Below are positions 1 through 37,960 of a DNA stretch of 37,960 bases, one piece after another. Within the stretch, counting starts at the first letter, position 1. Each line of letters begins with the position of its first letter. The notes under the pieces were generated by a model. The model was not told the DNA's origin. It did no database searches and saw nothing but the letters and a program-made list of their open reading frames with translations. A program made the translations under genes and the position numbers. The DNA is from Gammaproteobacteria bacterium (GTDB lineage: Bacteria > Pseudomonadota > Gammaproteobacteria > JAADGQ01): the NCBI GenBank assembly GCA_021648145.1, contig JAKITI010000021.1, positions 1-37,960 of the forward strand, read 5' to 3'.

Positions 1-31
1 AAAGCACCAACCCATAGAGGGTTGGTGCTTT
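1..31. repeat. Perfect 13-bp hairpin inside or beside a group II intron end
   Basis: The first 31 bases form a perfect stem of 13 pairs (AAAGCACCAACCC against GGGTTGGTGCTTT) closed by the loop ATAGA. It lies directly upstream of the intron domain V, where the distal part of domain IV would be. It may be the domain IV stem left after the intron reading frame, or a terminator-like hairpin. The window edge prevents a choice. Confidence 0.6.
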
Positions 32-127
32 ACACGAGCAACGATATAATTGAAGAGCCGGATGCGGTAATTCCGCACGTCCGGATCTGTGTGGGGGCGG
101 TCAGGTAACTGGCCGTTCTACCACGAC
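32..127 (+). ncRNA. 3' end of a bacterial group II intron (domains V and VI)
   Basis: Positions 55-88 have the 34-nt pattern of group II intron domain V. It begins GAGCCG, has an inner GCGG/CCGC helix closed by a short AATT-like loop, and ends with the partner CCGGATC strand. Positions 92-127 fold as domain VI: a GGGCGGTCAG/CTGGCCGTTC stem with a GTAA loop, followed by CTACCACGAC where the intron usually ends. The intron body and its reverse transcriptase lie before the window. The exact 3' splice site (about 127) is inferred from the family pattern. Confidence 0.75.
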
Positions 128-167
128 GGGCAGCACATATTTAGGATTTAGAGCAATAGGAGGAAAA

Positions 168-413
168 ATGAAGATAGAACTAGATGATTCAATCATGGAA
201 AAAATTGATGTTGAAGAGGAAGAAGCGTTAGAGCTCCTAGCAATAGCACTCTACAAATATAAAGGTGTTCATGGATCTCTAGCGGGAAAGCTGATCGGTA
301 AGACAGAGTTTGATTTTCATTCGCTCGTTTCCGATAAAGGTTCTACGATAAATTATGATGTAGATGACCTTGTCGATGACATTAAAAATAACGACAGTCA
401 GATGCCCTCATAA
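168..413 (+). CDS. UPF0175-family antitoxin-like protein
   Basis: This 81-residue acidic protein has the UPF0175 arrangement. A helical LLAIALYKYKGVHGSLAGKL segment (about residues 23-42) resembles the conserved 'ALKLYEEGKLSLGKAAEL' part of the family, and a C-terminal INYDVDDLVDDI motif (61-72) matches the usual 'NYDEEDLEEDL'. UPF0175 proteins are typically antitoxins encoded just before DUF3368/PIN toxins, and remains of such a toxin follow immediately. An AGGAGGAA ribosome site stands directly upstream of the ATG. The C-terminal residues NDSQMPS may be partly junction sequence, because the toxin start is missing. If the toxin is dead this is an orphan antitoxin. Confidence 0.75.
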   Translation: MKIELDDSIMEKIDVEEEEALELLAIALYKYKGVHGSLAGKLIGKTEFDFHSLVSDKGSTINYDVDDLVDDIKNNDSQMPS

Positions 414-629
414 TCGACGAGGTTGCAGGAAGAACGGTTGCGAAAAAGTTGGGACAAAATATTATTGGGATGATTGGAGTTCTCATTGAAGCAAAAGAGA
501 AAAGGCACATTCAATCTGTAAAGCCATACTTGGAGTAAATTGCACAACACTGGGTTCAGAATGAGTGAAGAACTGTATCAGTTGGCTTTACATAGGTCTG
601 GCGAAACTCAAAGCAGGCAACGAAGGTAA
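407..629 (+). pseudogene. Remnant of a DUF3368 PIN-domain toxin (5' truncated and frameshifted)
   Basis: From 407 one frame reads LIIDEVAGRTVAKKLG, then a GMIGVLIEAKEKR segment and KPYLE before a stop at 536-538. This is the usual second half of DUF3368 PIN-like proteins (typically 'LLIDDRRGRRVAERLG...GTLGVLLRAKR'). After a one-base shift, the frame starting at 540 continues LHNTGFRMSEELYQLAL, which is the family's C-terminal motif, and stops at 627-629. The N-terminal half with the first catalytic acidic residues is absent: antitoxin and toxin remnant are joined directly by an apparent deletion. The gene is therefore broken in two ways, and no active nuclease is expected. Confidence 0.75.
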
Positions 630-884
630 ATTGCCCTAACAAGGTGAATCCAGCGGATTGTCAAAAGTGGCACGAACGCCTTTTATAAAACAAATATGGG
701 TGTTCATATTGAAATATTTTGGTGCGTGAAACGCCCTGCCAAAGCTACTACGCATTTGTGAAACGGTGCGCTGAAGATGTTTTTTAGCTCATGCCGAGGC
801 TCTTTTTATAGTGGTCTCTTTGGGGGCTTCACGTAGAGTGGGCTTGCAAGGGTTGATTGTGACAACCAGATATCCGATCTCTAT
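630..884. other. Gene-free stretch between the TA remnant and truD
   Basis: I find no convincing gene, RNA or repeat here. Short open stretches are present, for example about 729-792, but none has a start with a ribosome site or a recognisable motif. The region could hold worn mobile-element debris, since the intron and a broken TA pair lie next to it. Confidence 0.4.
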
Positions 885-1907
885 TCAAAGAATAACTTCT
901 CTCAAAACGCTGGTGGCATAGCTTCCAGAAGTCAGGCTAAACTGTAATTGAAGTGTGGAGTGATCTAGCCAGTGCCATTGTAGATTTTTTGCTTGCAGGC
1001 GTGTGGCTCGGCGTTGTTGCTGGAGCCCGACATGCTCTAGCCCTGTCAGCCAGTCGCTGTATTTTGATAATATTTCTTCTTCAAACTGAAGTGCTTGCCC
1101 TGTTGTTTGTAACAGGCCACGCCCCCAAAGTGGGGCTGTGGGGTGGGTTTTCATAGACTCAAGATAGACATCCAGATTGCTGTTAGCGGCTCCTGTAATC
1201 AGGAGTTGCTCTGTTTCTGGATCAATCAGTCGATCACCAGCCATGCAACGATTCCATAAACCTTGTTTGACACGTTCAGAAAGTACGGTGTTGAAGAGGA
1301 ACGAGCGTGCAGATGATATGTATAAACTGCGTTTGTGTCGTTCTTTAACCTGAACTTTATCCACTAATAGGTCGTGTGCATGTTGCAGGTTATTAAAGCC
1401 AAAGCGCTGGCTGCCAAAATAGTTGGGTACGCCATGTTCAGTGATGGTCTGCAAGCGTGATTCAGTAGCTTCTTTGCATCCTTTAAAATGGCGCAAAATG
1501 AGTTGGAAGCGATTACCAATCAGAGAACCACGTTTTAATTTTCTACGGTGACGTGTGACTTCAAGTATCGTAACTTCATCACTATTCAGCTCTAACCAAT
1601 CGGGCTCTTGTTTGCCTGAAATGTTGACGGTAAAACTTTGGGTGGTGACAGCATGTCGATCTTTAATGCCTGCATAGCCAATATCAAGAAGCTTAACATT
1701 CGCGTGCTCTGCTAGTTGACGAGCAAGCCAATCGGTATTGGTGTGACGTTTTTTGATGACAAGCCAAGCATGATCACCTTCATGGTCGGGTTCAAAACTG
1801 GGCAGTTCTTCGACCTGAAAATCTTCAGTCTGGCTGCGAATAGTGGCACGGGCTTCGGGAGCGCCTTGGCTGTAAGCCAAAGAATCAATATGTGCCTGGC
1901 TCTCCAT
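885..1907 (-). CDS. truD: tRNA pseudouridine(13) synthase TruD
   Basis: TruD isomerises uridine 13 of tRNA to pseudouridine. The protein is about 340 residues, a normal length for the bacterial enzyme. It carries the TruD signature AGIKDRHAVTTQ near residue 84, with the catalytic aspartate in KDRH, the downstream PNYFGSQRFG motif, and an N-terminal FQVEELPSFEP segment. I prefer the ATG at 1907, which overlaps the ispF stop as TGATG with GGAGGAG just upstream. A GTG one codon earlier (1910) is also possible. It is the last gene of the ftsB-ispD-ispF-truD run and is translationally coupled to ispF. Confidence 0.96.
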   Translation of the reverse strand: MESQAHIDSLAYSQGAPEARATIRSQTEDFQVEELPSFEPDHEGDHAWLVIKKRHTNTDWLARQLAEHANVKLLDIGYAGIKDRHAVTTQSFTVNISGKQEPDWLELNSDEVTILEVTRHRRKLKRGSLIGNRFQLILRHFKGCKEATESRLQTITEHGVPNYFGSQRFGFNNLQHAHDLLVDKVQVKERHKRSLYISSARSFLFNTVLSERVKQGLWNRCMAGDRLIDPETEQLLITGAANSNLDVYLESMKTHPTAPLWGRGLLQTTGQALQFEEEILSKYSDWLTGLEHVGLQQQRRATRLQAKNLQWHWLDHSTLQLQFSLTSGSYATSVLREVIL

Positions 1908-2389
1908 CACTCCTCCAGTAAAACGACAGCATGGGTAGATATTCCCTCTTTTCGGCCTGTAAACCCAAGGTTTTCAGTGGTTGTTGCTTTGACGTTTACA
2001 CGGCTACTTTCGATTTTAAGGTCAGAGGCAATATTAGCGATCATGGTTGATATGTGTGGTGCAAGTTTGGGGGCTTGTGCAATGACGGTGACATCAATAT
2101 TGGAAATGGTGAATTTTTTATCATGAATGAGTGCAGCAACGTTACGCAATAATATCCGACTGTCGATATTCTCAAATTGATCGCTGGTATCGGGAAAGTG
2201 TTTGCCTATATCGCCAAGCCCTGCTGCGCCCAGCAGGGCATCACACACGGCATGAATCAATACATCACCATCAGAATGAGCAATAAGCCCCCACGGATGA
2301 GCAATTTTTACGCCACCAATAATTAAATCACAATGCTGATCTGATTCATTGGCAAAGCGATGCACATCATAACCATGACCAATTCTCAC
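1907..2389 (-). CDS. ispF: 2-C-methyl-D-erythritol 2,4-cyclodiphosphate synthase IspF
   Basis: IspF cyclises CDP-methylerythritol 2-phosphate in the non-mevalonate isoprenoid pathway and acts in the cytosol as a trimer. At 160 residues it has the standard length. It begins [12 protein letters not shown], which holds the metal-binding Asp and His, followed by the [19 protein letters not shown] motif with the further metal histidine, [10 protein letters not shown], and the C-terminal [12 protein letters not shown] loop. It starts one base after the ispD stop, so the two consecutive pathway steps are translationally coupled. Its own stop overlaps the truD start. Confidence 0.98.
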
Positions 2390-2390
2390 G

Positions 2391-3122
2391 TTATGTTTCC
2401 TTTTGTTGTTTTAAATAAAGCTCTGCCAGGATGAGATCTTGCGGGTGTGTAATTTTAATATTATCCGCATGACCTTCAACTAATAAGGGCGTGAGACCCA
2501 GCCACTCAATTGCTGAAGCTTCGTCAGTGATGGGTTGATTTTGTGAGACGGCCAGTCGCAAGGCGCGTGTCAAATCATTCAGGCGAAACATTTGAGGAGT
2601 CAGAGCTCGCCATAGACCGCTGCGATCAATGGTTTCAGTAATATTGGTATTACAGTCAACACGTTTGACGGTATCTGCAACAGGAATTCCCAGCAACCCA
2701 CCCACGGGATGGTCGGACAGTTTATCAATCAGTCGATCAATATCTTCGTGGCGCAGGCAGGGGCGAGCCGCGTCATGAACCAAAACCCAATCTTCAGGAC
2801 TAGCATAAGCTGCAAGCCTTTCCAAAGCATTAAGCACGGAGTCACAGCGCTCTTTGCCCCCTTCGGCTTCTAGCAATAATTTATGACGATTCAGTGTACG
2901 AAGGCGATTCCAGTGAGGGTCGCCCTTTGAGGTCGCAACCACAATGCCATGAATCGCAGGGTGGCTTTCTAGGCATTGCAGCGTGTGTTCAATAACTGTT
3001 TTATCAGCGAGTTTCAGGTATTGCTTGGGAATGGATTTTCCCATGCGTTTGCCGCTTCCTGCAGCGGGAATAACGACCCAATAGAGTGGGGCGTTATTTT
3101 TTGAGGTCAATTTTGTAGTCAA
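2391..3122 (-). CDS. ispD: 2-C-methyl-D-erythritol 4-phosphate cytidylyltransferase IspD
   Basis: IspD transfers CMP to methylerythritol 4-phosphate, the step before CDP-ME kinase in the MEP pathway. The 243-residue protein contains the cytidylyltransferase P-loop-like motif [19 protein letters not shown] (about residues 18-36), the [12 protein letters not shown] motif near the middle, and the TDEASAIEW substrate segment. It is 10 bases downstream of ftsB and one base upstream of ispF, the usual order in gammaproteobacteria. Confidence 0.98.
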
Positions 3123-3132
3123 TGTTTTAAAT

Positions 3133-3402
3133 TTAGTCGATTATTTGATAAAAAATTTCGCCTTTTTTAATCATGCCAAGCTCACTGCGGGCACGTTCTT
3201 CAATGGCATCTTCACCTTTTTTTAACCCCTGAACTTCAGCGGATAGACGTTGGTTTTCTTCGTGGAGCCGTTTATTTTCTTCTATTTGTTTCGATATTGT
3301 TTGCTGCATTTTTTTGACATCTTGCAATCCATCTTTGCCAAACCACAGCTTGGTTTGCAGAAAAACAGTTAATAACAATAGACAAAGAATAAAAAGTTTC
3401 AT
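3133..3402 (-). CDS. ftsB: Cell division protein FtsB
   Basis: FtsB is a small bitopic division protein that joins FtsL and FtsQ at the septum. The 89 residues show an N-terminal membrane segment (LFILCLLLLTVFLQTKLWFG), then a heptad coiled coil (about 30-65: KKMQQTISKQIEENKRLHEE and on), and the conserved end with ERARSELGMIKKGEIFY. The linkage to ispD supports the call. Enolase, the frequent upstream neighbour in gammaproteobacteria, is not here; a VanZ-like gene takes its place. Confidence 0.95.
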   Translation of the reverse strand: MKLFILCLLLLTVFLQTKLWFGKDGLQDVKKMQQTISKQIEENKRLHEENQRLSAEVQGLKKGEDAIEERARSELGMIKKGEIFYQIID

Positions 3403-3453
3403 GGTATTAAGGCGCCATAAAGGCTCGGTTATGATAATGGTGCAAGCATATGA

Positions 3454-3462
3454 AGTATATCA
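3454..3462 (-). promoter_or_regulatory. Possible extended -10 promoter for ftsB-ispD-ispF-truD
   Basis: On the minus strand the sequence TGA-TATACT gives a good -10 hexamer with the TG of an extended -10 element, about 50 bases before the ftsB start. No clear -35 box is seen at 17 bases. The call is tentative. Confidence 0.4.
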
Positions 3463-3503
3463 TTTAGAACCGCCAGTGTGGATTTTTGCGAAGTTTCAGT
3501 TAT

Positions 3504-3914
3504 TTAAAATTTTAAATCGTTATGGTTTTTTAGTGGTTTTTTAAAAATCTTGTGACCCGCTTTACGCAGTGTAAACCCAGCAATAAACCCACCAGTGCCA
3601 TCAGCAATAATATCTAGCACACTGGCATCCCTGCCCGGAATAAAATATTGATGAAACTCATCCGATATGCCGTAAGCAATAGTGAAAAGTGTGACAAGCC
3701 CGACCTGTTTCCAGCTCAGAGTGCCTTTCCATGGTTCTAGAGAGAGTGCAAACAGCCCTCCAAGTAAACCATAAGCGAGTATGTGCATGACTTTATCGCT
3801 ATTGGAAAAGCTCGGTGCTACGTCGATATAGGGTAGAGATGACAGATAAAAAATAAAAGCCATCAAAGTGATGGTGAGCAGACGATAAAATTGATGGTTA
3901 AGTATCGGTAGCAT
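3504..3914 (-). CDS. VanZ-like family membrane protein
   Basis: This 136-residue protein has about four membrane segments and the VanZ-family features. These are an N-terminal hydrophobic helix ending YLSSLPY, the motif SDKVMHILAYGLLGGLFA with a conserved SDK...H...Y pattern, and GISDEFHQYFIPGRDASVLDIIADGTGG, which is the family's most conserved part. The role of chromosomal VanZ-like proteins outside teicoplanin resistance is poorly defined, and I infer none here. It lies 101 bases upstream of ftsB and could be co-transcribed with it. Confidence 0.9.
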   Translation of the reverse strand: MLPILNHQFYRLLTITLMAFIFYLSSLPYIDVAPSFSNSDKVMHILAYGLLGGLFALSLEPWKGTLSWKQVGLVTLFTIAYGISDEFHQYFIPGRDASVLDIIADGTGGFIAGFTLRKAGHKIFKKPLKNHNDLKF

Positions 3915-4002
3915 TAATTTTTGACCTGAAAACAGTGGAAGTGAAATTGAGGTTGCCAGTGAATCTGGCGGCTATTCTAACAGATAATGGATTGCTTAAT
4001 AA

Positions 4003-5691
4003 ATGAACGACTCACACTGGCAAAAACGGGATATAAAAAACAAGGGTCGACGTTTAATTGTTACCCTATTTTTTATTATTTCTCTTGCCACTTGTGGTGG
4101 AGATGATAATGAAGAGCCTTCTGACAATCTTGGTAATACGAATCATTGCGAAGCATTAAATGAGTCGCGAAAAAGTACTACGATGTCTGAAATCATAAAT
4201 ATAACACCACGAGCCAGTCAGGGTGATCCACTCTATAAAAATCAATGGCATCTTGATCAGTCAAATAGTTTCGTGGGTGGTGATATCAATGTGACGTCTG
4301 TTTGGGCGCAGGGAATCAGAGGGCAGGGCGTTGTTGTTGCTGTGGTTGATGATGGTCTGGAGATCAATCATGAAGATCTTGTGGACAATATTGCACTTGG
4401 AAAGAGCCTTAATTACCTCTCTTCTGAAGAGCGAGCAGAGAGTGATCCAACGCCATTGCCAGGGTCGGGCGATTATCATGGTACTGCCGTTGCCGGTATT
4501 GTCGCAGCACGTGATTATAATAGTGTCGGTGGGCGAGGCGTTGCTCCGCGCGCTTCACTGGTGGGGTATAACCTGCTGCAACAATCTACTTTTTTAAACT
4601 CAGCTCATGCCATGTTAAACAACAAAGATATCGTTGCAGTGTCAAATAATAGTTGGAGTTTTGCAGCTGATGATACAGGTGAATTAGTAGCATCACATGC
4701 GTCATGGCGCAATGCAATAAAGAGTGGCGTGAAGGCACGAAATGGCAAAGGTATCAGCTACGTTTTTGCAGCAGGAAACGGAGGGGAGCGCAACGTTGAT
4801 AACTCCAATTATGATGGTTACGTCAATAATCGTTATGTACTGGCCATTTGCTCTGTCGGAAATTTTGGAAAAAAAGCGACTTACTCTGAAAAAGGTGCAA
4901 ATTTATGGGTTTGTGCACCTTCATTGGGTGATGCAGGCATCGGTATTACAACAACAGATTTATCAGGCAATGAAGGGCTGAACCCTTCATCAGATAGTCG
5001 CGACTCTAGTGATAAAAATTACACCTATCGTTTTGGGGGAACCTCAGCATCTGCGCCTATTGTTTCTGGTGTGATTGCTCTGATACTGGAAAAAAATCCT
5101 GACCTTGGGTGGCGTGATATACGGATGATATTGGCACGTTCGGCCGTCAAAAATGATCAAGCAGACTCTGACTGGAAAATATCAAGTGGTGATTATCCTT
5201 ACAACATTAACCATAAATACGGGTTTGGTGCCGTGGATGCGGCAGCGGCTGTTTTAATGGCGGAAGGGTGGAGTATTTTAGAGGATGAAGAAATTTTTGA
5301 AACAGTGCCCTCTGAGTTAAACCAATTGATTCCAGACGATGACAAGAGCCCAGTGATTGATACTATTACCGTGAGTGAAAATCATATTGTCGAGTATGTT
5401 GATGTGATTGTAGATATTGAACATGCTGATATAGGTGATTTAACAATTACTTTAACATCTCCCATGGGGACTCGGAGCACGCTTGCTGAAACGCATGACT
5501 GTCAAAATGAATGTGGCGTGGCAGTGCAATGCCAATCCGCTTTTGATCAATGGAGTTTTGGAGTGGCTCGGCACCTTGAAGAACGCTCACAAGGTGAGTG
5601 GCAACTCTCCGTTGTTGATAACAAAACGGGTATTCAAGGAAAAATTAAATCATGGAAGTTGAAAATTTATGGGCGACCCACAGGAGAGTGA
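4003..5691 (+). CDS. S8 serine protease (subtilisin/kexin-like) lipoprotein with P-domain
   Basis: A 562-residue secreted protease. The N-terminus has a charged start, a hydrophobic stretch and a lipobox (SLATC followed by GGDDNEE), so it should be a lipoprotein. The catalytic triad is visible: Asp116 in AVVDDGLEINHEDL, His159 in DYHGTAVAGIVAA and Ser348 in GGTSASAPIVSG. The oxyanion Asn lies in the FAAGNGG motif. Residues from about 440 to the end form a P/Homo-B domain like that of kexin and other proprotein convertases. The catalytic domain begins almost at once after the lipobox linker (DPLYKNQWHLDQ near residue 75), leaving no room for a typical N-terminal prodomain. The next gene, 4 bases downstream, seems to supply that part. 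Confidence 0.93.
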   Translation: MNDSHWQKRDIKNKGRRLIVTLFFIISLATCGGDDNEEPSDNLGNTNHCEALNESRKSTTMSEIINITPRASQGDPLYKNQWHLDQSNSFVGGDINVTSVWAQGIRGQGVVVAVVDDGLEINHEDLVDNIALGKSLNYLSSEERAESDPTPLPGSGDYHGTAVAGIVAARDYNSVGGRGVAPRASLVGYNLLQQSTFLNSAHAMLNNKDIVAVSNNSWSFAADDTGELVASHASWRNAIKSGVKARNGKGISYVFAAGNGGERNVDNSNYDGYVNNRYVLAICSVGNFGKKATYSEKGANLWVCAPSLGDAGIGITTTDLSGNEGLNPSSDSRDSSDKNYTYRFGGTSASAPIVSGVIALILEKNPDLGWRDIRMILARSAVKNDQADSDWKISSGDYPYNINHKYGFGAVDAAAAVLMAEGWSILEDEEIFETVPSELNQLIPDDDKSPVIDTITVSENHIVEYVDVIVDIEHADIGDLTITLTSPMGTRSTLAETHDCQNECGVAVQCQSAFDQWSFGVARHLEERSQGEWQLSVVDNKTGIQGKIKSWKLKIYGRPTGE

Positions 5692-5695
5692 TTCA

Positions 5696-6325
5696 ATGTT
5701 AAAGCAATATACGGTGGGAGTGCTGCTGATGGTTGCCCTGTTTGGTTGCCAGGCCGGAATGCCAGTTGGTCAACAACCAGAACCTCAGTTAGATGAAAGT
5801 TATACATGGTTTGATGGTGAGAGGTATCATTCAGTTTGGCTCAATCCTAATGAAATCGCTGAATTTTTAAGTAATGATCGACAACAAAATTTGAGAGTGA
5901 ATCGTCGCTCTTTAACTGCTGGAATGAGGCTATTGAAAGAGCAGGGTAATTTGCGTATCTGGCAAGTTCCGAAAAAAGAGGTCGAAACCTCAGCGGGTCT
6001 CAAATTGCGATCGGTTCAACAACAAGAGCATGCAGCGAACTTTTCCGAAGTGTTTCATACAACCACAGTCACTCACTCTCCACGAATGGCGTTGCCCGGG
6101 AATATTATTGTTGCTTTCTCTGAAGGTTGGAATTTACAGAAAGCCGATCAATGGTTTGAAGCAAAAGGGCTGAAAATATTGAAACCCGTCATAGAAAAAC
6201 AAGGGGTCTTTTTAGTGAAGAGTGAGAGTGGCTTGGCTTCTTTGCTATTAGCAAATGAACTGAATAAAGCGAGCGAAGTGCGCTATGCCATGCCCGATTG
6301 GTGGAAAGAGATATTTAAGCGTTGA
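5696..6325 (+). CDS. Lipoprotein resembling a stand-alone S8 protease prodomain/inhibitor
   Basis: From the ATG at 5696 the protein is 209 residues. This start has CAGGAGAG upstream and sits 4 bases after the protease stop; an earlier start at 5669 lies inside the protease gene. It opens with a signal and lipobox (LLMVALFGC). The C-terminal half reads LPGNIIVAFSEGWN, then a GLKILKPVIEKQGVFLVKS segment, then NELNKASEVRYAMPDWW. This follows the pattern of fervidolysin-type S8 prodomains, which usually read like 'PGEVIVKFKPG...GLKV...VYLVKV...L...PGVEYAEPNY'. Prodomains of this class fold and inhibit the catalytic domain. The inference is that protease and prodomain are separate lipoproteins. 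No database search was possible, so the homology rests on motif order. Confidence 0.65.
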   Translation: MLKQYTVGVLLMVALFGCQAGMPVGQQPEPQLDESYTWFDGERYHSVWLNPNEIAEFLSNDRQQNLRVNRRSLTAGMRLLKEQGNLRIWQVPKKEVETSAGLKLRSVQQQEHAANFSEVFHTTTVTHSPRMALPGNIIVAFSEGWNLQKADQWFEAKGLKILKPVIEKQGVFLVKSESGLASLLLANELNKASEVRYAMPDWWKEIFKR

Positions 6326-6342
6326 ATTTACAGGAAGCCTGT

Positions 6343-6783
6343 TTATGGCAGTATTTCAATCGGTGTGCCTGCTTGTACTAACTCCCATATCTCATCCATT
6401 TCAGCATCAGTGACTGCGATACAACCATCTGTCCAGTTAAACTGTTGAGCCAACCATGACAATGAACCCTGACCATTTTTCTGGCCATGAATCATGATTA
6501 GATTGCCAGGATCAACCCCCTTCGCTTGAGCTCTTTTTTTGTCATCTTCATTGGGATATGAAATATGAATTGACTTGTAAAATGCACTGTCTGACTTTTT
6601 ATAATCGAGAATATATTTTCCTTCCGGAGTTCGCTGATCTCCTTCTTGCTGTTTATGACCTATCGGGTTACCGCCAAAAACAACGTTGTATTTTTTCACT
6701 TGCTCCCCCTCATAGAGGAGGTACATTTTTTTTTCTGATTTGTTGACGAGCACATAGTCAACTTTGCTTGAAGCTGCACTCAT
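6343..6783 (-). CDS. L,D-transpeptidase (YkuD) family protein
   Basis: YkuD proteins cross-link peptidoglycan or attach lipoproteins through a catalytic cysteine. This protein has DYVLVNKSEKKMYLL at the start of the fold, the HGQKNGQG histidine motif, and NWTDGCIAVTDAEMDEIWELV with the catalytic Cys in the (S/T)xGC motif. The 146-residue form from the ATG at 6783 lacks a signal peptide. The same frame stays open upstream to a stop at 6841-6843 and encodes IKYSILIFSLIFSSMSAASS, which looks exactly like a signal peptide but has no ATG, GTG or TTG. A non-standard start such as ATC at 6823-6825, 9 bases after an AGCAGG site, or a lost start codon, are both possible. Confidence 0.85.
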   Translation of the reverse strand: MSAASSKVDYVLVNKSEKKMYLLYEGEQVKKYNVVFGGNPIGHKQQEGDQRTPEGKYILDYKKSDSAFYKSIHISYPNEDDKKRAQAKGVDPGNLIMIHGQKNGQGSLSWLAQQFNWTDGCIAVTDAEMDEIWELVQAGTPIEILP

Positions 6784-7055
6784 ACTTGAAAAGATTAAGC
6801 TAAATATCAGTATTGAATATTTGATGGGAAACGACCTGCTTTAATGGCTTGTAAAAATGACCGTAATTTAGCATTTTTTATATTTGTAGTCACTTGAAAA
6901 AATGTGTGGCTTCATATCATATTTTGAAGCCTTGCAAATAAATTTTTTCTGTACTCTGTTAGGGTTATAAAAGTTTCTCATTTTTCATGGGGGAAGAGGG
7001 CGCTATAATACGTGCTTATATACAGGACAACGTAATTTTTTGTGAGGTTATGGTG

Positions 7056-8468
7056 ATGAATATCAAAATACAAAAACGAATGATGGTTGTTTTTTTACCA
7101 TTGCTTTTATTGGTGGGGTGTGGAGGTGATGATAATGATGTCTCTTCTGTTACAGATGCGCAGGCCAAGTCAGCGGCCACAGAAGGGATCACAAGAAGTA
7201 TTAATGCCAACCTTGGAGGCGCAGGTGAATTGGCAAATAACTCAACAGCGATTCAGACGGCTATCAATGGAGGCCGTGTGGGTACGCAAAGCCGATCTAT
7301 ATCGTTTCGTGCTATGAATAACGATGCCCTTCTGTTGACGAATGAAATTGAGAGCAAGATCGACTCTATTTTAAATAAATTATTGAGCAATGGCGTACGC
7401 GATGGCGATACCATTACTTATGACCCTGATGAAAATACTTTATGTGCAGATGAGTGGGGCAGTGATTTATCTGCATTAATTGATGGCGATAATATGAGCG
7501 GTACGATGGCTGAATGTATCGATATGTTCAGTCATATCACATTGATGTTAACCATCATTTCCGATAATGAAGGAACTCTGGTAATCAAATATGATGGCTT
7601 TTCAATGATGGTGATTGGATATGCTCCAAACAGTGCTTATTTTGAGACTGATCTAGCGCAGTTGAAATTGATTTATGAAGACGTCGCTGAAGAAGAAGGT
7701 GACTCCAATAATATGGTTTCTCCTGCTACTTTTGAAGGTGTAACAAGGCTGACTTTTACGGTACTAGGAACTAATTATGGCCGAGTAACATTATCGATTG
7801 AGGATGCTATTAACGTTGTGGATCAAACTGAAAACAAAGAGATTAATGTTCATCTCGGCGCTACACCCAAAGTGTTTGAGGTTACCATTAATGGCTCCAA
7901 TGAGACGGCATCTATAGAGGTGGGTTTGGTTGCAGTTCAAGCTCTTGTCCCTCTTGGTGATAATGATGACGGTGGAATCATTCAGCAAGCTAGATTTGAC
8001 CTTAAGGGGCTTACTTTGAAAGCTGAGCTTGAAACAGGGGGTGATAAAATGGTGTTCACCAATGTTGGGATAGGTAGTGGCCCGTTTACCTTTAATGTGC
8101 TTGATCCAAGTGCGTTAACTGAAAATGATGATCAACTTGATCTCAGCCTGGCATTGAGTACCTTTGGTTTTTCAGTGAATGGATTGACAGATACTATTTT
8201 ATTTGACAGTCCTTTTTCAATGGTGCTTGACGTTAATGATGTATTTGGTATTTTTGCGGATTTAGCAACAACCAACAGCAGCTTGAATGTTGATATTGTT
8301 GAAAATACGGAACTTAAACCTTTGGATGATGTTATGAAGGTTAACAGCGGTTCAGTTTCAGTGGAAGGCACAGGTGATTTTACCGGCTCTGTAATGTACA
8401 CAGCCGCTCAGTGCTTTACCTCAGGAGGTAAAGGTGATTTCGCATTAGTGGATGCCGCTTGCCCATAG
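7056..8468 (+). CDS. Unknown lipoprotein of about 470 residues
   Basis: I do not recognise the family. The start is taken as ATG 7056, with GTGAGG 8 bases upstream; the open frame extends back to 6987 but without a ribosome site. The N-terminus KRMMVVFLPLLLLVGC is a signal peptide with a lipobox, followed by the acidic linker GGDDNDVSS. The rest is rich in Asn, Asp, Ser, Thr and alternating hydrophobics, suggesting a long beta-structured surface or periplasmic protein. Two cysteines near residue 125-150 and two near the C-terminus (AAQCFTSGG...DAACP) could form disulphides. It is convergent with the DUF3179 gene, one base apart. Confidence 0.75.
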   Translation: MNIKIQKRMMVVFLPLLLLVGCGGDDNDVSSVTDAQAKSAATEGITRSINANLGGAGELANNSTAIQTAINGGRVGTQSRSISFRAMNNDALLLTNEIESKIDSILNKLLSNGVRDGDTITYDPDENTLCADEWGSDLSALIDGDNMSGTMAECIDMFSHITLMLTIISDNEGTLVIKYDGFSMMVIGYAPNSAYFETDLAQLKLIYEDVAEEEGDSNNMVSPATFEGVTRLTFTVLGTNYGRVTLSIEDAINVVDQTENKEINVHLGATPKVFEVTINGSNETASIEVGLVAVQALVPLGDNDDGGIIQQARFDLKGLTLKAELETGGDKMVFTNVGIGSGPFTFNVLDPSALTENDDQLDLSLALSTFGFSVNGLTDTILFDSPFSMVLDVNDVFGIFADLATTNSSLNVDIVENTELKPLDDVMKVNSGSVSVEGTGDFTGSVMYTAAQCFTSGGKGDFALVDAACP

Positions 8469-8469
8469 A

Positions 8470-9411
8470 TTATTTCTTGACATCAGATGCTTTAAACAGG
8501 GATGTTTCAGGGTGGAATGCATACCAGGCAAACCAGTAGCTGGTAATGCCTGGAAGCTCCTTGCCATCTTTATCAAAAATACGGGCGCTTTGATTGGCAG
8601 TATCGTAATCAATCTTGAGTGTTTTGCCATTAAATATCTCTTTTACAGAGCCATTGGTCTGGCTCAGTTCGGAAAAAGGATAGGCTTTAAACTTACCGTT
8701 GACCTCAATGCCTAGCACCCGTTCTTTCGGGTGATATCTGGGGTCACGATGTGCCACAGGAAAATAAATACCTTCACTATCTTCATAGCCAGCATAAGGG
8801 TCGCGTGAGTAATCTCGAGAGTGACCCGTATCAGTGGAGAGCACGAGGCTGTCGGGATAACGTTGTTTCCAACTGCCCCAAGTGGTGTGCTCCAGTGGAA
8901 TCAACGTAAGCGGTGTTCCCTTCATGGAGCCTGCGATCGCCTTGCTTGCAATTTGTGACCAGAGAGATTCAGTCTCACGATCATAAAGTAATACGTCACT
9001 ATTATAGAGTAGACCAGAGACACCAAAAGTCAGCAGCCGCTGACCGGCTTTAGCTTTAAACCCAACACCAGTGCCACACAGCGGACAATAGGTGATGACT
9101 ACTTTTTCGTGCCCGATCTGATCATTGACAATCTCATGCCAGTTCAAAATAGAAATAGGATAAGCCTTAAACTTACCGTTGCGTTTTATCCCCAATACTC
9201 GATCATTATGTTTTAGAAAATCGACTTTATTGGCCTTGATAAACTTTGGTTTATCTAATGCGGGGATACCATCTCGCGGTGGCCCACCCTGATAAATTTC
9301 ATCAGCAGGAATCAGGCTGCCGCGTACATCAAAACCATTGTATCTATCAGCCTGGGCAGCGGTGCTTATAAATAGGCAAATCAGAAGTAAGCTTTTTATT
9401 GAGTGTTTCAT
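8470..9411 (-). CDS. DUF3179 domain-containing secreted protein
   Basis: A 313-residue protein with a signal peptide (MKHSIKSLLLICLFISTAAQA). Conserved DUF3179 features are seen: FKAYPISILNWHEIVND, the CPLCGTGVGF cysteine motif, YDRETESLWSQIASKAIAG, and a second KAYPFSEL repeat. The paired cysteines in CPLCG may bind metal or form a disulphide. The biochemical role of DUF3179 is not established. It stands alone, convergent with the lipoprotein gene. Confidence 0.9.
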   Translation of the reverse strand: MKHSIKSLLLICLFISTAAQADRYNGFDVRGSLIPADEIYQGGPPRDGIPALDKPKFIKANKVDFLKHNDRVLGIKRNGKFKAYPISILNWHEIVNDQIGHEKVVITYCPLCGTGVGFKAKAGQRLLTFGVSGLLYNSDVLLYDRETESLWSQIASKAIAGSMKGTPLTLIPLEHTTWGSWKQRYPDSLVLSTDTGHSRDYSRDPYAGYEDSEGIYFPVAHRDPRYHPKERVLGIEVNGKFKAYPFSELSQTNGSVKEIFNGKTLKIDYDTANQSARIFDKDGKELPGITSYWFAWYAFHPETSLFKASDVKK

Positions 9412-9495
9412 GAAAATATAGCCGTGCAGTTTCCAGGCTGAAGAACCAGCCTTGAAAAATTAGCATAATAGGCCATTACACTTGCAGGATCCAGG

Positions 9496-9520
9496 TAGCA
9501 TTTATTGGGTTTTAATGCTA
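9496..9520. promoter_or_regulatory. Inverted repeat, likely operator of the FitAB-type TA module
   Basis: Perfect 7-bp arms TAGCATT and AATGCTA are separated by 11 bases, 33 bases before the antitoxin start at 9553. Ribbon-helix-helix antitoxins usually repress their own promoter through such repeats. Assignment to this antitoxin is inferred from position. Confidence 0.5.
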
Positions 9521-9552
9521 TCGTTTTGCTATCAATCAGTAGGGTTAAGTTC

Positions 9553-9789
9553 ATGTCTCAATTACTCGTTCGCAATCTAGATGAAGAAACTGTCAAAAAC
9601 CTGAAACGCAGGGCGATAGCTAATCATCGTTCATTACAAGCAGAAGTTGCTTTAATATTGGAAAATGCAGCCAAAATACAATCGTCAAGTTTTTGGAAAG
9701 GTGCACAAACGATCCGTGAGCAACTTGTGCAATCCAATAAAACCTTTTCTGATAGTAGCCTGCTTGTACGTGAAGAGCGTGATAGATGA
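9553..9789 (+). CDS. FitA-like ribbon-helix-helix antitoxin
   Basis: The 78-residue protein starts at ATG 9553; an in-frame start at 9505 lies in the operator region. Its first 45 residues, MSQLLVRNLDEETVKNLKRR followed by HRSLQAEVALILENA, match the Arc/FitA ribbon-helix-helix fold, with a beta strand and two helices. The remaining residues form the toxin-wrapping tail. Its stop overlaps the start of the PIN toxin gene by 4 bases (ATGA), the normal arrangement for FitAB/VapBC pairs. Confidence 0.9.
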   Translation: MSQLLVRNLDEETVKNLKRRAIANHRSLQAEVALILENAAKIQSSSFWKGAQTIREQLVQSNKTFSDSSLLVREERDR

Positions 9790-10226
9790 ATTATGTGCTT
9801 GATGCCAGTGTGGTCATGAAATGGTTTATTCCTGAAGTGCATTGGGAGAAAGCTGCACTGCTAAAAAGCTATTCTGAATCCAGCCTGCATGCCCCTGATT
9901 TTTTTCAATTGGAATGTACGAGTATTCTGAGCAAGAAGGTTCGCCGCAAAGAGTTGCAAATGAGCGAAGCCAGTATGATTCAAGAGCTTCTTTTAACGGT
10001 GCCAGTTCATGTTTACCCTTGGCAGGATTTGTTGATTGAAGCTGGGCAGGTCGCTCATGAAACCTATCGTAGTGTTTATGATTGTTTATACCTTGTATTG
10101 GCAAAGCACTTAAATGGCAAAATGATTACGGCGGACAAAAAACTCTACCTTGCCATGAAAGGCTCTGCTGAATGGGGAAGCCATTTGCTTTGGGTGGAGA
10201 ATATTCTCGATTCTCAAGGCTATTGA
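9786..10226 (+). CDS. vapC: VapC/FitB-type PIN-domain toxin
   Basis: A 146-residue PIN-domain ribonuclease. It begins MNYVLDASVVMKWFIPE with the first catalytic Asp, has the FQLECTSILSKKVRR helix with the conserved Glu, and near the C-terminus TYRSVYDCLYLVLAKHLNGKMITADKKLY with the remaining acidic residues. The set is complete, so the toxin should be active. VapC toxins cleave tRNA or rRNA and are held in check by the partner antitoxin. Confidence 0.92.
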   Translation: MNYVLDASVVMKWFIPEVHWEKAALLKSYSESSLHAPDFFQLECTSILSKKVRRKELQMSEASMIQELLLTVPVHVYPWQDLLIEAGQVAHETYRSVYDCLYLVLAKHLNGKMITADKKLYLAMKGSAEWGSHLLWVENILDSQGY

Positions 10227-10233
10227 CTGGTAG

Positions 10234-10300
10234 TTTTGTGATGTTGATGCTTGCTTCTGGAGGTATCGCAATCGCTTGGATAACCTCGCAGTTTAAGCAG
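10234..10300 (-). pseudogene. Duplicated 3' scrap of the mog gene
   Basis: This 67-bp stretch matches the end of the MOSC-Mog gene (11140-11206) at 57 of 67 positions with no gaps. On the minus strand it still reads LLKLRGYPSDCDTSRSKHQH, against LLKLRGDPSDCDASRSEHKH in the real gene. It lies immediately after the PIN toxin, so the ParDE module and mobile debris are bracketed by two copies of the mog tail. Confidence 0.8.
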
Positions 10301-10305
10301 CCTAA

Positions 10306-10328
10306 GGATGGATAAGCTTGCGCCATCC
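10306..10328. repeat. REP-like hairpin
   Basis: GGATGG and CCATCC arms (10306-10311 and 10323-10328) enclose ATAAGCTTGCG. The sequence resembles the short extragenic palindromes spread through many proteobacterial genomes. It abuts the truncated mog scrap. Confidence 0.5.
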
Positions 10329-10372
10329 GCCGTCATGGTAACACCAATGTTTTTTTCACACAGGATTGATAC

Positions 10373-10397
10373 AATAAATGCTTAGATTACATTTATT
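10373..10397. promoter_or_regulatory. Operator-like inverted repeat upstream of parDE
   Basis: Perfect 8-bp arms AATAAATG and CATTTATT are separated by 9 bases, 24 bases before the parD start. A TACAAT box at 10370-10375 overlaps the left arm and could be the -10, though I see no good -35. ParD proteins typically bind such repeats. Confidence 0.5.
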
Positions 10398-10420
10398 TTC
10401 TGATTATTGGAGGGCGTGAC

Positions 10421-10681
10421 ATGCCAAATATTGATTTGGGCGATCCATATGAAGCGTATGTGAAAGGTCTGATTCATACCGGTCTATATAGCACTTATGC
10501 CGAAGTGGTCAAGGATGCGCTTCGCCTGCACATGAACAATGATACATGTTCAAAGCGCATAGCGACGATCAACGCGACCCTGGCCGAAGGCGAAGCCGAT
10601 ATTAAAGCTGGACGTGTTAAATCGTACAGTCCCGGATTGATTGACCAACTGACAGACGAAGTTTTACGCGAAAATGGCTAA
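10421..10681 (+). CDS. parD: ParD-family antitoxin
   Basis: This 86-residue protein has the ParD/CC2985 ribbon-helix-helix pattern: NIDLGDPYEAYVKGLIHTGLYSTYAEVVKDALRLH, then a Glu-rich tail (TLAEGEADIKAGRV) that would bind the toxin. GGAGGG lies 8 bases before the start. The gene overlaps the ParE-type toxin by 8 bases. The module sits between the two copies of the mog tail, suggesting acquisition. Confidence 0.92.
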   Translation: MPNIDLGDPYEAYVKGLIHTGLYSTYAEVVKDALRLHMNNDTCSKRIATINATLAEGEADIKAGRVKSYSPGLIDQLTDEVLRENG

Positions 10682-10982
10682 AAGAAAATATGCCGTTCAG
10701 CTTTCGGAGCGGGCACAAAAGGATTTCAAAGCCATTCAGCGCTATACGCTCAAACGATACGGCGAAAATCAGGTTTTGAAATATTCAACAATGATAAAAT
10801 CAAGCATTGAAAATATTGCTGGAAACCCTGCACTGTATGGCCACTCCCGCCTCGATATTCCTGAACGGTACAGGTCTCATCAGGTTGGTGAACATAGCAT
10901 CATATACCGCGTGGACGAAAACAAAATATTCATTGTTGCCCTGCTGCATGGAAGGATGGACTTCAGGAATCAGCTTCAATAA
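10674..10982 (+). CDS. parE: ParE-family toxin
   Basis: A 102-residue RelE/ParE-superfamily toxin. It begins with the beta strand YAVQLSERAQKDFKAIQRYT, then the KRYGENQVLKYSTMIKSSIE helix, a NPALYGHSRLD loop, and the C-terminal sheet EHSIIYRVDENKIFIVALLHGRMD, which is the ParE signature. ParE toxins inhibit gyrase. The length is normal and no damage is seen. Confidence 0.92.
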   Translation: MAKRKYAVQLSERAQKDFKAIQRYTLKRYGENQVLKYSTMIKSSIENIAGNPALYGHSRLDIPERYRSHQVGEHSIIYRVDENKIFIVALLHGRMDFRNQLQ

Positions 10983-11016
10983 AAAATCGGGGTCAAAGTG
11001 AAATACAATATTCAGT

Positions 11017-11118
11017 TTGAATGATTCCCAAAACACGGGCGAACACACAGGTTCGCCCCTACATAGGGTGGTGCAATGGTTTAAAACGATGACCACCAGC
11101 GAATATATTCGTGGCATA
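11017..11118 (+). pseudogene. Fragment of a REP-associated tyrosine transposase (RAYT, Y1_Tnp family)
   Basis: The frame from 11017 reads NTGEHTGSPLHRVVQWFKTM and TTSEYIRGI before running into mog flank sequence. The segment RVVQWFKTMTTSEYIRG is characteristic of RAYT proteins just before their WQRNYYEHIIR motif, which is absent here, so only a middle fragment is left. An 8-bp hairpin (GGGCGAAC at 11037-11044, GTTCGCCC at 11051-11058) lies inside it. It ends next to the intact mog gene and probably explains the local rearrangement. Confidence 0.6.
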
Positions 11119-11128
11119 AGTCTCGTTC

Positions 11129-12097
11129 CTAAATGGCTGATTTGTGATGTTTATGCTCGCTTCTGGAAGCATCACAATCACTTGGATCGCCACGCAGTTT
11201 AAGCAGACCATGTTTCAGAGCGACTAATATGGCATCAATATTTTCTACGGCTGCTCTTTTCGATCCAGGCAGATTGATAATCAAGGTCGAACCTCTCATG
11301 CCCGATGCGCAGCGTGAGAGCATGGCGTGGGGCGTTTTGGCCATTGATGCGTAACGCATCGCTTCATCAAAGCCGGGAGTGAGGCGATCGACTACCGCTC
11401 GTGTCGCTTCAGGGGTGACATCTCTGGGCGAAAAGCCGGTGCCACCGGCGGTGACAATCAGGTCGATAGAGTGTTTGTCACAATAGTGTTTGAGACGTTC
11501 GGATATGAGCTGTTGTTCGTCAGGAATAATCTCGGTGTGACAGATTTGTGCGCCGATTCCCTGTTCCAGTCGTTCACAGGTGGCGGGCCCAGCAGTATCC
11601 ACTGCTTCGCCACGTGAGCAGCGATCACTAATGGTTAAAACAACCGCTTGAATCTGGCTTCGGGGCACGACATCCAGAAGCTTTACATGATCTCCAGTAT
11701 TCACAGTGCCACCACGTTCTACACGGGCAAACAGACCGACACGAGCCATGATGTGGTCATCACTCATACGAACAACATTATCTGTCGGGTGAAGTGTTTT
11801 ACCCACTTGTGAGATCGACAGAATCACCTCTTCACCTAATTGTAAGCGGCTGCCCATACCAAGATCGGCAGAGTTGATTCCTTCGAGAGTGATATTTTCA
11901 GAAAATGCGCCCGGTTTAAGAGCTGGTTTTCCTAACGCCCGAATATCCTCTTCGGTAAGAAGGCTGACCTGTCGGTGCTGCTCTTTGGCATGGGCATCAT
12001 TCAGAATACCTTCATTTTCTTTAAAAACAAGGGCGCTTACGGGGTGCTTTACACCACCTTTTTTTGGATTTACGCAGAGATATTTGATTGTTGCCAT
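11129..12097 (-). CDS. MOSC domain fused to MogA/MoaB-type molybdopterin adenylyltransferase
   Basis: A two-domain protein of 322 residues. Residues 1 to about 145 are a MOSC-type domain (FSENITLEGIN, LGEEVILSISQVGKTLHP, GLFARVERGG). Residues from about 147 are a MogA/MoaB fold with AVVLTISDRCSRGE, the VTAGGTGFSPRDVTPEAT molybdopterin-binding motif and NLPGSKRAAVENI. MogA-type enzymes adenylate molybdopterin before metal insertion by MoeA, encoded directly upstream. The usual MOSC cysteines around 'GKxCHxGC' are absent here (GKTLHPTDNVV), so sulphur carriage by this domain is doubtful. It is 22 bases downstream of moeA and probably in the same operon. Confidence 0.9.
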   Translation of the reverse strand: MATIKYLCVNPKKGGVKHPVSALVFKENEGILNDAHAKEQHRQVSLLTEEDIRALGKPALKPGAFSENITLEGINSADLGMGSRLQLGEEVILSISQVGKTLHPTDNVVRMSDDHIMARVGLFARVERGGTVNTGDHVKLLDVVPRSQIQAVVLTISDRCSRGEAVDTAGPATCERLEQGIGAQICHTEIIPDEQQLISERLKHYCDKHSIDLIVTAGGTGFSPRDVTPEATRAVVDRLTPGFDEAMRYASMAKTPHAMLSRCASGMRGSTLIINLPGSKRAAVENIDAILVALKHGLLKLRGDPSDCDASRSEHKHHKSAI

Positions 12098-12119
12098 TGT
12101 TATTCTCCAGATTTTTAGA

Positions 12120-13373
12120 TTACGGAAATAACTGTACCTTTACTGTTTCACCTGCTTTATATTCACCCTGATTTTCGGGTAAAACCAAAAAGCTGTTGGC
12201 TTGAACCATTGAAGTCAGTATGCCACTTCCCTGAGCACCTGTCAGACGAACCCGGTAACGACCTTCGTCATAAGTGGTGACCGCTCGTGCAAAATGACGG
12301 CGGCCAGAGTGGATGCTGATATCTTCATCAAGAGTCGCATCGACTTCAGTTAGAAAAAGTTGTTGCATTCCCATAATCTTGCGCATGACGGGGAGAACAA
12401 ACTGGTAGAAGGCAACCATGCAAGCGACAGGATTACCAGGCAGACCAAACAACAGCTTTTGCTTGCCGCCAGAATCGAGAGCTGGCAGAACACCGAAAGC
12501 CACCGGATGGCCAGGACGCATTTTGACGCGCCAAAACTTCATTTCACAGCCAATTTCAGCCAATACATCTTTAACAAAATCATATTTACCCACAGAGACC
12601 CCGCCTATGACCAAGGCAATATCAGCATCAAGTGCTTGACGCATTTTTTGCTCCAGATTTTCTTTAGTATCGCGTGCATTTTCGATAAATATGGGTAGGC
12701 CGCCACTTTCACTGATCTGGGCTGCAATGGAGTAAGCGTTGCTATTGACGATTTTTTCGGGGCCAAGATCTTCTCCAGGCTCCACCAGTTCGTTGCCAGT
12801 GGTGAGCACACTTATTTTTGGTTGTTGATAAAATTGACTCCAGACCACGCCAGCGGTGGCTAACATACCTATTTCACCGGGTCTGCAACGTGTTCCTGCT
12901 TCGATGACTTTATGGTACAGCGAGACATCTTCGCCACGTCTACGAATATTTCCGCCTTTGTTATTAGGGCGAAGAATCTTAACTAAACTACCATCAAGCT
13001 CGGTATCTTCAATGCGAACGACTGTATCAGCACCACTGGGTACAGGGGCTCCGGTCATGATCTGAATGGCTTCGTTAATGCCTACTTTCTGGGTTGATAA
13101 CTCTCCTGCACGTACTTCGCCAATAATTTGAAGCATTGCGGGGGTTTCAGGGGTTGCGTCACAGATATCATCCCAGCGTACGGCAAAGCCATCCATCGCA
13201 GAATTATCCCATGGTGGATGTTCACGCTGAGAGCAGATGTCATGAGCCAGTACGCGCCCCAGTGCGGCTGTTAACGGAAGACGTTCGCTGTTGATGAGAC
13301 CAGTATGCTCTAAACATATTTTTATAGCTTCATCGACAGGTATGTTAGTGACTTTGTTTGTTTGAACAGGCAT
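12120..13373 (-). CDS. moeA: Molybdopterin molybdenumtransferase MoeA
   Basis: MoeA inserts molybdate into adenylylated molybdopterin. From the ATG at 13373 the protein is 417 residues, the normal length. Motifs present are REHPPWDNSAMDGFAVR in domain III, GAPVPSGADTVVRIED, the nucleotide-binding-like VSVLTTGNELVEPGE, GGVSVGKYDFVKDVL, KMRPGHPVAFG and FGLPGNPVACMVAFYQFV. An in-frame start at 13436 would add a 21-residue tail encoded by the upstream dispersed repeat, and I reject it. It forms an operon with the MOSC-Mog gene. Together they indicate that the cell makes molybdoenzymes. Confidence 0.97.
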   Translation of the reverse strand: MPVQTNKVTNIPVDEAIKICLEHTGLINSERLPLTAALGRVLAHDICSQREHPPWDNSAMDGFAVRWDDICDATPETPAMLQIIGEVRAGELSTQKVGINEAIQIMTGAPVPSGADTVVRIEDTELDGSLVKILRPNNKGGNIRRRGEDVSLYHKVIEAGTRCRPGEIGMLATAGVVWSQFYQQPKISVLTTGNELVEPGEDLGPEKIVNSNAYSIAAQISESGGLPIFIENARDTKENLEQKMRQALDADIALVIGGVSVGKYDFVKDVLAEIGCEMKFWRVKMRPGHPVAFGVLPALDSGGKQKLLFGLPGNPVACMVAFYQFVLPVMRKIMGMQQLFLTEVDATLDEDISIHSGRRHFARAVTTYDEGRYRVRLTGAQGSGILTSMVQANSFLVLPENQGEYKAGETVKVQLFP

Positions 13374-13408
13374 CTTCAATCCACAGGTTGAGTAATTTTG
13401 CTTTTTTC

Positions 13409-13490
13409 GTTCCCATGCTTCTGCGTGGGCATGCATTACGTGCTCGCATACAGTAAGGTATGGGTTTCCACGCAGGAGCGTGGGAACCAG
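13409..13490. repeat. Inverted pair of a dispersed GTTCCCA-type palindromic repeat
   Basis: Copy one (13409-13430) reads GTTCCCATGCTTCTGCGTGG. Copy two (13463-13490) is its inverse, GTTTCCACGCAGGAGCGTGG and so on. A third copy occurs at 25785-25809. Each is itself a hairpin (TCCCAYGC/GCGTGGGA-like arms). They look like REP-type extragenic repeats between moeA and the porin. Confidence 0.65.
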
Positions 13491-13513
13491 AGGCGGAGTA
13501 TCAGGAAATTATA

Positions 13514-14590
13514 TCAGAACTTCACGTTAACATTGAGCTGGAGGCGGTCATGGCTTTTAGCTTGATCATCAATGCCCTCTTTGATGATATCAGTGGCATA
13601 GTAACGCAGATCAATACCGGTATTTTTTGCAACTTTCATGTCGAGTTGTAATCGGTAGCCTTCAAAGTTATCCGCTGAATTTTGTGCAGAAGGGAAATTA
13701 TCCTGAGTGAACAGGCCGTCGCCCAGTGTCGCATTGGCTTCTACACTATAGTAATAAGCACGCACACCAAATATATCATTGATTTTGTATCGAGTATGTA
13801 TGACATACGCTGTTTTTTCTTCATCAGCATTACCAGCGATATATTCAGCACCGACTCTCCAGTTTGCACCCTTTAATTGAGCACTCAAGGATGTATGGGT
13901 ATCAGAATTAAGATTCAGGACATTATCAGGATCATCCACTTTGGCACCACCTAAAGCGCCAGTGAATTTCAAACCGTCCCATTCAGTATTGTATACCGCT
14001 TGGGCGATGACGGCGGTGATGTCGTCATTTCCTGTATCCCAGCCACCATCCACCAACATTGCATAGGCTCCATTCAAAGTCACTGGCCCAGCTTGGTATA
14101 CTGCTGCAAATGCTTCTGCGGTGATATCGGTATCCCAGAATACTTCAGTTTGTTGCCAAAAATTAAGTGGAGTTTTACCCGCGATGACGGTGAGATTTTC
14201 AACGCCTGTAAAAGCGATGTAGGCGATATCAACGCCCATATTCATGTCTGCAGAGGTATCACCTACTGTGCCCCAGGTTACATGTGGTGAAGGAAGTGCT
14301 GAGCCAGTGGCCAGACGAATTTTACCTGACCATGCGTCATTCGCCTGATAACTGGCTCCAATTCGTGCACGATAACGAGTACGGTCTCTTTTTCGATCCG
14401 TATTATCCTGTTTTGTCTGTTTGTCTGACTCCATACGTAAGCGCACATCGCCGAATAGTTTGACTGTGCCGTCATCGTTTACATTAACGGCGGCATTGGC
14501 CACGCTGCTTATACCCAATGCAGAGACTGTTATTGCCGCACAAGCGATTCCAGTGGTCGCACGTTTAAAATTTTTCTTGTCAATCATCAT
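13514..14590 (-). CDS. Outer-membrane porin (putative porin family)
   Basis: A 358-residue protein with a clear signal peptide (KKNFKRATTGIACAAITVSA, cleaved after SSVANAA). The mature part is rich in alternating aromatic and polar strands and ends in LQLNVNVKF, with the terminal Phe required for outer-membrane insertion by BAM. The segment KLFGDVRLRMESD followed by RARIGASYQANDAWSGKIRLATG is typical of 'putative porin' proteins of anaerobic and respiring proteobacteria. The start is ATG 14590 (or 14587), with GGGGA 5-8 bases upstream. A sigma-54 promoter and two enhancer-like palindromes lie upstream, matching those at the cytochrome operons. I infer that it passes an anion or solute used by that system. 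Confidence 0.85.
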   Translation of the reverse strand: MMIDKKNFKRATTGIACAAITVSALGISSVANAAVNVNDDGTVKLFGDVRLRMESDKQTKQDNTDRKRDRTRYRARIGASYQANDAWSGKIRLATGSALPSPHVTWGTVGDTSADMNMGVDIAYIAFTGVENLTVIAGKTPLNFWQQTEVFWDTDITAEAFAAVYQAGPVTLNGAYAMLVDGGWDTGNDDITAVIAQAVYNTEWDGLKFTGALGGAKVDDPDNVLNLNSDTHTSLSAQLKGANWRVGAEYIAGNADEEKTAYVIHTRYKINDIFGVRAYYYSVEANATLGDGLFTQDNFPSAQNSADNFEGYRLQLDMKVAKNTGIDLRYYATDIIKEGIDDQAKSHDRLQLNVNVKF

Positions 14591-14719
14591 CTTGTTCCCC
14601 ATCAATCATAAAATGAAATATCTCGTAAAAAACGGCTGTTAATAAACCCTTAGCCTCTATTTGAGCTATGACCCCTAGAGTAAAAGAGTGGGTAAAAAAC
14701 AACGTCATAATGTTTATAG

Positions 14720-14734
14720 GCATAAATTGTGCCA
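14720..14734 (-). promoter_or_regulatory. Sigma-54 (-24/-12) promoter of the porin gene
   Basis: The minus strand reads TGGCAC-AATTT-ATGC. The GG (-24) and GC (-12) have the exact sigma-54 spacing, with one departure from TGGCAC-N5-TTGC. Transcription would start near 14708, leaving a leader of about 118 bases. The region from 14606 to 14963 holds no gene. Confidence 0.75.
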
Positions 14735-14896
14735 CATGCTTGTTGTTTTATTACAATAGATGAAGAATGTTTTATCCTGTTTTATTGGTGGCTGTAACGT
14801 GTTGAAACATAAAAAATAGTTATTGGTATAGACGGGCAGTGTTTGTTTCTTTTTTACAACACTAAAGAAGAGCAATCGTGGGTGGATAATAAAGTA

Positions 14897-14940
14897 GAAT
14901 GCTTTGTTCAGGGGAGGGCGCTGGTTTGAACGAGATGTTT
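14897..14940. promoter_or_regulatory. Two enhancer-like palindromes upstream of the porin promoter
   Basis: GAATG-CTT-TGTTC (14897-14909) and GAACG-AGA-TGTTT (14928-14940) are 31 bases apart, about three helical turns, and about 165-220 bases upstream of the sigma-54 promoter. They match the motif found between the divergent operons at 29377 and 29436. This is the position expected for binding sites of an NtrC-type activator. Confidence 0.55.
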
Positions 14941-14963
14941 AATTTTTTATTTTAAATATTTTT

Positions 14964-15341
14964 CTATCGAATTTGCTCGATGCTTATTTCTAATATATCA
15001 AGTTTATCCCAAGCTGTGTCTGCGGTCAGTATGGTCTTTCCTGTGCTCATGCCCAGCTGTAAGCAGATTCTATCGGCAAGTGAAAGCCCTAGATTTTTAC
15101 AGGGAAGCCATAATGATGCACATAATTCAGCCTGCTCTGATGAGAAGGGGGTGATTTTCAGGCCAACCTCTTCTAGTGCTGGTCGCATATTTGCGGCATC
15201 GGGGTCATATCTGATTAGTTTTTGTACAACCTCTGACCAATTTACGGCACTGATGGAGCAATGGTGCAATTCTAACTGTACACGCTCTGCTCCAGGTTCA
15301 TTTTGTATGAGTGCTAATAAAGCAGAAGCATCTAAAATCAA
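14964..15341 (-). CDS. vapC: PIN-domain toxin (VapC-like)
   Basis: A 125-residue PIN-domain protein: MILDASALLALIQNEPGAE with the first catalytic Asp, AVNWSEVVQKL with the conserved Glu, and LSLADRICLQLGMSTGKTILTAD with the later acidic residues. It begins with TTG at 15341, overlapping the antitoxin stop by 4 bases. Pairing with an AbrB-type antitoxin is common for this PIN subgroup. Confidence 0.88.
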   Translation of the reverse strand: MILDASALLALIQNEPGAERVQLELHHCSISAVNWSEVVQKLIRYDPDAANMRPALEEVGLKITPFSSEQAELCASLWLPCKNLGLSLADRICLQLGMSTGKTILTADTAWDKLDILEISIEQIR

Positions 15342-15583
15342 GAGTCTTCCTTCATTGCTTCTTGCCGACGTTCTTGTATGAGTTCTTTGGAAAGGCTTTG
15401 TTTAATGAAGCCGAAACGGTGTTGTAATTTTTGTATTACATCATCTGTTTTTTCGAGAACAATTTTTTGATTATCCAGATGTAATCGCAAACGTTGTCCT
15501 TGTTTTAAACCAAGGGATTTGCGGATACTTGCAGGGATAACAATACGACCATTTTGACCGAGAGATATGTTTAATTCTTGCAT
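15338..15583 (-). CDS. AbrB/MazE-type (SpoVT-AbrB domain) antitoxin
   Basis: An 81-residue protein starting at ATG 15583, with CCAGGT upstream; an open frame back to 15673 covers the promoter and is rejected. Residues 1-45 form a swapped-hairpin AbrB domain: ISLGQNGRIVIPASIRKSLGL followed by KQGQRLRLHLDNQKIVLE. The basic C-terminal tail contacts the toxin. It is co-transcribed with, and overlaps, the PIN toxin. This TA pair separates the sigma-54 regulator from the porin it probably controls. Confidence 0.88.
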   Translation of the reverse strand: MQELNISLGQNGRIVIPASIRKSLGLKQGQRLRLHLDNQKIVLEKTDDVIQKLQHRFGFIKQSLSKELIQERRQEAMKEDS

Positions 15584-15623
15584 GATAAATACCTGGTTAC
15601 CATTAGGGTGAATGCGACATAAA

Positions 15624-15652
15624 TATATTTTACCATACTTTATATATGGCAA
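15624..15652 (-). promoter_or_regulatory. Possible promoter and operator of the AbrB/PIN module
   Basis: On the minus strand a TTGCCA -35 is followed after 17 bases by AATATA, a weak -10. A small inverted repeat CCATA-N7-TATGG (15633-15649) overlaps the -35 and spacer and may bind the antitoxin. Tentative. Confidence 0.35.
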
Positions 15653-15698
15653 GTATTGAGGTATAAAACTCACTGTGGAAAAAAGTGTAATGATTTAA

Positions 15699-17153
15699 TT
15701 AGACGGCATCCTCTTCATCATCAGGTATGTCAGCAGGTTGAGCAATTTCAAAATGTTTGATCATACGTCGTAAGCGAGGTCGGGAAACCCCTAATATTTC
15801 ACAGGTTCGCCCTTTGTGCCAACGAGTCGCTTCGAGCACACGAATGACGTGTATTTTTTCAACCTCCTCCAATGACATTTCACACAATGAGTGGCTAATA
15901 TCTCGATGGTGGTCGATGCTTTGGGGTAAAGAGTCGCTATTACTGATCTCATTGACAAGATCACAGGTGATTGTATTTCCGGGGCAGAGCGCCACCGCTT
16001 TTGCCAATACATTCTCTAACTCCCGAACATTCCCCGGCCAGCTATACTTCTGCATGTTGTCGATCACATCCATAGAGACCTGAGTGACGTTGCGGTGCAT
16101 CTGTTTGTTAATGCGCGCCAGAAGGACTTGAACCAGTTCAGTGATATCCTGTTGCCGTTCTCTCAGTGGTGGTAGCTGGATCGTAACCACATGCAGACGA
16201 TAGAAAAGATCCTCCCGAAAACGACCCTCTTGTACACGTTTTTCTAGGTCAGCATTGGTGGCGGCGATGACACGAGCGTTCGTTTTTTCCGTCGTTTTTC
16301 CGCCGACGGGGGTGAACTCTTTCTCTTGCAGTACACGTAAAAGTTTGGCTTGCATGGTCAGGGAGAGTTCGCTTAATTCATCGAGAAAAATAGAACCGTT
16401 ATTGGCCAGAGCAAACTTTCCTTGTTGCTTGCAGACTGCACCAGTAAAGGAGCCTTTTTCATGACCGAACATCTCGGACTCAAGCAAAGTTTCGACCAGT
16501 GCGGCGCAGTTGATTGCGACAAATGACCCTGTAGAGTTATAACCCACACGGTGAATGGCACGTGCTACCAGCTCTTTTCCTGTGCCACTTTCACCTGTAA
16601 TCAGTACCGTGACCGGATTGTTGGCCACCAGCCCGATCGTTTTAAATACTTCTTTCATTGCTCGGCTACGACCCACCATCGGGTTATTTTTCGCAGTGTT
16701 GCTCTCTTCCTGCTTGTGGGCGGCCAGGACGTTTTTATTGCTTGATGATAGAAGGCGGCCGATGACATCATCCAGCTCATCAATATCAATCGGTTTATGA
16801 ATATAGTCATCCGCTCCGCTTTGCATGGCCTGAATGGTGCTGTCCATATCCTGAAAAGCGGTAATCATAATGACATGAATGCCAGGGATGGCACTTTTAA
16901 ATTCAGGTAAGCCTTCAATGCCTGACCTGCCCGGCATACGAATATCCAGAATGACCAGATGAGGTTGATGTTTGGCGGTGGCTGCCAGCCCTTCATCCAC
17001 ATTGTGTGCCACAGCAACATCGTAACCTTCGCTGCTTAAATGAAGTTGCAGTGTACGGCAGCCAGCCACATCATCATCAACGATGAGTATTTTGTTACGG
17101 TTACGAGGTTGCGGCATCGCGGTAGGGGAGGTTGTCGGATAATTTTCTATCAT
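15699..17153 (-). CDS. NtrC-family sigma-54-dependent response regulator
   Basis: A complete three-domain regulator of 484 residues from ATG 17153. Receiver: ILIVDDDVAG acidic pocket, phospho-acceptor Asp70 in LDIRMPG, and the Lys of HKPID. AAA+ domain: Walker A GESGTGKE, the sigma-54 contact loop as GSFTGA, Walker B SIFLDEL, the R-finger region EGRFREDLFYRL and PLRERQQDI. The C-terminal Fis-type helix-turn-helix is VRVLEATRWHKGRTCEILGVSRPRLRRMI. The 5' end overlaps the kinase gene by about 50 bases. It probably acts at the three sigma-54 promoters in this window through the GAAYG-N3-YGTTC palindromes, which is inferred from gene linkage and shared motifs. Confidence 0.95.
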   Translation of the reverse strand: MIENYPTTSPTAMPQPRNRNKILIVDDDVAGCRTLQLHLSSEGYDVAVAHNVDEGLAATAKHQPHLVILDIRMPGRSGIEGLPEFKSAIPGIHVIMITAFQDMDSTIQAMQSGADDYIHKPIDIDELDDVIGRLLSSSNKNVLAAHKQEESNTAKNNPMVGRSRAMKEVFKTIGLVANNPVTVLITGESGTGKELVARAIHRVGYNSTGSFVAINCAALVETLLESEMFGHEKGSFTGAVCKQQGKFALANNGSIFLDELSELSLTMQAKLLRVLQEKEFTPVGGKTTEKTNARVIAATNADLEKRVQEGRFREDLFYRLHVVTIQLPPLRERQQDITELVQVLLARINKQMHRNVTQVSMDVIDNMQKYSWPGNVRELENVLAKAVALCPGNTITCDLVNEISNSDSLPQSIDHHRDISHSLCEMSLEEVEKIHVIRVLEATRWHKGRTCEILGVSRPRLRRMIKHFEIAQPADIPDDEEDAV

Positions 17154-19752
17154 TATTTTGTTCTCGTATAGGTGCCACTGGCAGGGTAACAGTGGCACAG
17201 GTACCACCACTTTCCGTTGCGGTCAAAGTAATGGTGGCGTGGTGTTGCTCCAATATTCTCTTGACAATCGTCAGCCCCAGGCCAGTACCTTTGGCACGGG
17301 TAGTAAAAAAAGGCTCAAATAGCTGCTCGACTTGTTCAGGTGTCATGCCTCTTCCGTTATCTTCAATATCTATTTGGACTTTAGGCAATGAGTCGATGAC
17401 TTGCAATTTTGCACGGATCAAAATATTGGGTTTATGAGGCAATCCGTCAGTGGATTCCAATGCGTTAGTGATCAGGTTACTGAAGGCTTGCTGAAGCTTG
17501 ATCGGGTCACCGTGCAGTGTAGGAAGCTGGGGTTGGTATTCGGTATGGATATTGGCTCCATGATCACGTACAGAGCGTTCATTGATAGCGATGGCCTGAT
17601 CCAGCACTTTATTTATGTTTAGCCACTCCAGTTTGAGGTCGTCCGGCCGTGAAAACGTCAACATATCTGCCAAAATTTCTTCCATATAGAGTATCTGATC
17701 CAGTGCAATTTGTTTAAGTTCACTGGCTTCTTTGTTGCCTCCTGTCTCGGCTCGCTTACCCAGAATTTTGAGTGACATTTTTATGGAGGAGAGTGGGTTA
17801 CGCAGGTCGTGGGCAATCATGGTGGCCATGCGTCCCATGGCGGCCAGCGTTTGCGCCTGAAGTAGTTCCTGGTTTTGGGTGGCGACTTTATCTGTTAGCC
17901 AGCGACGTTCGGTGATGTCCTCTTTTATGCCTAGATAGTGAGTGATCTCGCCTTGAGCATTACGGATGGGGGAGATCGTCGCTTTTTCCCAGAAAAGTTC
18001 GCCATTTTTTTTTCGGTTGTGAAAAATGCCATGCCACTCTTTGCCTGCGGAGATGGTTTCCCATAATTTTTTATACTCTTCAGGGCGAGTTTCGCCTGAT
18101 TTTAGAATACTGGTATGTTTTCCAATCGCTTCATCAACAGAATAACCAGTCAACTCGGTAAATTTGTGATTGATATATTCGATGGTTCCCATTTTGTTAG
18201 ATATCATAACTGGGTTGGGGCTCTGCTCTACAGCCTGAGATAGTTTGCGTAATTGCTCTTCGGCTTTATGTTGCTGGGTGATGTCTTGGCCGATGGCCGT
18301 GAGCGCTATAATTTTTCCAGCGGGTTGGTAAGAGAGCGTATTGTTCCACGAAATAAGCCGTACTTGACTGTTTTTACAGACAATGCGAGTGGTGGGAGTC
18401 GATAGGTGTGCTTTGCCGGAGATCAATTCATTGAAGAGGCGGCGTGCCCGAGCCTGATCTTCTAAAGGTAAAAAGTGATGAAACCAGTCACGGCCTAATA
18501 CGGAGTCTGTATCGTATCCCGTGATTTTCAAAAAGTATTGGTTACAGTAAACAATTTTCCCCTGATTATTCAAAGTAATTGCAGCCAGTTCGATATTTTC
18601 CAGAGTTTTTCGAAAACGGTGATTGAACGCTGCTTGTTCGCGTTTGATTCGATGCTTGATACTGATCCATGCCAAAATCAGTGAACCGAGTAGAAAAAAG
18701 AGTATGGAAGCTGCATATGGCAGTGTAAGAGTCCCGATAATTTTCTGGGAAATATCCTGTAGTTTGGCGGTGGGGAGGTGAGAGATGATTTTCCAGAAAC
18801 GGGGCTGATTATTGGGCAGATTATATTTCAGAGTGGTGATATATGGATTGGAGCCATTCATGTTTTGGTGAGTGTCGGGTGCAATAATATAAATTGTTGT
18901 GTAGGTATAAAGACCCGAAGAGGTATTGATTCGACCGTTGCTACTGCTGAGAATTTTTTTCCACGCCACGGGCTGTTCTTGAGCAAAAGAGCGTCCACGG
19001 CCAAATATAAAGCCCCAGTCTTTCTCAGGGTATTGACTGTTGAGCCAAAATCCATCGGCATTGACCAGGCTGACATCACCTTCAATATCTCTTGTTGCGC
19101 GCCTGAAATTACGAATCAAACGTTCGCCAAGAAAATTGAATAATAGAACGGCTCGCTTGTTTCCTGCATCATCAAAGAGCGGTGTTGCAAAGCGGATCAT
19201 CGGGCTATAGGGTTGCTCAATTTCATCCTCCTCCACATTGAGGTCGAAAGGCGATATGTAAATTTCACCTTGCTCCAGTGCAGCAGCCTCTTTGATGTAA
19301 TAGCGGTCACTCTTGTTCTGTAATTTTTCATCCGGTACGATCTGTGGAACACCTCGTGCATAGTTAATACGCACGATCTCCTGTCCACTTAAATCGACGA
19401 CTCGGATTTGAGCGTAAAGTCTCTTTTTTTCGCTGAAGTGAAAAAATTCCCGAGCGAGAGCATGACGTGCCTGGTTATTCTCAGGTTCGTTGAGCAGTGT
19501 CTCCAACTCATTGAGCTTTGCCAAAAATGTCAGGTCAGAGATGACACTGTAAAGATCATTGTTGATCACCTCACGTGCACGATCGACATTGAGTGTTTCA
19601 TGTGCCGTTAATTGTATCAGCTCAAATTTAAGGCGAGTCTGATAGTGGGTGAAGGCGGTGAAACTGACTAATAGACAAAGCGGTAAAAAAATAAGAAAAA
19701 ATCGCTTGATAACTGGTTTTCGATACTCATTGGGTGTGAGTGTGACGGGCAT
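17101..19752 (-). CDS. Membrane sensor histidine kinase with periplasmic sensor and two PAS domains
   Basis: An 883-residue hybrid-free kinase. Membrane helices at about residues 17-38 and 340-365 bracket a periplasmic Cache/PDC-like region (GQEIVRINYARG, YYIKEAAALEQGEIYISPFDL, PMIRFATPLFDDAG). Two PAS domains follow: ITLNNQGKIVYCNQYFLKIT and NPVMISNKMGTIEYINHKF, the second with a PAC end, ITHYLGIKEDITER. The HisKA box is MIAHDLRNPLSSIKM with His648. The ATPase has the N box NLITNALEST, DNGRGMTPEQV, FEPFFTTRAKGTGLGL. It starts on the stop codon of the preceding small gene (TAATG). The signal is probably a small periplasmic ligand; the identity is not readable. Confidence 0.94.
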   Translation of the reverse strand: MPVTLTPNEYRKPVIKRFFLIFLPLCLLVSFTAFTHYQTRLKFELIQLTAHETLNVDRAREVINNDLYSVISDLTFLAKLNELETLLNEPENNQARHALAREFFHFSEKKRLYAQIRVVDLSGQEIVRINYARGVPQIVPDEKLQNKSDRYYIKEAAALEQGEIYISPFDLNVEEDEIEQPYSPMIRFATPLFDDAGNKRAVLLFNFLGERLIRNFRRATRDIEGDVSLVNADGFWLNSQYPEKDWGFIFGRGRSFAQEQPVAWKKILSSSNGRINTSSGLYTYTTIYIIAPDTHQNMNGSNPYITTLKYNLPNNQPRFWKIISHLPTAKLQDISQKIIGTLTLPYAASILFFLLGSLILAWISIKHRIKREQAAFNHRFRKTLENIELAAITLNNQGKIVYCNQYFLKITGYDTDSVLGRDWFHHFLPLEDQARARRLFNELISGKAHLSTPTTRIVCKNSQVRLISWNNTLSYQPAGKIIALTAIGQDITQQHKAEEQLRKLSQAVEQSPNPVMISNKMGTIEYINHKFTELTGYSVDEAIGKHTSILKSGETRPEEYKKLWETISAGKEWHGIFHNRKKNGELFWEKATISPIRNAQGEITHYLGIKEDITERRWLTDKVATQNQELLQAQTLAAMGRMATMIAHDLRNPLSSIKMSLKILGKRAETGGNKEASELKQIALDQILYMEEILADMLTFSRPDDLKLEWLNINKVLDQAIAINERSVRDHGANIHTEYQPQLPTLHGDPIKLQQAFSNLITNALESTDGLPHKPNILIRAKLQVIDSLPKVQIDIEDNGRGMTPEQVEQLFEPFFTTRAKGTGLGLTIVKRILEQHHATITLTATESGGTCATVTLPVAPIREQNNDRKLSDNLPYRDAATS

Positions 19753-20087
19753 TATCTGCAGTGCCTCGTGAGCCGTATTTGCACACGCGTCAGGTAGTCA
19801 GCAACGCTTTCTTCGGAGTGGCGCGGAATAATATATATTAATTTGGCTGCGACGAGGTGCTTGAATCTTGAACCATCACCCGCAGGTCTTGGGTTTTGTA
19901 ACACATCTTGCAGATGATCTAATGTCTGTTGTGGTTCAGCGCAGTAGCGGCTCAGCGAGACCTCTTCGGTATACCAGCTTACCCAGAAAGAAATGATTAA
20001 CATCACCAGTAATACGATGGCGACGATGCGTAATGGAAAAAATTTGTTTTCTGCCACGAATTTCCCCTGGAAGATATTAGCAGACAT
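19752..20087 (-). CDS. Small single-span membrane protein of unknown function
   Basis: I do not recognise this 111-residue protein. It has a short cytoplasmic start, one strong membrane helix (LRIVAIVLLVMLIISFWVSW, residues about 20-40) and a mostly polar remainder with two Cys (CAEP and the terminal HCR). It lies between the HemG-like oxidase (14 bases upstream) and the kinase, whose start overlaps its stop. The tight packing suggests a role in sensing or in the cytochrome module. Confidence 0.75.
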   Translation of the reverse strand: MSANIFQGKFVAENKFFPLRIVAIVLLVMLIISFWVSWYTEEVSLSRYCAEPQQTLDHLQDVLQNPRPAGDGSRFKHLVAAKLIYIIPRHSEESVADYLTRVQIRLTRHCR

Positions 20088-20101
20088 ACATCCTGTGGGT
20101 C

Positions 20102-21553
20102 CTACGGATTTAATGCTTTTTGTATGTTATTGGCTGTGACTCGTTGCCGTTGTCCATGAGGAGTTGAGTTGTGCCGAGTTTTCTTCTGTTCCCGTAATTC
20201 TACCATCTTTTTCACCAACTGCTCTCCTCTGGCAATGCGATCACGTATTGATACGCCGCCTCGATAATTTGCTTCCAGATGAAGGCCTGGGAGTTTTTTT
20301 AGCTGTTTTTCTATTGCGGATAATCGAGCCTGATAAGCGCCATGATAAAGCGGCAACGCTTGTTGGTGGCGGTGAACTGATACCATCTCTGGCTCACCTT
20401 GCAGGTTCAGCAGTGGTCGCAGTGCTTTTATCACTTGCTCCGTCATCTGTTGTTTTGACCATTCAAATGCTTCGGGTTGTCGTGCTCCGCCTAGATAGGT
20501 CGTGAGAAGTGCCTTGCCAACAGGAGCACGGTTGGGAAAAAGGGCGCTCATCCACAGGTTGCCATTAAAGGGAAGTCTTTCAGTTTTTGGCACCAGAAAA
20601 CCAGTGGCATCCAACGCATGGCCAATTTGTGAACGATCAAATCCCATATGGAGAACTGCCAGAGGTGCGTAATTAATTCCTTCCAGCAGCTCTGCCAGCT
20701 CGTTGTTGAGTGGTGCGACAGCGTTTGCGGCGACGGGTGCTGGGGTGCTTAGTACCACTTGCCGTGCTCGGCGCGTCTCTGTGCCCAGCGCTGTATTGGC
20801 AATGATAGACCAGCCTGATTTTCCGTTGGGTATCAGTTCCACCATTCGGTAACCTGTACGTAAATTGATTCCAGGCGTGGCGGCCAATGTCTGTACTAAT
20901 GTTTCCATACCACCGTTAAAAGAGAAAGTTTCGGTGGTGCAGGCAGTGCGGCGGCGTAGCAGTTTGTTGATGAGCACACCCGCAGTAATGCTGCCATAAC
21001 GCTGTTCCAGCCCCGTTAATCTGGGCAGGGTCGCAGCGGCGCTGGCATATTGGGCATCGGCTGCTAAAGTGCCGGCGATAAAAGGCTCCATCGCTTTTTC
21101 CAGCATCTCCAGGCCTAACCTGCGGGTGATAAATTGGCTGACGGTTTCATCTTCATGTTTGCTGGCTGGCATAAAGGGTTCTGCCAGCAGTCGTAATTTT
21201 CCTTTGAGGCTCCAGAGTGGGGAGCTGATCATGCTGCCGAGTTTCATCGGCATGGGTGTGAGCTGGCCGTTATTGAGCAGATAACGGTGTGCTTCTGATT
21301 CTGCTGAGCGATAGCTCTTCTCTTTTTCAAGATCTAATCGACGTACCAGCTCTGAGACTTCAGGTCTAAAGTTAAGCAAAAGTGATGCACTTTGCTCGGT
21401 GAGATAGCCATCTTGTCGTTCACTGCGAATCTTTCCTCCAGCACGTTCCGATGCCTCCCATACTTCAACGGACATTCCAGCTCTTACAGCCCACCAGGCT
21501 GTGGTGAGACCCGATATTCCGCCGCCAATTACAAGGAGATCAACATCATTCAT
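20102..21553 (-). CDS. hemG: FAD-dependent protoporphyrinogen oxidase (HemG/HemY type)
   Basis: A 483-residue flavoprotein with the N-terminal dinucleotide motif VIGGGISGLTTAWWAVRAG, the VEVWEASERAGGKIRSE ribose-binding segment, and the C-terminal GVSIRDRIARGE that resembles the family's FAD-binding end (usually 'GVGVPDCI'). Family members oxidise protoporphyrinogen IX or coproporphyrinogen III during haem synthesis. The gene overlaps the radical SAM gene by 4 bases. Its place among cytochrome genes suggests a dedicated tetrapyrrole step; the exact substrate could instead be another porphyrinogen or a carotenoid-like compound, since this amine-oxidase superfamily is broad. Confidence 0.85.
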   Translation of the reverse strand: MNDVDLLVIGGGISGLTTAWWAVRAGMSVEVWEASERAGGKIRSERQDGYLTEQSASLLLNFRPEVSELVRRLDLEKEKSYRSAESEAHRYLLNNGQLTPMPMKLGSMISSPLWSLKGKLRLLAEPFMPASKHEDETVSQFITRRLGLEMLEKAMEPFIAGTLAADAQYASAAATLPRLTGLEQRYGSITAGVLINKLLRRRTACTTETFSFNGGMETLVQTLAATPGINLRTGYRMVELIPNGKSGWSIIANTALGTETRRARQVVLSTPAPVAANAVAPLNNELAELLEGINYAPLAVLHMGFDRSQIGHALDATGFLVPKTERLPFNGNLWMSALFPNRAPVGKALLTTYLGGARQPEAFEWSKQQMTEQVIKALRPLLNLQGEPEMVSVHRHQQALPLYHGAYQARLSAIEKQLKKLPGLHLEANYRGGVSIRDRIARGEQLVKKMVELREQKKTRHNSTPHGQRQRVTANNIQKALNP

Positions 21554-23592
21554 TTTTTCACCTCTTGCTTCACTTTTTTGCCCGCTTTGAGTTCTGCTTT
21601 CATCTGGTCGATCAGTGATTGCCCCAATAATTCACCAGGATTTTCACGTTCTTCTACAAAATTACGGATGGTGGCAAAACGCTTGTCTGCTTCGCTATTG
21701 TTTTTCAGACGTGGAACTTTTTTACGAGCGATGGCATAAGCATCGAAGTTCAGCTCTTTTAGACCAAACCCTTTCATGCGCTTGACGGCACGCATCATGG
21801 CGCGGTTACGAAAACGAGTCAGATCGCTAGAGCTGATACAGCTTAAATCTTCACGCCTGGCGTTGAATTCAGCGGCTTTTTTGATGCCAGCACGAATGAA
21901 GTCGGGTGCTTGGCTGAGACGTTTTTGCGCTTCATCGCTCCAGGTGACTCCACCCGTAATCGGCTTTATTGCAGCTTCTACGTCCTGAAATTCTACCGTA
22001 GTGACACGCCGTTTTCTTGCGTGTTGCTCTGCCGCACCTTCCATAGCAGGTGTGACAAACAGTTGCACTTCGCGTCGTTTGTCGGCAAGAAAAGAGGCAA
22101 GGTGTTGCTCTGCATCGCTGCTCCAATCGAGTGTGCGACCCGCTTCATCTTCTGCTTCCAGCCGATTCAAAAGCTTGACGTTGACTTCAAGCCGCCCTTC
22201 AGCGCGAGCAACATCTTCGGCCACCTGCTCTACGCCTGAGCGTAAAAAAGTGGGAATATCATTCATTCGTTGTTTTGCTTCTTCAGTCCATGAAAGTGGA
22301 GCGTCGTTGCCAACCGCTTTGGATGTGCTAGGGCGTTTTGGGCCTTTGCCATTAAAACGTTGCGCTGAAAGTGTTGAAAGATGCTCGCCTGTGACTTCCG
22401 TTTCACCACGTTCTCTCACATAACTTTCGGCTCTTTTTTTGACCATTTTTCGCAAAAAACCGGGAACTCGCGTTAATCGTTGAGCCGCTTCGTCCGTCCA
22501 GGTGACATCCTCTTCTTCTTTTTCAACTAATGGCAGAATAGTGGCTCCACCTTGGGGTTGATAGCGACACCAGTTATCGCTGTCCATGATGTCACCGCCC
22601 AGTGCTAGCGGCCTGGCACGGCAGCCACCACAGAGTTTCTGATATTCACACTCACCACACTTTCCCTTGAGTTGTGGATTGCGAAGTTGCTGAAAGCCAG
22701 GGCTGTGTTGCCATGTTTCCCAAAAAGGTGTGGTGCGAATATTGGCCTCTTCATCTGGAATGTAAGGGCAGGCTGTGATGCCACCTTCAGGAGTGACACG
22801 ACAATAGTGCGTGCCCGCAGGACAACCGCCGCCTTCGTAACCTTGCGCCTTTGTCAGGAGTGATTCAGGGTCAATTTGATAGGCGATTCGTTTAAAATGG
22901 GGCGCACAGCGTGCTCGGATAATTAAGTCGCTGACTCTGTTTTGAGCTTCTACCAGTTGTTTGAGAACCTGTTCGTAGGTCTGGGCAGTAATATCTGACA
23001 TTGATTCGCCACGACCGGTGCAGATCAGGAAAAAGATATTCAGTACCTTGGCTCCAGTGCTGCGAGCGAACTGGATCATCTCTTCAATTTCGTGAGCGTT
23101 GGCTTCGGTGACGGAGAAGTGAACTTGAAAAGCGAGGTCTATTTTGCGGCAGGCATCCATTCCGGCCAGTGTTTTTTCCCATGCTCCGGGGCGGCCGCGA
23201 AATGCATCGTGCTGCTCTGGATCAAGAGAATCGACGCTGATTCCCACGCCCATCACACCTGCGGTTTGCAGCTCAAGGGCTCGTTTTTCATTCAACATCA
23301 CGCCATTGGTGCCTACAACAATAGCGAGTCCAGCGGTTGATCCGTGCTGTACGAGTTCGGTCAGATCGCGCCGCAATAATGGTTCGCCGCCGGTGAGTAC
23401 CACCATTGTTTGCTCTGAATGTGTTGCGACCTCATCCAGAAGCCCTTTGACCTCATCGGTGGTTAATTCATCCGCACTACCATGTTTGAGCGCATGCGCA
23501 TCAAGGTAACAGTGATCACAGGCGAGGTTACAACGCCGTGTTAAATTGATTGCAAGTAGAAAAAGATCATTTGTGTCGGTACTGCTCTCCAT
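21550..23592 (-). CDS. Radical SAM/SPASM protein with four C-terminal PCP_red repeats
   Basis: A 680-residue fusion. Residues 1 to about 345 are a radical SAM enzyme with the cluster motif CNLACDHCY, GGEPLLRRDL for SAM, and a SPASM-like auxiliary cluster region (GGCPAGTHYC, CPYIPDE, CGECEYQKLCGGCRARPLA). This resembles the NirJ/AhbD group that modifies haem or sirohaem side chains, though peptide-modifying relatives look similar. From Trp365 onward there are four repeats beginning W(T/S)xEA...RL..(V/I)P.F(L/I)R (Trp365, 435, 490, 551), the PCP_red domain pattern known from the C-terminus of protochlorophyllide reductase BchB/ChlB; the third is degenerate. Such a fusion suggests tetrapyrrole binding. 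It overlaps the HemG-like gene by ATGA. Confidence 0.88.
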   Translation of the reverse strand: MESSTDTNDLFLLAINLTRRCNLACDHCYLDAHALKHGSADELTTDEVKGLLDEVATHSEQTMVVLTGGEPLLRRDLTELVQHGSTAGLAIVVGTNGVMLNEKRALELQTAGVMGVGISVDSLDPEQHDAFRGRPGAWEKTLAGMDACRKIDLAFQVHFSVTEANAHEIEEMIQFARSTGAKVLNIFFLICTGRGESMSDITAQTYEQVLKQLVEAQNRVSDLIIRARCAPHFKRIAYQIDPESLLTKAQGYEGGGCPAGTHYCRVTPEGGITACPYIPDEEANIRTTPFWETWQHSPGFQQLRNPQLKGKCGECEYQKLCGGCRARPLALGGDIMDSDNWCRYQPQGGATILPLVEKEEEDVTWTDEAAQRLTRVPGFLRKMVKKRAESYVRERGETEVTGEHLSTLSAQRFNGKGPKRPSTSKAVGNDAPLSWTEEAKQRMNDIPTFLRSGVEQVAEDVARAEGRLEVNVKLLNRLEAEDEAGRTLDWSSDAEQHLASFLADKRREVQLFVTPAMEGAAEQHARKRRVTTVEFQDVEAAIKPITGGVTWSDEAQKRLSQAPDFIRAGIKKAAEFNARREDLSCISSSDLTRFRNRAMMRAVKRMKGFGLKELNFDAYAIARKKVPRLKNNSEADKRFATIRNFVEERENPGELLGQSLIDQMKAELKAGKKVKQEVKK

Positions 23593-23609
23593 AATCTAAT
23601 TTTCCTACC

Positions 23610-25736
23610 TTATTTTTTATACATCTTTGGATCAGATTCCGAGTGGAAAATACCTTTTTCTTTCCAGTGAGCAGTGGCTTTGTCAAGAATCTCTTCCGTG
23701 ACGGTCGTTATGCCATTCTGCGCCGCACACTGCTCAGTCTCTTTGATTACCATGCCGCGTACAAAGTCAGGGATTTTTTCGATGCGCTGTGCGGCGTGTT
23801 CATCCCACTGCATTTTCATCTGTTGCTTGGCTGAGCCTGCATTCCACTCGGCATATTTTTCATCAATAAGCTGTGGGGTGATGCCATCGATTTTATGGCG
23901 GGTCGCAAATGCTTCAATTCGTTGACGTGTGAGATCACGCATAAAACCGACAGGCACTTTACTCATACGTGCTTCAGCGGCGGCGCTCCAAGTGATATTT
24001 GAAGGGGCGGTGCGGGCGCGTGCAGAGCGGTCATCAGAATCAATCGAGCCTGATTCCATTGAATTCATCGCCTTTCGAGCTTGTTTGAGCCCTTGCTCTG
24101 CGACTGTAAGTGTGATTTCGTTAATATCATTTTGCTTGGCATACTGCTCTATACGATCTTTTGATGTATTACGCATAAAGCCTTCAGGAACGCGTGCTAA
24201 TCGTGCTAAAGCGGCAGCTTGCCAAGTAATTTCTAAATTATCACTGGGTTCACTAGATAGCAGTTTGCTCATAAAGGGTTCAATATCAGCTTTTTTGACT
24301 CGGTTTCTGCCTTGTGACCGTGCCTTTTTTTCAGCTCGCATGCTGAGGTTGCCGCGCAATGCCAGTTCATCGACTGTTTTTAATAGTGCTGTGGCATCAT
24401 CGTCCCAACGCATGACTTCGTTATTGGTGGCTCGACGTTTCAAATCACCCGCATCGTGTGCACAAACGATCTCTTCCATCGCTTGCTCTGCATGATCGGG
24501 CATCAATTCGGCAGTAGCTTCTTCCACGATACGTTCGGTGATAATCGTGTGGCCTTTCTCCTGGGCATAACGCAGGATGGCCATGCGTGCCATGGGGCGC
24601 ACAAAGGAAGGAACACGCTCCATGCGACGCTCAGCTTCAATGCTCCATGATGTGGTGACTGATGCAAGACGATCCACTTCCGGCTGATGCTGACGCTGAC
24701 TGAGCAGCACGGCACATTCGGCATCATGCAGCAGGTACTCGCTGTTGCCGCCGATGTCGAGTTCAGCATCAGCATGCACGCCTGTTTTTCCTAGAATGAG
24801 CAGTGATGGTTTGACCTTTTTCAGGTACTTCATGATGACATCGTGCGGTTTGCCATCAAGCAATACAGTTTCAATCTTCATGTCGTGATCAGCGGCGATT
24901 GATTCAGCGACTTTGAGATGACCTTGGTAAATCTTTGCGAGGCCGGAATCAATGATATCTTCGTGCAGTTTTTCTTGCTCCTTGAACTTGAATACTTTAC
25001 CCGCCTCTTCAGATAGCACACCAGCGATTCGATTGAATGCAACGTAGTGATAGTAAGGGTCAAAAGCAGCGACGACTTTGACTTCAACATTCCATTGCCG
25101 TGCCAGCGACAGGGCAGTAAGCAGGCCGCCATAACTGCGTGACGATCCATCGACTCCTACAACGATAGGGCCTTTGTTGATGGATTGCTCTGGGTCTTTG
25201 ATAATAAGGGTGTCAATATCTGAGCGACGCGCAACTCTTTGACAAACAGTTCCGAGGCGGTTGCCATGAACCGCCCCAAGACCCGCTCCTCCCATAACAA
25301 GCAATTCGTAACTACTCTTTTTGTTATTACATTCACGCACCAGTTCGCGGTAGTTTTTGCCTTCTAAAGGGCGGCGTTTGAATTCGATATTTGCATCTGC
25401 ACAATCACGTTCTACCTGATCAAGGTAGGAGTCGGTAATGATGGATAGGCCGCGTGTGATGAGGTCGTCATGCACATCGCGTTGCCGTTCCAGTTCGTCT
25501 TCCATGCGAAATTCTTCTGGCAGGCCACCTTCCATCTGCTTGAAGCGAATGTCGTGAAGTTTGGCGGCATAAACGTGAGTGGCGGTGATTTTACTGTTAA
25601 AGAAACTCGCCAGTTCGAGTGCTTCCTGACGGGCTTTATTGCTATGGTCGGATGAATCTACGGCCACTAAAATGGAGTTATAGCCTGGTAGTGGGGCAGT
25701 CTCTTCCTGCTTTGTTTCTAACGCATGAGCTGTCAT
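23610..25736 (-). CDS. Tandem universal stress protein with five PCP_red repeats
   Basis: A 708-residue protein. Two UspA-type domains come first: NSILVAVDSSDHSNKARQEA (near 20) and GPIVVGVDGSSRSYGGLLTA (near 190). The first ends in LLVMGGAGLGAVHGNRLG, a Usp ATP-binding-like GxGx(9)G region; the second has LLILGKTGVHADAELDIGGNSE. From about residue 365 five PCP_red-like repeats follow (WSIEAERRMERVPSFVRPM; WDDDATALLKTV, divergent; WQAAALARLARVP; WSAAAEARMSKVP; WDEHAAQRIEKIPDFVRGM). The gene lies 17 bases upstream of the radical SAM gene with related repeats. Together they suggest a shared tetrapyrrole- or partner-binding scaffold. The function of Usp-PCP_red fusions is not known to me. Confidence 0.88.
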   Translation of the reverse strand: MTAHALETKQEETAPLPGYNSILVAVDSSDHSNKARQEALELASFFNSKITATHVYAAKLHDIRFKQMEGGLPEEFRMEDELERQRDVHDDLITRGLSIITDSYLDQVERDCADANIEFKRRPLEGKNYRELVRECNNKKSSYELLVMGGAGLGAVHGNRLGTVCQRVARRSDIDTLIIKDPEQSINKGPIVVGVDGSSRSYGGLLTALSLARQWNVEVKVVAAFDPYYHYVAFNRIAGVLSEEAGKVFKFKEQEKLHEDIIDSGLAKIYQGHLKVAESIAADHDMKIETVLLDGKPHDVIMKYLKKVKPSLLILGKTGVHADAELDIGGNSEYLLHDAECAVLLSQRQHQPEVDRLASVTTSWSIEAERRMERVPSFVRPMARMAILRYAQEKGHTIITERIVEEATAELMPDHAEQAMEEIVCAHDAGDLKRRATNNEVMRWDDDATALLKTVDELALRGNLSMRAEKKARSQGRNRVKKADIEPFMSKLLSSEPSDNLEITWQAAALARLARVPEGFMRNTSKDRIEQYAKQNDINEITLTVAEQGLKQARKAMNSMESGSIDSDDRSARARTAPSNITWSAAAEARMSKVPVGFMRDLTRQRIEAFATRHKIDGITPQLIDEKYAEWNAGSAKQQMKMQWDEHAAQRIEKIPDFVRGMVIKETEQCAAQNGITTVTEEILDKATAHWKEKGIFHSESDPKMYKK

Positions 25737-25756
25737 AGAAATTATTATCCTCTACT

Positions 25757-25863
25757 AATCAAAGGGGTCAGACTCGATTTTCTCGTTTCCATGCTCCTGC
25801 GTGGGAACCAGAGACAAACAAACCGTGTTAGCAGGGAATCAACTTACTCTGACCCCTTTGATT
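25757..25863. repeat. 107-bp mini-element with perfect 16-bp terminal inverted repeats
   Basis: The arms AATCAAAGGGGTCAGA (25757-25772) and TCTGACCCCTTTGATT (25848-25863) are perfect inverse copies. Inside is one copy of the GTTYCCAYGCTCCTGCGTGGGAACC palindrome type also seen at 13409-13490. Related ACCCCTTTGATT sequence recurs at 36850-36861. No coding capacity is seen. It sits between the Usp gene and the 40-aa membrane peptide gene, inside an otherwise continuous operon. It may be a MITE or RAYT-mobilised repeat. Confidence 0.7.
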
Positions 25864-25869
25864 GATTCT

Positions 25870-25992
25870 TTAATGCATCAACCAATTCACCACAATGACT
25901 GCAACCACAATCATGTTGATGCTGAAACCAACCATTGCAATATAGTCAAAAGCGGTGAAACGGTAGCGAAAATCCTCTGGAGAGCGATTCAT
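25870..25992 (-). CDS. 40-residue single-span membrane peptide
   Basis: A short gene coding for a charged N-terminus (MNRSPEDFRYRFTAFDY) and one hydrophobic helix (VGFSINMIVVAVIVVNW). The ATG overlaps the stop of the upstream gene by one base (TAATG), which strongly supports translation by coupling. It resembles small helper subunits of membrane oxidase complexes such as CydX or CcoQ in size and form only; no homology is claimed. It is followed by the inverted-repeat mini-element. Confidence 0.65.
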   Translation of the reverse strand: MNRSPEDFRYRFTAFDYIAMVGFSINMIVVAVIVVNWLMH

Positions 25993-26729
25993 TATTTGCC
26001 TTTATATGCAAAATCAACGCTCTCTTTACCACCGGCACTGATCTCAACTTTTCCTTTCTTTTCACCCAGTGTGCCGTGCCATGCCCGAATCTTATATTTT
26101 CCCGCTGGAATGTTATCAATGGTGTAGCTGCCATCGGGCTTGACGACTGCGTAATAGGGGTTTTTGGCGACAAAGGTAAAACCATGCATGAAGTCATGAG
26201 CATCACACTCTAATTTCATTGAAGTGCCACGTTTCAGTTTTATTGTTTTGTCCAAGGTTTTCAGGTCTGAAGGCTGGCTGATGTTAAAGACTGTTTTTCT
26301 TACTTTGCCAATCAGCTCGTAGGTGTGAATGTTGTGCAGTACTGGGTCAGAGTTATTTATGGTCAGTTTGTCACCATTTTTCATGACACCCAGAAAAGGG
26401 CTGAACTCACATTTTTTTTGATTAAGCACTGGATTTTCAAGTTCAGCTTTGAACGCTTTACCTTCCTTGACTTTGGCTAGGTAGACAACGGTGTCATTGA
26501 GCGCACCGTTGTTAACTTTTACAAAGTCGATCAGCCGTTCGCCTGTTCCGCAAGTATCGCTATCTTTGGCTATGGGGTAACTATTGGCGACGGGATCTTT
26601 GCCACTAAAAGAGACTTTACCACTGACGCTGCCGCCATTAGCCACATCAACAACTTTATAAGCTGCATGTGCACTTAATGGTAAGGCTGCCGCAGTGATG
26701 AGTGAAAGTGCTATGACTGATTTTTTCAT
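25992..26729 (-). CDS. Periplasmic cupredoxin/carboxypeptidase-regulatory-like protein
   Basis: A 245-residue exported protein from ATG 26729. The ATG at 26738 is adjacent to the AGAGGA site and too close. The signal peptide is SVIALSLITAAALPLSAHAA. The first part has GGSVSGKVSFSGKD and cysteines at CGTG and KKCEF. The middle has a plastocyanin-like region (NGDKLTINNSDPVLHNIHTY, then MKLECDAHDFMHGF) with His, Cys, His and Met in positions that could bind copper or haem. The end has a CPR/transthyretin-like fold (VVKPDGSYTIDNIPAGKYKIRAWHG). Such proteins accompany methylamine-dehydrogenase-like and cytochrome clusters. I infer a periplasmic electron carrier or complex subunit. Confidence 0.8.
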   Translation of the reverse strand: MKKSVIALSLITAAALPLSAHAAYKVVDVANGGSVSGKVSFSGKDPVANSYPIAKDSDTCGTGERLIDFVKVNNGALNDTVVYLAKVKEGKAFKAELENPVLNQKKCEFSPFLGVMKNGDKLTINNSDPVLHNIHTYELIGKVRKTVFNISQPSDLKTLDKTIKLKRGTSMKLECDAHDFMHGFTFVAKNPYYAVVKPDGSYTIDNIPAGKYKIRAWHGTLGEKKGKVEISAGGKESVDFAYKGK

Positions 26730-26767
26730 TTTTATCATTCCTCTTATTAATTTTGAATCAATATTTT

Positions 26768-29113
26768 TCAGGCTGCTGGTTTTAAGACTCCTTCCAGCAT
26801 CTCGATGGTGAAACGGCGTTCAAGGCTGTTTTTTGATTCATTGAGCTGCTTTAAAAGCCTGGCTTCTGCCAACTCTGAATCAAGTCGTCGCAAGGCGCTT
26901 CCCATACCCTCCGCATCGCCTCCTGTGCTGGTAAGACCCACCTGAATAATGCGCTCTACCACATTTTGGCGATATTGGTGGTCACCAATATTCTGCCCTA
27001 GACCAGCAACTGCCTGAGCCGCATTGCGACGAACGATGGGGTGCTCGTCATCCAGTCTTTCAAGCAGTGCTTCAACGACTGTTTCGTAATTGATGTGATC
27101 AACGGGTGAGGTTTGTTCGCGCATTGGGATTTTATTGGCTTGCAGCAGCTGAACCAGTGAATCAATGATTTGAGAGCGCAGCATGGGCGCTTCATCGTTC
27201 AGCTTTTCAAGCAAAGAAGGGGTCGCATTTTGGTTGGCCATGATACCCAGTGCTTTGGCACTGACGATCTGTAGCGGGGGTTCACCAAAATAGAGGCGGT
27301 GTGTGATCGGCCCCATAGCATTTGCTAGGCCTGCGGTCTCAGGTGCTGTCATGGCAATGCGGGTAAGAGAGTCGATGGCATCAATCTGTACATCAGTGGA
27401 TTCATTTTGCAGCGCATCCAGCAGAGCGTAGACCACTTCGGGTCGGGCGCATTCGCCAAGAATACGCGCACTGAGTGAGCGTACGTCTGTTTTGATATCC
27501 AGTATTTTTGGTTTGCAAAGTGTCTTGAATTTTTCACGATCACTCTCTACCAGGTGCAAATATTCGTCGAGTCTTGATGCATCTTCAACATCGGGCAGTG
27601 ATTCAGGGGTGGGTAGATCGCCTGTGTCTGCACGGCTGGTTTTCTGTTGAATGGCTGCTTCCTCGCCCTCCATGATAATGGCATCCAGAGTGGAGGTAAT
27701 GATGGGAGTCTCTTCTGCTTTTTCTTCTTCGACTAACTCTTCAATGATACCTTGTGGCTCTTCGTCTGAAATTTCTTCGCTCTCTATTTTTTCGTCGTCA
27801 CCGAGTTTAATCTCTCCTCGAAGTGCAGCGATCACAATGGCAAGAGAGGCTGGTATCTGCTCTGATATACTGGAGGCATTACGAGCCAGCTCCATTAAAG
27901 CACTCAAGGCTGAAAGACGAACGACTTGATCGCTGTCAGCCAGTGATTTTGTCAGGTTTGCGAGTACCAGAGCGCTTTCTTCATTACGTTTTCCCAGAGC
28001 GAGCGCTGCTTCCCGGCGCACCATAGGCTCTTGATGATGATCCATCAGTACCACCACAAGCGCTTGTTCTGTTTTAGGGTCTTTCAAGTTTCCGGCCAGC
28101 TTGCATGCTGCCGAGGCAACTTCGATGTGAGGCTCTACGACTCTTTTCAGGAGGATCTCTTGCAGAGTTTTGCTATTCAGATCGCTGATCGGCAGTAGAT
28201 CAGAAGCGACTCCCAGTGCTGTTGCGCGTACTAATGGATCGTTATCATTGATCAGCTCCAGCAAAGTATCTGGTTCTATGGCTGATTTGCTAGAGATGTC
28301 ATGATCACTGCCTAATCGGGACATGGCCATCATTACCGACTGACGTACACTATTGGATGAGTCTTTCAGCATCAGCAAGAGCGCTGCCACAGGGGCTCCA
28401 CTCTTGTGCTGTGCCAATGCTTCGACAGCACTGCTACGTACTGAGTCATCAGAATCTTTCAGTGCTTCTAATAGAGCGGTTGAGCTTTCTGGTGATGTGG
28501 AACTCGCAAGTGCTTTTACAGCACGGCGGCGCTGACGTGGTTTACCGCTTATCAATTGATCAATCACGGCTGTTTCACCTGCGCCACCGATAGTGATAAG
28601 CGCAGTGAACAGTTCATCTTCAATATCCTGGCTAATTTCATCTTCATCTTTAAGGAGTGTCACCAGCGTAGGAACAGCTTCGGCAATTTTCATTTTCCCC
28701 AGCGCTTTCACCGCTTCGCGTTGCATATCCCACCAGCAATCCCAATCACCTTCATCATCCCATTCGAGGTTTTCAGGTTTTGCCAGAGCTATCTCTATCA
28801 GGTGGGGCGCAACTTCGGTATTGCCGATGCTGCCCAGAGCCGTGACCACTGCGGTTTTGACATCACCATCGGGATCGTTAGTCAGGGAGTCGATGAGTGG
28901 TTCAATGGCGCTGGAATCAGCCAGTTGTCCGAGTGCGTTGATGGCATCTAGGCAGACATCAATATCTTCATCGCGCAGCCTTTCAACCAGATCAGAGACA
29001 ACGGATGAATTCCCCAGTATCCCCAGCGTGCGGCACGAACAACAGCGATCCAGTTCATCTCCGGTATTTAAAAGGTTGCGTATGGCGGTCACTGTTTTTG
29101 AACTGCTTGTCAT
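26768..29113 (-). CDS. HEAT-repeat protein, first gene of the minus-strand operon
   Basis: A 781-residue protein with many HEAT/PBS-lyase-type repeats, each about 31-33 residues (for example VVSDLVERLRDEDIDVCLDAINALGQL, SSNSVRQSVMMAMSRLG, EPMVRREAALALGKR). Repeats fill residues about 1-430 and 520-740. They are separated by an acidic linker (EKIESEEISDEEPQG and following) predicted to be disordered. There is no signal peptide, so it is probably cytoplasmic. It starts with a CCSC motif near residue 23. HEAT proteins are scaffolds, and relatives act in phycobilin lyases, so a role in cofactor attachment or complex assembly is possible. Its sigma-54 promoter is at 29161-29175. Confidence 0.9.
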   Translation of the reverse strand: MTSSSKTVTAIRNLLNTGDELDRCCSCRTLGILGNSSVVSDLVERLRDEDIDVCLDAINALGQLADSSAIEPLIDSLTNDPDGDVKTAVVTALGSIGNTEVAPHLIEIALAKPENLEWDDEGDWDCWWDMQREAVKALGKMKIAEAVPTLVTLLKDEDEISQDIEDELFTALITIGGAGETAVIDQLISGKPRQRRRAVKALASSTSPESSTALLEALKDSDDSVRSSAVEALAQHKSGAPVAALLLMLKDSSNSVRQSVMMAMSRLGSDHDISSKSAIEPDTLLELINDNDPLVRATALGVASDLLPISDLNSKTLQEILLKRVVEPHIEVASAACKLAGNLKDPKTEQALVVVLMDHHQEPMVRREAALALGKRNEESALVLANLTKSLADSDQVVRLSALSALMELARNASSISEQIPASLAIVIAALRGEIKLGDDEKIESEEISDEEPQGIIEELVEEEKAEETPIITSTLDAIIMEGEEAAIQQKTSRADTGDLPTPESLPDVEDASRLDEYLHLVESDREKFKTLCKPKILDIKTDVRSLSARILGECARPEVVYALLDALQNESTDVQIDAIDSLTRIAMTAPETAGLANAMGPITHRLYFGEPPLQIVSAKALGIMANQNATPSLLEKLNDEAPMLRSQIIDSLVQLLQANKIPMREQTSPVDHINYETVVEALLERLDDEHPIVRRNAAQAVAGLGQNIGDHQYRQNVVERIIQVGLTSTGGDAEGMGSALRRLDSELAEARLLKQLNESKNSLERRFTIEMLEGVLKPAA

Positions 29114-29160
29114 AATTTTAAGTGCTCTATTTCGTGAACGTAATATTTAAGAGGAAGAGT

Positions 29161-29175
29161 GCATGTAATGTGCCA
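29161..29175 (-). promoter_or_regulatory. Sigma-54 promoter of the minus-strand (HEAT to regulator) operon
   Basis: The minus strand reads TGGCAC-ATTAC-ATGC with exact -24/-12 spacing. It has the same single departure (ATGC for TTGC) as the porin promoter. It is 48-62 bases before the HEAT gene start. Confidence 0.75.
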
Positions 29176-29224
29176 GTTTGTAGAATTACGTTTTTTTTGC
29201 GAATGATTGATGGCTAAAACCAAC

Positions 29225-29298
29225 TTTAGACAGCTTTATCTCTTTGGTTTTAAAGATTTTTTATGGGTTAAATAGGCGGGTAGTTTTAGACAGTTTAT
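29225..29298 (+). repeat. Direct repeat TTTAGACAG in the divergent intergenic region
   Basis: TTTAGACAGCTTTAT (29225-29239) and TTTAGACAGTTTAT (29285-29298) are direct copies with starts 60 bases apart, near the minus-strand promoter. Around the first, TAAAACCAA and TTGGTTTTA form a 9-bp inverted pair. These could be binding sites for a second regulator. Confidence 0.45.
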
Positions 29299-29333
29299 AG
29301 AGAGCACTTATTTAATTTTGGCTCGATCAATCT

Positions 29334-29448
29334 GAATGATTTATTCACTCATTCTTTGTGATTAAGAAAAACAATAGAACGATACGTTCAATTTATGTCG
29401 GTAACTCAATTTGTTCCAGTCAGATTGAGAGAATGGAATGCTTCGTTC
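29334..29448. promoter_or_regulatory. Enhancer-like palindromes shared by the divergent operons
   Basis: GAACG-ATA-CGTTC (29377-29389, perfect) and GAATG-CTT-CGTTC (29436-29448) share the consensus GAAYG-N3-YGTTC and both continue CAAT. A weaker third copy, GAATG-ATT-TATTC, lies at 29334-29346. They stand 100-215 bases upstream of the plus promoter and about 160-290 from the minus promoter, the usual distance for sigma-54 activators. The rest of 29114-29620 holds no gene. Confidence 0.6.
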
Positions 29449-29548
29449 AATAAGCTGAAAGCAGGGCAATACTCTATTCTCTTTTTGAGATCTATTTTTT
29501 CTAATTTAAATAAGATGTTACAAAAATTTCTATTGATTTTTTAACCAT

Positions 29549-29564
29549 TGGCATAGGTGTTGCT
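29549..29564 (+). promoter_or_regulatory. Sigma-54 promoter of the cytochrome operon
   Basis: TGGCAT-AGGTG-TTGCT fits the sigma-54 consensus TGGCAC-N5-TTGCW with only the sixth base different. Transcription would begin near 29575, about 46 bases before the first small gene. It is the best -24/-12 match in the window. Confidence 0.8.
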
Positions 29565-29620
29565 TGTCGTTTGTGTAAATACTGTTTTTATGTGCTGCTA
29601 AGTCAGTCGGGAGGGGTAGG

Positions 29621-29779
29621 TTGAGTAAGGTCGATGATAAAAGTGCCGAGCAAGCCAGTGGTGATACCGGTTACCGCACGACATGGGGGACAAAACTGTT
29701 TTGGGGTGTGTTGATCGGATTGCTGGTTTTTTTCTGGTGGTTGTTGATCTACTCCCATGGAATCGAAGTGAGTCACTAA
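29621..29779 (+). CDS. 52-residue single-span membrane protein, first gene of cytochrome operon
   Basis: A short gene starting with TTG at 29621 after a strong GGGAGGGG site. The protein has a polar N-terminal third (SKVDDKSAEQASGDTGYRTT), then a Trp-rich membrane helix (LFWGVLIGLLVFFWWLLIY) and the tail SHGIEVSH with two histidines. It precedes another tiny gene and the CydA-like gene, so it is likely an accessory subunit of that complex. The family is not recognised. Confidence 0.7.
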   Translation: MSKVDDKSAEQASGDTGYRTTWGTKLFWGVLIGLLVFFWWLLIYSHGIEVSH

Positions 29780-29808
29780 TAAATGTATAAGAATCTAGAG
29801 GTCAGTTA

Positions 29809-29940
29809 ATGGATATCAAACAAGTAAAAGTCTGGGTGGGTGCGTTCCTTGTGGTGTTGCTTTTTTTCTACGGGCTCGATCATTTTGTGATGAGTATTCA
29901 GGGTCTGCCTCTGAACCTTGATATGACCCCTGCACAATAA
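29809..29940 (+). CDS. 43-residue single-span membrane protein
   Basis: ATG 29809 follows an AGAGGTCAG site. The protein is one membrane helix (VWVGAFLVVLLFFYGLDHFV) with the tail SIQGLPLNLDMTPAQ. It ends 20 bases before the CydA-like start. Size and position suggest a small subunit of the membrane cytochrome; no homologue is recognised by eye. Confidence 0.7.
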   Translation: MDIKQVKVWVGAFLVVLLFFYGLDHFVMSIQGLPLNLDMTPAQ

Positions 29941-29960
29941 AATAGGCCTTGGAGTATTTT

Positions 29961-31820
29961 ATGAAAAGAGGACTGTTCAGACCGGCTATCGTAGCCCCTT
30001 TTCTCCTGCTACTGATGGCGGCACTGACGCTCGGTGCGTTTAGTGGTGTGGATGGTGGTCATAGTGTAATCAGTGATTTGCATGTAGCTGAGGCAACAGA
30101 GAGCGGTATCGCTGAAACCGAACTTAAAGCCGCACCTAAACTGGGGGCTGGAGATTATCCAGATATCGGTGCCAGTAGTCGCTCCATCGTTTGGGTATTG
30201 GCTCAAATGCATCTCTATTTTGGGGCATTGGTGCTGTCGGTACCGCTATTTGTTCTTGTGATTGAGTTGATGGGCGTGAAAACCGGCGATGCTCGTTATG
30301 ATGACATGGCGCACGAGTTCATGAAAATCTGCATCACGGCCTACTCGATTACGGCACTTTTTGGCGGGTCACTGTCACTGGCGCTGTTTCTGCTCTATCC
30401 CGACTTTATGGCCTACATGATGAGGGTGTTCGGGGCGCAGATGATGGTCTATGCCATACTTTTTTTCATGGAAAGTGCGGTGCTTTACATCTATTACTAC
30501 GGCTGGAATGCACTCCGCTACGGCAATGCTAAATGGGTTCACCTTTCGCTCGGATTACTGCTCAATGGTGTCGGTTTGACGCTGATGGTGGTCGCCAATT
30601 CATGGGCGACATTTATGATGGCACCTTCAGGAGTGAATGAAGTGGGTGCGGTGATCGGCAATATCTGGGAAGTCATGAAAGGACCGCTGTGGAATCCGAT
30701 TAACTTACACCGATTTATTGCCAATATTGCTTTTGGTGGCGCAGTGGTGGGGGCTTATGCGGCTTATAAATGTCTGGCTGCTCGCACGGCAGAGGAGAAA
30801 GCGCATTATGACTGGATGGGCTACACCTCTAATTTTATTGCGGTACTGGCATTTCTGCCCTTGCCGTTCGCGGGCTACTGGTTGATGGCTGAAATATATG
30901 CCTATTCTCAGCAGATGGGAATTACTGCGATGGGCGGTATTCTCGCTTGGTTGTTTATTGTGCAGGCGGTGTTGATCGGTACGATTTTACTGGCGGCAAA
31001 CTATTATCTTTGGTCGGGCATGTCGCGCAACGCGGGGGCTGATCGCTACAAAGGTGCGATTAAATATATTGCTATTGTTATCACCGCCTGTTTTCTTATC
31101 TGGGTAACTCCCCATACACTGATTTTGACTTCAGCAGAGTCGGCGGCACTGGGTGGCAGTCACCACGGTATCTTGGGGCCGCTGGGTATTATGCCAGCGA
31201 AGAATGTGGCGGTGAATTTGATGTTGATTTTCACCTTTCTCTCTTTTCAGCTCTATAACCGCTCGAATAAAGAGTTCACCGTTCCATGGGTGAACACGGG
31301 TAATGCCATTATGGTCGCCATCTACGTTGTGGCTGTGGTGAATATCATTTTTGTCGGTGTCTATTACGGTTACTTTTCTAATACCGTTTATAAAGTGGGT
31401 TCCAGTGTGATTCAGGTTGCTTCGACGCTGGTGGTGATTATCGCCGGTGTGGTGATTGATGCCATGATGTCGAAGGGCGCGAAGAAAACACCATCGCGTT
31501 GGGGGCAGGTGAGTGATCGCTCACAATATGCACTCTTTGCGTTGCCTATTGCCTTTACTTGGCTGATGGCATTGATGGGTTATGTGCGCTCTTCAGTACG
31601 CACCCATTGGCACGTTTACACCGTGATGAAAGATGGTTCGCCAGATAATTACATTCCTACTATTGGCTATGCAGGCAATATGATTACGATTACCACAGTG
31701 CTCTTTGTATTGCTGGTGCTCTTTGTTTTCTGGATTGCATCGCTCAGTGGGCAGCGCCAGATACCGCCGATTCAGCTGTCACCCACAACAAAGACCGTGC
31801 GTGAAGGGGGTGGAGTGTGA
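29961..31820 (+). CDS. CydA-like cytochrome bd-family membrane subunit (divergent, no CydB)
   Basis: A 619-residue protein with about 13-14 membrane helices, starting at ATG 29961 behind a GGAG site. The N-terminal half follows CydA: His84 (AQMHLYFGALVLSVPLFVLVIE) matches the haem ligand His19 of E. coli CydA, and FFMES with Glu171 matches FFLES. After NP, the equivalent of His186 (FVHTV) is replaced (HRFIANIAF), with His250 three residues earlier. The quinol-loop signature GWxxxExGRQPW is not seen; the comparable place reads GYWLMAEIYAYSQQMG. No CydB is encoded, while cytochromes c follow. These traits recall the non-quinol branches of the bd superfamily, so electrons may come from cytochrome c. 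Oxygen reduction is not proven; NO or another oxidant is possible. Confidence 0.85.
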   Translation: MKRGLFRPAIVAPFLLLLMAALTLGAFSGVDGGHSVISDLHVAEATESGIAETELKAAPKLGAGDYPDIGASSRSIVWVLAQMHLYFGALVLSVPLFVLVIELMGVKTGDARYDDMAHEFMKICITAYSITALFGGSLSLALFLLYPDFMAYMMRVFGAQMMVYAILFFMESAVLYIYYYGWNALRYGNAKWVHLSLGLLLNGVGLTLMVVANSWATFMMAPSGVNEVGAVIGNIWEVMKGPLWNPINLHRFIANIAFGGAVVGAYAAYKCLAARTAEEKAHYDWMGYTSNFIAVLAFLPLPFAGYWLMAEIYAYSQQMGITAMGGILAWLFIVQAVLIGTILLAANYYLWSGMSRNAGADRYKGAIKYIAIVITACFLIWVTPHTLILTSAESAALGGSHHGILGPLGIMPAKNVAVNLMLIFTFLSFQLYNRSNKEFTVPWVNTGNAIMVAIYVVAVVNIIFVGVYYGYFSNTVYKVGSSVIQVASTLVVIIAGVVIDAMMSKGAKKTPSRWGQVSDRSQYALFALPIAFTWLMALMGYVRSSVRTHWHVYTVMKDGSPDNYIPTIGYAGNMITITTVLFVLLVLFVFWIASLSGQRQIPPIQLSPTTKTVREGGGV

Positions 31821-32659
31821 GTGATCCTACGGAGCATAAAACTGCGAGTTCAGGTTCGGTCTTGGTAAAAACGATGGGCTTTAGCCTGTTTCTGATTATA
31901 GTCTTCACTCTGTTTACTAATCTGTTGCCACAGGTTGAAGGGGAAGCGCCGGTCGATAAAGAGGTGGATATCGGGGCTTTGACGATGGAGTCATTTGTCG
32001 AGCTGGGAGAAGAGCTGTTCCACGGCAAGGGAACATGTTCGCTTTGTCATAACGACCTGGGGCGTGCGCCCGATATTCTGGTGCTTGATATGACGGCAAC
32101 GTCCAAAAAGCATTTAGCCGATGAGCGTTATGAGGGAACGGCGACCGATGATGGCTCTTATCTTCTCGAATCATTGGTGAACCCTGGCATCTATGTCGTG
32201 GCTGGTTTTGGTAAAAAAGGCAGCAACGATACGGAATCCCAAATGCCTGCGGTAGATAAAGCGCCCATTGAACTTACAGCACTTGAAATGGATGCCGTGA
32301 TCGCTTTTATGCAGGCGAAGGATGGCAATGATGTGACGGTATCACTGCCGAGTGAAGCGCCCGCAGCTTCCACGACCGCTGAGGCATCACCCAAAGCCGC
32401 GCAGTCGGCGGAAGAGGTTATTGCCAAACTGGGTTGCGCGGCATGTCATTCGTTAGAAGGTTCTGATGTATTGTTGGGTCCTTCACTACAGGGCATAGGC
32501 AGTCGCTTGAGTGTTGAAGAGATCAGGCAAAGCATTATTGACCCTGAAGCCGTCATACCCGATGGGTTTGAAGGCGGCATGATGCCCGCCACTTTTGCTG
32601 AGCAGGTGACGGCTAAAGAGATGGAAATGATGGTTCAATTTTTAGCGAAGCAGAAATGA
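31817..32659 (+). CDS. Membrane-anchored dihaem cytochrome c
   Basis: A 280-residue protein starting with GTG 31817, overlapping the CydA-like stop by 4 bases. One N-terminal membrane helix (MGFSLFLIIVFTLFTNLLP) anchors it. Two class I cytochrome c domains follow: CSLCH at residues 74-78 and CAACH at 207-211, joined by an Ala/Ser/Pro-rich linker (about 180-200). Candidate Met ligands lie in SQMPAVD after the first and GGMMPATF after the second. It should face the periplasm and pass electrons between the triheme subunit and the membrane cytochrome. The direction is not determined by sequence. Confidence 0.93.
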   Translation: MSDPTEHKTASSGSVLVKTMGFSLFLIIVFTLFTNLLPQVEGEAPVDKEVDIGALTMESFVELGEELFHGKGTCSLCHNDLGRAPDILVLDMTATSKKHLADERYEGTATDDGSYLLESLVNPGIYVVAGFGKKGSNDTESQMPAVDKAPIELTALEMDAVIAFMQAKDGNDVTVSLPSEAPAASTTAEASPKAAQSAEEVIAKLGCAACHSLEGSDVLLGPSLQGIGSRLSVEEIRQSIIDPEAVIPDGFEGGMMPATFAEQVTAKEMEMMVQFLAKQK

Positions 32660-32681
32660 AGTATTTAATGGGGGTCATTTA

Positions 32682-35096
32682 ATGAAAGGTTTTAAGATTC
32701 CGGCATTTTGGCAAGCGGTACTGTTTACTATATTCGCTTATTTGGTATTCGATAACGCTTTTCCACCGCTGTTGCCCCAGACGCTGATGATTCAATACAT
32801 GATCATCACCATCGTCGGCGTGTTGCTCTATTTTTCGTATGACGAAGAGCGCTGGAGTGAGTTTAAGTCACCGATTCTGAATGTGCTCAGAAAGCCGGAG
32901 TTGTCTGTTGTGCGCTGGGCGTATCTGATTTTTATCCCTCTATTGGTGGGTTACGTGACCTACGGCATGGTCAAACCCTCCATTGATGCGCCAGTGGAGC
33001 TGCGTCAAGTTCACCCGGCTCCGCCTGCATTTGTGAAGGTTTATGGCAATAAATATGATCTGGCCACACTGGAAAATCCGTTGCGCACTGAAATTCTGGA
33101 GCAGATGGAGTCTGAGCCAGAAGCCGCCTGGGAACGTTACGATGAAGTGATTGCCGCAGGTTCTGAAATCTATTATCAGAACTGTTTTTATTGTCATGGT
33201 GATCTGCTGGATGGTAAGGGGCACTATGCCAGTGGCTTTAATCCAAAACCGGCTAATTTCCAGGATGTGGGCACGATTGCCCAGTTGCAAGAGTCATATC
33301 TTTTCTGGCGTATCACGACCGGTGGCCCCGGGCTGCCTAAAGAGGGAACGCCGTGGAACTCTGCGATGCCGGTCTGGCATGAGATGCTTGATGAAGAGCA
33401 GGTATGGCAAGTGGTCACCTTTCTTTTTGACTACGTTGAGCAAGTTCCTAGGATTTGGGATCAGGATATTTCCAGAGCAGTGACTGGAATGAAAGGCAAG
33501 GTATCAAAAGAGCGTAAAGGGCAGATGGGAATGGCGCTTTATAAACAGCGTTGTCTGGTGTGTCATGGCGAGCAGGGAATGGGCGATGGCGCCGCGACGG
33601 ACTATCTTTATCCCAAACCGCGTGACTTTTCATTGGGGCTTTTTAAATACAAAACGACGCCAGGTACAACGTTGCCAAAAGATAGCGATCTCTTCGACAT
33701 CATTAAATTTGGGCTTTTCCCGAGTACCGGTATGCCGGGCTGGGATACATTGATGAGTGATGAGCAGATTCGCAGCCTGATTCCAATCATCAAAGGTTTC
33801 GATATGACCGCAGCATGGGCACCGGAAGATGCCGATGATGAAGCGTTCGATGACGATGGCTATTACCTTAAAGATGATTATGTGCAGATCACTGCAAATG
33901 AACCACTGGATGGGCAGGTTGCTTTCAGTGATGAGTCGGTGGCGCAAGGTGAAACAGTTTTTAAAGAGATTTGTGGTAAGTGTCATGGTCTGGAAGGACG
34001 CGGTAACATTACATCGGGCAAGAAACTGGAAGATGATTGGGGCAACCGCCTCTGGCCTCGTGATTTGACAAAGCCGTGGACATGGCGCATCAGCAATGTG
34101 GCAGGAGGGGATGACAAGTCGCGCAGTGAGACAATCCAGAGAATTTATAGCCGTCTTTCTATCGGCATACCCGGCACACCGATGCCTGCTCATCGAGCCA
34201 CAGAAGAGGGCAATCAAGATTCCGTTTCAATTGATGATCGCTGGCATATCGCCAATTTCGTTTACAGTTTGAGAGAAACCACGGTGCAGCCTAACGACGA
34301 GCCAGTGGTGCGAGGGCAGAAAGTAGAAGGTGCGCTGCCTGATGATCCAGCAGCCGAAGCCTGGGTTAATGCGCCCGCAGTCACGCTGGCTCTTGTGCCG
34401 AATATGATTAAGGAAGAGCGTCTTTTTACACCGCTGAGTGATGCCGTCACCGTACGGGTACTCTATAACGATGATGAAATTGCTTTTCTGATGGATCTGA
34501 ATGATCGCACTGATAGCCGCCCAGGTGAACCCGTGGCGACACAGATTCATGATGACTCTCTGGATATGCACTCTGATGCATTGGCGATTCAGTTTCCCAA
34601 AGCAGAGTCGTTTGAAACTTCACCCGTCGTGATTAAACCGCTCTACCGACATGGTGACAGCGCTCGCCCCACCACAATGTGGTATTGGAATGCGGGCAGC
34701 GTCGAGCCTGTAATGACTGAGCGGGTCGCTCTGCTTGATGCCAGTGGCCCTGATCAGAAGCTTGAGATGCGAAAAGGCGATGATAGTTTAACTGCCACAG
34801 GGCAATGGCAGGATGGTCGTTGGCAAGTGATGATGAAGCGGCCACGTCAAGGAAATGAAGAGTCGGGTGATGTCAGTTTCAATGAAGGTGATTTCATCCC
34901 CATCTCTTTTGCCAACTGGGATGGAAATAATGGCGAGATTGGAGCGCGTCATACGTTAACGACCTGGTATTGGCTGGTGTTGCCTGAGAGCCCTGACTTG
35001 ATGAAGGTTTATGGAATTCCTGCTGGAGTTGCAATCCTGATGTTATTGACTGGGTTGTTGCTGGTGCGCAGTCAGGGGCGAAAAAAGGAGGTGTAA
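32682..35096 (+). CDS. Multi-domain triheme cytochrome c with ethylbenzene-dehydrogenase-like haem domain
   Basis: An 804-residue membrane protein. Three N-terminal membrane helices (within residues about 8-105) are followed by three cytochrome c domains: CFYCH at 168, CLVCH at 291 and CGKCH at 431. Each has downstream Met candidates, such as GTPWNSAMPVWHE, STGMPGWD and IGIPGTPMPAH. Residues about 548-770 resemble the EB_dh domain, the haem-b-binding gamma subunit of ethylbenzene dehydrogenase/DMSO-type enzymes (AWVNAPAVTLALVP, VRVLYNDDEIAFLMDLNDRTDS, ALAIQFP, MWYWNAGSVEP, W-rich end). A C-terminal helix (GIPAGVAILMLLTGLLLV) re-enters the membrane. No molybdoenzyme partner is present here, which is unusual for an EB_dh domain. 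It is the last gene of the operon. Confidence 0.9.
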   Translation: MKGFKIPAFWQAVLFTIFAYLVFDNAFPPLLPQTLMIQYMIITIVGVLLYFSYDEERWSEFKSPILNVLRKPELSVVRWAYLIFIPLLVGYVTYGMVKPSIDAPVELRQVHPAPPAFVKVYGNKYDLATLENPLRTEILEQMESEPEAAWERYDEVIAAGSEIYYQNCFYCHGDLLDGKGHYASGFNPKPANFQDVGTIAQLQESYLFWRITTGGPGLPKEGTPWNSAMPVWHEMLDEEQVWQVVTFLFDYVEQVPRIWDQDISRAVTGMKGKVSKERKGQMGMALYKQRCLVCHGEQGMGDGAATDYLYPKPRDFSLGLFKYKTTPGTTLPKDSDLFDIIKFGLFPSTGMPGWDTLMSDEQIRSLIPIIKGFDMTAAWAPEDADDEAFDDDGYYLKDDYVQITANEPLDGQVAFSDESVAQGETVFKEICGKCHGLEGRGNITSGKKLEDDWGNRLWPRDLTKPWTWRISNVAGGDDKSRSETIQRIYSRLSIGIPGTPMPAHRATEEGNQDSVSIDDRWHIANFVYSLRETTVQPNDEPVVRGQKVEGALPDDPAAEAWVNAPAVTLALVPNMIKEERLFTPLSDAVTVRVLYNDDEIAFLMDLNDRTDSRPGEPVATQIHDDSLDMHSDALAIQFPKAESFETSPVVIKPLYRHGDSARPTTMWYWNAGSVEPVMTERVALLDASGPDQKLEMRKGDDSLTATGQWQDGRWQVMMKRPRQGNEESGDVSFNEGDFIPISFANWDGNNGEIGARHTLTTWYWLVLPESPDLMKVYGIPAGVAILMLLTGLLLVRSQGRKKEV

Positions 35097-35313
35097 TCTG
35101 GGAAGAGGGTGGCGTGAAGGGCATCGGTTTTGGTGAACAAAAATAGAGCAGGGAACATACGCACCCTATAGCAGCACATCCGTATGAAGCTCTTTTAGTG
35201 ATATTGCAGAACGGTTACCCATTTCTCCTTGCTGTAACTTTCACCATTTTCGGTGCCCTTCAGGCTATCTTCGGATTCATGGTGTTGTTGAGTAGAGCTT
35301 GTATAAATTTTAT
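35097..35313. other. Intergenic stretch after the cytochrome operon
   Basis: No gene or strong terminator is seen. A short open stretch around 35204-35302 has no start site or family motif. Confidence 0.4.
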
Positions 35314-35691
35314 TCAGGGATTGAACTTATTAATTTCAATTTCTTTAACAATTCTATAGTGTTTATTATTGCCAGTGAGCAAAGGAATGCCATGAGATAC
35401 CGCCGTTGCTCCAATTAAAGCATCTGCGAGTTGCATTGAATGGCTCAAATAATGTTGTTCAACATAAAACATGGCTTTGCTGGAAATTTCTTCGGTAATG
35501 TAGATGATTTTTGTATTCCATGCCTTTAAGGATTTTCGCAACAAGATTAATTCATGCTTGCTTCTCATGCCTTGAACAAGCTCCATGTATGTGACTACCG
35601 AGATTTTGAAACGATTACTTTTATTGAGCGCTTCATAAGCTTTTTGGTTTCCACGCATATACCAAATAATAATATCGGTATCAATTAGCAT
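35314..35691 (-). CDS. vapC: VapC-type PIN-domain toxin
   Basis: A 125-residue PIN protein with MLIDTDIIIWYMRGNQKAYE (first Asp pair), SVVTYMELVQGMRSK (conserved Glu), SMQLADALIGATAVSHGIPLLTGNNKHY (later acidic residues). All expected catalytic positions are present. The 5' end overlaps the Phd-type antitoxin gene by 11 bases. Confidence 0.92.
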   Translation of the reverse strand: MLIDTDIIIWYMRGNQKAYEALNKSNRFKISVVTYMELVQGMRSKHELILLRKSLKAWNTKIIYITEEISSKAMFYVEQHYLSHSMQLADALIGATAVSHGIPLLTGNNKHYRIVKEIEINKFNP

Positions 35692-35923
35692 TGAATCTGC
35701 CCTTTCTTATATCTCTTACATAATGATCTACATCTTCTGTTTGTTCATTATCTTTCCATACTCCAAATAGCTCATCTGTATTTGTTAATTCGTTATCATC
35801 CTCAATGGGCACTAACTTGGCACAAGGCTTGCCACGATATGTAATAACGACCTCTTCACCCCTTTTTACTGTGTTAAGTAACTCAGCGGAGTGGAATCTT
35901 AAATCTTTTGCAGTTGCTTCCAT
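35681..35923 (-). CDS. vapB: Phd/YefM-type antitoxin
   Basis: An 80-residue antitoxin with a typical Phd fold: MEATAKDLRFHSAELLNTVK followed by RGEEVVITYRGKPCAKLVPIE, then a toxin-binding acidic tail (DELFGVWKDNEQTEDVDHYV). It starts about 27 bases after a predicted transcription start with an overlapping palindromic operator, consistent with self-repression. Confidence 0.92.
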   Translation of the reverse strand: MEATAKDLRFHSAELLNTVKRGEEVVITYRGKPCAKLVPIEDDNELTNTDELFGVWKDNEQTEDVDHYVRDIRKGRFNAN

Positions 35924-35943
35924 TTCATGTCTCTTCTAGGATT

Positions 35944-35985
35944 GTTTGCATTTTAAAATGTAAACTTTGGTTGAAAAAAAGTCAA
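35944..35985 (-). promoter_or_regulatory. Promoter and palindromic operator of the Phd/VapC module
   Basis: On the minus strand TTGACT (35980-35985) and TACATT (35957-35962) are 17 bases apart, a good sigma-70 promoter. A 22-bp palindrome GTTTGCATTTT/AAAATGTAAAC (35944-35965, one mismatch) covers the -10, as expected for antitoxin autorepression. Confidence 0.7.
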
Positions 35986-36151
35986 GTAAGATTGGTACTT
36001 TAATAATTGCCGAGTCCCTTGCATATTGTTCCCACTTCAATGCCGCCAGTGGGTACTCAAGTACTGCGTGAGTTTTCTATCAAAAGCAACAGAAAAAAAT
36101 TAGAGCATATATTGTGCTATGATGAATGCATGTGAACGCAGGAGAATCACA

Positions 36152-36418
36152 ATGACTACAACTATGACGCTTCGTCTTGATGATGAAACCAATGATCGTC
36201 TTTCAAATTTAGCGGGAGCGACTGATCGCTCTAAGGCATATCTGGCTACGCAAGCACTCAAATTATTTTTAGCTAATAATGAATGGCAAGTCCAGGAAAT
36301 TAAAGAGGCCGTAGCTGAAGCTGATATTGCTGCCCCAGATCAGTTTGTTGATAATGATACGGTTATGGCCTGGATGGAAACCTGGGGAACTGACCACGAG
36401 AGCCAACCGCCATTGTGA
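36152..36418 (+). CDS. CopG/RHH-type antitoxin of a ParDE-like module
   Basis: An 88-residue protein from ATG 36152, with AGGAG 7-8 bases upstream; the frame opens earlier at 36119. The first 50 residues (MTLRLDDETNDRLSNLAGAT, RSKAYLATQALKLFLAN) are a ribbon-helix-helix. The tail QEIKEAVAEADIAAPDQFV followed by MAWMETWG is typical of antitoxins paired with RelE/ParE toxins. Its stop overlaps the toxin start by one base (TGATG). A small AGCA-N7-TGCT repeat upstream may be the operator. Confidence 0.9.
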   Translation: MTTTMTLRLDDETNDRLSNLAGATDRSKAYLATQALKLFLANNEWQVQEIKEAVAEADIAAPDQFVDNDTVMAWMETWGTDHESQPPL

Positions 36419-36702
36419 TGAAGGTTGTCTGGTTTAAAAGAGCTATTTGGGATTTGAAATCGGCAAAAGACTATATAATCCAGGACAACCCTCAAGCGGC
36501 TCAAAACATAGTGCAGAGGATCAAAGACAAGGTTGCTTTACTAAGTGAGCAGCCAGGTATTGGAAGACTGGGGCGAGTATCAAACACAAAAGAGCTGGTT
36601 GTGGATAAAACCTCATTTATTTTACCGTATCGGGTGCGTGATAATAAAATTGAAATCTTGCGAGTGTTTCACACTTCAAGACGTTGGCCAAAGAAAATTT
36701 AG
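36418..36702 (+). CDS. parE: ParE/RelE-superfamily toxin
   Basis: A 94-residue toxin: VVWFKRAIWDLKSAKDYIIQ, NPQAAQNIVQRIKDKVALLSEQPGIGRLGRV, then the C-terminal sheet TKELVVDKTSFILPYRV and IEILRVFHTSRRWP, with the HxxRxWP end that marks this ParE subgroup. It is complete and coupled to its antitoxin. Confidence 0.93.
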   Translation: MKVVWFKRAIWDLKSAKDYIIQDNPQAAQNIVQRIKDKVALLSEQPGIGRLGRVSNTKELVVDKTSFILPYRVRDNKIEILRVFHTSRRWPKKI

Positions 36703-36901
36703 ACAACAAACAAAAGCCAAAGACCGTTGAATGTAGCTTGTGTGGACTTCTGTGATCCAGCTGAGTTTTCTAGGATAATACGCAATGCCCCAGCAGCGTG
36801 GCGTAGATAGAAAATCAAATAAGTACAGTGCTTTTATACGGAATCAATAACCCCTTTGATTCGATATTTAATGGATTTATGGATTAAATCGTAGCATAGT
36901 C

Positions 36902-36939
36902 AATCCCTTATTGTTTTCAGATGAAAATATAAAGGGATT
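36902..36939 (+). promoter_or_regulatory. Hairpin covering the cas3 ribosome site
   Basis: AATCCCTT (36902-36909) pairs with AAGGGATT (36932-36939), and an inner TTTTC-AGAT-GAAAA stem extends the fold. A run of six T, overlapping the end of the right arm, follows before the ATG at 36945. The AAGGGA arm is the likely ribosome site, so the hairpin could either block translation or act as a terminator/attenuator ahead of cas3. Confidence 0.45.
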
Positions 36940-36944
36940 TTTTA

Positions 36945-37832
36945 ATGGGAAAAATTGCCGCTCAGTTTATTGCTCATAGACGAAAAAATGGGGAAGAGCA
37001 GTTGCTTGTTAAGCATCTTGCTGAGGTTGGTGAGATTGCCGCTCAACTAGCATCAAAGATCGGTGTGTCTGATGTGGGGACATTAGTTGGATTGCTCCAT
37101 GATATGGGCAAATTTAGTGCGGACTTTCAATCATACATAGGCTCAGCCACTGGGAAAATCAAGTTTGGCGAAGAAAATTACGTTGATTTTGATGGCCTAA
37201 AGGGCAAGATTGATCACTCAAGTGCCGGAGCACAGTGGGCATGGAAAGCGTGCCAAAAATGGGGGCCACAGGGGCAGCTGATTGGTCAGATATTGGCGTT
37301 GTGTATTGCATCTCACCACAGTGGTTTGATCGATTGTTTGAAGCCAGAGGGTGAGAACAGTTTTTCGGTCAGAATGGGTAAGCCGGATGACAAAACCCAT
37401 AAAAATGAATCGCTGAACAGTGCGCCGGAAGAGTATGTTAAAAAACTGGAAGCACTGCTTAACAAGGAGTTAATCCAAAACGTATTCGGGCGACTAAAAA
37501 CAGTTTCTCAGGCACCTAATAAATCCATCCGGTCATTCAATATTGGTTTTTTCACTCGACTGTTATTTAGCTGCCTGATCGATGCAGATCGTATGAACAG
37601 CGCAGATTTTGAATGCCCTGAAAACAAACAACATAGAAGCAATCAGTCCGTTGAGTGGGCGATAGCGATCAAACGGCTTGAGCACGCAATCAGTGAGCTG
37701 GACGGCGACAAGCCCATTGATGAGTTGCGGCGACAGATTTCCAATACCTGCCGGGATCGGGCACAGGATGCACAAGGAATCTATACGCTTACAGTACCTA
37801 CTGGTGGCGGAAAAACCTATGCCAGCTTGCGT
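36945..37832 (+). pseudogene. cas3: cas3 (HD nuclease-helicase), interrupted by an insertion sequence
   Basis: The gene starts a type I CRISPR-Cas locus. Residues 1 to about 240 are the Cas3 HD nuclease: FIAHRRKNGEEQLLVKHLAEV with the first His, LLHDMGKFSADFQ with His52-Asp53, KIDHSSAGA, and ASHHSGL with two His. The helicase begins at IYTLTVPTGGGKTYASLR with Walker A at 287-291. At about 37832 homology ends and the frame runs through 28 foreign codons to a stop at 37916. The helicase is thus cut within a few residues of Walker A. An HD-only fragment might still be made, but interference by this copy should be lost unless the rest is expressed. Confidence 0.88.
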
Positions 37833-37960
37833 TCCCCCTGTGTCAGGCTAGTTGTCGCCTCTAATTTTCATATAGAGGTAGAGAGAAATGAGAAGAAACT
37901 TCACAAAATCATTTAAAATTCAGGCCGTAGAAAAAGCACTGGGTCGAAGTGAAGAAACAA
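37832..37960 (+). mobile_element. Left end of an insertion sequence within cas3
   Basis: After the Cas3 segment KTYASLR the sequence changes to CCCCCTGTGTCAGGC and then a promoter-like leader and a transposase start. The boundary at 37832 is placed to within about 3 bases. The right end and the target duplication lie beyond the window. Confidence 0.75.
37888..37960 (+). CDS. Transposase start (IS3-like OrfA, partial)
   Basis: ATG 37888 follows AGAGGTAGAGAG. The visible 24 codons read MRRNFTKSFKIQAVEKALGR and SEET, the beginning of a helix-turn-helix Tnp_1-type OrfA as in IS3-family elements. The gene runs out of the window, so the family is a provisional call. Confidence 0.7.
   Translation, partial: MRRNFTKSFKIQAVEKALGRSEET

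Follow-up and report, generated by a model that had tools for sequence, protein, structure and literature searches.

Genes for a universal stress protein with PCP_red repeats (Usp-PCP), a radical SAM enzyme with the same repeats (rSAM-PCP) and a HemY-type oxidase recur together in several phyla. We found no description of this module in the literature on PCP_red (PF08369), and the gene set is apparently widely conserved and undescribed. Because the genomes that carry it nearly always have a gene for an unusual cytochrome bd-like (CydA-like) respiratory protein too, we suggest that it builds or delivers the haem cofactor of the CydA-like protein. We give an even chance to the reading that the three proteins form a dedicated module for tetrapyrrole maturation and delivery to the CydA-like complex, in which the PCP_red repeats would act as binding or docking units.

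In the window (the whole stretch of gammaproteobacterial DNA that was analysed, 37,960 nucleotides), the three genes and their parts are as follows.

20102..21553, minus strand: HemY-type protoporphyrinogen oxidase, 483 aa, overlapping the rSAM stop
21550..23592, minus strand: rSAM-PCP protein, 680 aa: radical SAM/SPASM, four PCP_red repeats, conserved helical tail
23065..23550, minus strand: radical SAM core (residues 15-176), Cx3Cx2C = C21/C25/C28
22558..22824, minus strand: SPASM region (257-345), Cys 257, 275, 312, 315, 321, 324, 342
22357..22500, minus strand: PCP_red repeat R1 (365-412), 69.0 bits
22150..22290, minus strand: PCP_red repeat R2 (435-481), 44.0 bits
21955..22125, minus strand: PCP_red repeat R3 (490-546), degenerate, 4.5 bits, model fold pattern as in the others
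21769..21942, minus strand: PCP_red repeat R4 (551-608), 43.3 bits
21553..21768, minus strand: conserved helical tail (609-680)
23610..25736, minus strand: Usp-PCP protein, 708 aa: two Usp domains, then five PCP_red repeats
25197..25682, minus strand: Usp domain 1 (19-180), ATP motif G149-x2-G152-x9-G162-T163, from sequence
24699..25172, minus strand: Usp domain 2 (about 189-346), motif G316-x2-G319-x9-G329, then G instead of S/T, from sequence
24504..24647, minus strand: PCP_red repeat U1 (364-411), 62.5 bits
24258..24407, minus strand: PCP_red repeat U2 (444-493), degenerate, 22.6 bits (family profile)
24051..24224, minus strand: PCP_red repeat U3 (505-562)
23829..23990, minus strand: PCP_red repeat U4 (583-636)
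23655..23807, minus strand: PCP_red repeat U5 (644-694)

PCP_red repeats in two adjacent genes

The first-pass annotation had placed four PCP_red repeats after a radical SAM/SPASM domain and five after two Usp domains, at coordinates that coincide exactly with the two ORFs, and had proposed a search with PF08369. In this search, both ORFs lay far above the Pfam gathering cut-off of 32.5 bits, with whole-protein scores of 124.2 bits for the rSAM ORF and 170.1 bits for the Usp ORF, and seven copies, the sole ones detected in the 2.66-Mb genome, passed the cut-off singly. A PCP_red profile retrained on relatives (the family profile) gave five matches in the Usp protein (62.5, 22.6, 51.6, 55.2 and 59.1 bits) and three clear matches in the rSAM protein (69.0, 44.0 and 43.3 bits). 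Residues 490-546 of the rSAM protein are a PCP_red remnant with a non-significant score of 4.5 bits under this profile, and in the AlphaFold model they take the strand-helix-helix-strand-helix pattern of the other repeats. Seven copies are recognised by Pfam, U2 by the family profile only and R3 by its predicted fold only. Because the model gives the R3 remnant the same fold pattern, we uphold a predicted total of nine copies (4+5), two of them degenerate.

An HMM trained solely on 18 C-termini encoded at phototroph loci and assumed to belong to DPOR subunit B scored the Usp protein at 65.3 bits and the rSAM protein at 36.1 bits, whereas the top domain score among 1000 shuffled sequences was 3.2 bits, a peak that rules out a generic helical motif as the source of the repeats. 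The possibility of a DPOR remnant was ruled out because the genome contains no further PCP_red and a domain scan of the module proteins found no Oxidored_nitro (nitrogenase-like) domain; the Usp protein scored 103.7 bits against the DPOR subunit B equivalog, below its cut-off of 509. According to the phototroph-only HMM and solved chains, the C-terminal domain of DPOR subunit B (BchB/ChlB; 2KRU, 2XDQ, 2YNM, 3AEK) belongs to the same family, but it is present there as one copy after a nitrogenase-like domain, whereas in the module proteins the rSAM or Usp domains are followed by four to five copies. PCP_red is a small helical domain known mainly from chlorophyll synthesis in the dark. It had been described as a single domain ending this subunit; it does occur there, but not there only, as the solved stand-alone protein Asr4154 (2L09) illustrates. 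Asr4154 shares the domain outside DPOR, but it is a single small domain without repeats or fused enzymes.

The Usp-PCP protein contains two PF00582 stretches, which Foldseek recognised as a tandem Usp fold, and the G-2x-G-9x-G-(S/T) ATP motif is complete in domain 1, while its last residue is G in domain 2. With the full models, the Foldseek matches listed comprised rSAM and Usp-type domains and unrelated transporter matches only. Stand-alone four-repeat proteins can be aligned with R1-R4 and the tail from one end to the other; in the window the four-repeat protein is fused to the rSAM, in another locus (L108) the two are separate, adjacent genes, and the high copy number in the window is partly due to such a fusion.

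Radical SAM and HemY-type enzymes

C21, C25 and C28 and the seven SPASM cysteines are invariant in 41 rSAM sequences, and an enzyme activity therefore appears to have been retained; the Pfam SPASM match in the window protein is below its cut-off. The fold resembles PqqE (6C8V) in Foldseek. NirJ2 and AhbD were the families with the best E-values and were matched by 41 of 41 module rSAMs. The window protein has radical SAM and SPASM in common with these best-scoring curated families, but its scores of 312.3 bits against NirJ2 (TIGR04055) and 304.7 bits against AhbD (TIGR04545) are below the equivalog cut-off of 500 in both cases, it lies under every equivalog cut-off, and it adds the C-terminal PCP_red repeats.

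The oxidase next door, which had been called HemG-like, does adjoin the rSAM gene, but it is not of the E. coli HemG type: it is HemY-type, with an Amino_oxidase fold and 2IVD as its best solved relative. It matches TIGR00562 (HemY/CgoX) over its full length with 240.5 bits (equivalog cut-off 97.85) and is the only protein in the genome above the protoporphyrinogen oxidase cut-off, and all 22 HemY-like relatives match the protoporphyrinogen oxidase family. Because the genome encodes HemJ elsewhere (contig C9, 151.8 bits), the window HemY would not be a housekeeping enzyme, and we regard it as a putative porphyrinogen oxidase additional to HemJ; this, together with its linkage to PCP_red, distinguishes it from known HemY/CgoX. 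Loci without an adjoining HemY also exist. A CopD-like gene occupies that place in five Nitrospirota loci; replacement of HemY by HemJ there was rejected, as the downstream membrane protein is merely CopD-like and under the Pfam cut-off. One Desulfuromonadales locus has no recognised HemY; there, the gene that follows rSAM-PCP matches the AhbD heme b synthase family with 493.5 bits (cut-off 500).

These assignments, an rSAM nearest to NirJ2/AhbD and a HemY above the protoporphyrinogen oxidase cut-off, support the earlier proposal of a tetrapyrrole-related module outside photosynthesis, as does the occurrence, in other Nitrospirota, of PCP_red fused to a coproheme-decarboxylase/chlorite-dismutase domain.

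Neighbouring genes and co-occurrence with a CydA-like protein

The genes around the module in the window are listed below.

15699..17210, minus strand: sigma-54-dependent response regulator
17101..19752, minus strand: PAS-domain sensor histidine kinase
19752..20087, minus strand: 111-aa protein, no family assigned, in 12 of 80 loci
25992..26738, minus strand: secreted-type protein, invariant H135/C178/H181/M184 cupredoxin-like motif, often adjoins the module
26768..29113, minus strand: HEAT-repeat protein, often adjoins the module
29949..31820, plus strand: CydA-like (noncanonical cytochrome bd-like) membrane protein, the most consistent module partner
31817..32659, plus strand: cytochrome c with two CxxCH
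32682..35096, plus strand: cytochrome c fused to an ethylbenzene-dehydrogenase-type (EB_dh; periplasmic haem b) domain

Among 80 loci, the rSAM was present in 71, Usp in 61 and HemY in 51, and Usp lay immediately upstream of rSAM-PCP in 56 of the 71. Plasmid searches did not find the module, and the genome yielded no 16S rRNA.

Co-occurrence with the CydA-like gene, which the first-pass annotation had suggested checking, proved very strong. Of 299 Pseudomonadota genomes, 4 have the gene, and all four carry PCP-bearing Usp and/or rSAM proteins, while at most 2 of the remaining 295 have a possible module (weak or fragmentary matches, G227 and G010). PCP_red was found in 84/84 CydA-positive Nitrospirota vs 24/114 CydA-negative ones. 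Among 34 module genomes, nearly all of them picked for a module without a CydA-like gene in the fetched flank, 32 encode one elsewhere, and it was not detected in the module genomes G303 and G321. These are raw genome counts, uncorrected for phylogeny, and a shared lifestyle could produce them. Iodate-reductase-like genes (Rieske_3/molybdopterin large subunit, Rieske small subunit, di-haem peroxidase) and NXR/Nar-like type II DMSO reductase genes were rejected as defining partners because most genomes holding them also have the CydA-like gene.

H88, E175 and H254 of the CydA-like protein are invariant (n=14) and align with His19, Glu99 and His186 of E. coli, the haem ligands of cytochrome bd. 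The profile match to solved CydA spans the N-terminal part only rather than the full length, and no CydB was found among the window genes scanned, in which cytochromes c come next. The EB_dh cytochrome is often found together with the CydA-like gene, and because of this it could be the real client of the module instead of the CydA-like protein.

Counting intergenic sites only, 6 of 10 loci have -24/-12 sites with one mismatch upstream of the CydA-like gene, where mononucleotide shuffles predict 0.035 per region, while across the whole window the sigma-54 consensus occurs at chance level. As predicted promoters, the upstream sites would fit the sigma-54 regulator encoded alongside the module.

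The TO_1/cytochrome bd-like clusters of Nitrospirota, as covered by the available portions of PMC9040806 and PMC8115632, likewise combine a CydA-like protein with a periplasmic cytochrome b, and those portions make no mention of a Usp-PCP/rSAM-PCP/HemY maturation module. In these papers, noncanonical cytochrome bd-like proteins are candidates for the terminal oxidase in nitrite-oxidising Nitrospira and in bacteria that oxidise manganese. Such proteins are still poorly characterised. A module with two tetrapyrrole-type enzymes that tracks CydA-like proteins offers a testable handle on how bd-like proteins form, and it would broaden PCP_red from a detail of photosynthesis to a recurrent cofactor-maturation unit.

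Proposed function and alternative explanations

In the maturation scheme that we favour, the HemY-like enzyme would oxidise a porphyrinogen, and the AhbD/NirJ2-related radical SAM enzyme would then modify side chains on the (iron) porphyrin so formed. The PCP_red repeats on rSAM and Usp would serve as serial binding or docking units that keep the partners together, possibly also retaining the intermediate, for delivery to the CydA-like protein. We infer the substrate, the product, the physical complex, the contact between PCP_red and porphyrin, and the delivery step. It is a speculative and rather unlikely extension that the product is a new, modified iron tetrapyrrole, made by the AhbD/NirJ2-type rSAM and HemY on a PCP_red scaffold and used as cofactor by noncanonical bd-like oxidases in Nitrospira, in manganese oxidisers and in bacteria comparable to them.

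The suggestion of a haem precursor held by the repeats themselves gained no support, as they have no conserved His or Cys in common that could be a shared haem ligand, and PCP_red also adjoins nif-type and Mrp iron-sulphur genes: a stand-alone 58-aa copy appears to share an operon with genes for a Nitro_FeMo-Co protein and an AAA ATPase, and small PCP_red proteins adjoin Mrp-type (Mrp/NUBPL) iron-transfer NTPases. Both observations weaken a purely tetrapyrrole reading. They favour the explanation that PCP_red is a docking domain of metallocofactor assembly without contact to tetrapyrroles, the Usp and rSAM scaffold building a metallocentre, Fe-S or otherwise, for the CydA-like/cytochrome c complex. 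Each repeat position is kept as a distinct unit, with 40-67% identity between orthologous positions vs 13-33% between positions within one protein, as expected of separate docking surfaces, and the occurrence of the four-repeat protein both fused to rSAM and separate also agrees with docking. However, the HemY-type protoporphyrinogen oxidase and the AhbD/NirJ2-type rSAM are tetrapyrrole-type enzymes, and the coproheme-decarboxylase-like fusion points in the same direction, so that we hold this explanation to be possible but on the unlikely side.

Somewhat less probable still is a regulatory module, in which Usp-PCP is a sensor of low oxygen or energy state that controls expression of the CydA-like cluster with the histidine kinase and the sigma-54 response regulator, while rSAM and HemY are incidental. 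The Usp domains, the first of which has the complete ATP motif, and the presence of both regulators within the same gene run agree with it, and in the published N. marina proteome (PMC8115632) several UspA proteins rise at low O2 together with adjoining operons, although these may not be Usp-PCP proteins. The invariant catalytic and SPASM cysteines of rSAM argue against an incidental role, and the histidine kinase and response regulator are present in only 24 and 23 of the 80 loci, whereas Usp and rSAM persist.

That these are ordinary haem b biosynthesis genes located here by chance, as the HemY score taken by itself might suggest, is very improbable: housekeeping haem synthesis was rejected since HemJ is encoded elsewhere in the genome, and the module is not general but goes with the CydA-like gene. 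Beyond the window, multi-copy PCP_red is common; many Nitrospirota genomes carry about 12 copies each.

Nine PCP_red repeats in two adjacent proteins

The first-pass annotation had counted nine PCP_red repeats, four and five respectively, in two neighbouring ORFs:

21550-23592 (-), rSAM-PCP ORF, radical SAM/SPASM, 680 aa
23610-25736 (-), Usp-PCP ORF, two Usp domains, 708 aa

A Pfam search with PF08369 placed both ORFs far over the cut-off, with 7 single copies over it and no others found in the genome. Using a profile retrained on relatives, we identified five copies in Usp-PCP, one of them degenerate (22.6 bits), and three clear ones in rSAM-PCP, where a degenerate fourth has a sequence score of 4.5 bits. 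AlphaFold models (mean pLDDT 86 and 84) contained five and four units, each a strand-helix-helix-strand-helix; the profile matches and these units of one pattern thus bear out the count of nine, two being degenerate. An HMM trained only on the C-termini of 18 proteins of phototroph loci, assumed to be DPOR subunit B, gave 65.3 and 36.1 bits on the two proteins, with a maximum of 3.2 bits among 1000 shuffled sequences. Orthologous repeat positions showed 40-67% identity across 19 five-repeat proteins and different positions within one protein 13-33%; judged by sequence, the positions are old and distinct from each other.

Residues 363-669 of the window rSAM aligned end to end with a stand-alone four-repeat Nitrospirota protein (37% over 316 aa). 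At locus L108, a four-repeat protein (39% with the same array) has its own ORF, which overlaps the end of an rSAM carrying one repeat; 63 of 72 rSAMs of relatives carry a single repeat. The window protein is therefore best read as a fusion of an rSAM-PCP with a once-separate four-repeat partner, which hints that the two act together; fission of a fused protein is a possible reverse course.

NirJ2 and AhbD were the families with the best E-values and were matched by 41/41 rSAMs, yet the window rSAM scored only 312 and 305 bits, respectively, against cut-offs of 500; on these scores, it is related to both and a member of neither. The HemY-like protein exceeded the protoporphyrinogen oxidase cut-off and resembles 2IVD, and it is surplus to the HemJ encoded in the same genome.

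A conserved module

The module comprises Usp-PCP, rSAM-PCP and HemY; our genome scan yielded 80 named loci, in Gamma-, Beta-, Alpha- and Zetaproteobacteria, Nitrospirota, Nitrospinota, Planctomycetota, Chloroflexota and Desulfuromonadales/Deltaproteobacteria. Usp lay immediately upstream of rSAM-PCP in 56/71 loci and HemY was found in at least 51/80, counts that are minima because many contigs are cut. The gene in third place is near AhbD, rather than HemY, in one Desulfuromonadales locus (493.5 bits, cut-off 500), and in five Nitrospirota loci (L098, L100, L101, L102, L104) a conserved CopD-like membrane protein of ~170 aa occupies the HemY position. We found no published description of the module in the literature, our coverage of which was incomplete.

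Of the loci, 28 span 20.5 kb or more; 15 of these included the gene for the CydA-like protein, a noncanonical cytochrome bd-like membrane protein, 4 further loci an EB_dh cytochrome, 3 an iodate-reductase-like cluster and 1 an NXR/Nar-like enzyme; 5 held none of these. Published work already describes bd-like clusters (PMC9040806, PMC8115632), and PMC8115632 reports that Usp proteins of N. marina rise at low oxygen.

A secreted-type protein at 25992-26738, named by no Pfam family, has H135, C178, H181 and M184 invariant in 20 sequences and is probably a cupredoxin-like copper protein. At L081, L083, L089, L093, L094 and L099 (Rhodobacteraceae-type genomes), HEAT and cupredoxin-like genes are also present, and the module adjoins genes resembling iodate reductase (a Rieske_3/molybdopterin large subunit, a Rieske small subunit and di-haem peroxidases). 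At L103, L106, L112 and L096, it adjoins NXR/Nar-like genes of the type II DMSO-reductase family, some with Tat-like starts.

Co-occurrence with the CydA-like gene

The co-occurrence proposed as a check in the first-pass annotation proved very strong. The CydA-like profile matched 4/299 Pseudomonadota genomes, and 4/4 of these encode PCP-bearing Usp and/or rSAM proteins; in one (G037), the CydA-like and Usp-PCP genes lie on different contigs. In the other 295, the majority of PCP_red matches resemble DPOR subunit B, one genome (G076) has a stand-alone copy, and the only possible module members are a match at a contig end in G227 and a weak one to a Usp-like protein in G010. Among 198 Nitrospirota genomes, PCP_red was present in 84/84 CydA-positive versus 24/114 CydA-negative ones (Fisher p 5e-34, ignoring phylogeny). 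Of 34 module-locus genomes, nearly all picked for having no CydA-like gene in the fetched flank (the exception, L116, has one nearby), 32 encode one somewhere. The CydA-like protein matched solved cytochrome bd subunit I in its N-terminal part only, and its positions aligned with the classical haem ligands are invariant.

Function of the repeats and of the module

Tetrapyrrole contexts of PCP_red are prominent, and iron-sulphur contexts are also present. This mixture, and the finding that no His or Cys ligand is common to the repeats, favours calling PCP_red a cofactor-maturation unit over treating it as a domain proven to hold haem. The tetrapyrrole link drawn at first is supported by the enzymes, the contexts and the co-occurrence; the suggested holding of a haem precursor by the repeats is not supported.

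Fusions of PCP_red with a chlorite-dismutase/coproheme-decarboxylase-like domain (L145:5036-6061 (+), L144:2634-3638 (-)) occur in Nitrospirota with no CydA-like gene. Proteins that begin with a cysteine-rich, zinc-ribbon-like stretch and have 1-2 copies (L142:4795-5526 (+), L143:17459-18217 (-), L148:3029-3424 (-)) adjoin genes for Mrp/NUBPL-type iron-transfer NTPases. A 58-aa stand-alone PCP_red protein (L042:15926-16102 (-)), a Nitro_FeMo-Co protein and an AAA ATPase are encoded in what appears to be one operon. Many Nitrospirota (e.g. G299, G380, G520) have ~12 copies per genome over several proteins.

We judged a dedicated tetrapyrrole maturation and delivery module for the CydA-like complex the most likely reading, with middling confidence. 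Its proteins would form a complex, convert a putative tetrapyrrole substrate into a putative product, and deliver that product to the CydA-like complex. That the repeats serve only as a docking scaffold is a weaker possibility, and a regulatory role for the module seems improbable. The HEAT and CydA-like genes diverge, and the region between them contains two one-mismatch sigma-54-like sites:

29161-29175 (-), one-mismatch sigma-54-like site
29549-29563 (+), one-mismatch sigma-54-like site

Such sites precede the CydA-like gene in 6/10 loci (the window and 5/9 relatives) and, together with the regulator genes of the window, fit co-regulation; across the whole window, sites with no more than two mismatches are as frequent as chance predicts.

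Other features of the window

A group II intron domain match at 53-127 (RF00029, 41.1 bits) barely exceeds the gathering score of 40. A PIN-domain toxin-like gene at 14964-15673 is accompanied by a MazE-like antitoxin gene, and another at 35314-35691 has no identified partner. A Cas3-type HD domain protein (36945-37916) lies at the contig end.

Follow-up and report, generated by a model that had tools for sequence, protein, structure and literature searches.

The window, by which we mean the whole stretch of DNA analysed (37,960 nucleotides, contig 21 of a gammaproteobacterial genome of 2.66 Mb that is 97.9% complete), contains an operon of five genes on the forward strand between positions 29621 and 35096. 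Two small genes lead it, each encoding a membrane peptide with a single helix: the first (29621..29779) begins with TTG and specifies 52 residues, and the second (29809..29940) specifies 43. They are followed by a CydA-like (bd-like) subunit with 14 helices (29961..31820), a membrane-anchored dihaem cytochrome c (31817..32659), and a fusion protein of 804 residues (32682..35096). The CydA-like reading frame was called at 29949-31820 from a TTG codon, and the ATG at 29961, which would give a protein of 619 residues, is the likelier start because GGAG lies 6 bases upstream of it. The dihaem gene overlaps the CydA-like gene by 4 bases, and its product has one N-terminal helix and CXXCH motifs at residues 74 and 207. 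The fusion protein joins three helices and a monohaem cytochrome c to a dihaem cytochrome c, an ethylbenzene-dehydrogenase-like (EB_dh) domain (E = 6e-17), and a C-terminal helix (PF13442, PF00034, and PF09459); its CXXCH motifs lie at 168, 291, and 431, and its four predicted helices are centred at 22, 43, 83, and 785. A preliminary description, made from the letters of the window, had noted this series of genes, the five haem c sites (two in the dihaem protein and three in the fusion), and the four helices of the last product, all of which are borne out; its six-protein complex comes down to five proteins, the two one-helix peptides included.

Divergent from the operon, on the reverse strand, lie five companion genes. 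Nearest is a HEAT-repeat protein (26768..29113) that is conserved alongside the operon, and next to it a conserved gene for an exported protein (25992..26738) in which we read a cupredoxin-like pattern of His and Cys-x-x-His-x-x-Met; Pfam finds only a C-terminal carboxypeptidase-regulatory-like domain in this product. Beyond these are a universal stress protein (USP) with four PCP_red domains (23610..25736), a conserved radical SAM protein of the haem d1/haem b synthase type with three PCP_red domains (21550..23592), whose best scores are to the NirJ2 and AhbD haem-pathway models, both below cut-off, and a HemY-type protoporphyrinogen oxidase (20102..21553; TIGR00562, 240 bits, above cut-off).

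The CydA-like protein was characterised by its Pfam match, by structure search, by comparison of ligand residues, and by phylogeny. Cyt_bd_oxida_I (PF01654, E = 2e-22) covers residues 77-331 only, about 255 residues. The AlphaFold model is poor (pLDDT 55, with 23 close sequences) and serves solely to place the protein closest to bd oxidases in fold, the top Foldseek matches of the model being CydA chains of bd oxidases. We aligned 33 CydA-like proteins from operons of this type to four canonical CydA sequences, that of E. coli among them; the roles of His19, His186, Glu107, Met393, Lys252, and Glu257 in the E. coli protein are established from bd structures. The equivalents of His19, His186, and Glu107 (His88, His254, and Glu175 of the window protein) are invariant in 33 of 33, and there are further invariant histidines at 198, 406, and 555. 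Glu99 and Glu445, which we take to be residues of the high-spin haem site in E. coli CydA, are replaced in every member, by Tyr (Tyr168 in the window) and Leu, respectively; the equivalents of Met393, Lys252, and Glu257 are also lost in all 33, as read from an alignment that is remote in the C-terminal half. Loss of Glu99, Glu445, and Met393 and of the quinol loop argues against ordinary bd O2 chemistry and the usual high-spin haem pair, and given the remote C-terminal alignment and the quality of the model, other residues might stand in for the missing ligands. In the tree the CydA-like proteins form one clade, set apart from the four canonical CydA sequences by a very long branch with 100/100 support, so that the placement inside a known quinol oxidase family that would have contradicted the preliminary description does not occur. 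The missing quinol site fits both the OR-C and the OR-N families.

The protein is the sole CydA-family match in the host genome, and CydB, which the preliminary description had already noted as lacking, is absent genome-wide in a search that was positive in 10 of 14 genomes used as a control. Compared with canonical cytochrome bd, then, the window protein shares the N-terminal fold and its three conserved ligand positions, whereas CydB and the residues Lys252, Glu257, Met393, and Glu445 that mark a bd quinol oxidase are all gone, and five c haems are attached instead. A collection of plasmids yielded only weak CydA relatives. The host also encodes a cbb3 oxidase, a second protein of the haem-copper oxidase family, a bc1-type cytochrome b, and NuoG. 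The claim that no molybdoenzyme is present stands for the nitrite oxidoreductase (NXR)/NarG type, none of which was found in the genome, and does not stand more broadly, since four other molybdopterin oxidoreductases are encoded; their closest models are those of formate dehydrogenase/assimilatory nitrate reductase and of arsenite oxidase, and in a scan of fragments no score passed the curated cut-off. The genome search thus rules out a partner molybdoenzyme of the NXR type elsewhere in the host.

The preliminary description could name no described enzyme that has the whole combination, yet this is known as an uncharacterised cluster in Kuenenia, Nitrospira, and Nitrospina. The nxr cluster of Kuenenia runs in the order kustd1712 (CydA-like), kustd1711 (dihaem), kustd1710 (monohaem), and kustd1709 (dihaem), with uspA as kustd1706 (PMC6423088, PMC11791136). 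The dihaem cytochrome c of the window matches the solved structure of Kustd1711 (PDB 7zs0) with E = 4.9e-16; the haems of Kustd1711 have been measured at about +350 mV. In Nitrospira the corresponding cluster comprises bd-like_3, alt_NxrC_2, and two cytochromes c, and the bd-like oxidases of Nitrospina have 14 helices and conserved N-terminal haem b ligands, with helices replacing the Q-loop and the quinol residues absent; the alternative NxrC of both genera carries two haem c and one helix (PMC6606698, PMC3578206, PMC8026999). Gene content and order, the presence of uspA, and the homology of the dihaem protein are shared with Kuenenia, and the 14-helix bd-like protein lacking the Q-loop, the cytochromes c, and the alternative NxrC are shared with Nitrospira and Nitrospina. 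The N-terminal part of the fusion protein appears kustd1710-like and its C-terminal part kustd1709- or alternative-NxrC-like, and by position and family the CydA-like protein is the homologue of kustd1712 and bd-like_3, both of which we compared by their descriptions. Because gene order, domains, and the match to Kustd1711 agree, and with the 14-helix bd-like residue pattern alongside, we conclude that the operon is very probably the module of kustd1712-1709 type found in nxr clusters, in a gammaproteobacterial form. It differs from that of Kuenenia in that the equivalents of kustd1710 and kustd1709 are fused and the genome lacks NXR, and it is accompanied by genes of haem-synthesis type and by the two small membrane peptides. 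The Nitrospira and Nitrospina carriers oxidise nitrite, whereas those among the gammaproteobacteria mostly lack NXR.

Searching about 85,000 species genomes for the fused protein gave 28 loci, or 29 with one weak match in Terriglobia. The gammaproteobacterial loci come from Sedimenticola, from the symbionts of Riftia (Endoriftia), Escarpia, and Lamellibrachia, and from Thiolapillus, Chromatiales, and vent metagenomes. Most carriers are sulfur oxidisers of the Dsr type or symbionts of tubeworms. About 27 further named assemblies have the block with its genes in the same order, and there the CydA-like protein is 70-78% and the 804-residue protein 59-71% identical to that of the window, and the operon is therefore not a chance arrangement. 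On contigs that are long enough the layout is nearly invariant: the operon of five genes runs divergently from the radical SAM, USP, cupredoxin-like, and HEAT genes, which share a strand. By tblastn, almost every locus has the first peptide upstream of the CydA-like gene (41-61% identity), and the second is found at the same position in other loci (55-73%). In other Pseudomonadota (L084, L085, L086, L092, and L093) the fusion protein is represented by two genes, one for a three-helix monohaem protein and one for a dihaem/EB_dh protein; among these split-gene relatives the first peptide is discernible in L084, L085, and L092, and the second is matched in L085 (E = 8e-5), and L084 and L092 have a peptide in the corresponding position. 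Distribution is patchy, as a genome of the same genus (G001) and a member of the same family (G002) lack the module. Among the carriers searched, 22 had a DsrA score above cut-off, the host genome not being one of them, and an assignment of the module to sulfur oxidation is too narrow. When the literature was searched for the module in symbionts that oxidise sulfur, only papers on nitrite oxidisers were found. The module is thus known in kind from nxr clusters; what is new is that it is widespread in gammaproteobacteria, with the kustd1710 and kustd1709 equivalents fused, and in a setting mostly free of NXR.

The role of the bd-like/alternative-NxrC cluster has been termed enigmatic or undetermined in the nitrite-oxidiser papers, which propose either an anchor for NXR or reverse electron transport; the question dates back to the first genomes of anammox bacteria and of Nitrospira, and the module was read as a part of nitrite oxidation. 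If its dedicated task were to anchor NXR in the membrane and accept electrons from it, as proposed for Nitrospira and Nitrospina, the EB_dh domain would dock in the manner of NxrC. One gammaproteobacterial carrier, G016, has just such a neighbourhood: the module adjoins a molybdoenzyme with a Tat signal, an iron-sulfur subunit, a chaperone, and an NxrC-like protein, and the alpha subunit aligns with Kuenenia NxrA from end to end (1527 bits), which indicates that a true periplasmic NXR is encoded beside the module. With this alpha subunit as the query, full-length NXR was found in 3 of 31 carrier genomes (G016, G670 at 87%, and G076 at 39%), with short NarG-like matches in three further carriers. 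NXR was not found in the other 28, the host and 27 others, by a search sensitive enough to recover the 39% relative; linkage to NXR is therefore context rather than a part of the module, which is not simply an NXR anchor. The EB_dh domain points in the same direction. In NXR-C the haem b ligands are Met155 and Lys305, and the true NxrC of G016 retains both. The window protein is homologous to the NXR-C/EbdC gamma subunits of type II DMSO reductases in this domain, but the genome holds no alpha/beta partner and the Met/Lys pair is missing: 22 of 23 fused proteins have His at the Met155 position (His657 in the window), and the Lys305 position is Lys or Arg (Arg756) followed by a nearly invariant His (His757). 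In the single exception, L043, both His residues are lost. A bis-His haem in this domain is possible, as is no haem at all. An NXR anchor is already disfavoured for the gammaproteobacterial lineage, and we regard it as very improbable for the window.

Two other explanations start from the homology of the CydA-like protein to bd oxidases. The module might be a terminal oxidase that takes electrons from cytochrome c, the CydA-like subunit reducing O2 and being fed by the c haems, much as has been proposed for the OR-N enzymes, which are thought to accept cytochrome c and not quinol. Invariance of His88, His254, and Glu175 is in keeping with such an enzyme, but the equivalents of Glu99, Glu445, and Met393 are lost in all members, the host already has its cbb3 oxidase, and the module is also found in anammox bacteria, whose respiration does not use O2; on balance this is rather unlikely. 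A reductase for NO or another small oxidant, serving detoxification and not energy conservation, would draw on the fact that canonical bd oxidases bind NO and on the altered axial residue, Tyr168. We saw no association with nitrosative-stress genes, however, and the high-potential haems and the linkage to lithotrophs fit respiration better, which makes such a reductase very unlikely. The preliminary description had suggested a cytochrome-c-linked bd-type reductase or a quinol/cytochrome c loop. A cytochrome-c-linked, bd-related membrane redox complex has held up, and the reductase side of the suggestion, with O2, NO, or chlorine oxides as substrates, is weakened by the residue losses and by the anammox carriers.

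Our preferred reading is that the module exchanges electrons between cytochrome c and quinone, which we favour over O2 reduction because of the residue losses and because the module is present in anammox bacteria. Periplasmic cytochromes or cupredoxins would exchange electrons with the five c haems, and these with b-type haems of the CydA-like subunit; the net reaction would, as a best guess, be cytochrome c/quinone electron exchange. In lithotrophs it would run mostly uphill, with proton-motive force spent and quinone reduced for CO2 fixation. A periplasmic NXR, if present, could feed the module and would be dispensable to it. That the module performs cytochrome-c-coupled membrane electron transfer is likely. 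Quinone as the membrane partner is more tentative, with a little less than an even chance, and for the reading as a whole, in which an nxr-type membrane module exchanges electrons between cytochrome c and quinone, mostly uphill in lithotrophs and with NXR dispensable, we judge the chances to be evenly balanced. Counting against quinone exchange, the bc1-type cytochrome b of the host could itself perform this reaction, no quinone-binding site was identified, and the canonical Q-loop is missing.

Dozens of NXR-free gammaproteobacterial carriers separate the module from NXR, so that its role must be wider than service to nitrite oxidation, and narrow its possible functions to something that nitrite oxidisers and anammox bacteria have in common with sulfur oxidisers. 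Non-nitrifying hosts are now on offer for its study. The companion genes bear on its cofactor. PCP_red is a domain of protochlorophyllide reductase subunits, and a HemY-type gene also lies next to the module in L084, L086, L089, L091, L092, and L093. Among 274 genomes of the class, the USP/PCP_red protein is found in nine, all nine of which have the module, as against 2 of the 265 others, these two being module-bearing genomes that gave no USP match (Fisher p = 3e-15, indicative only because related genomes are not independent). This co-occurrence suggests that HemY, radical-SAM/PCP_red, and USP/PCP_red probably make or insert a tetrapyrrole for the module, and a dedicated tetrapyrrole step is plausible. 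The more specific proposal of an NXR-independent cytochrome c:quinone oxidoreductase of lithotrophs, its CydA-like core holding a modified tetrapyrrole supplied by this set, we consider unlikely as it stands; the constant companionship of tetrapyrrole-type genes nonetheless provides a testable handle on the module's cofactor.

Upstream of the operon, the window carries a set of tetrapyrrole-type genes (20102-25736) that encode a HemY-type oxidase, a radical SAM protein carrying three PCP_red domains and a USP carrying four, and this set co-occurs almost perfectly with the module. Also close to the cluster are a sensor kinase and a sigma-54-type response regulator (15699-19752), and kinase/regulator pairs related to these adjoin the module at two loci in which the fusion protein is split into two genes (L086 and L093). 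The pair in the window is likely to be a regulator.

A complete periplasmic nitrite oxidoreductase (NXR) operon is present in the module-carrying gammaproteobacterium G016 (L022, 3531-11978). Its NxrA aligns with that of Kuenenia at 1527 bits, and the operon also encodes an NxrB-like protein, a chaperone, a cupredoxin-like protein and a dihaem NxrC-like protein in which the Met/Lys haem ligands are present. G016 encodes DsrA as well, and it is possible that this organism is a nitrite-oxidising sulfur bacterium. Two further module carriers have NXR alpha subunits, 87% (G670, L096) and 39% (G076, L097) identical to that of G016.

Among other split-fusion loci, L085 and L092 have a third conserved one-helix peptide (DGVIF.GMLVN.IF.VLILY) 5' of the CydA-like gene, and none was seen in the window operon. 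The G613 locus L084 combines two different CydA-like genes (2893-5067 and 10842-12695) in one cluster, with a SCO1/SenC gene and extra c-type cytochromes between them.

The window operon is followed on its 3' side by two toxin-antitoxin-like gene pairs, by appearance PIN/Phd (35314-35923) and ParE/RelE (36119-36702). A Cas3 HD-type protein (36945-37916) then runs into the contig end, so the sequence immediately past that end probably holds a CRISPR locus.
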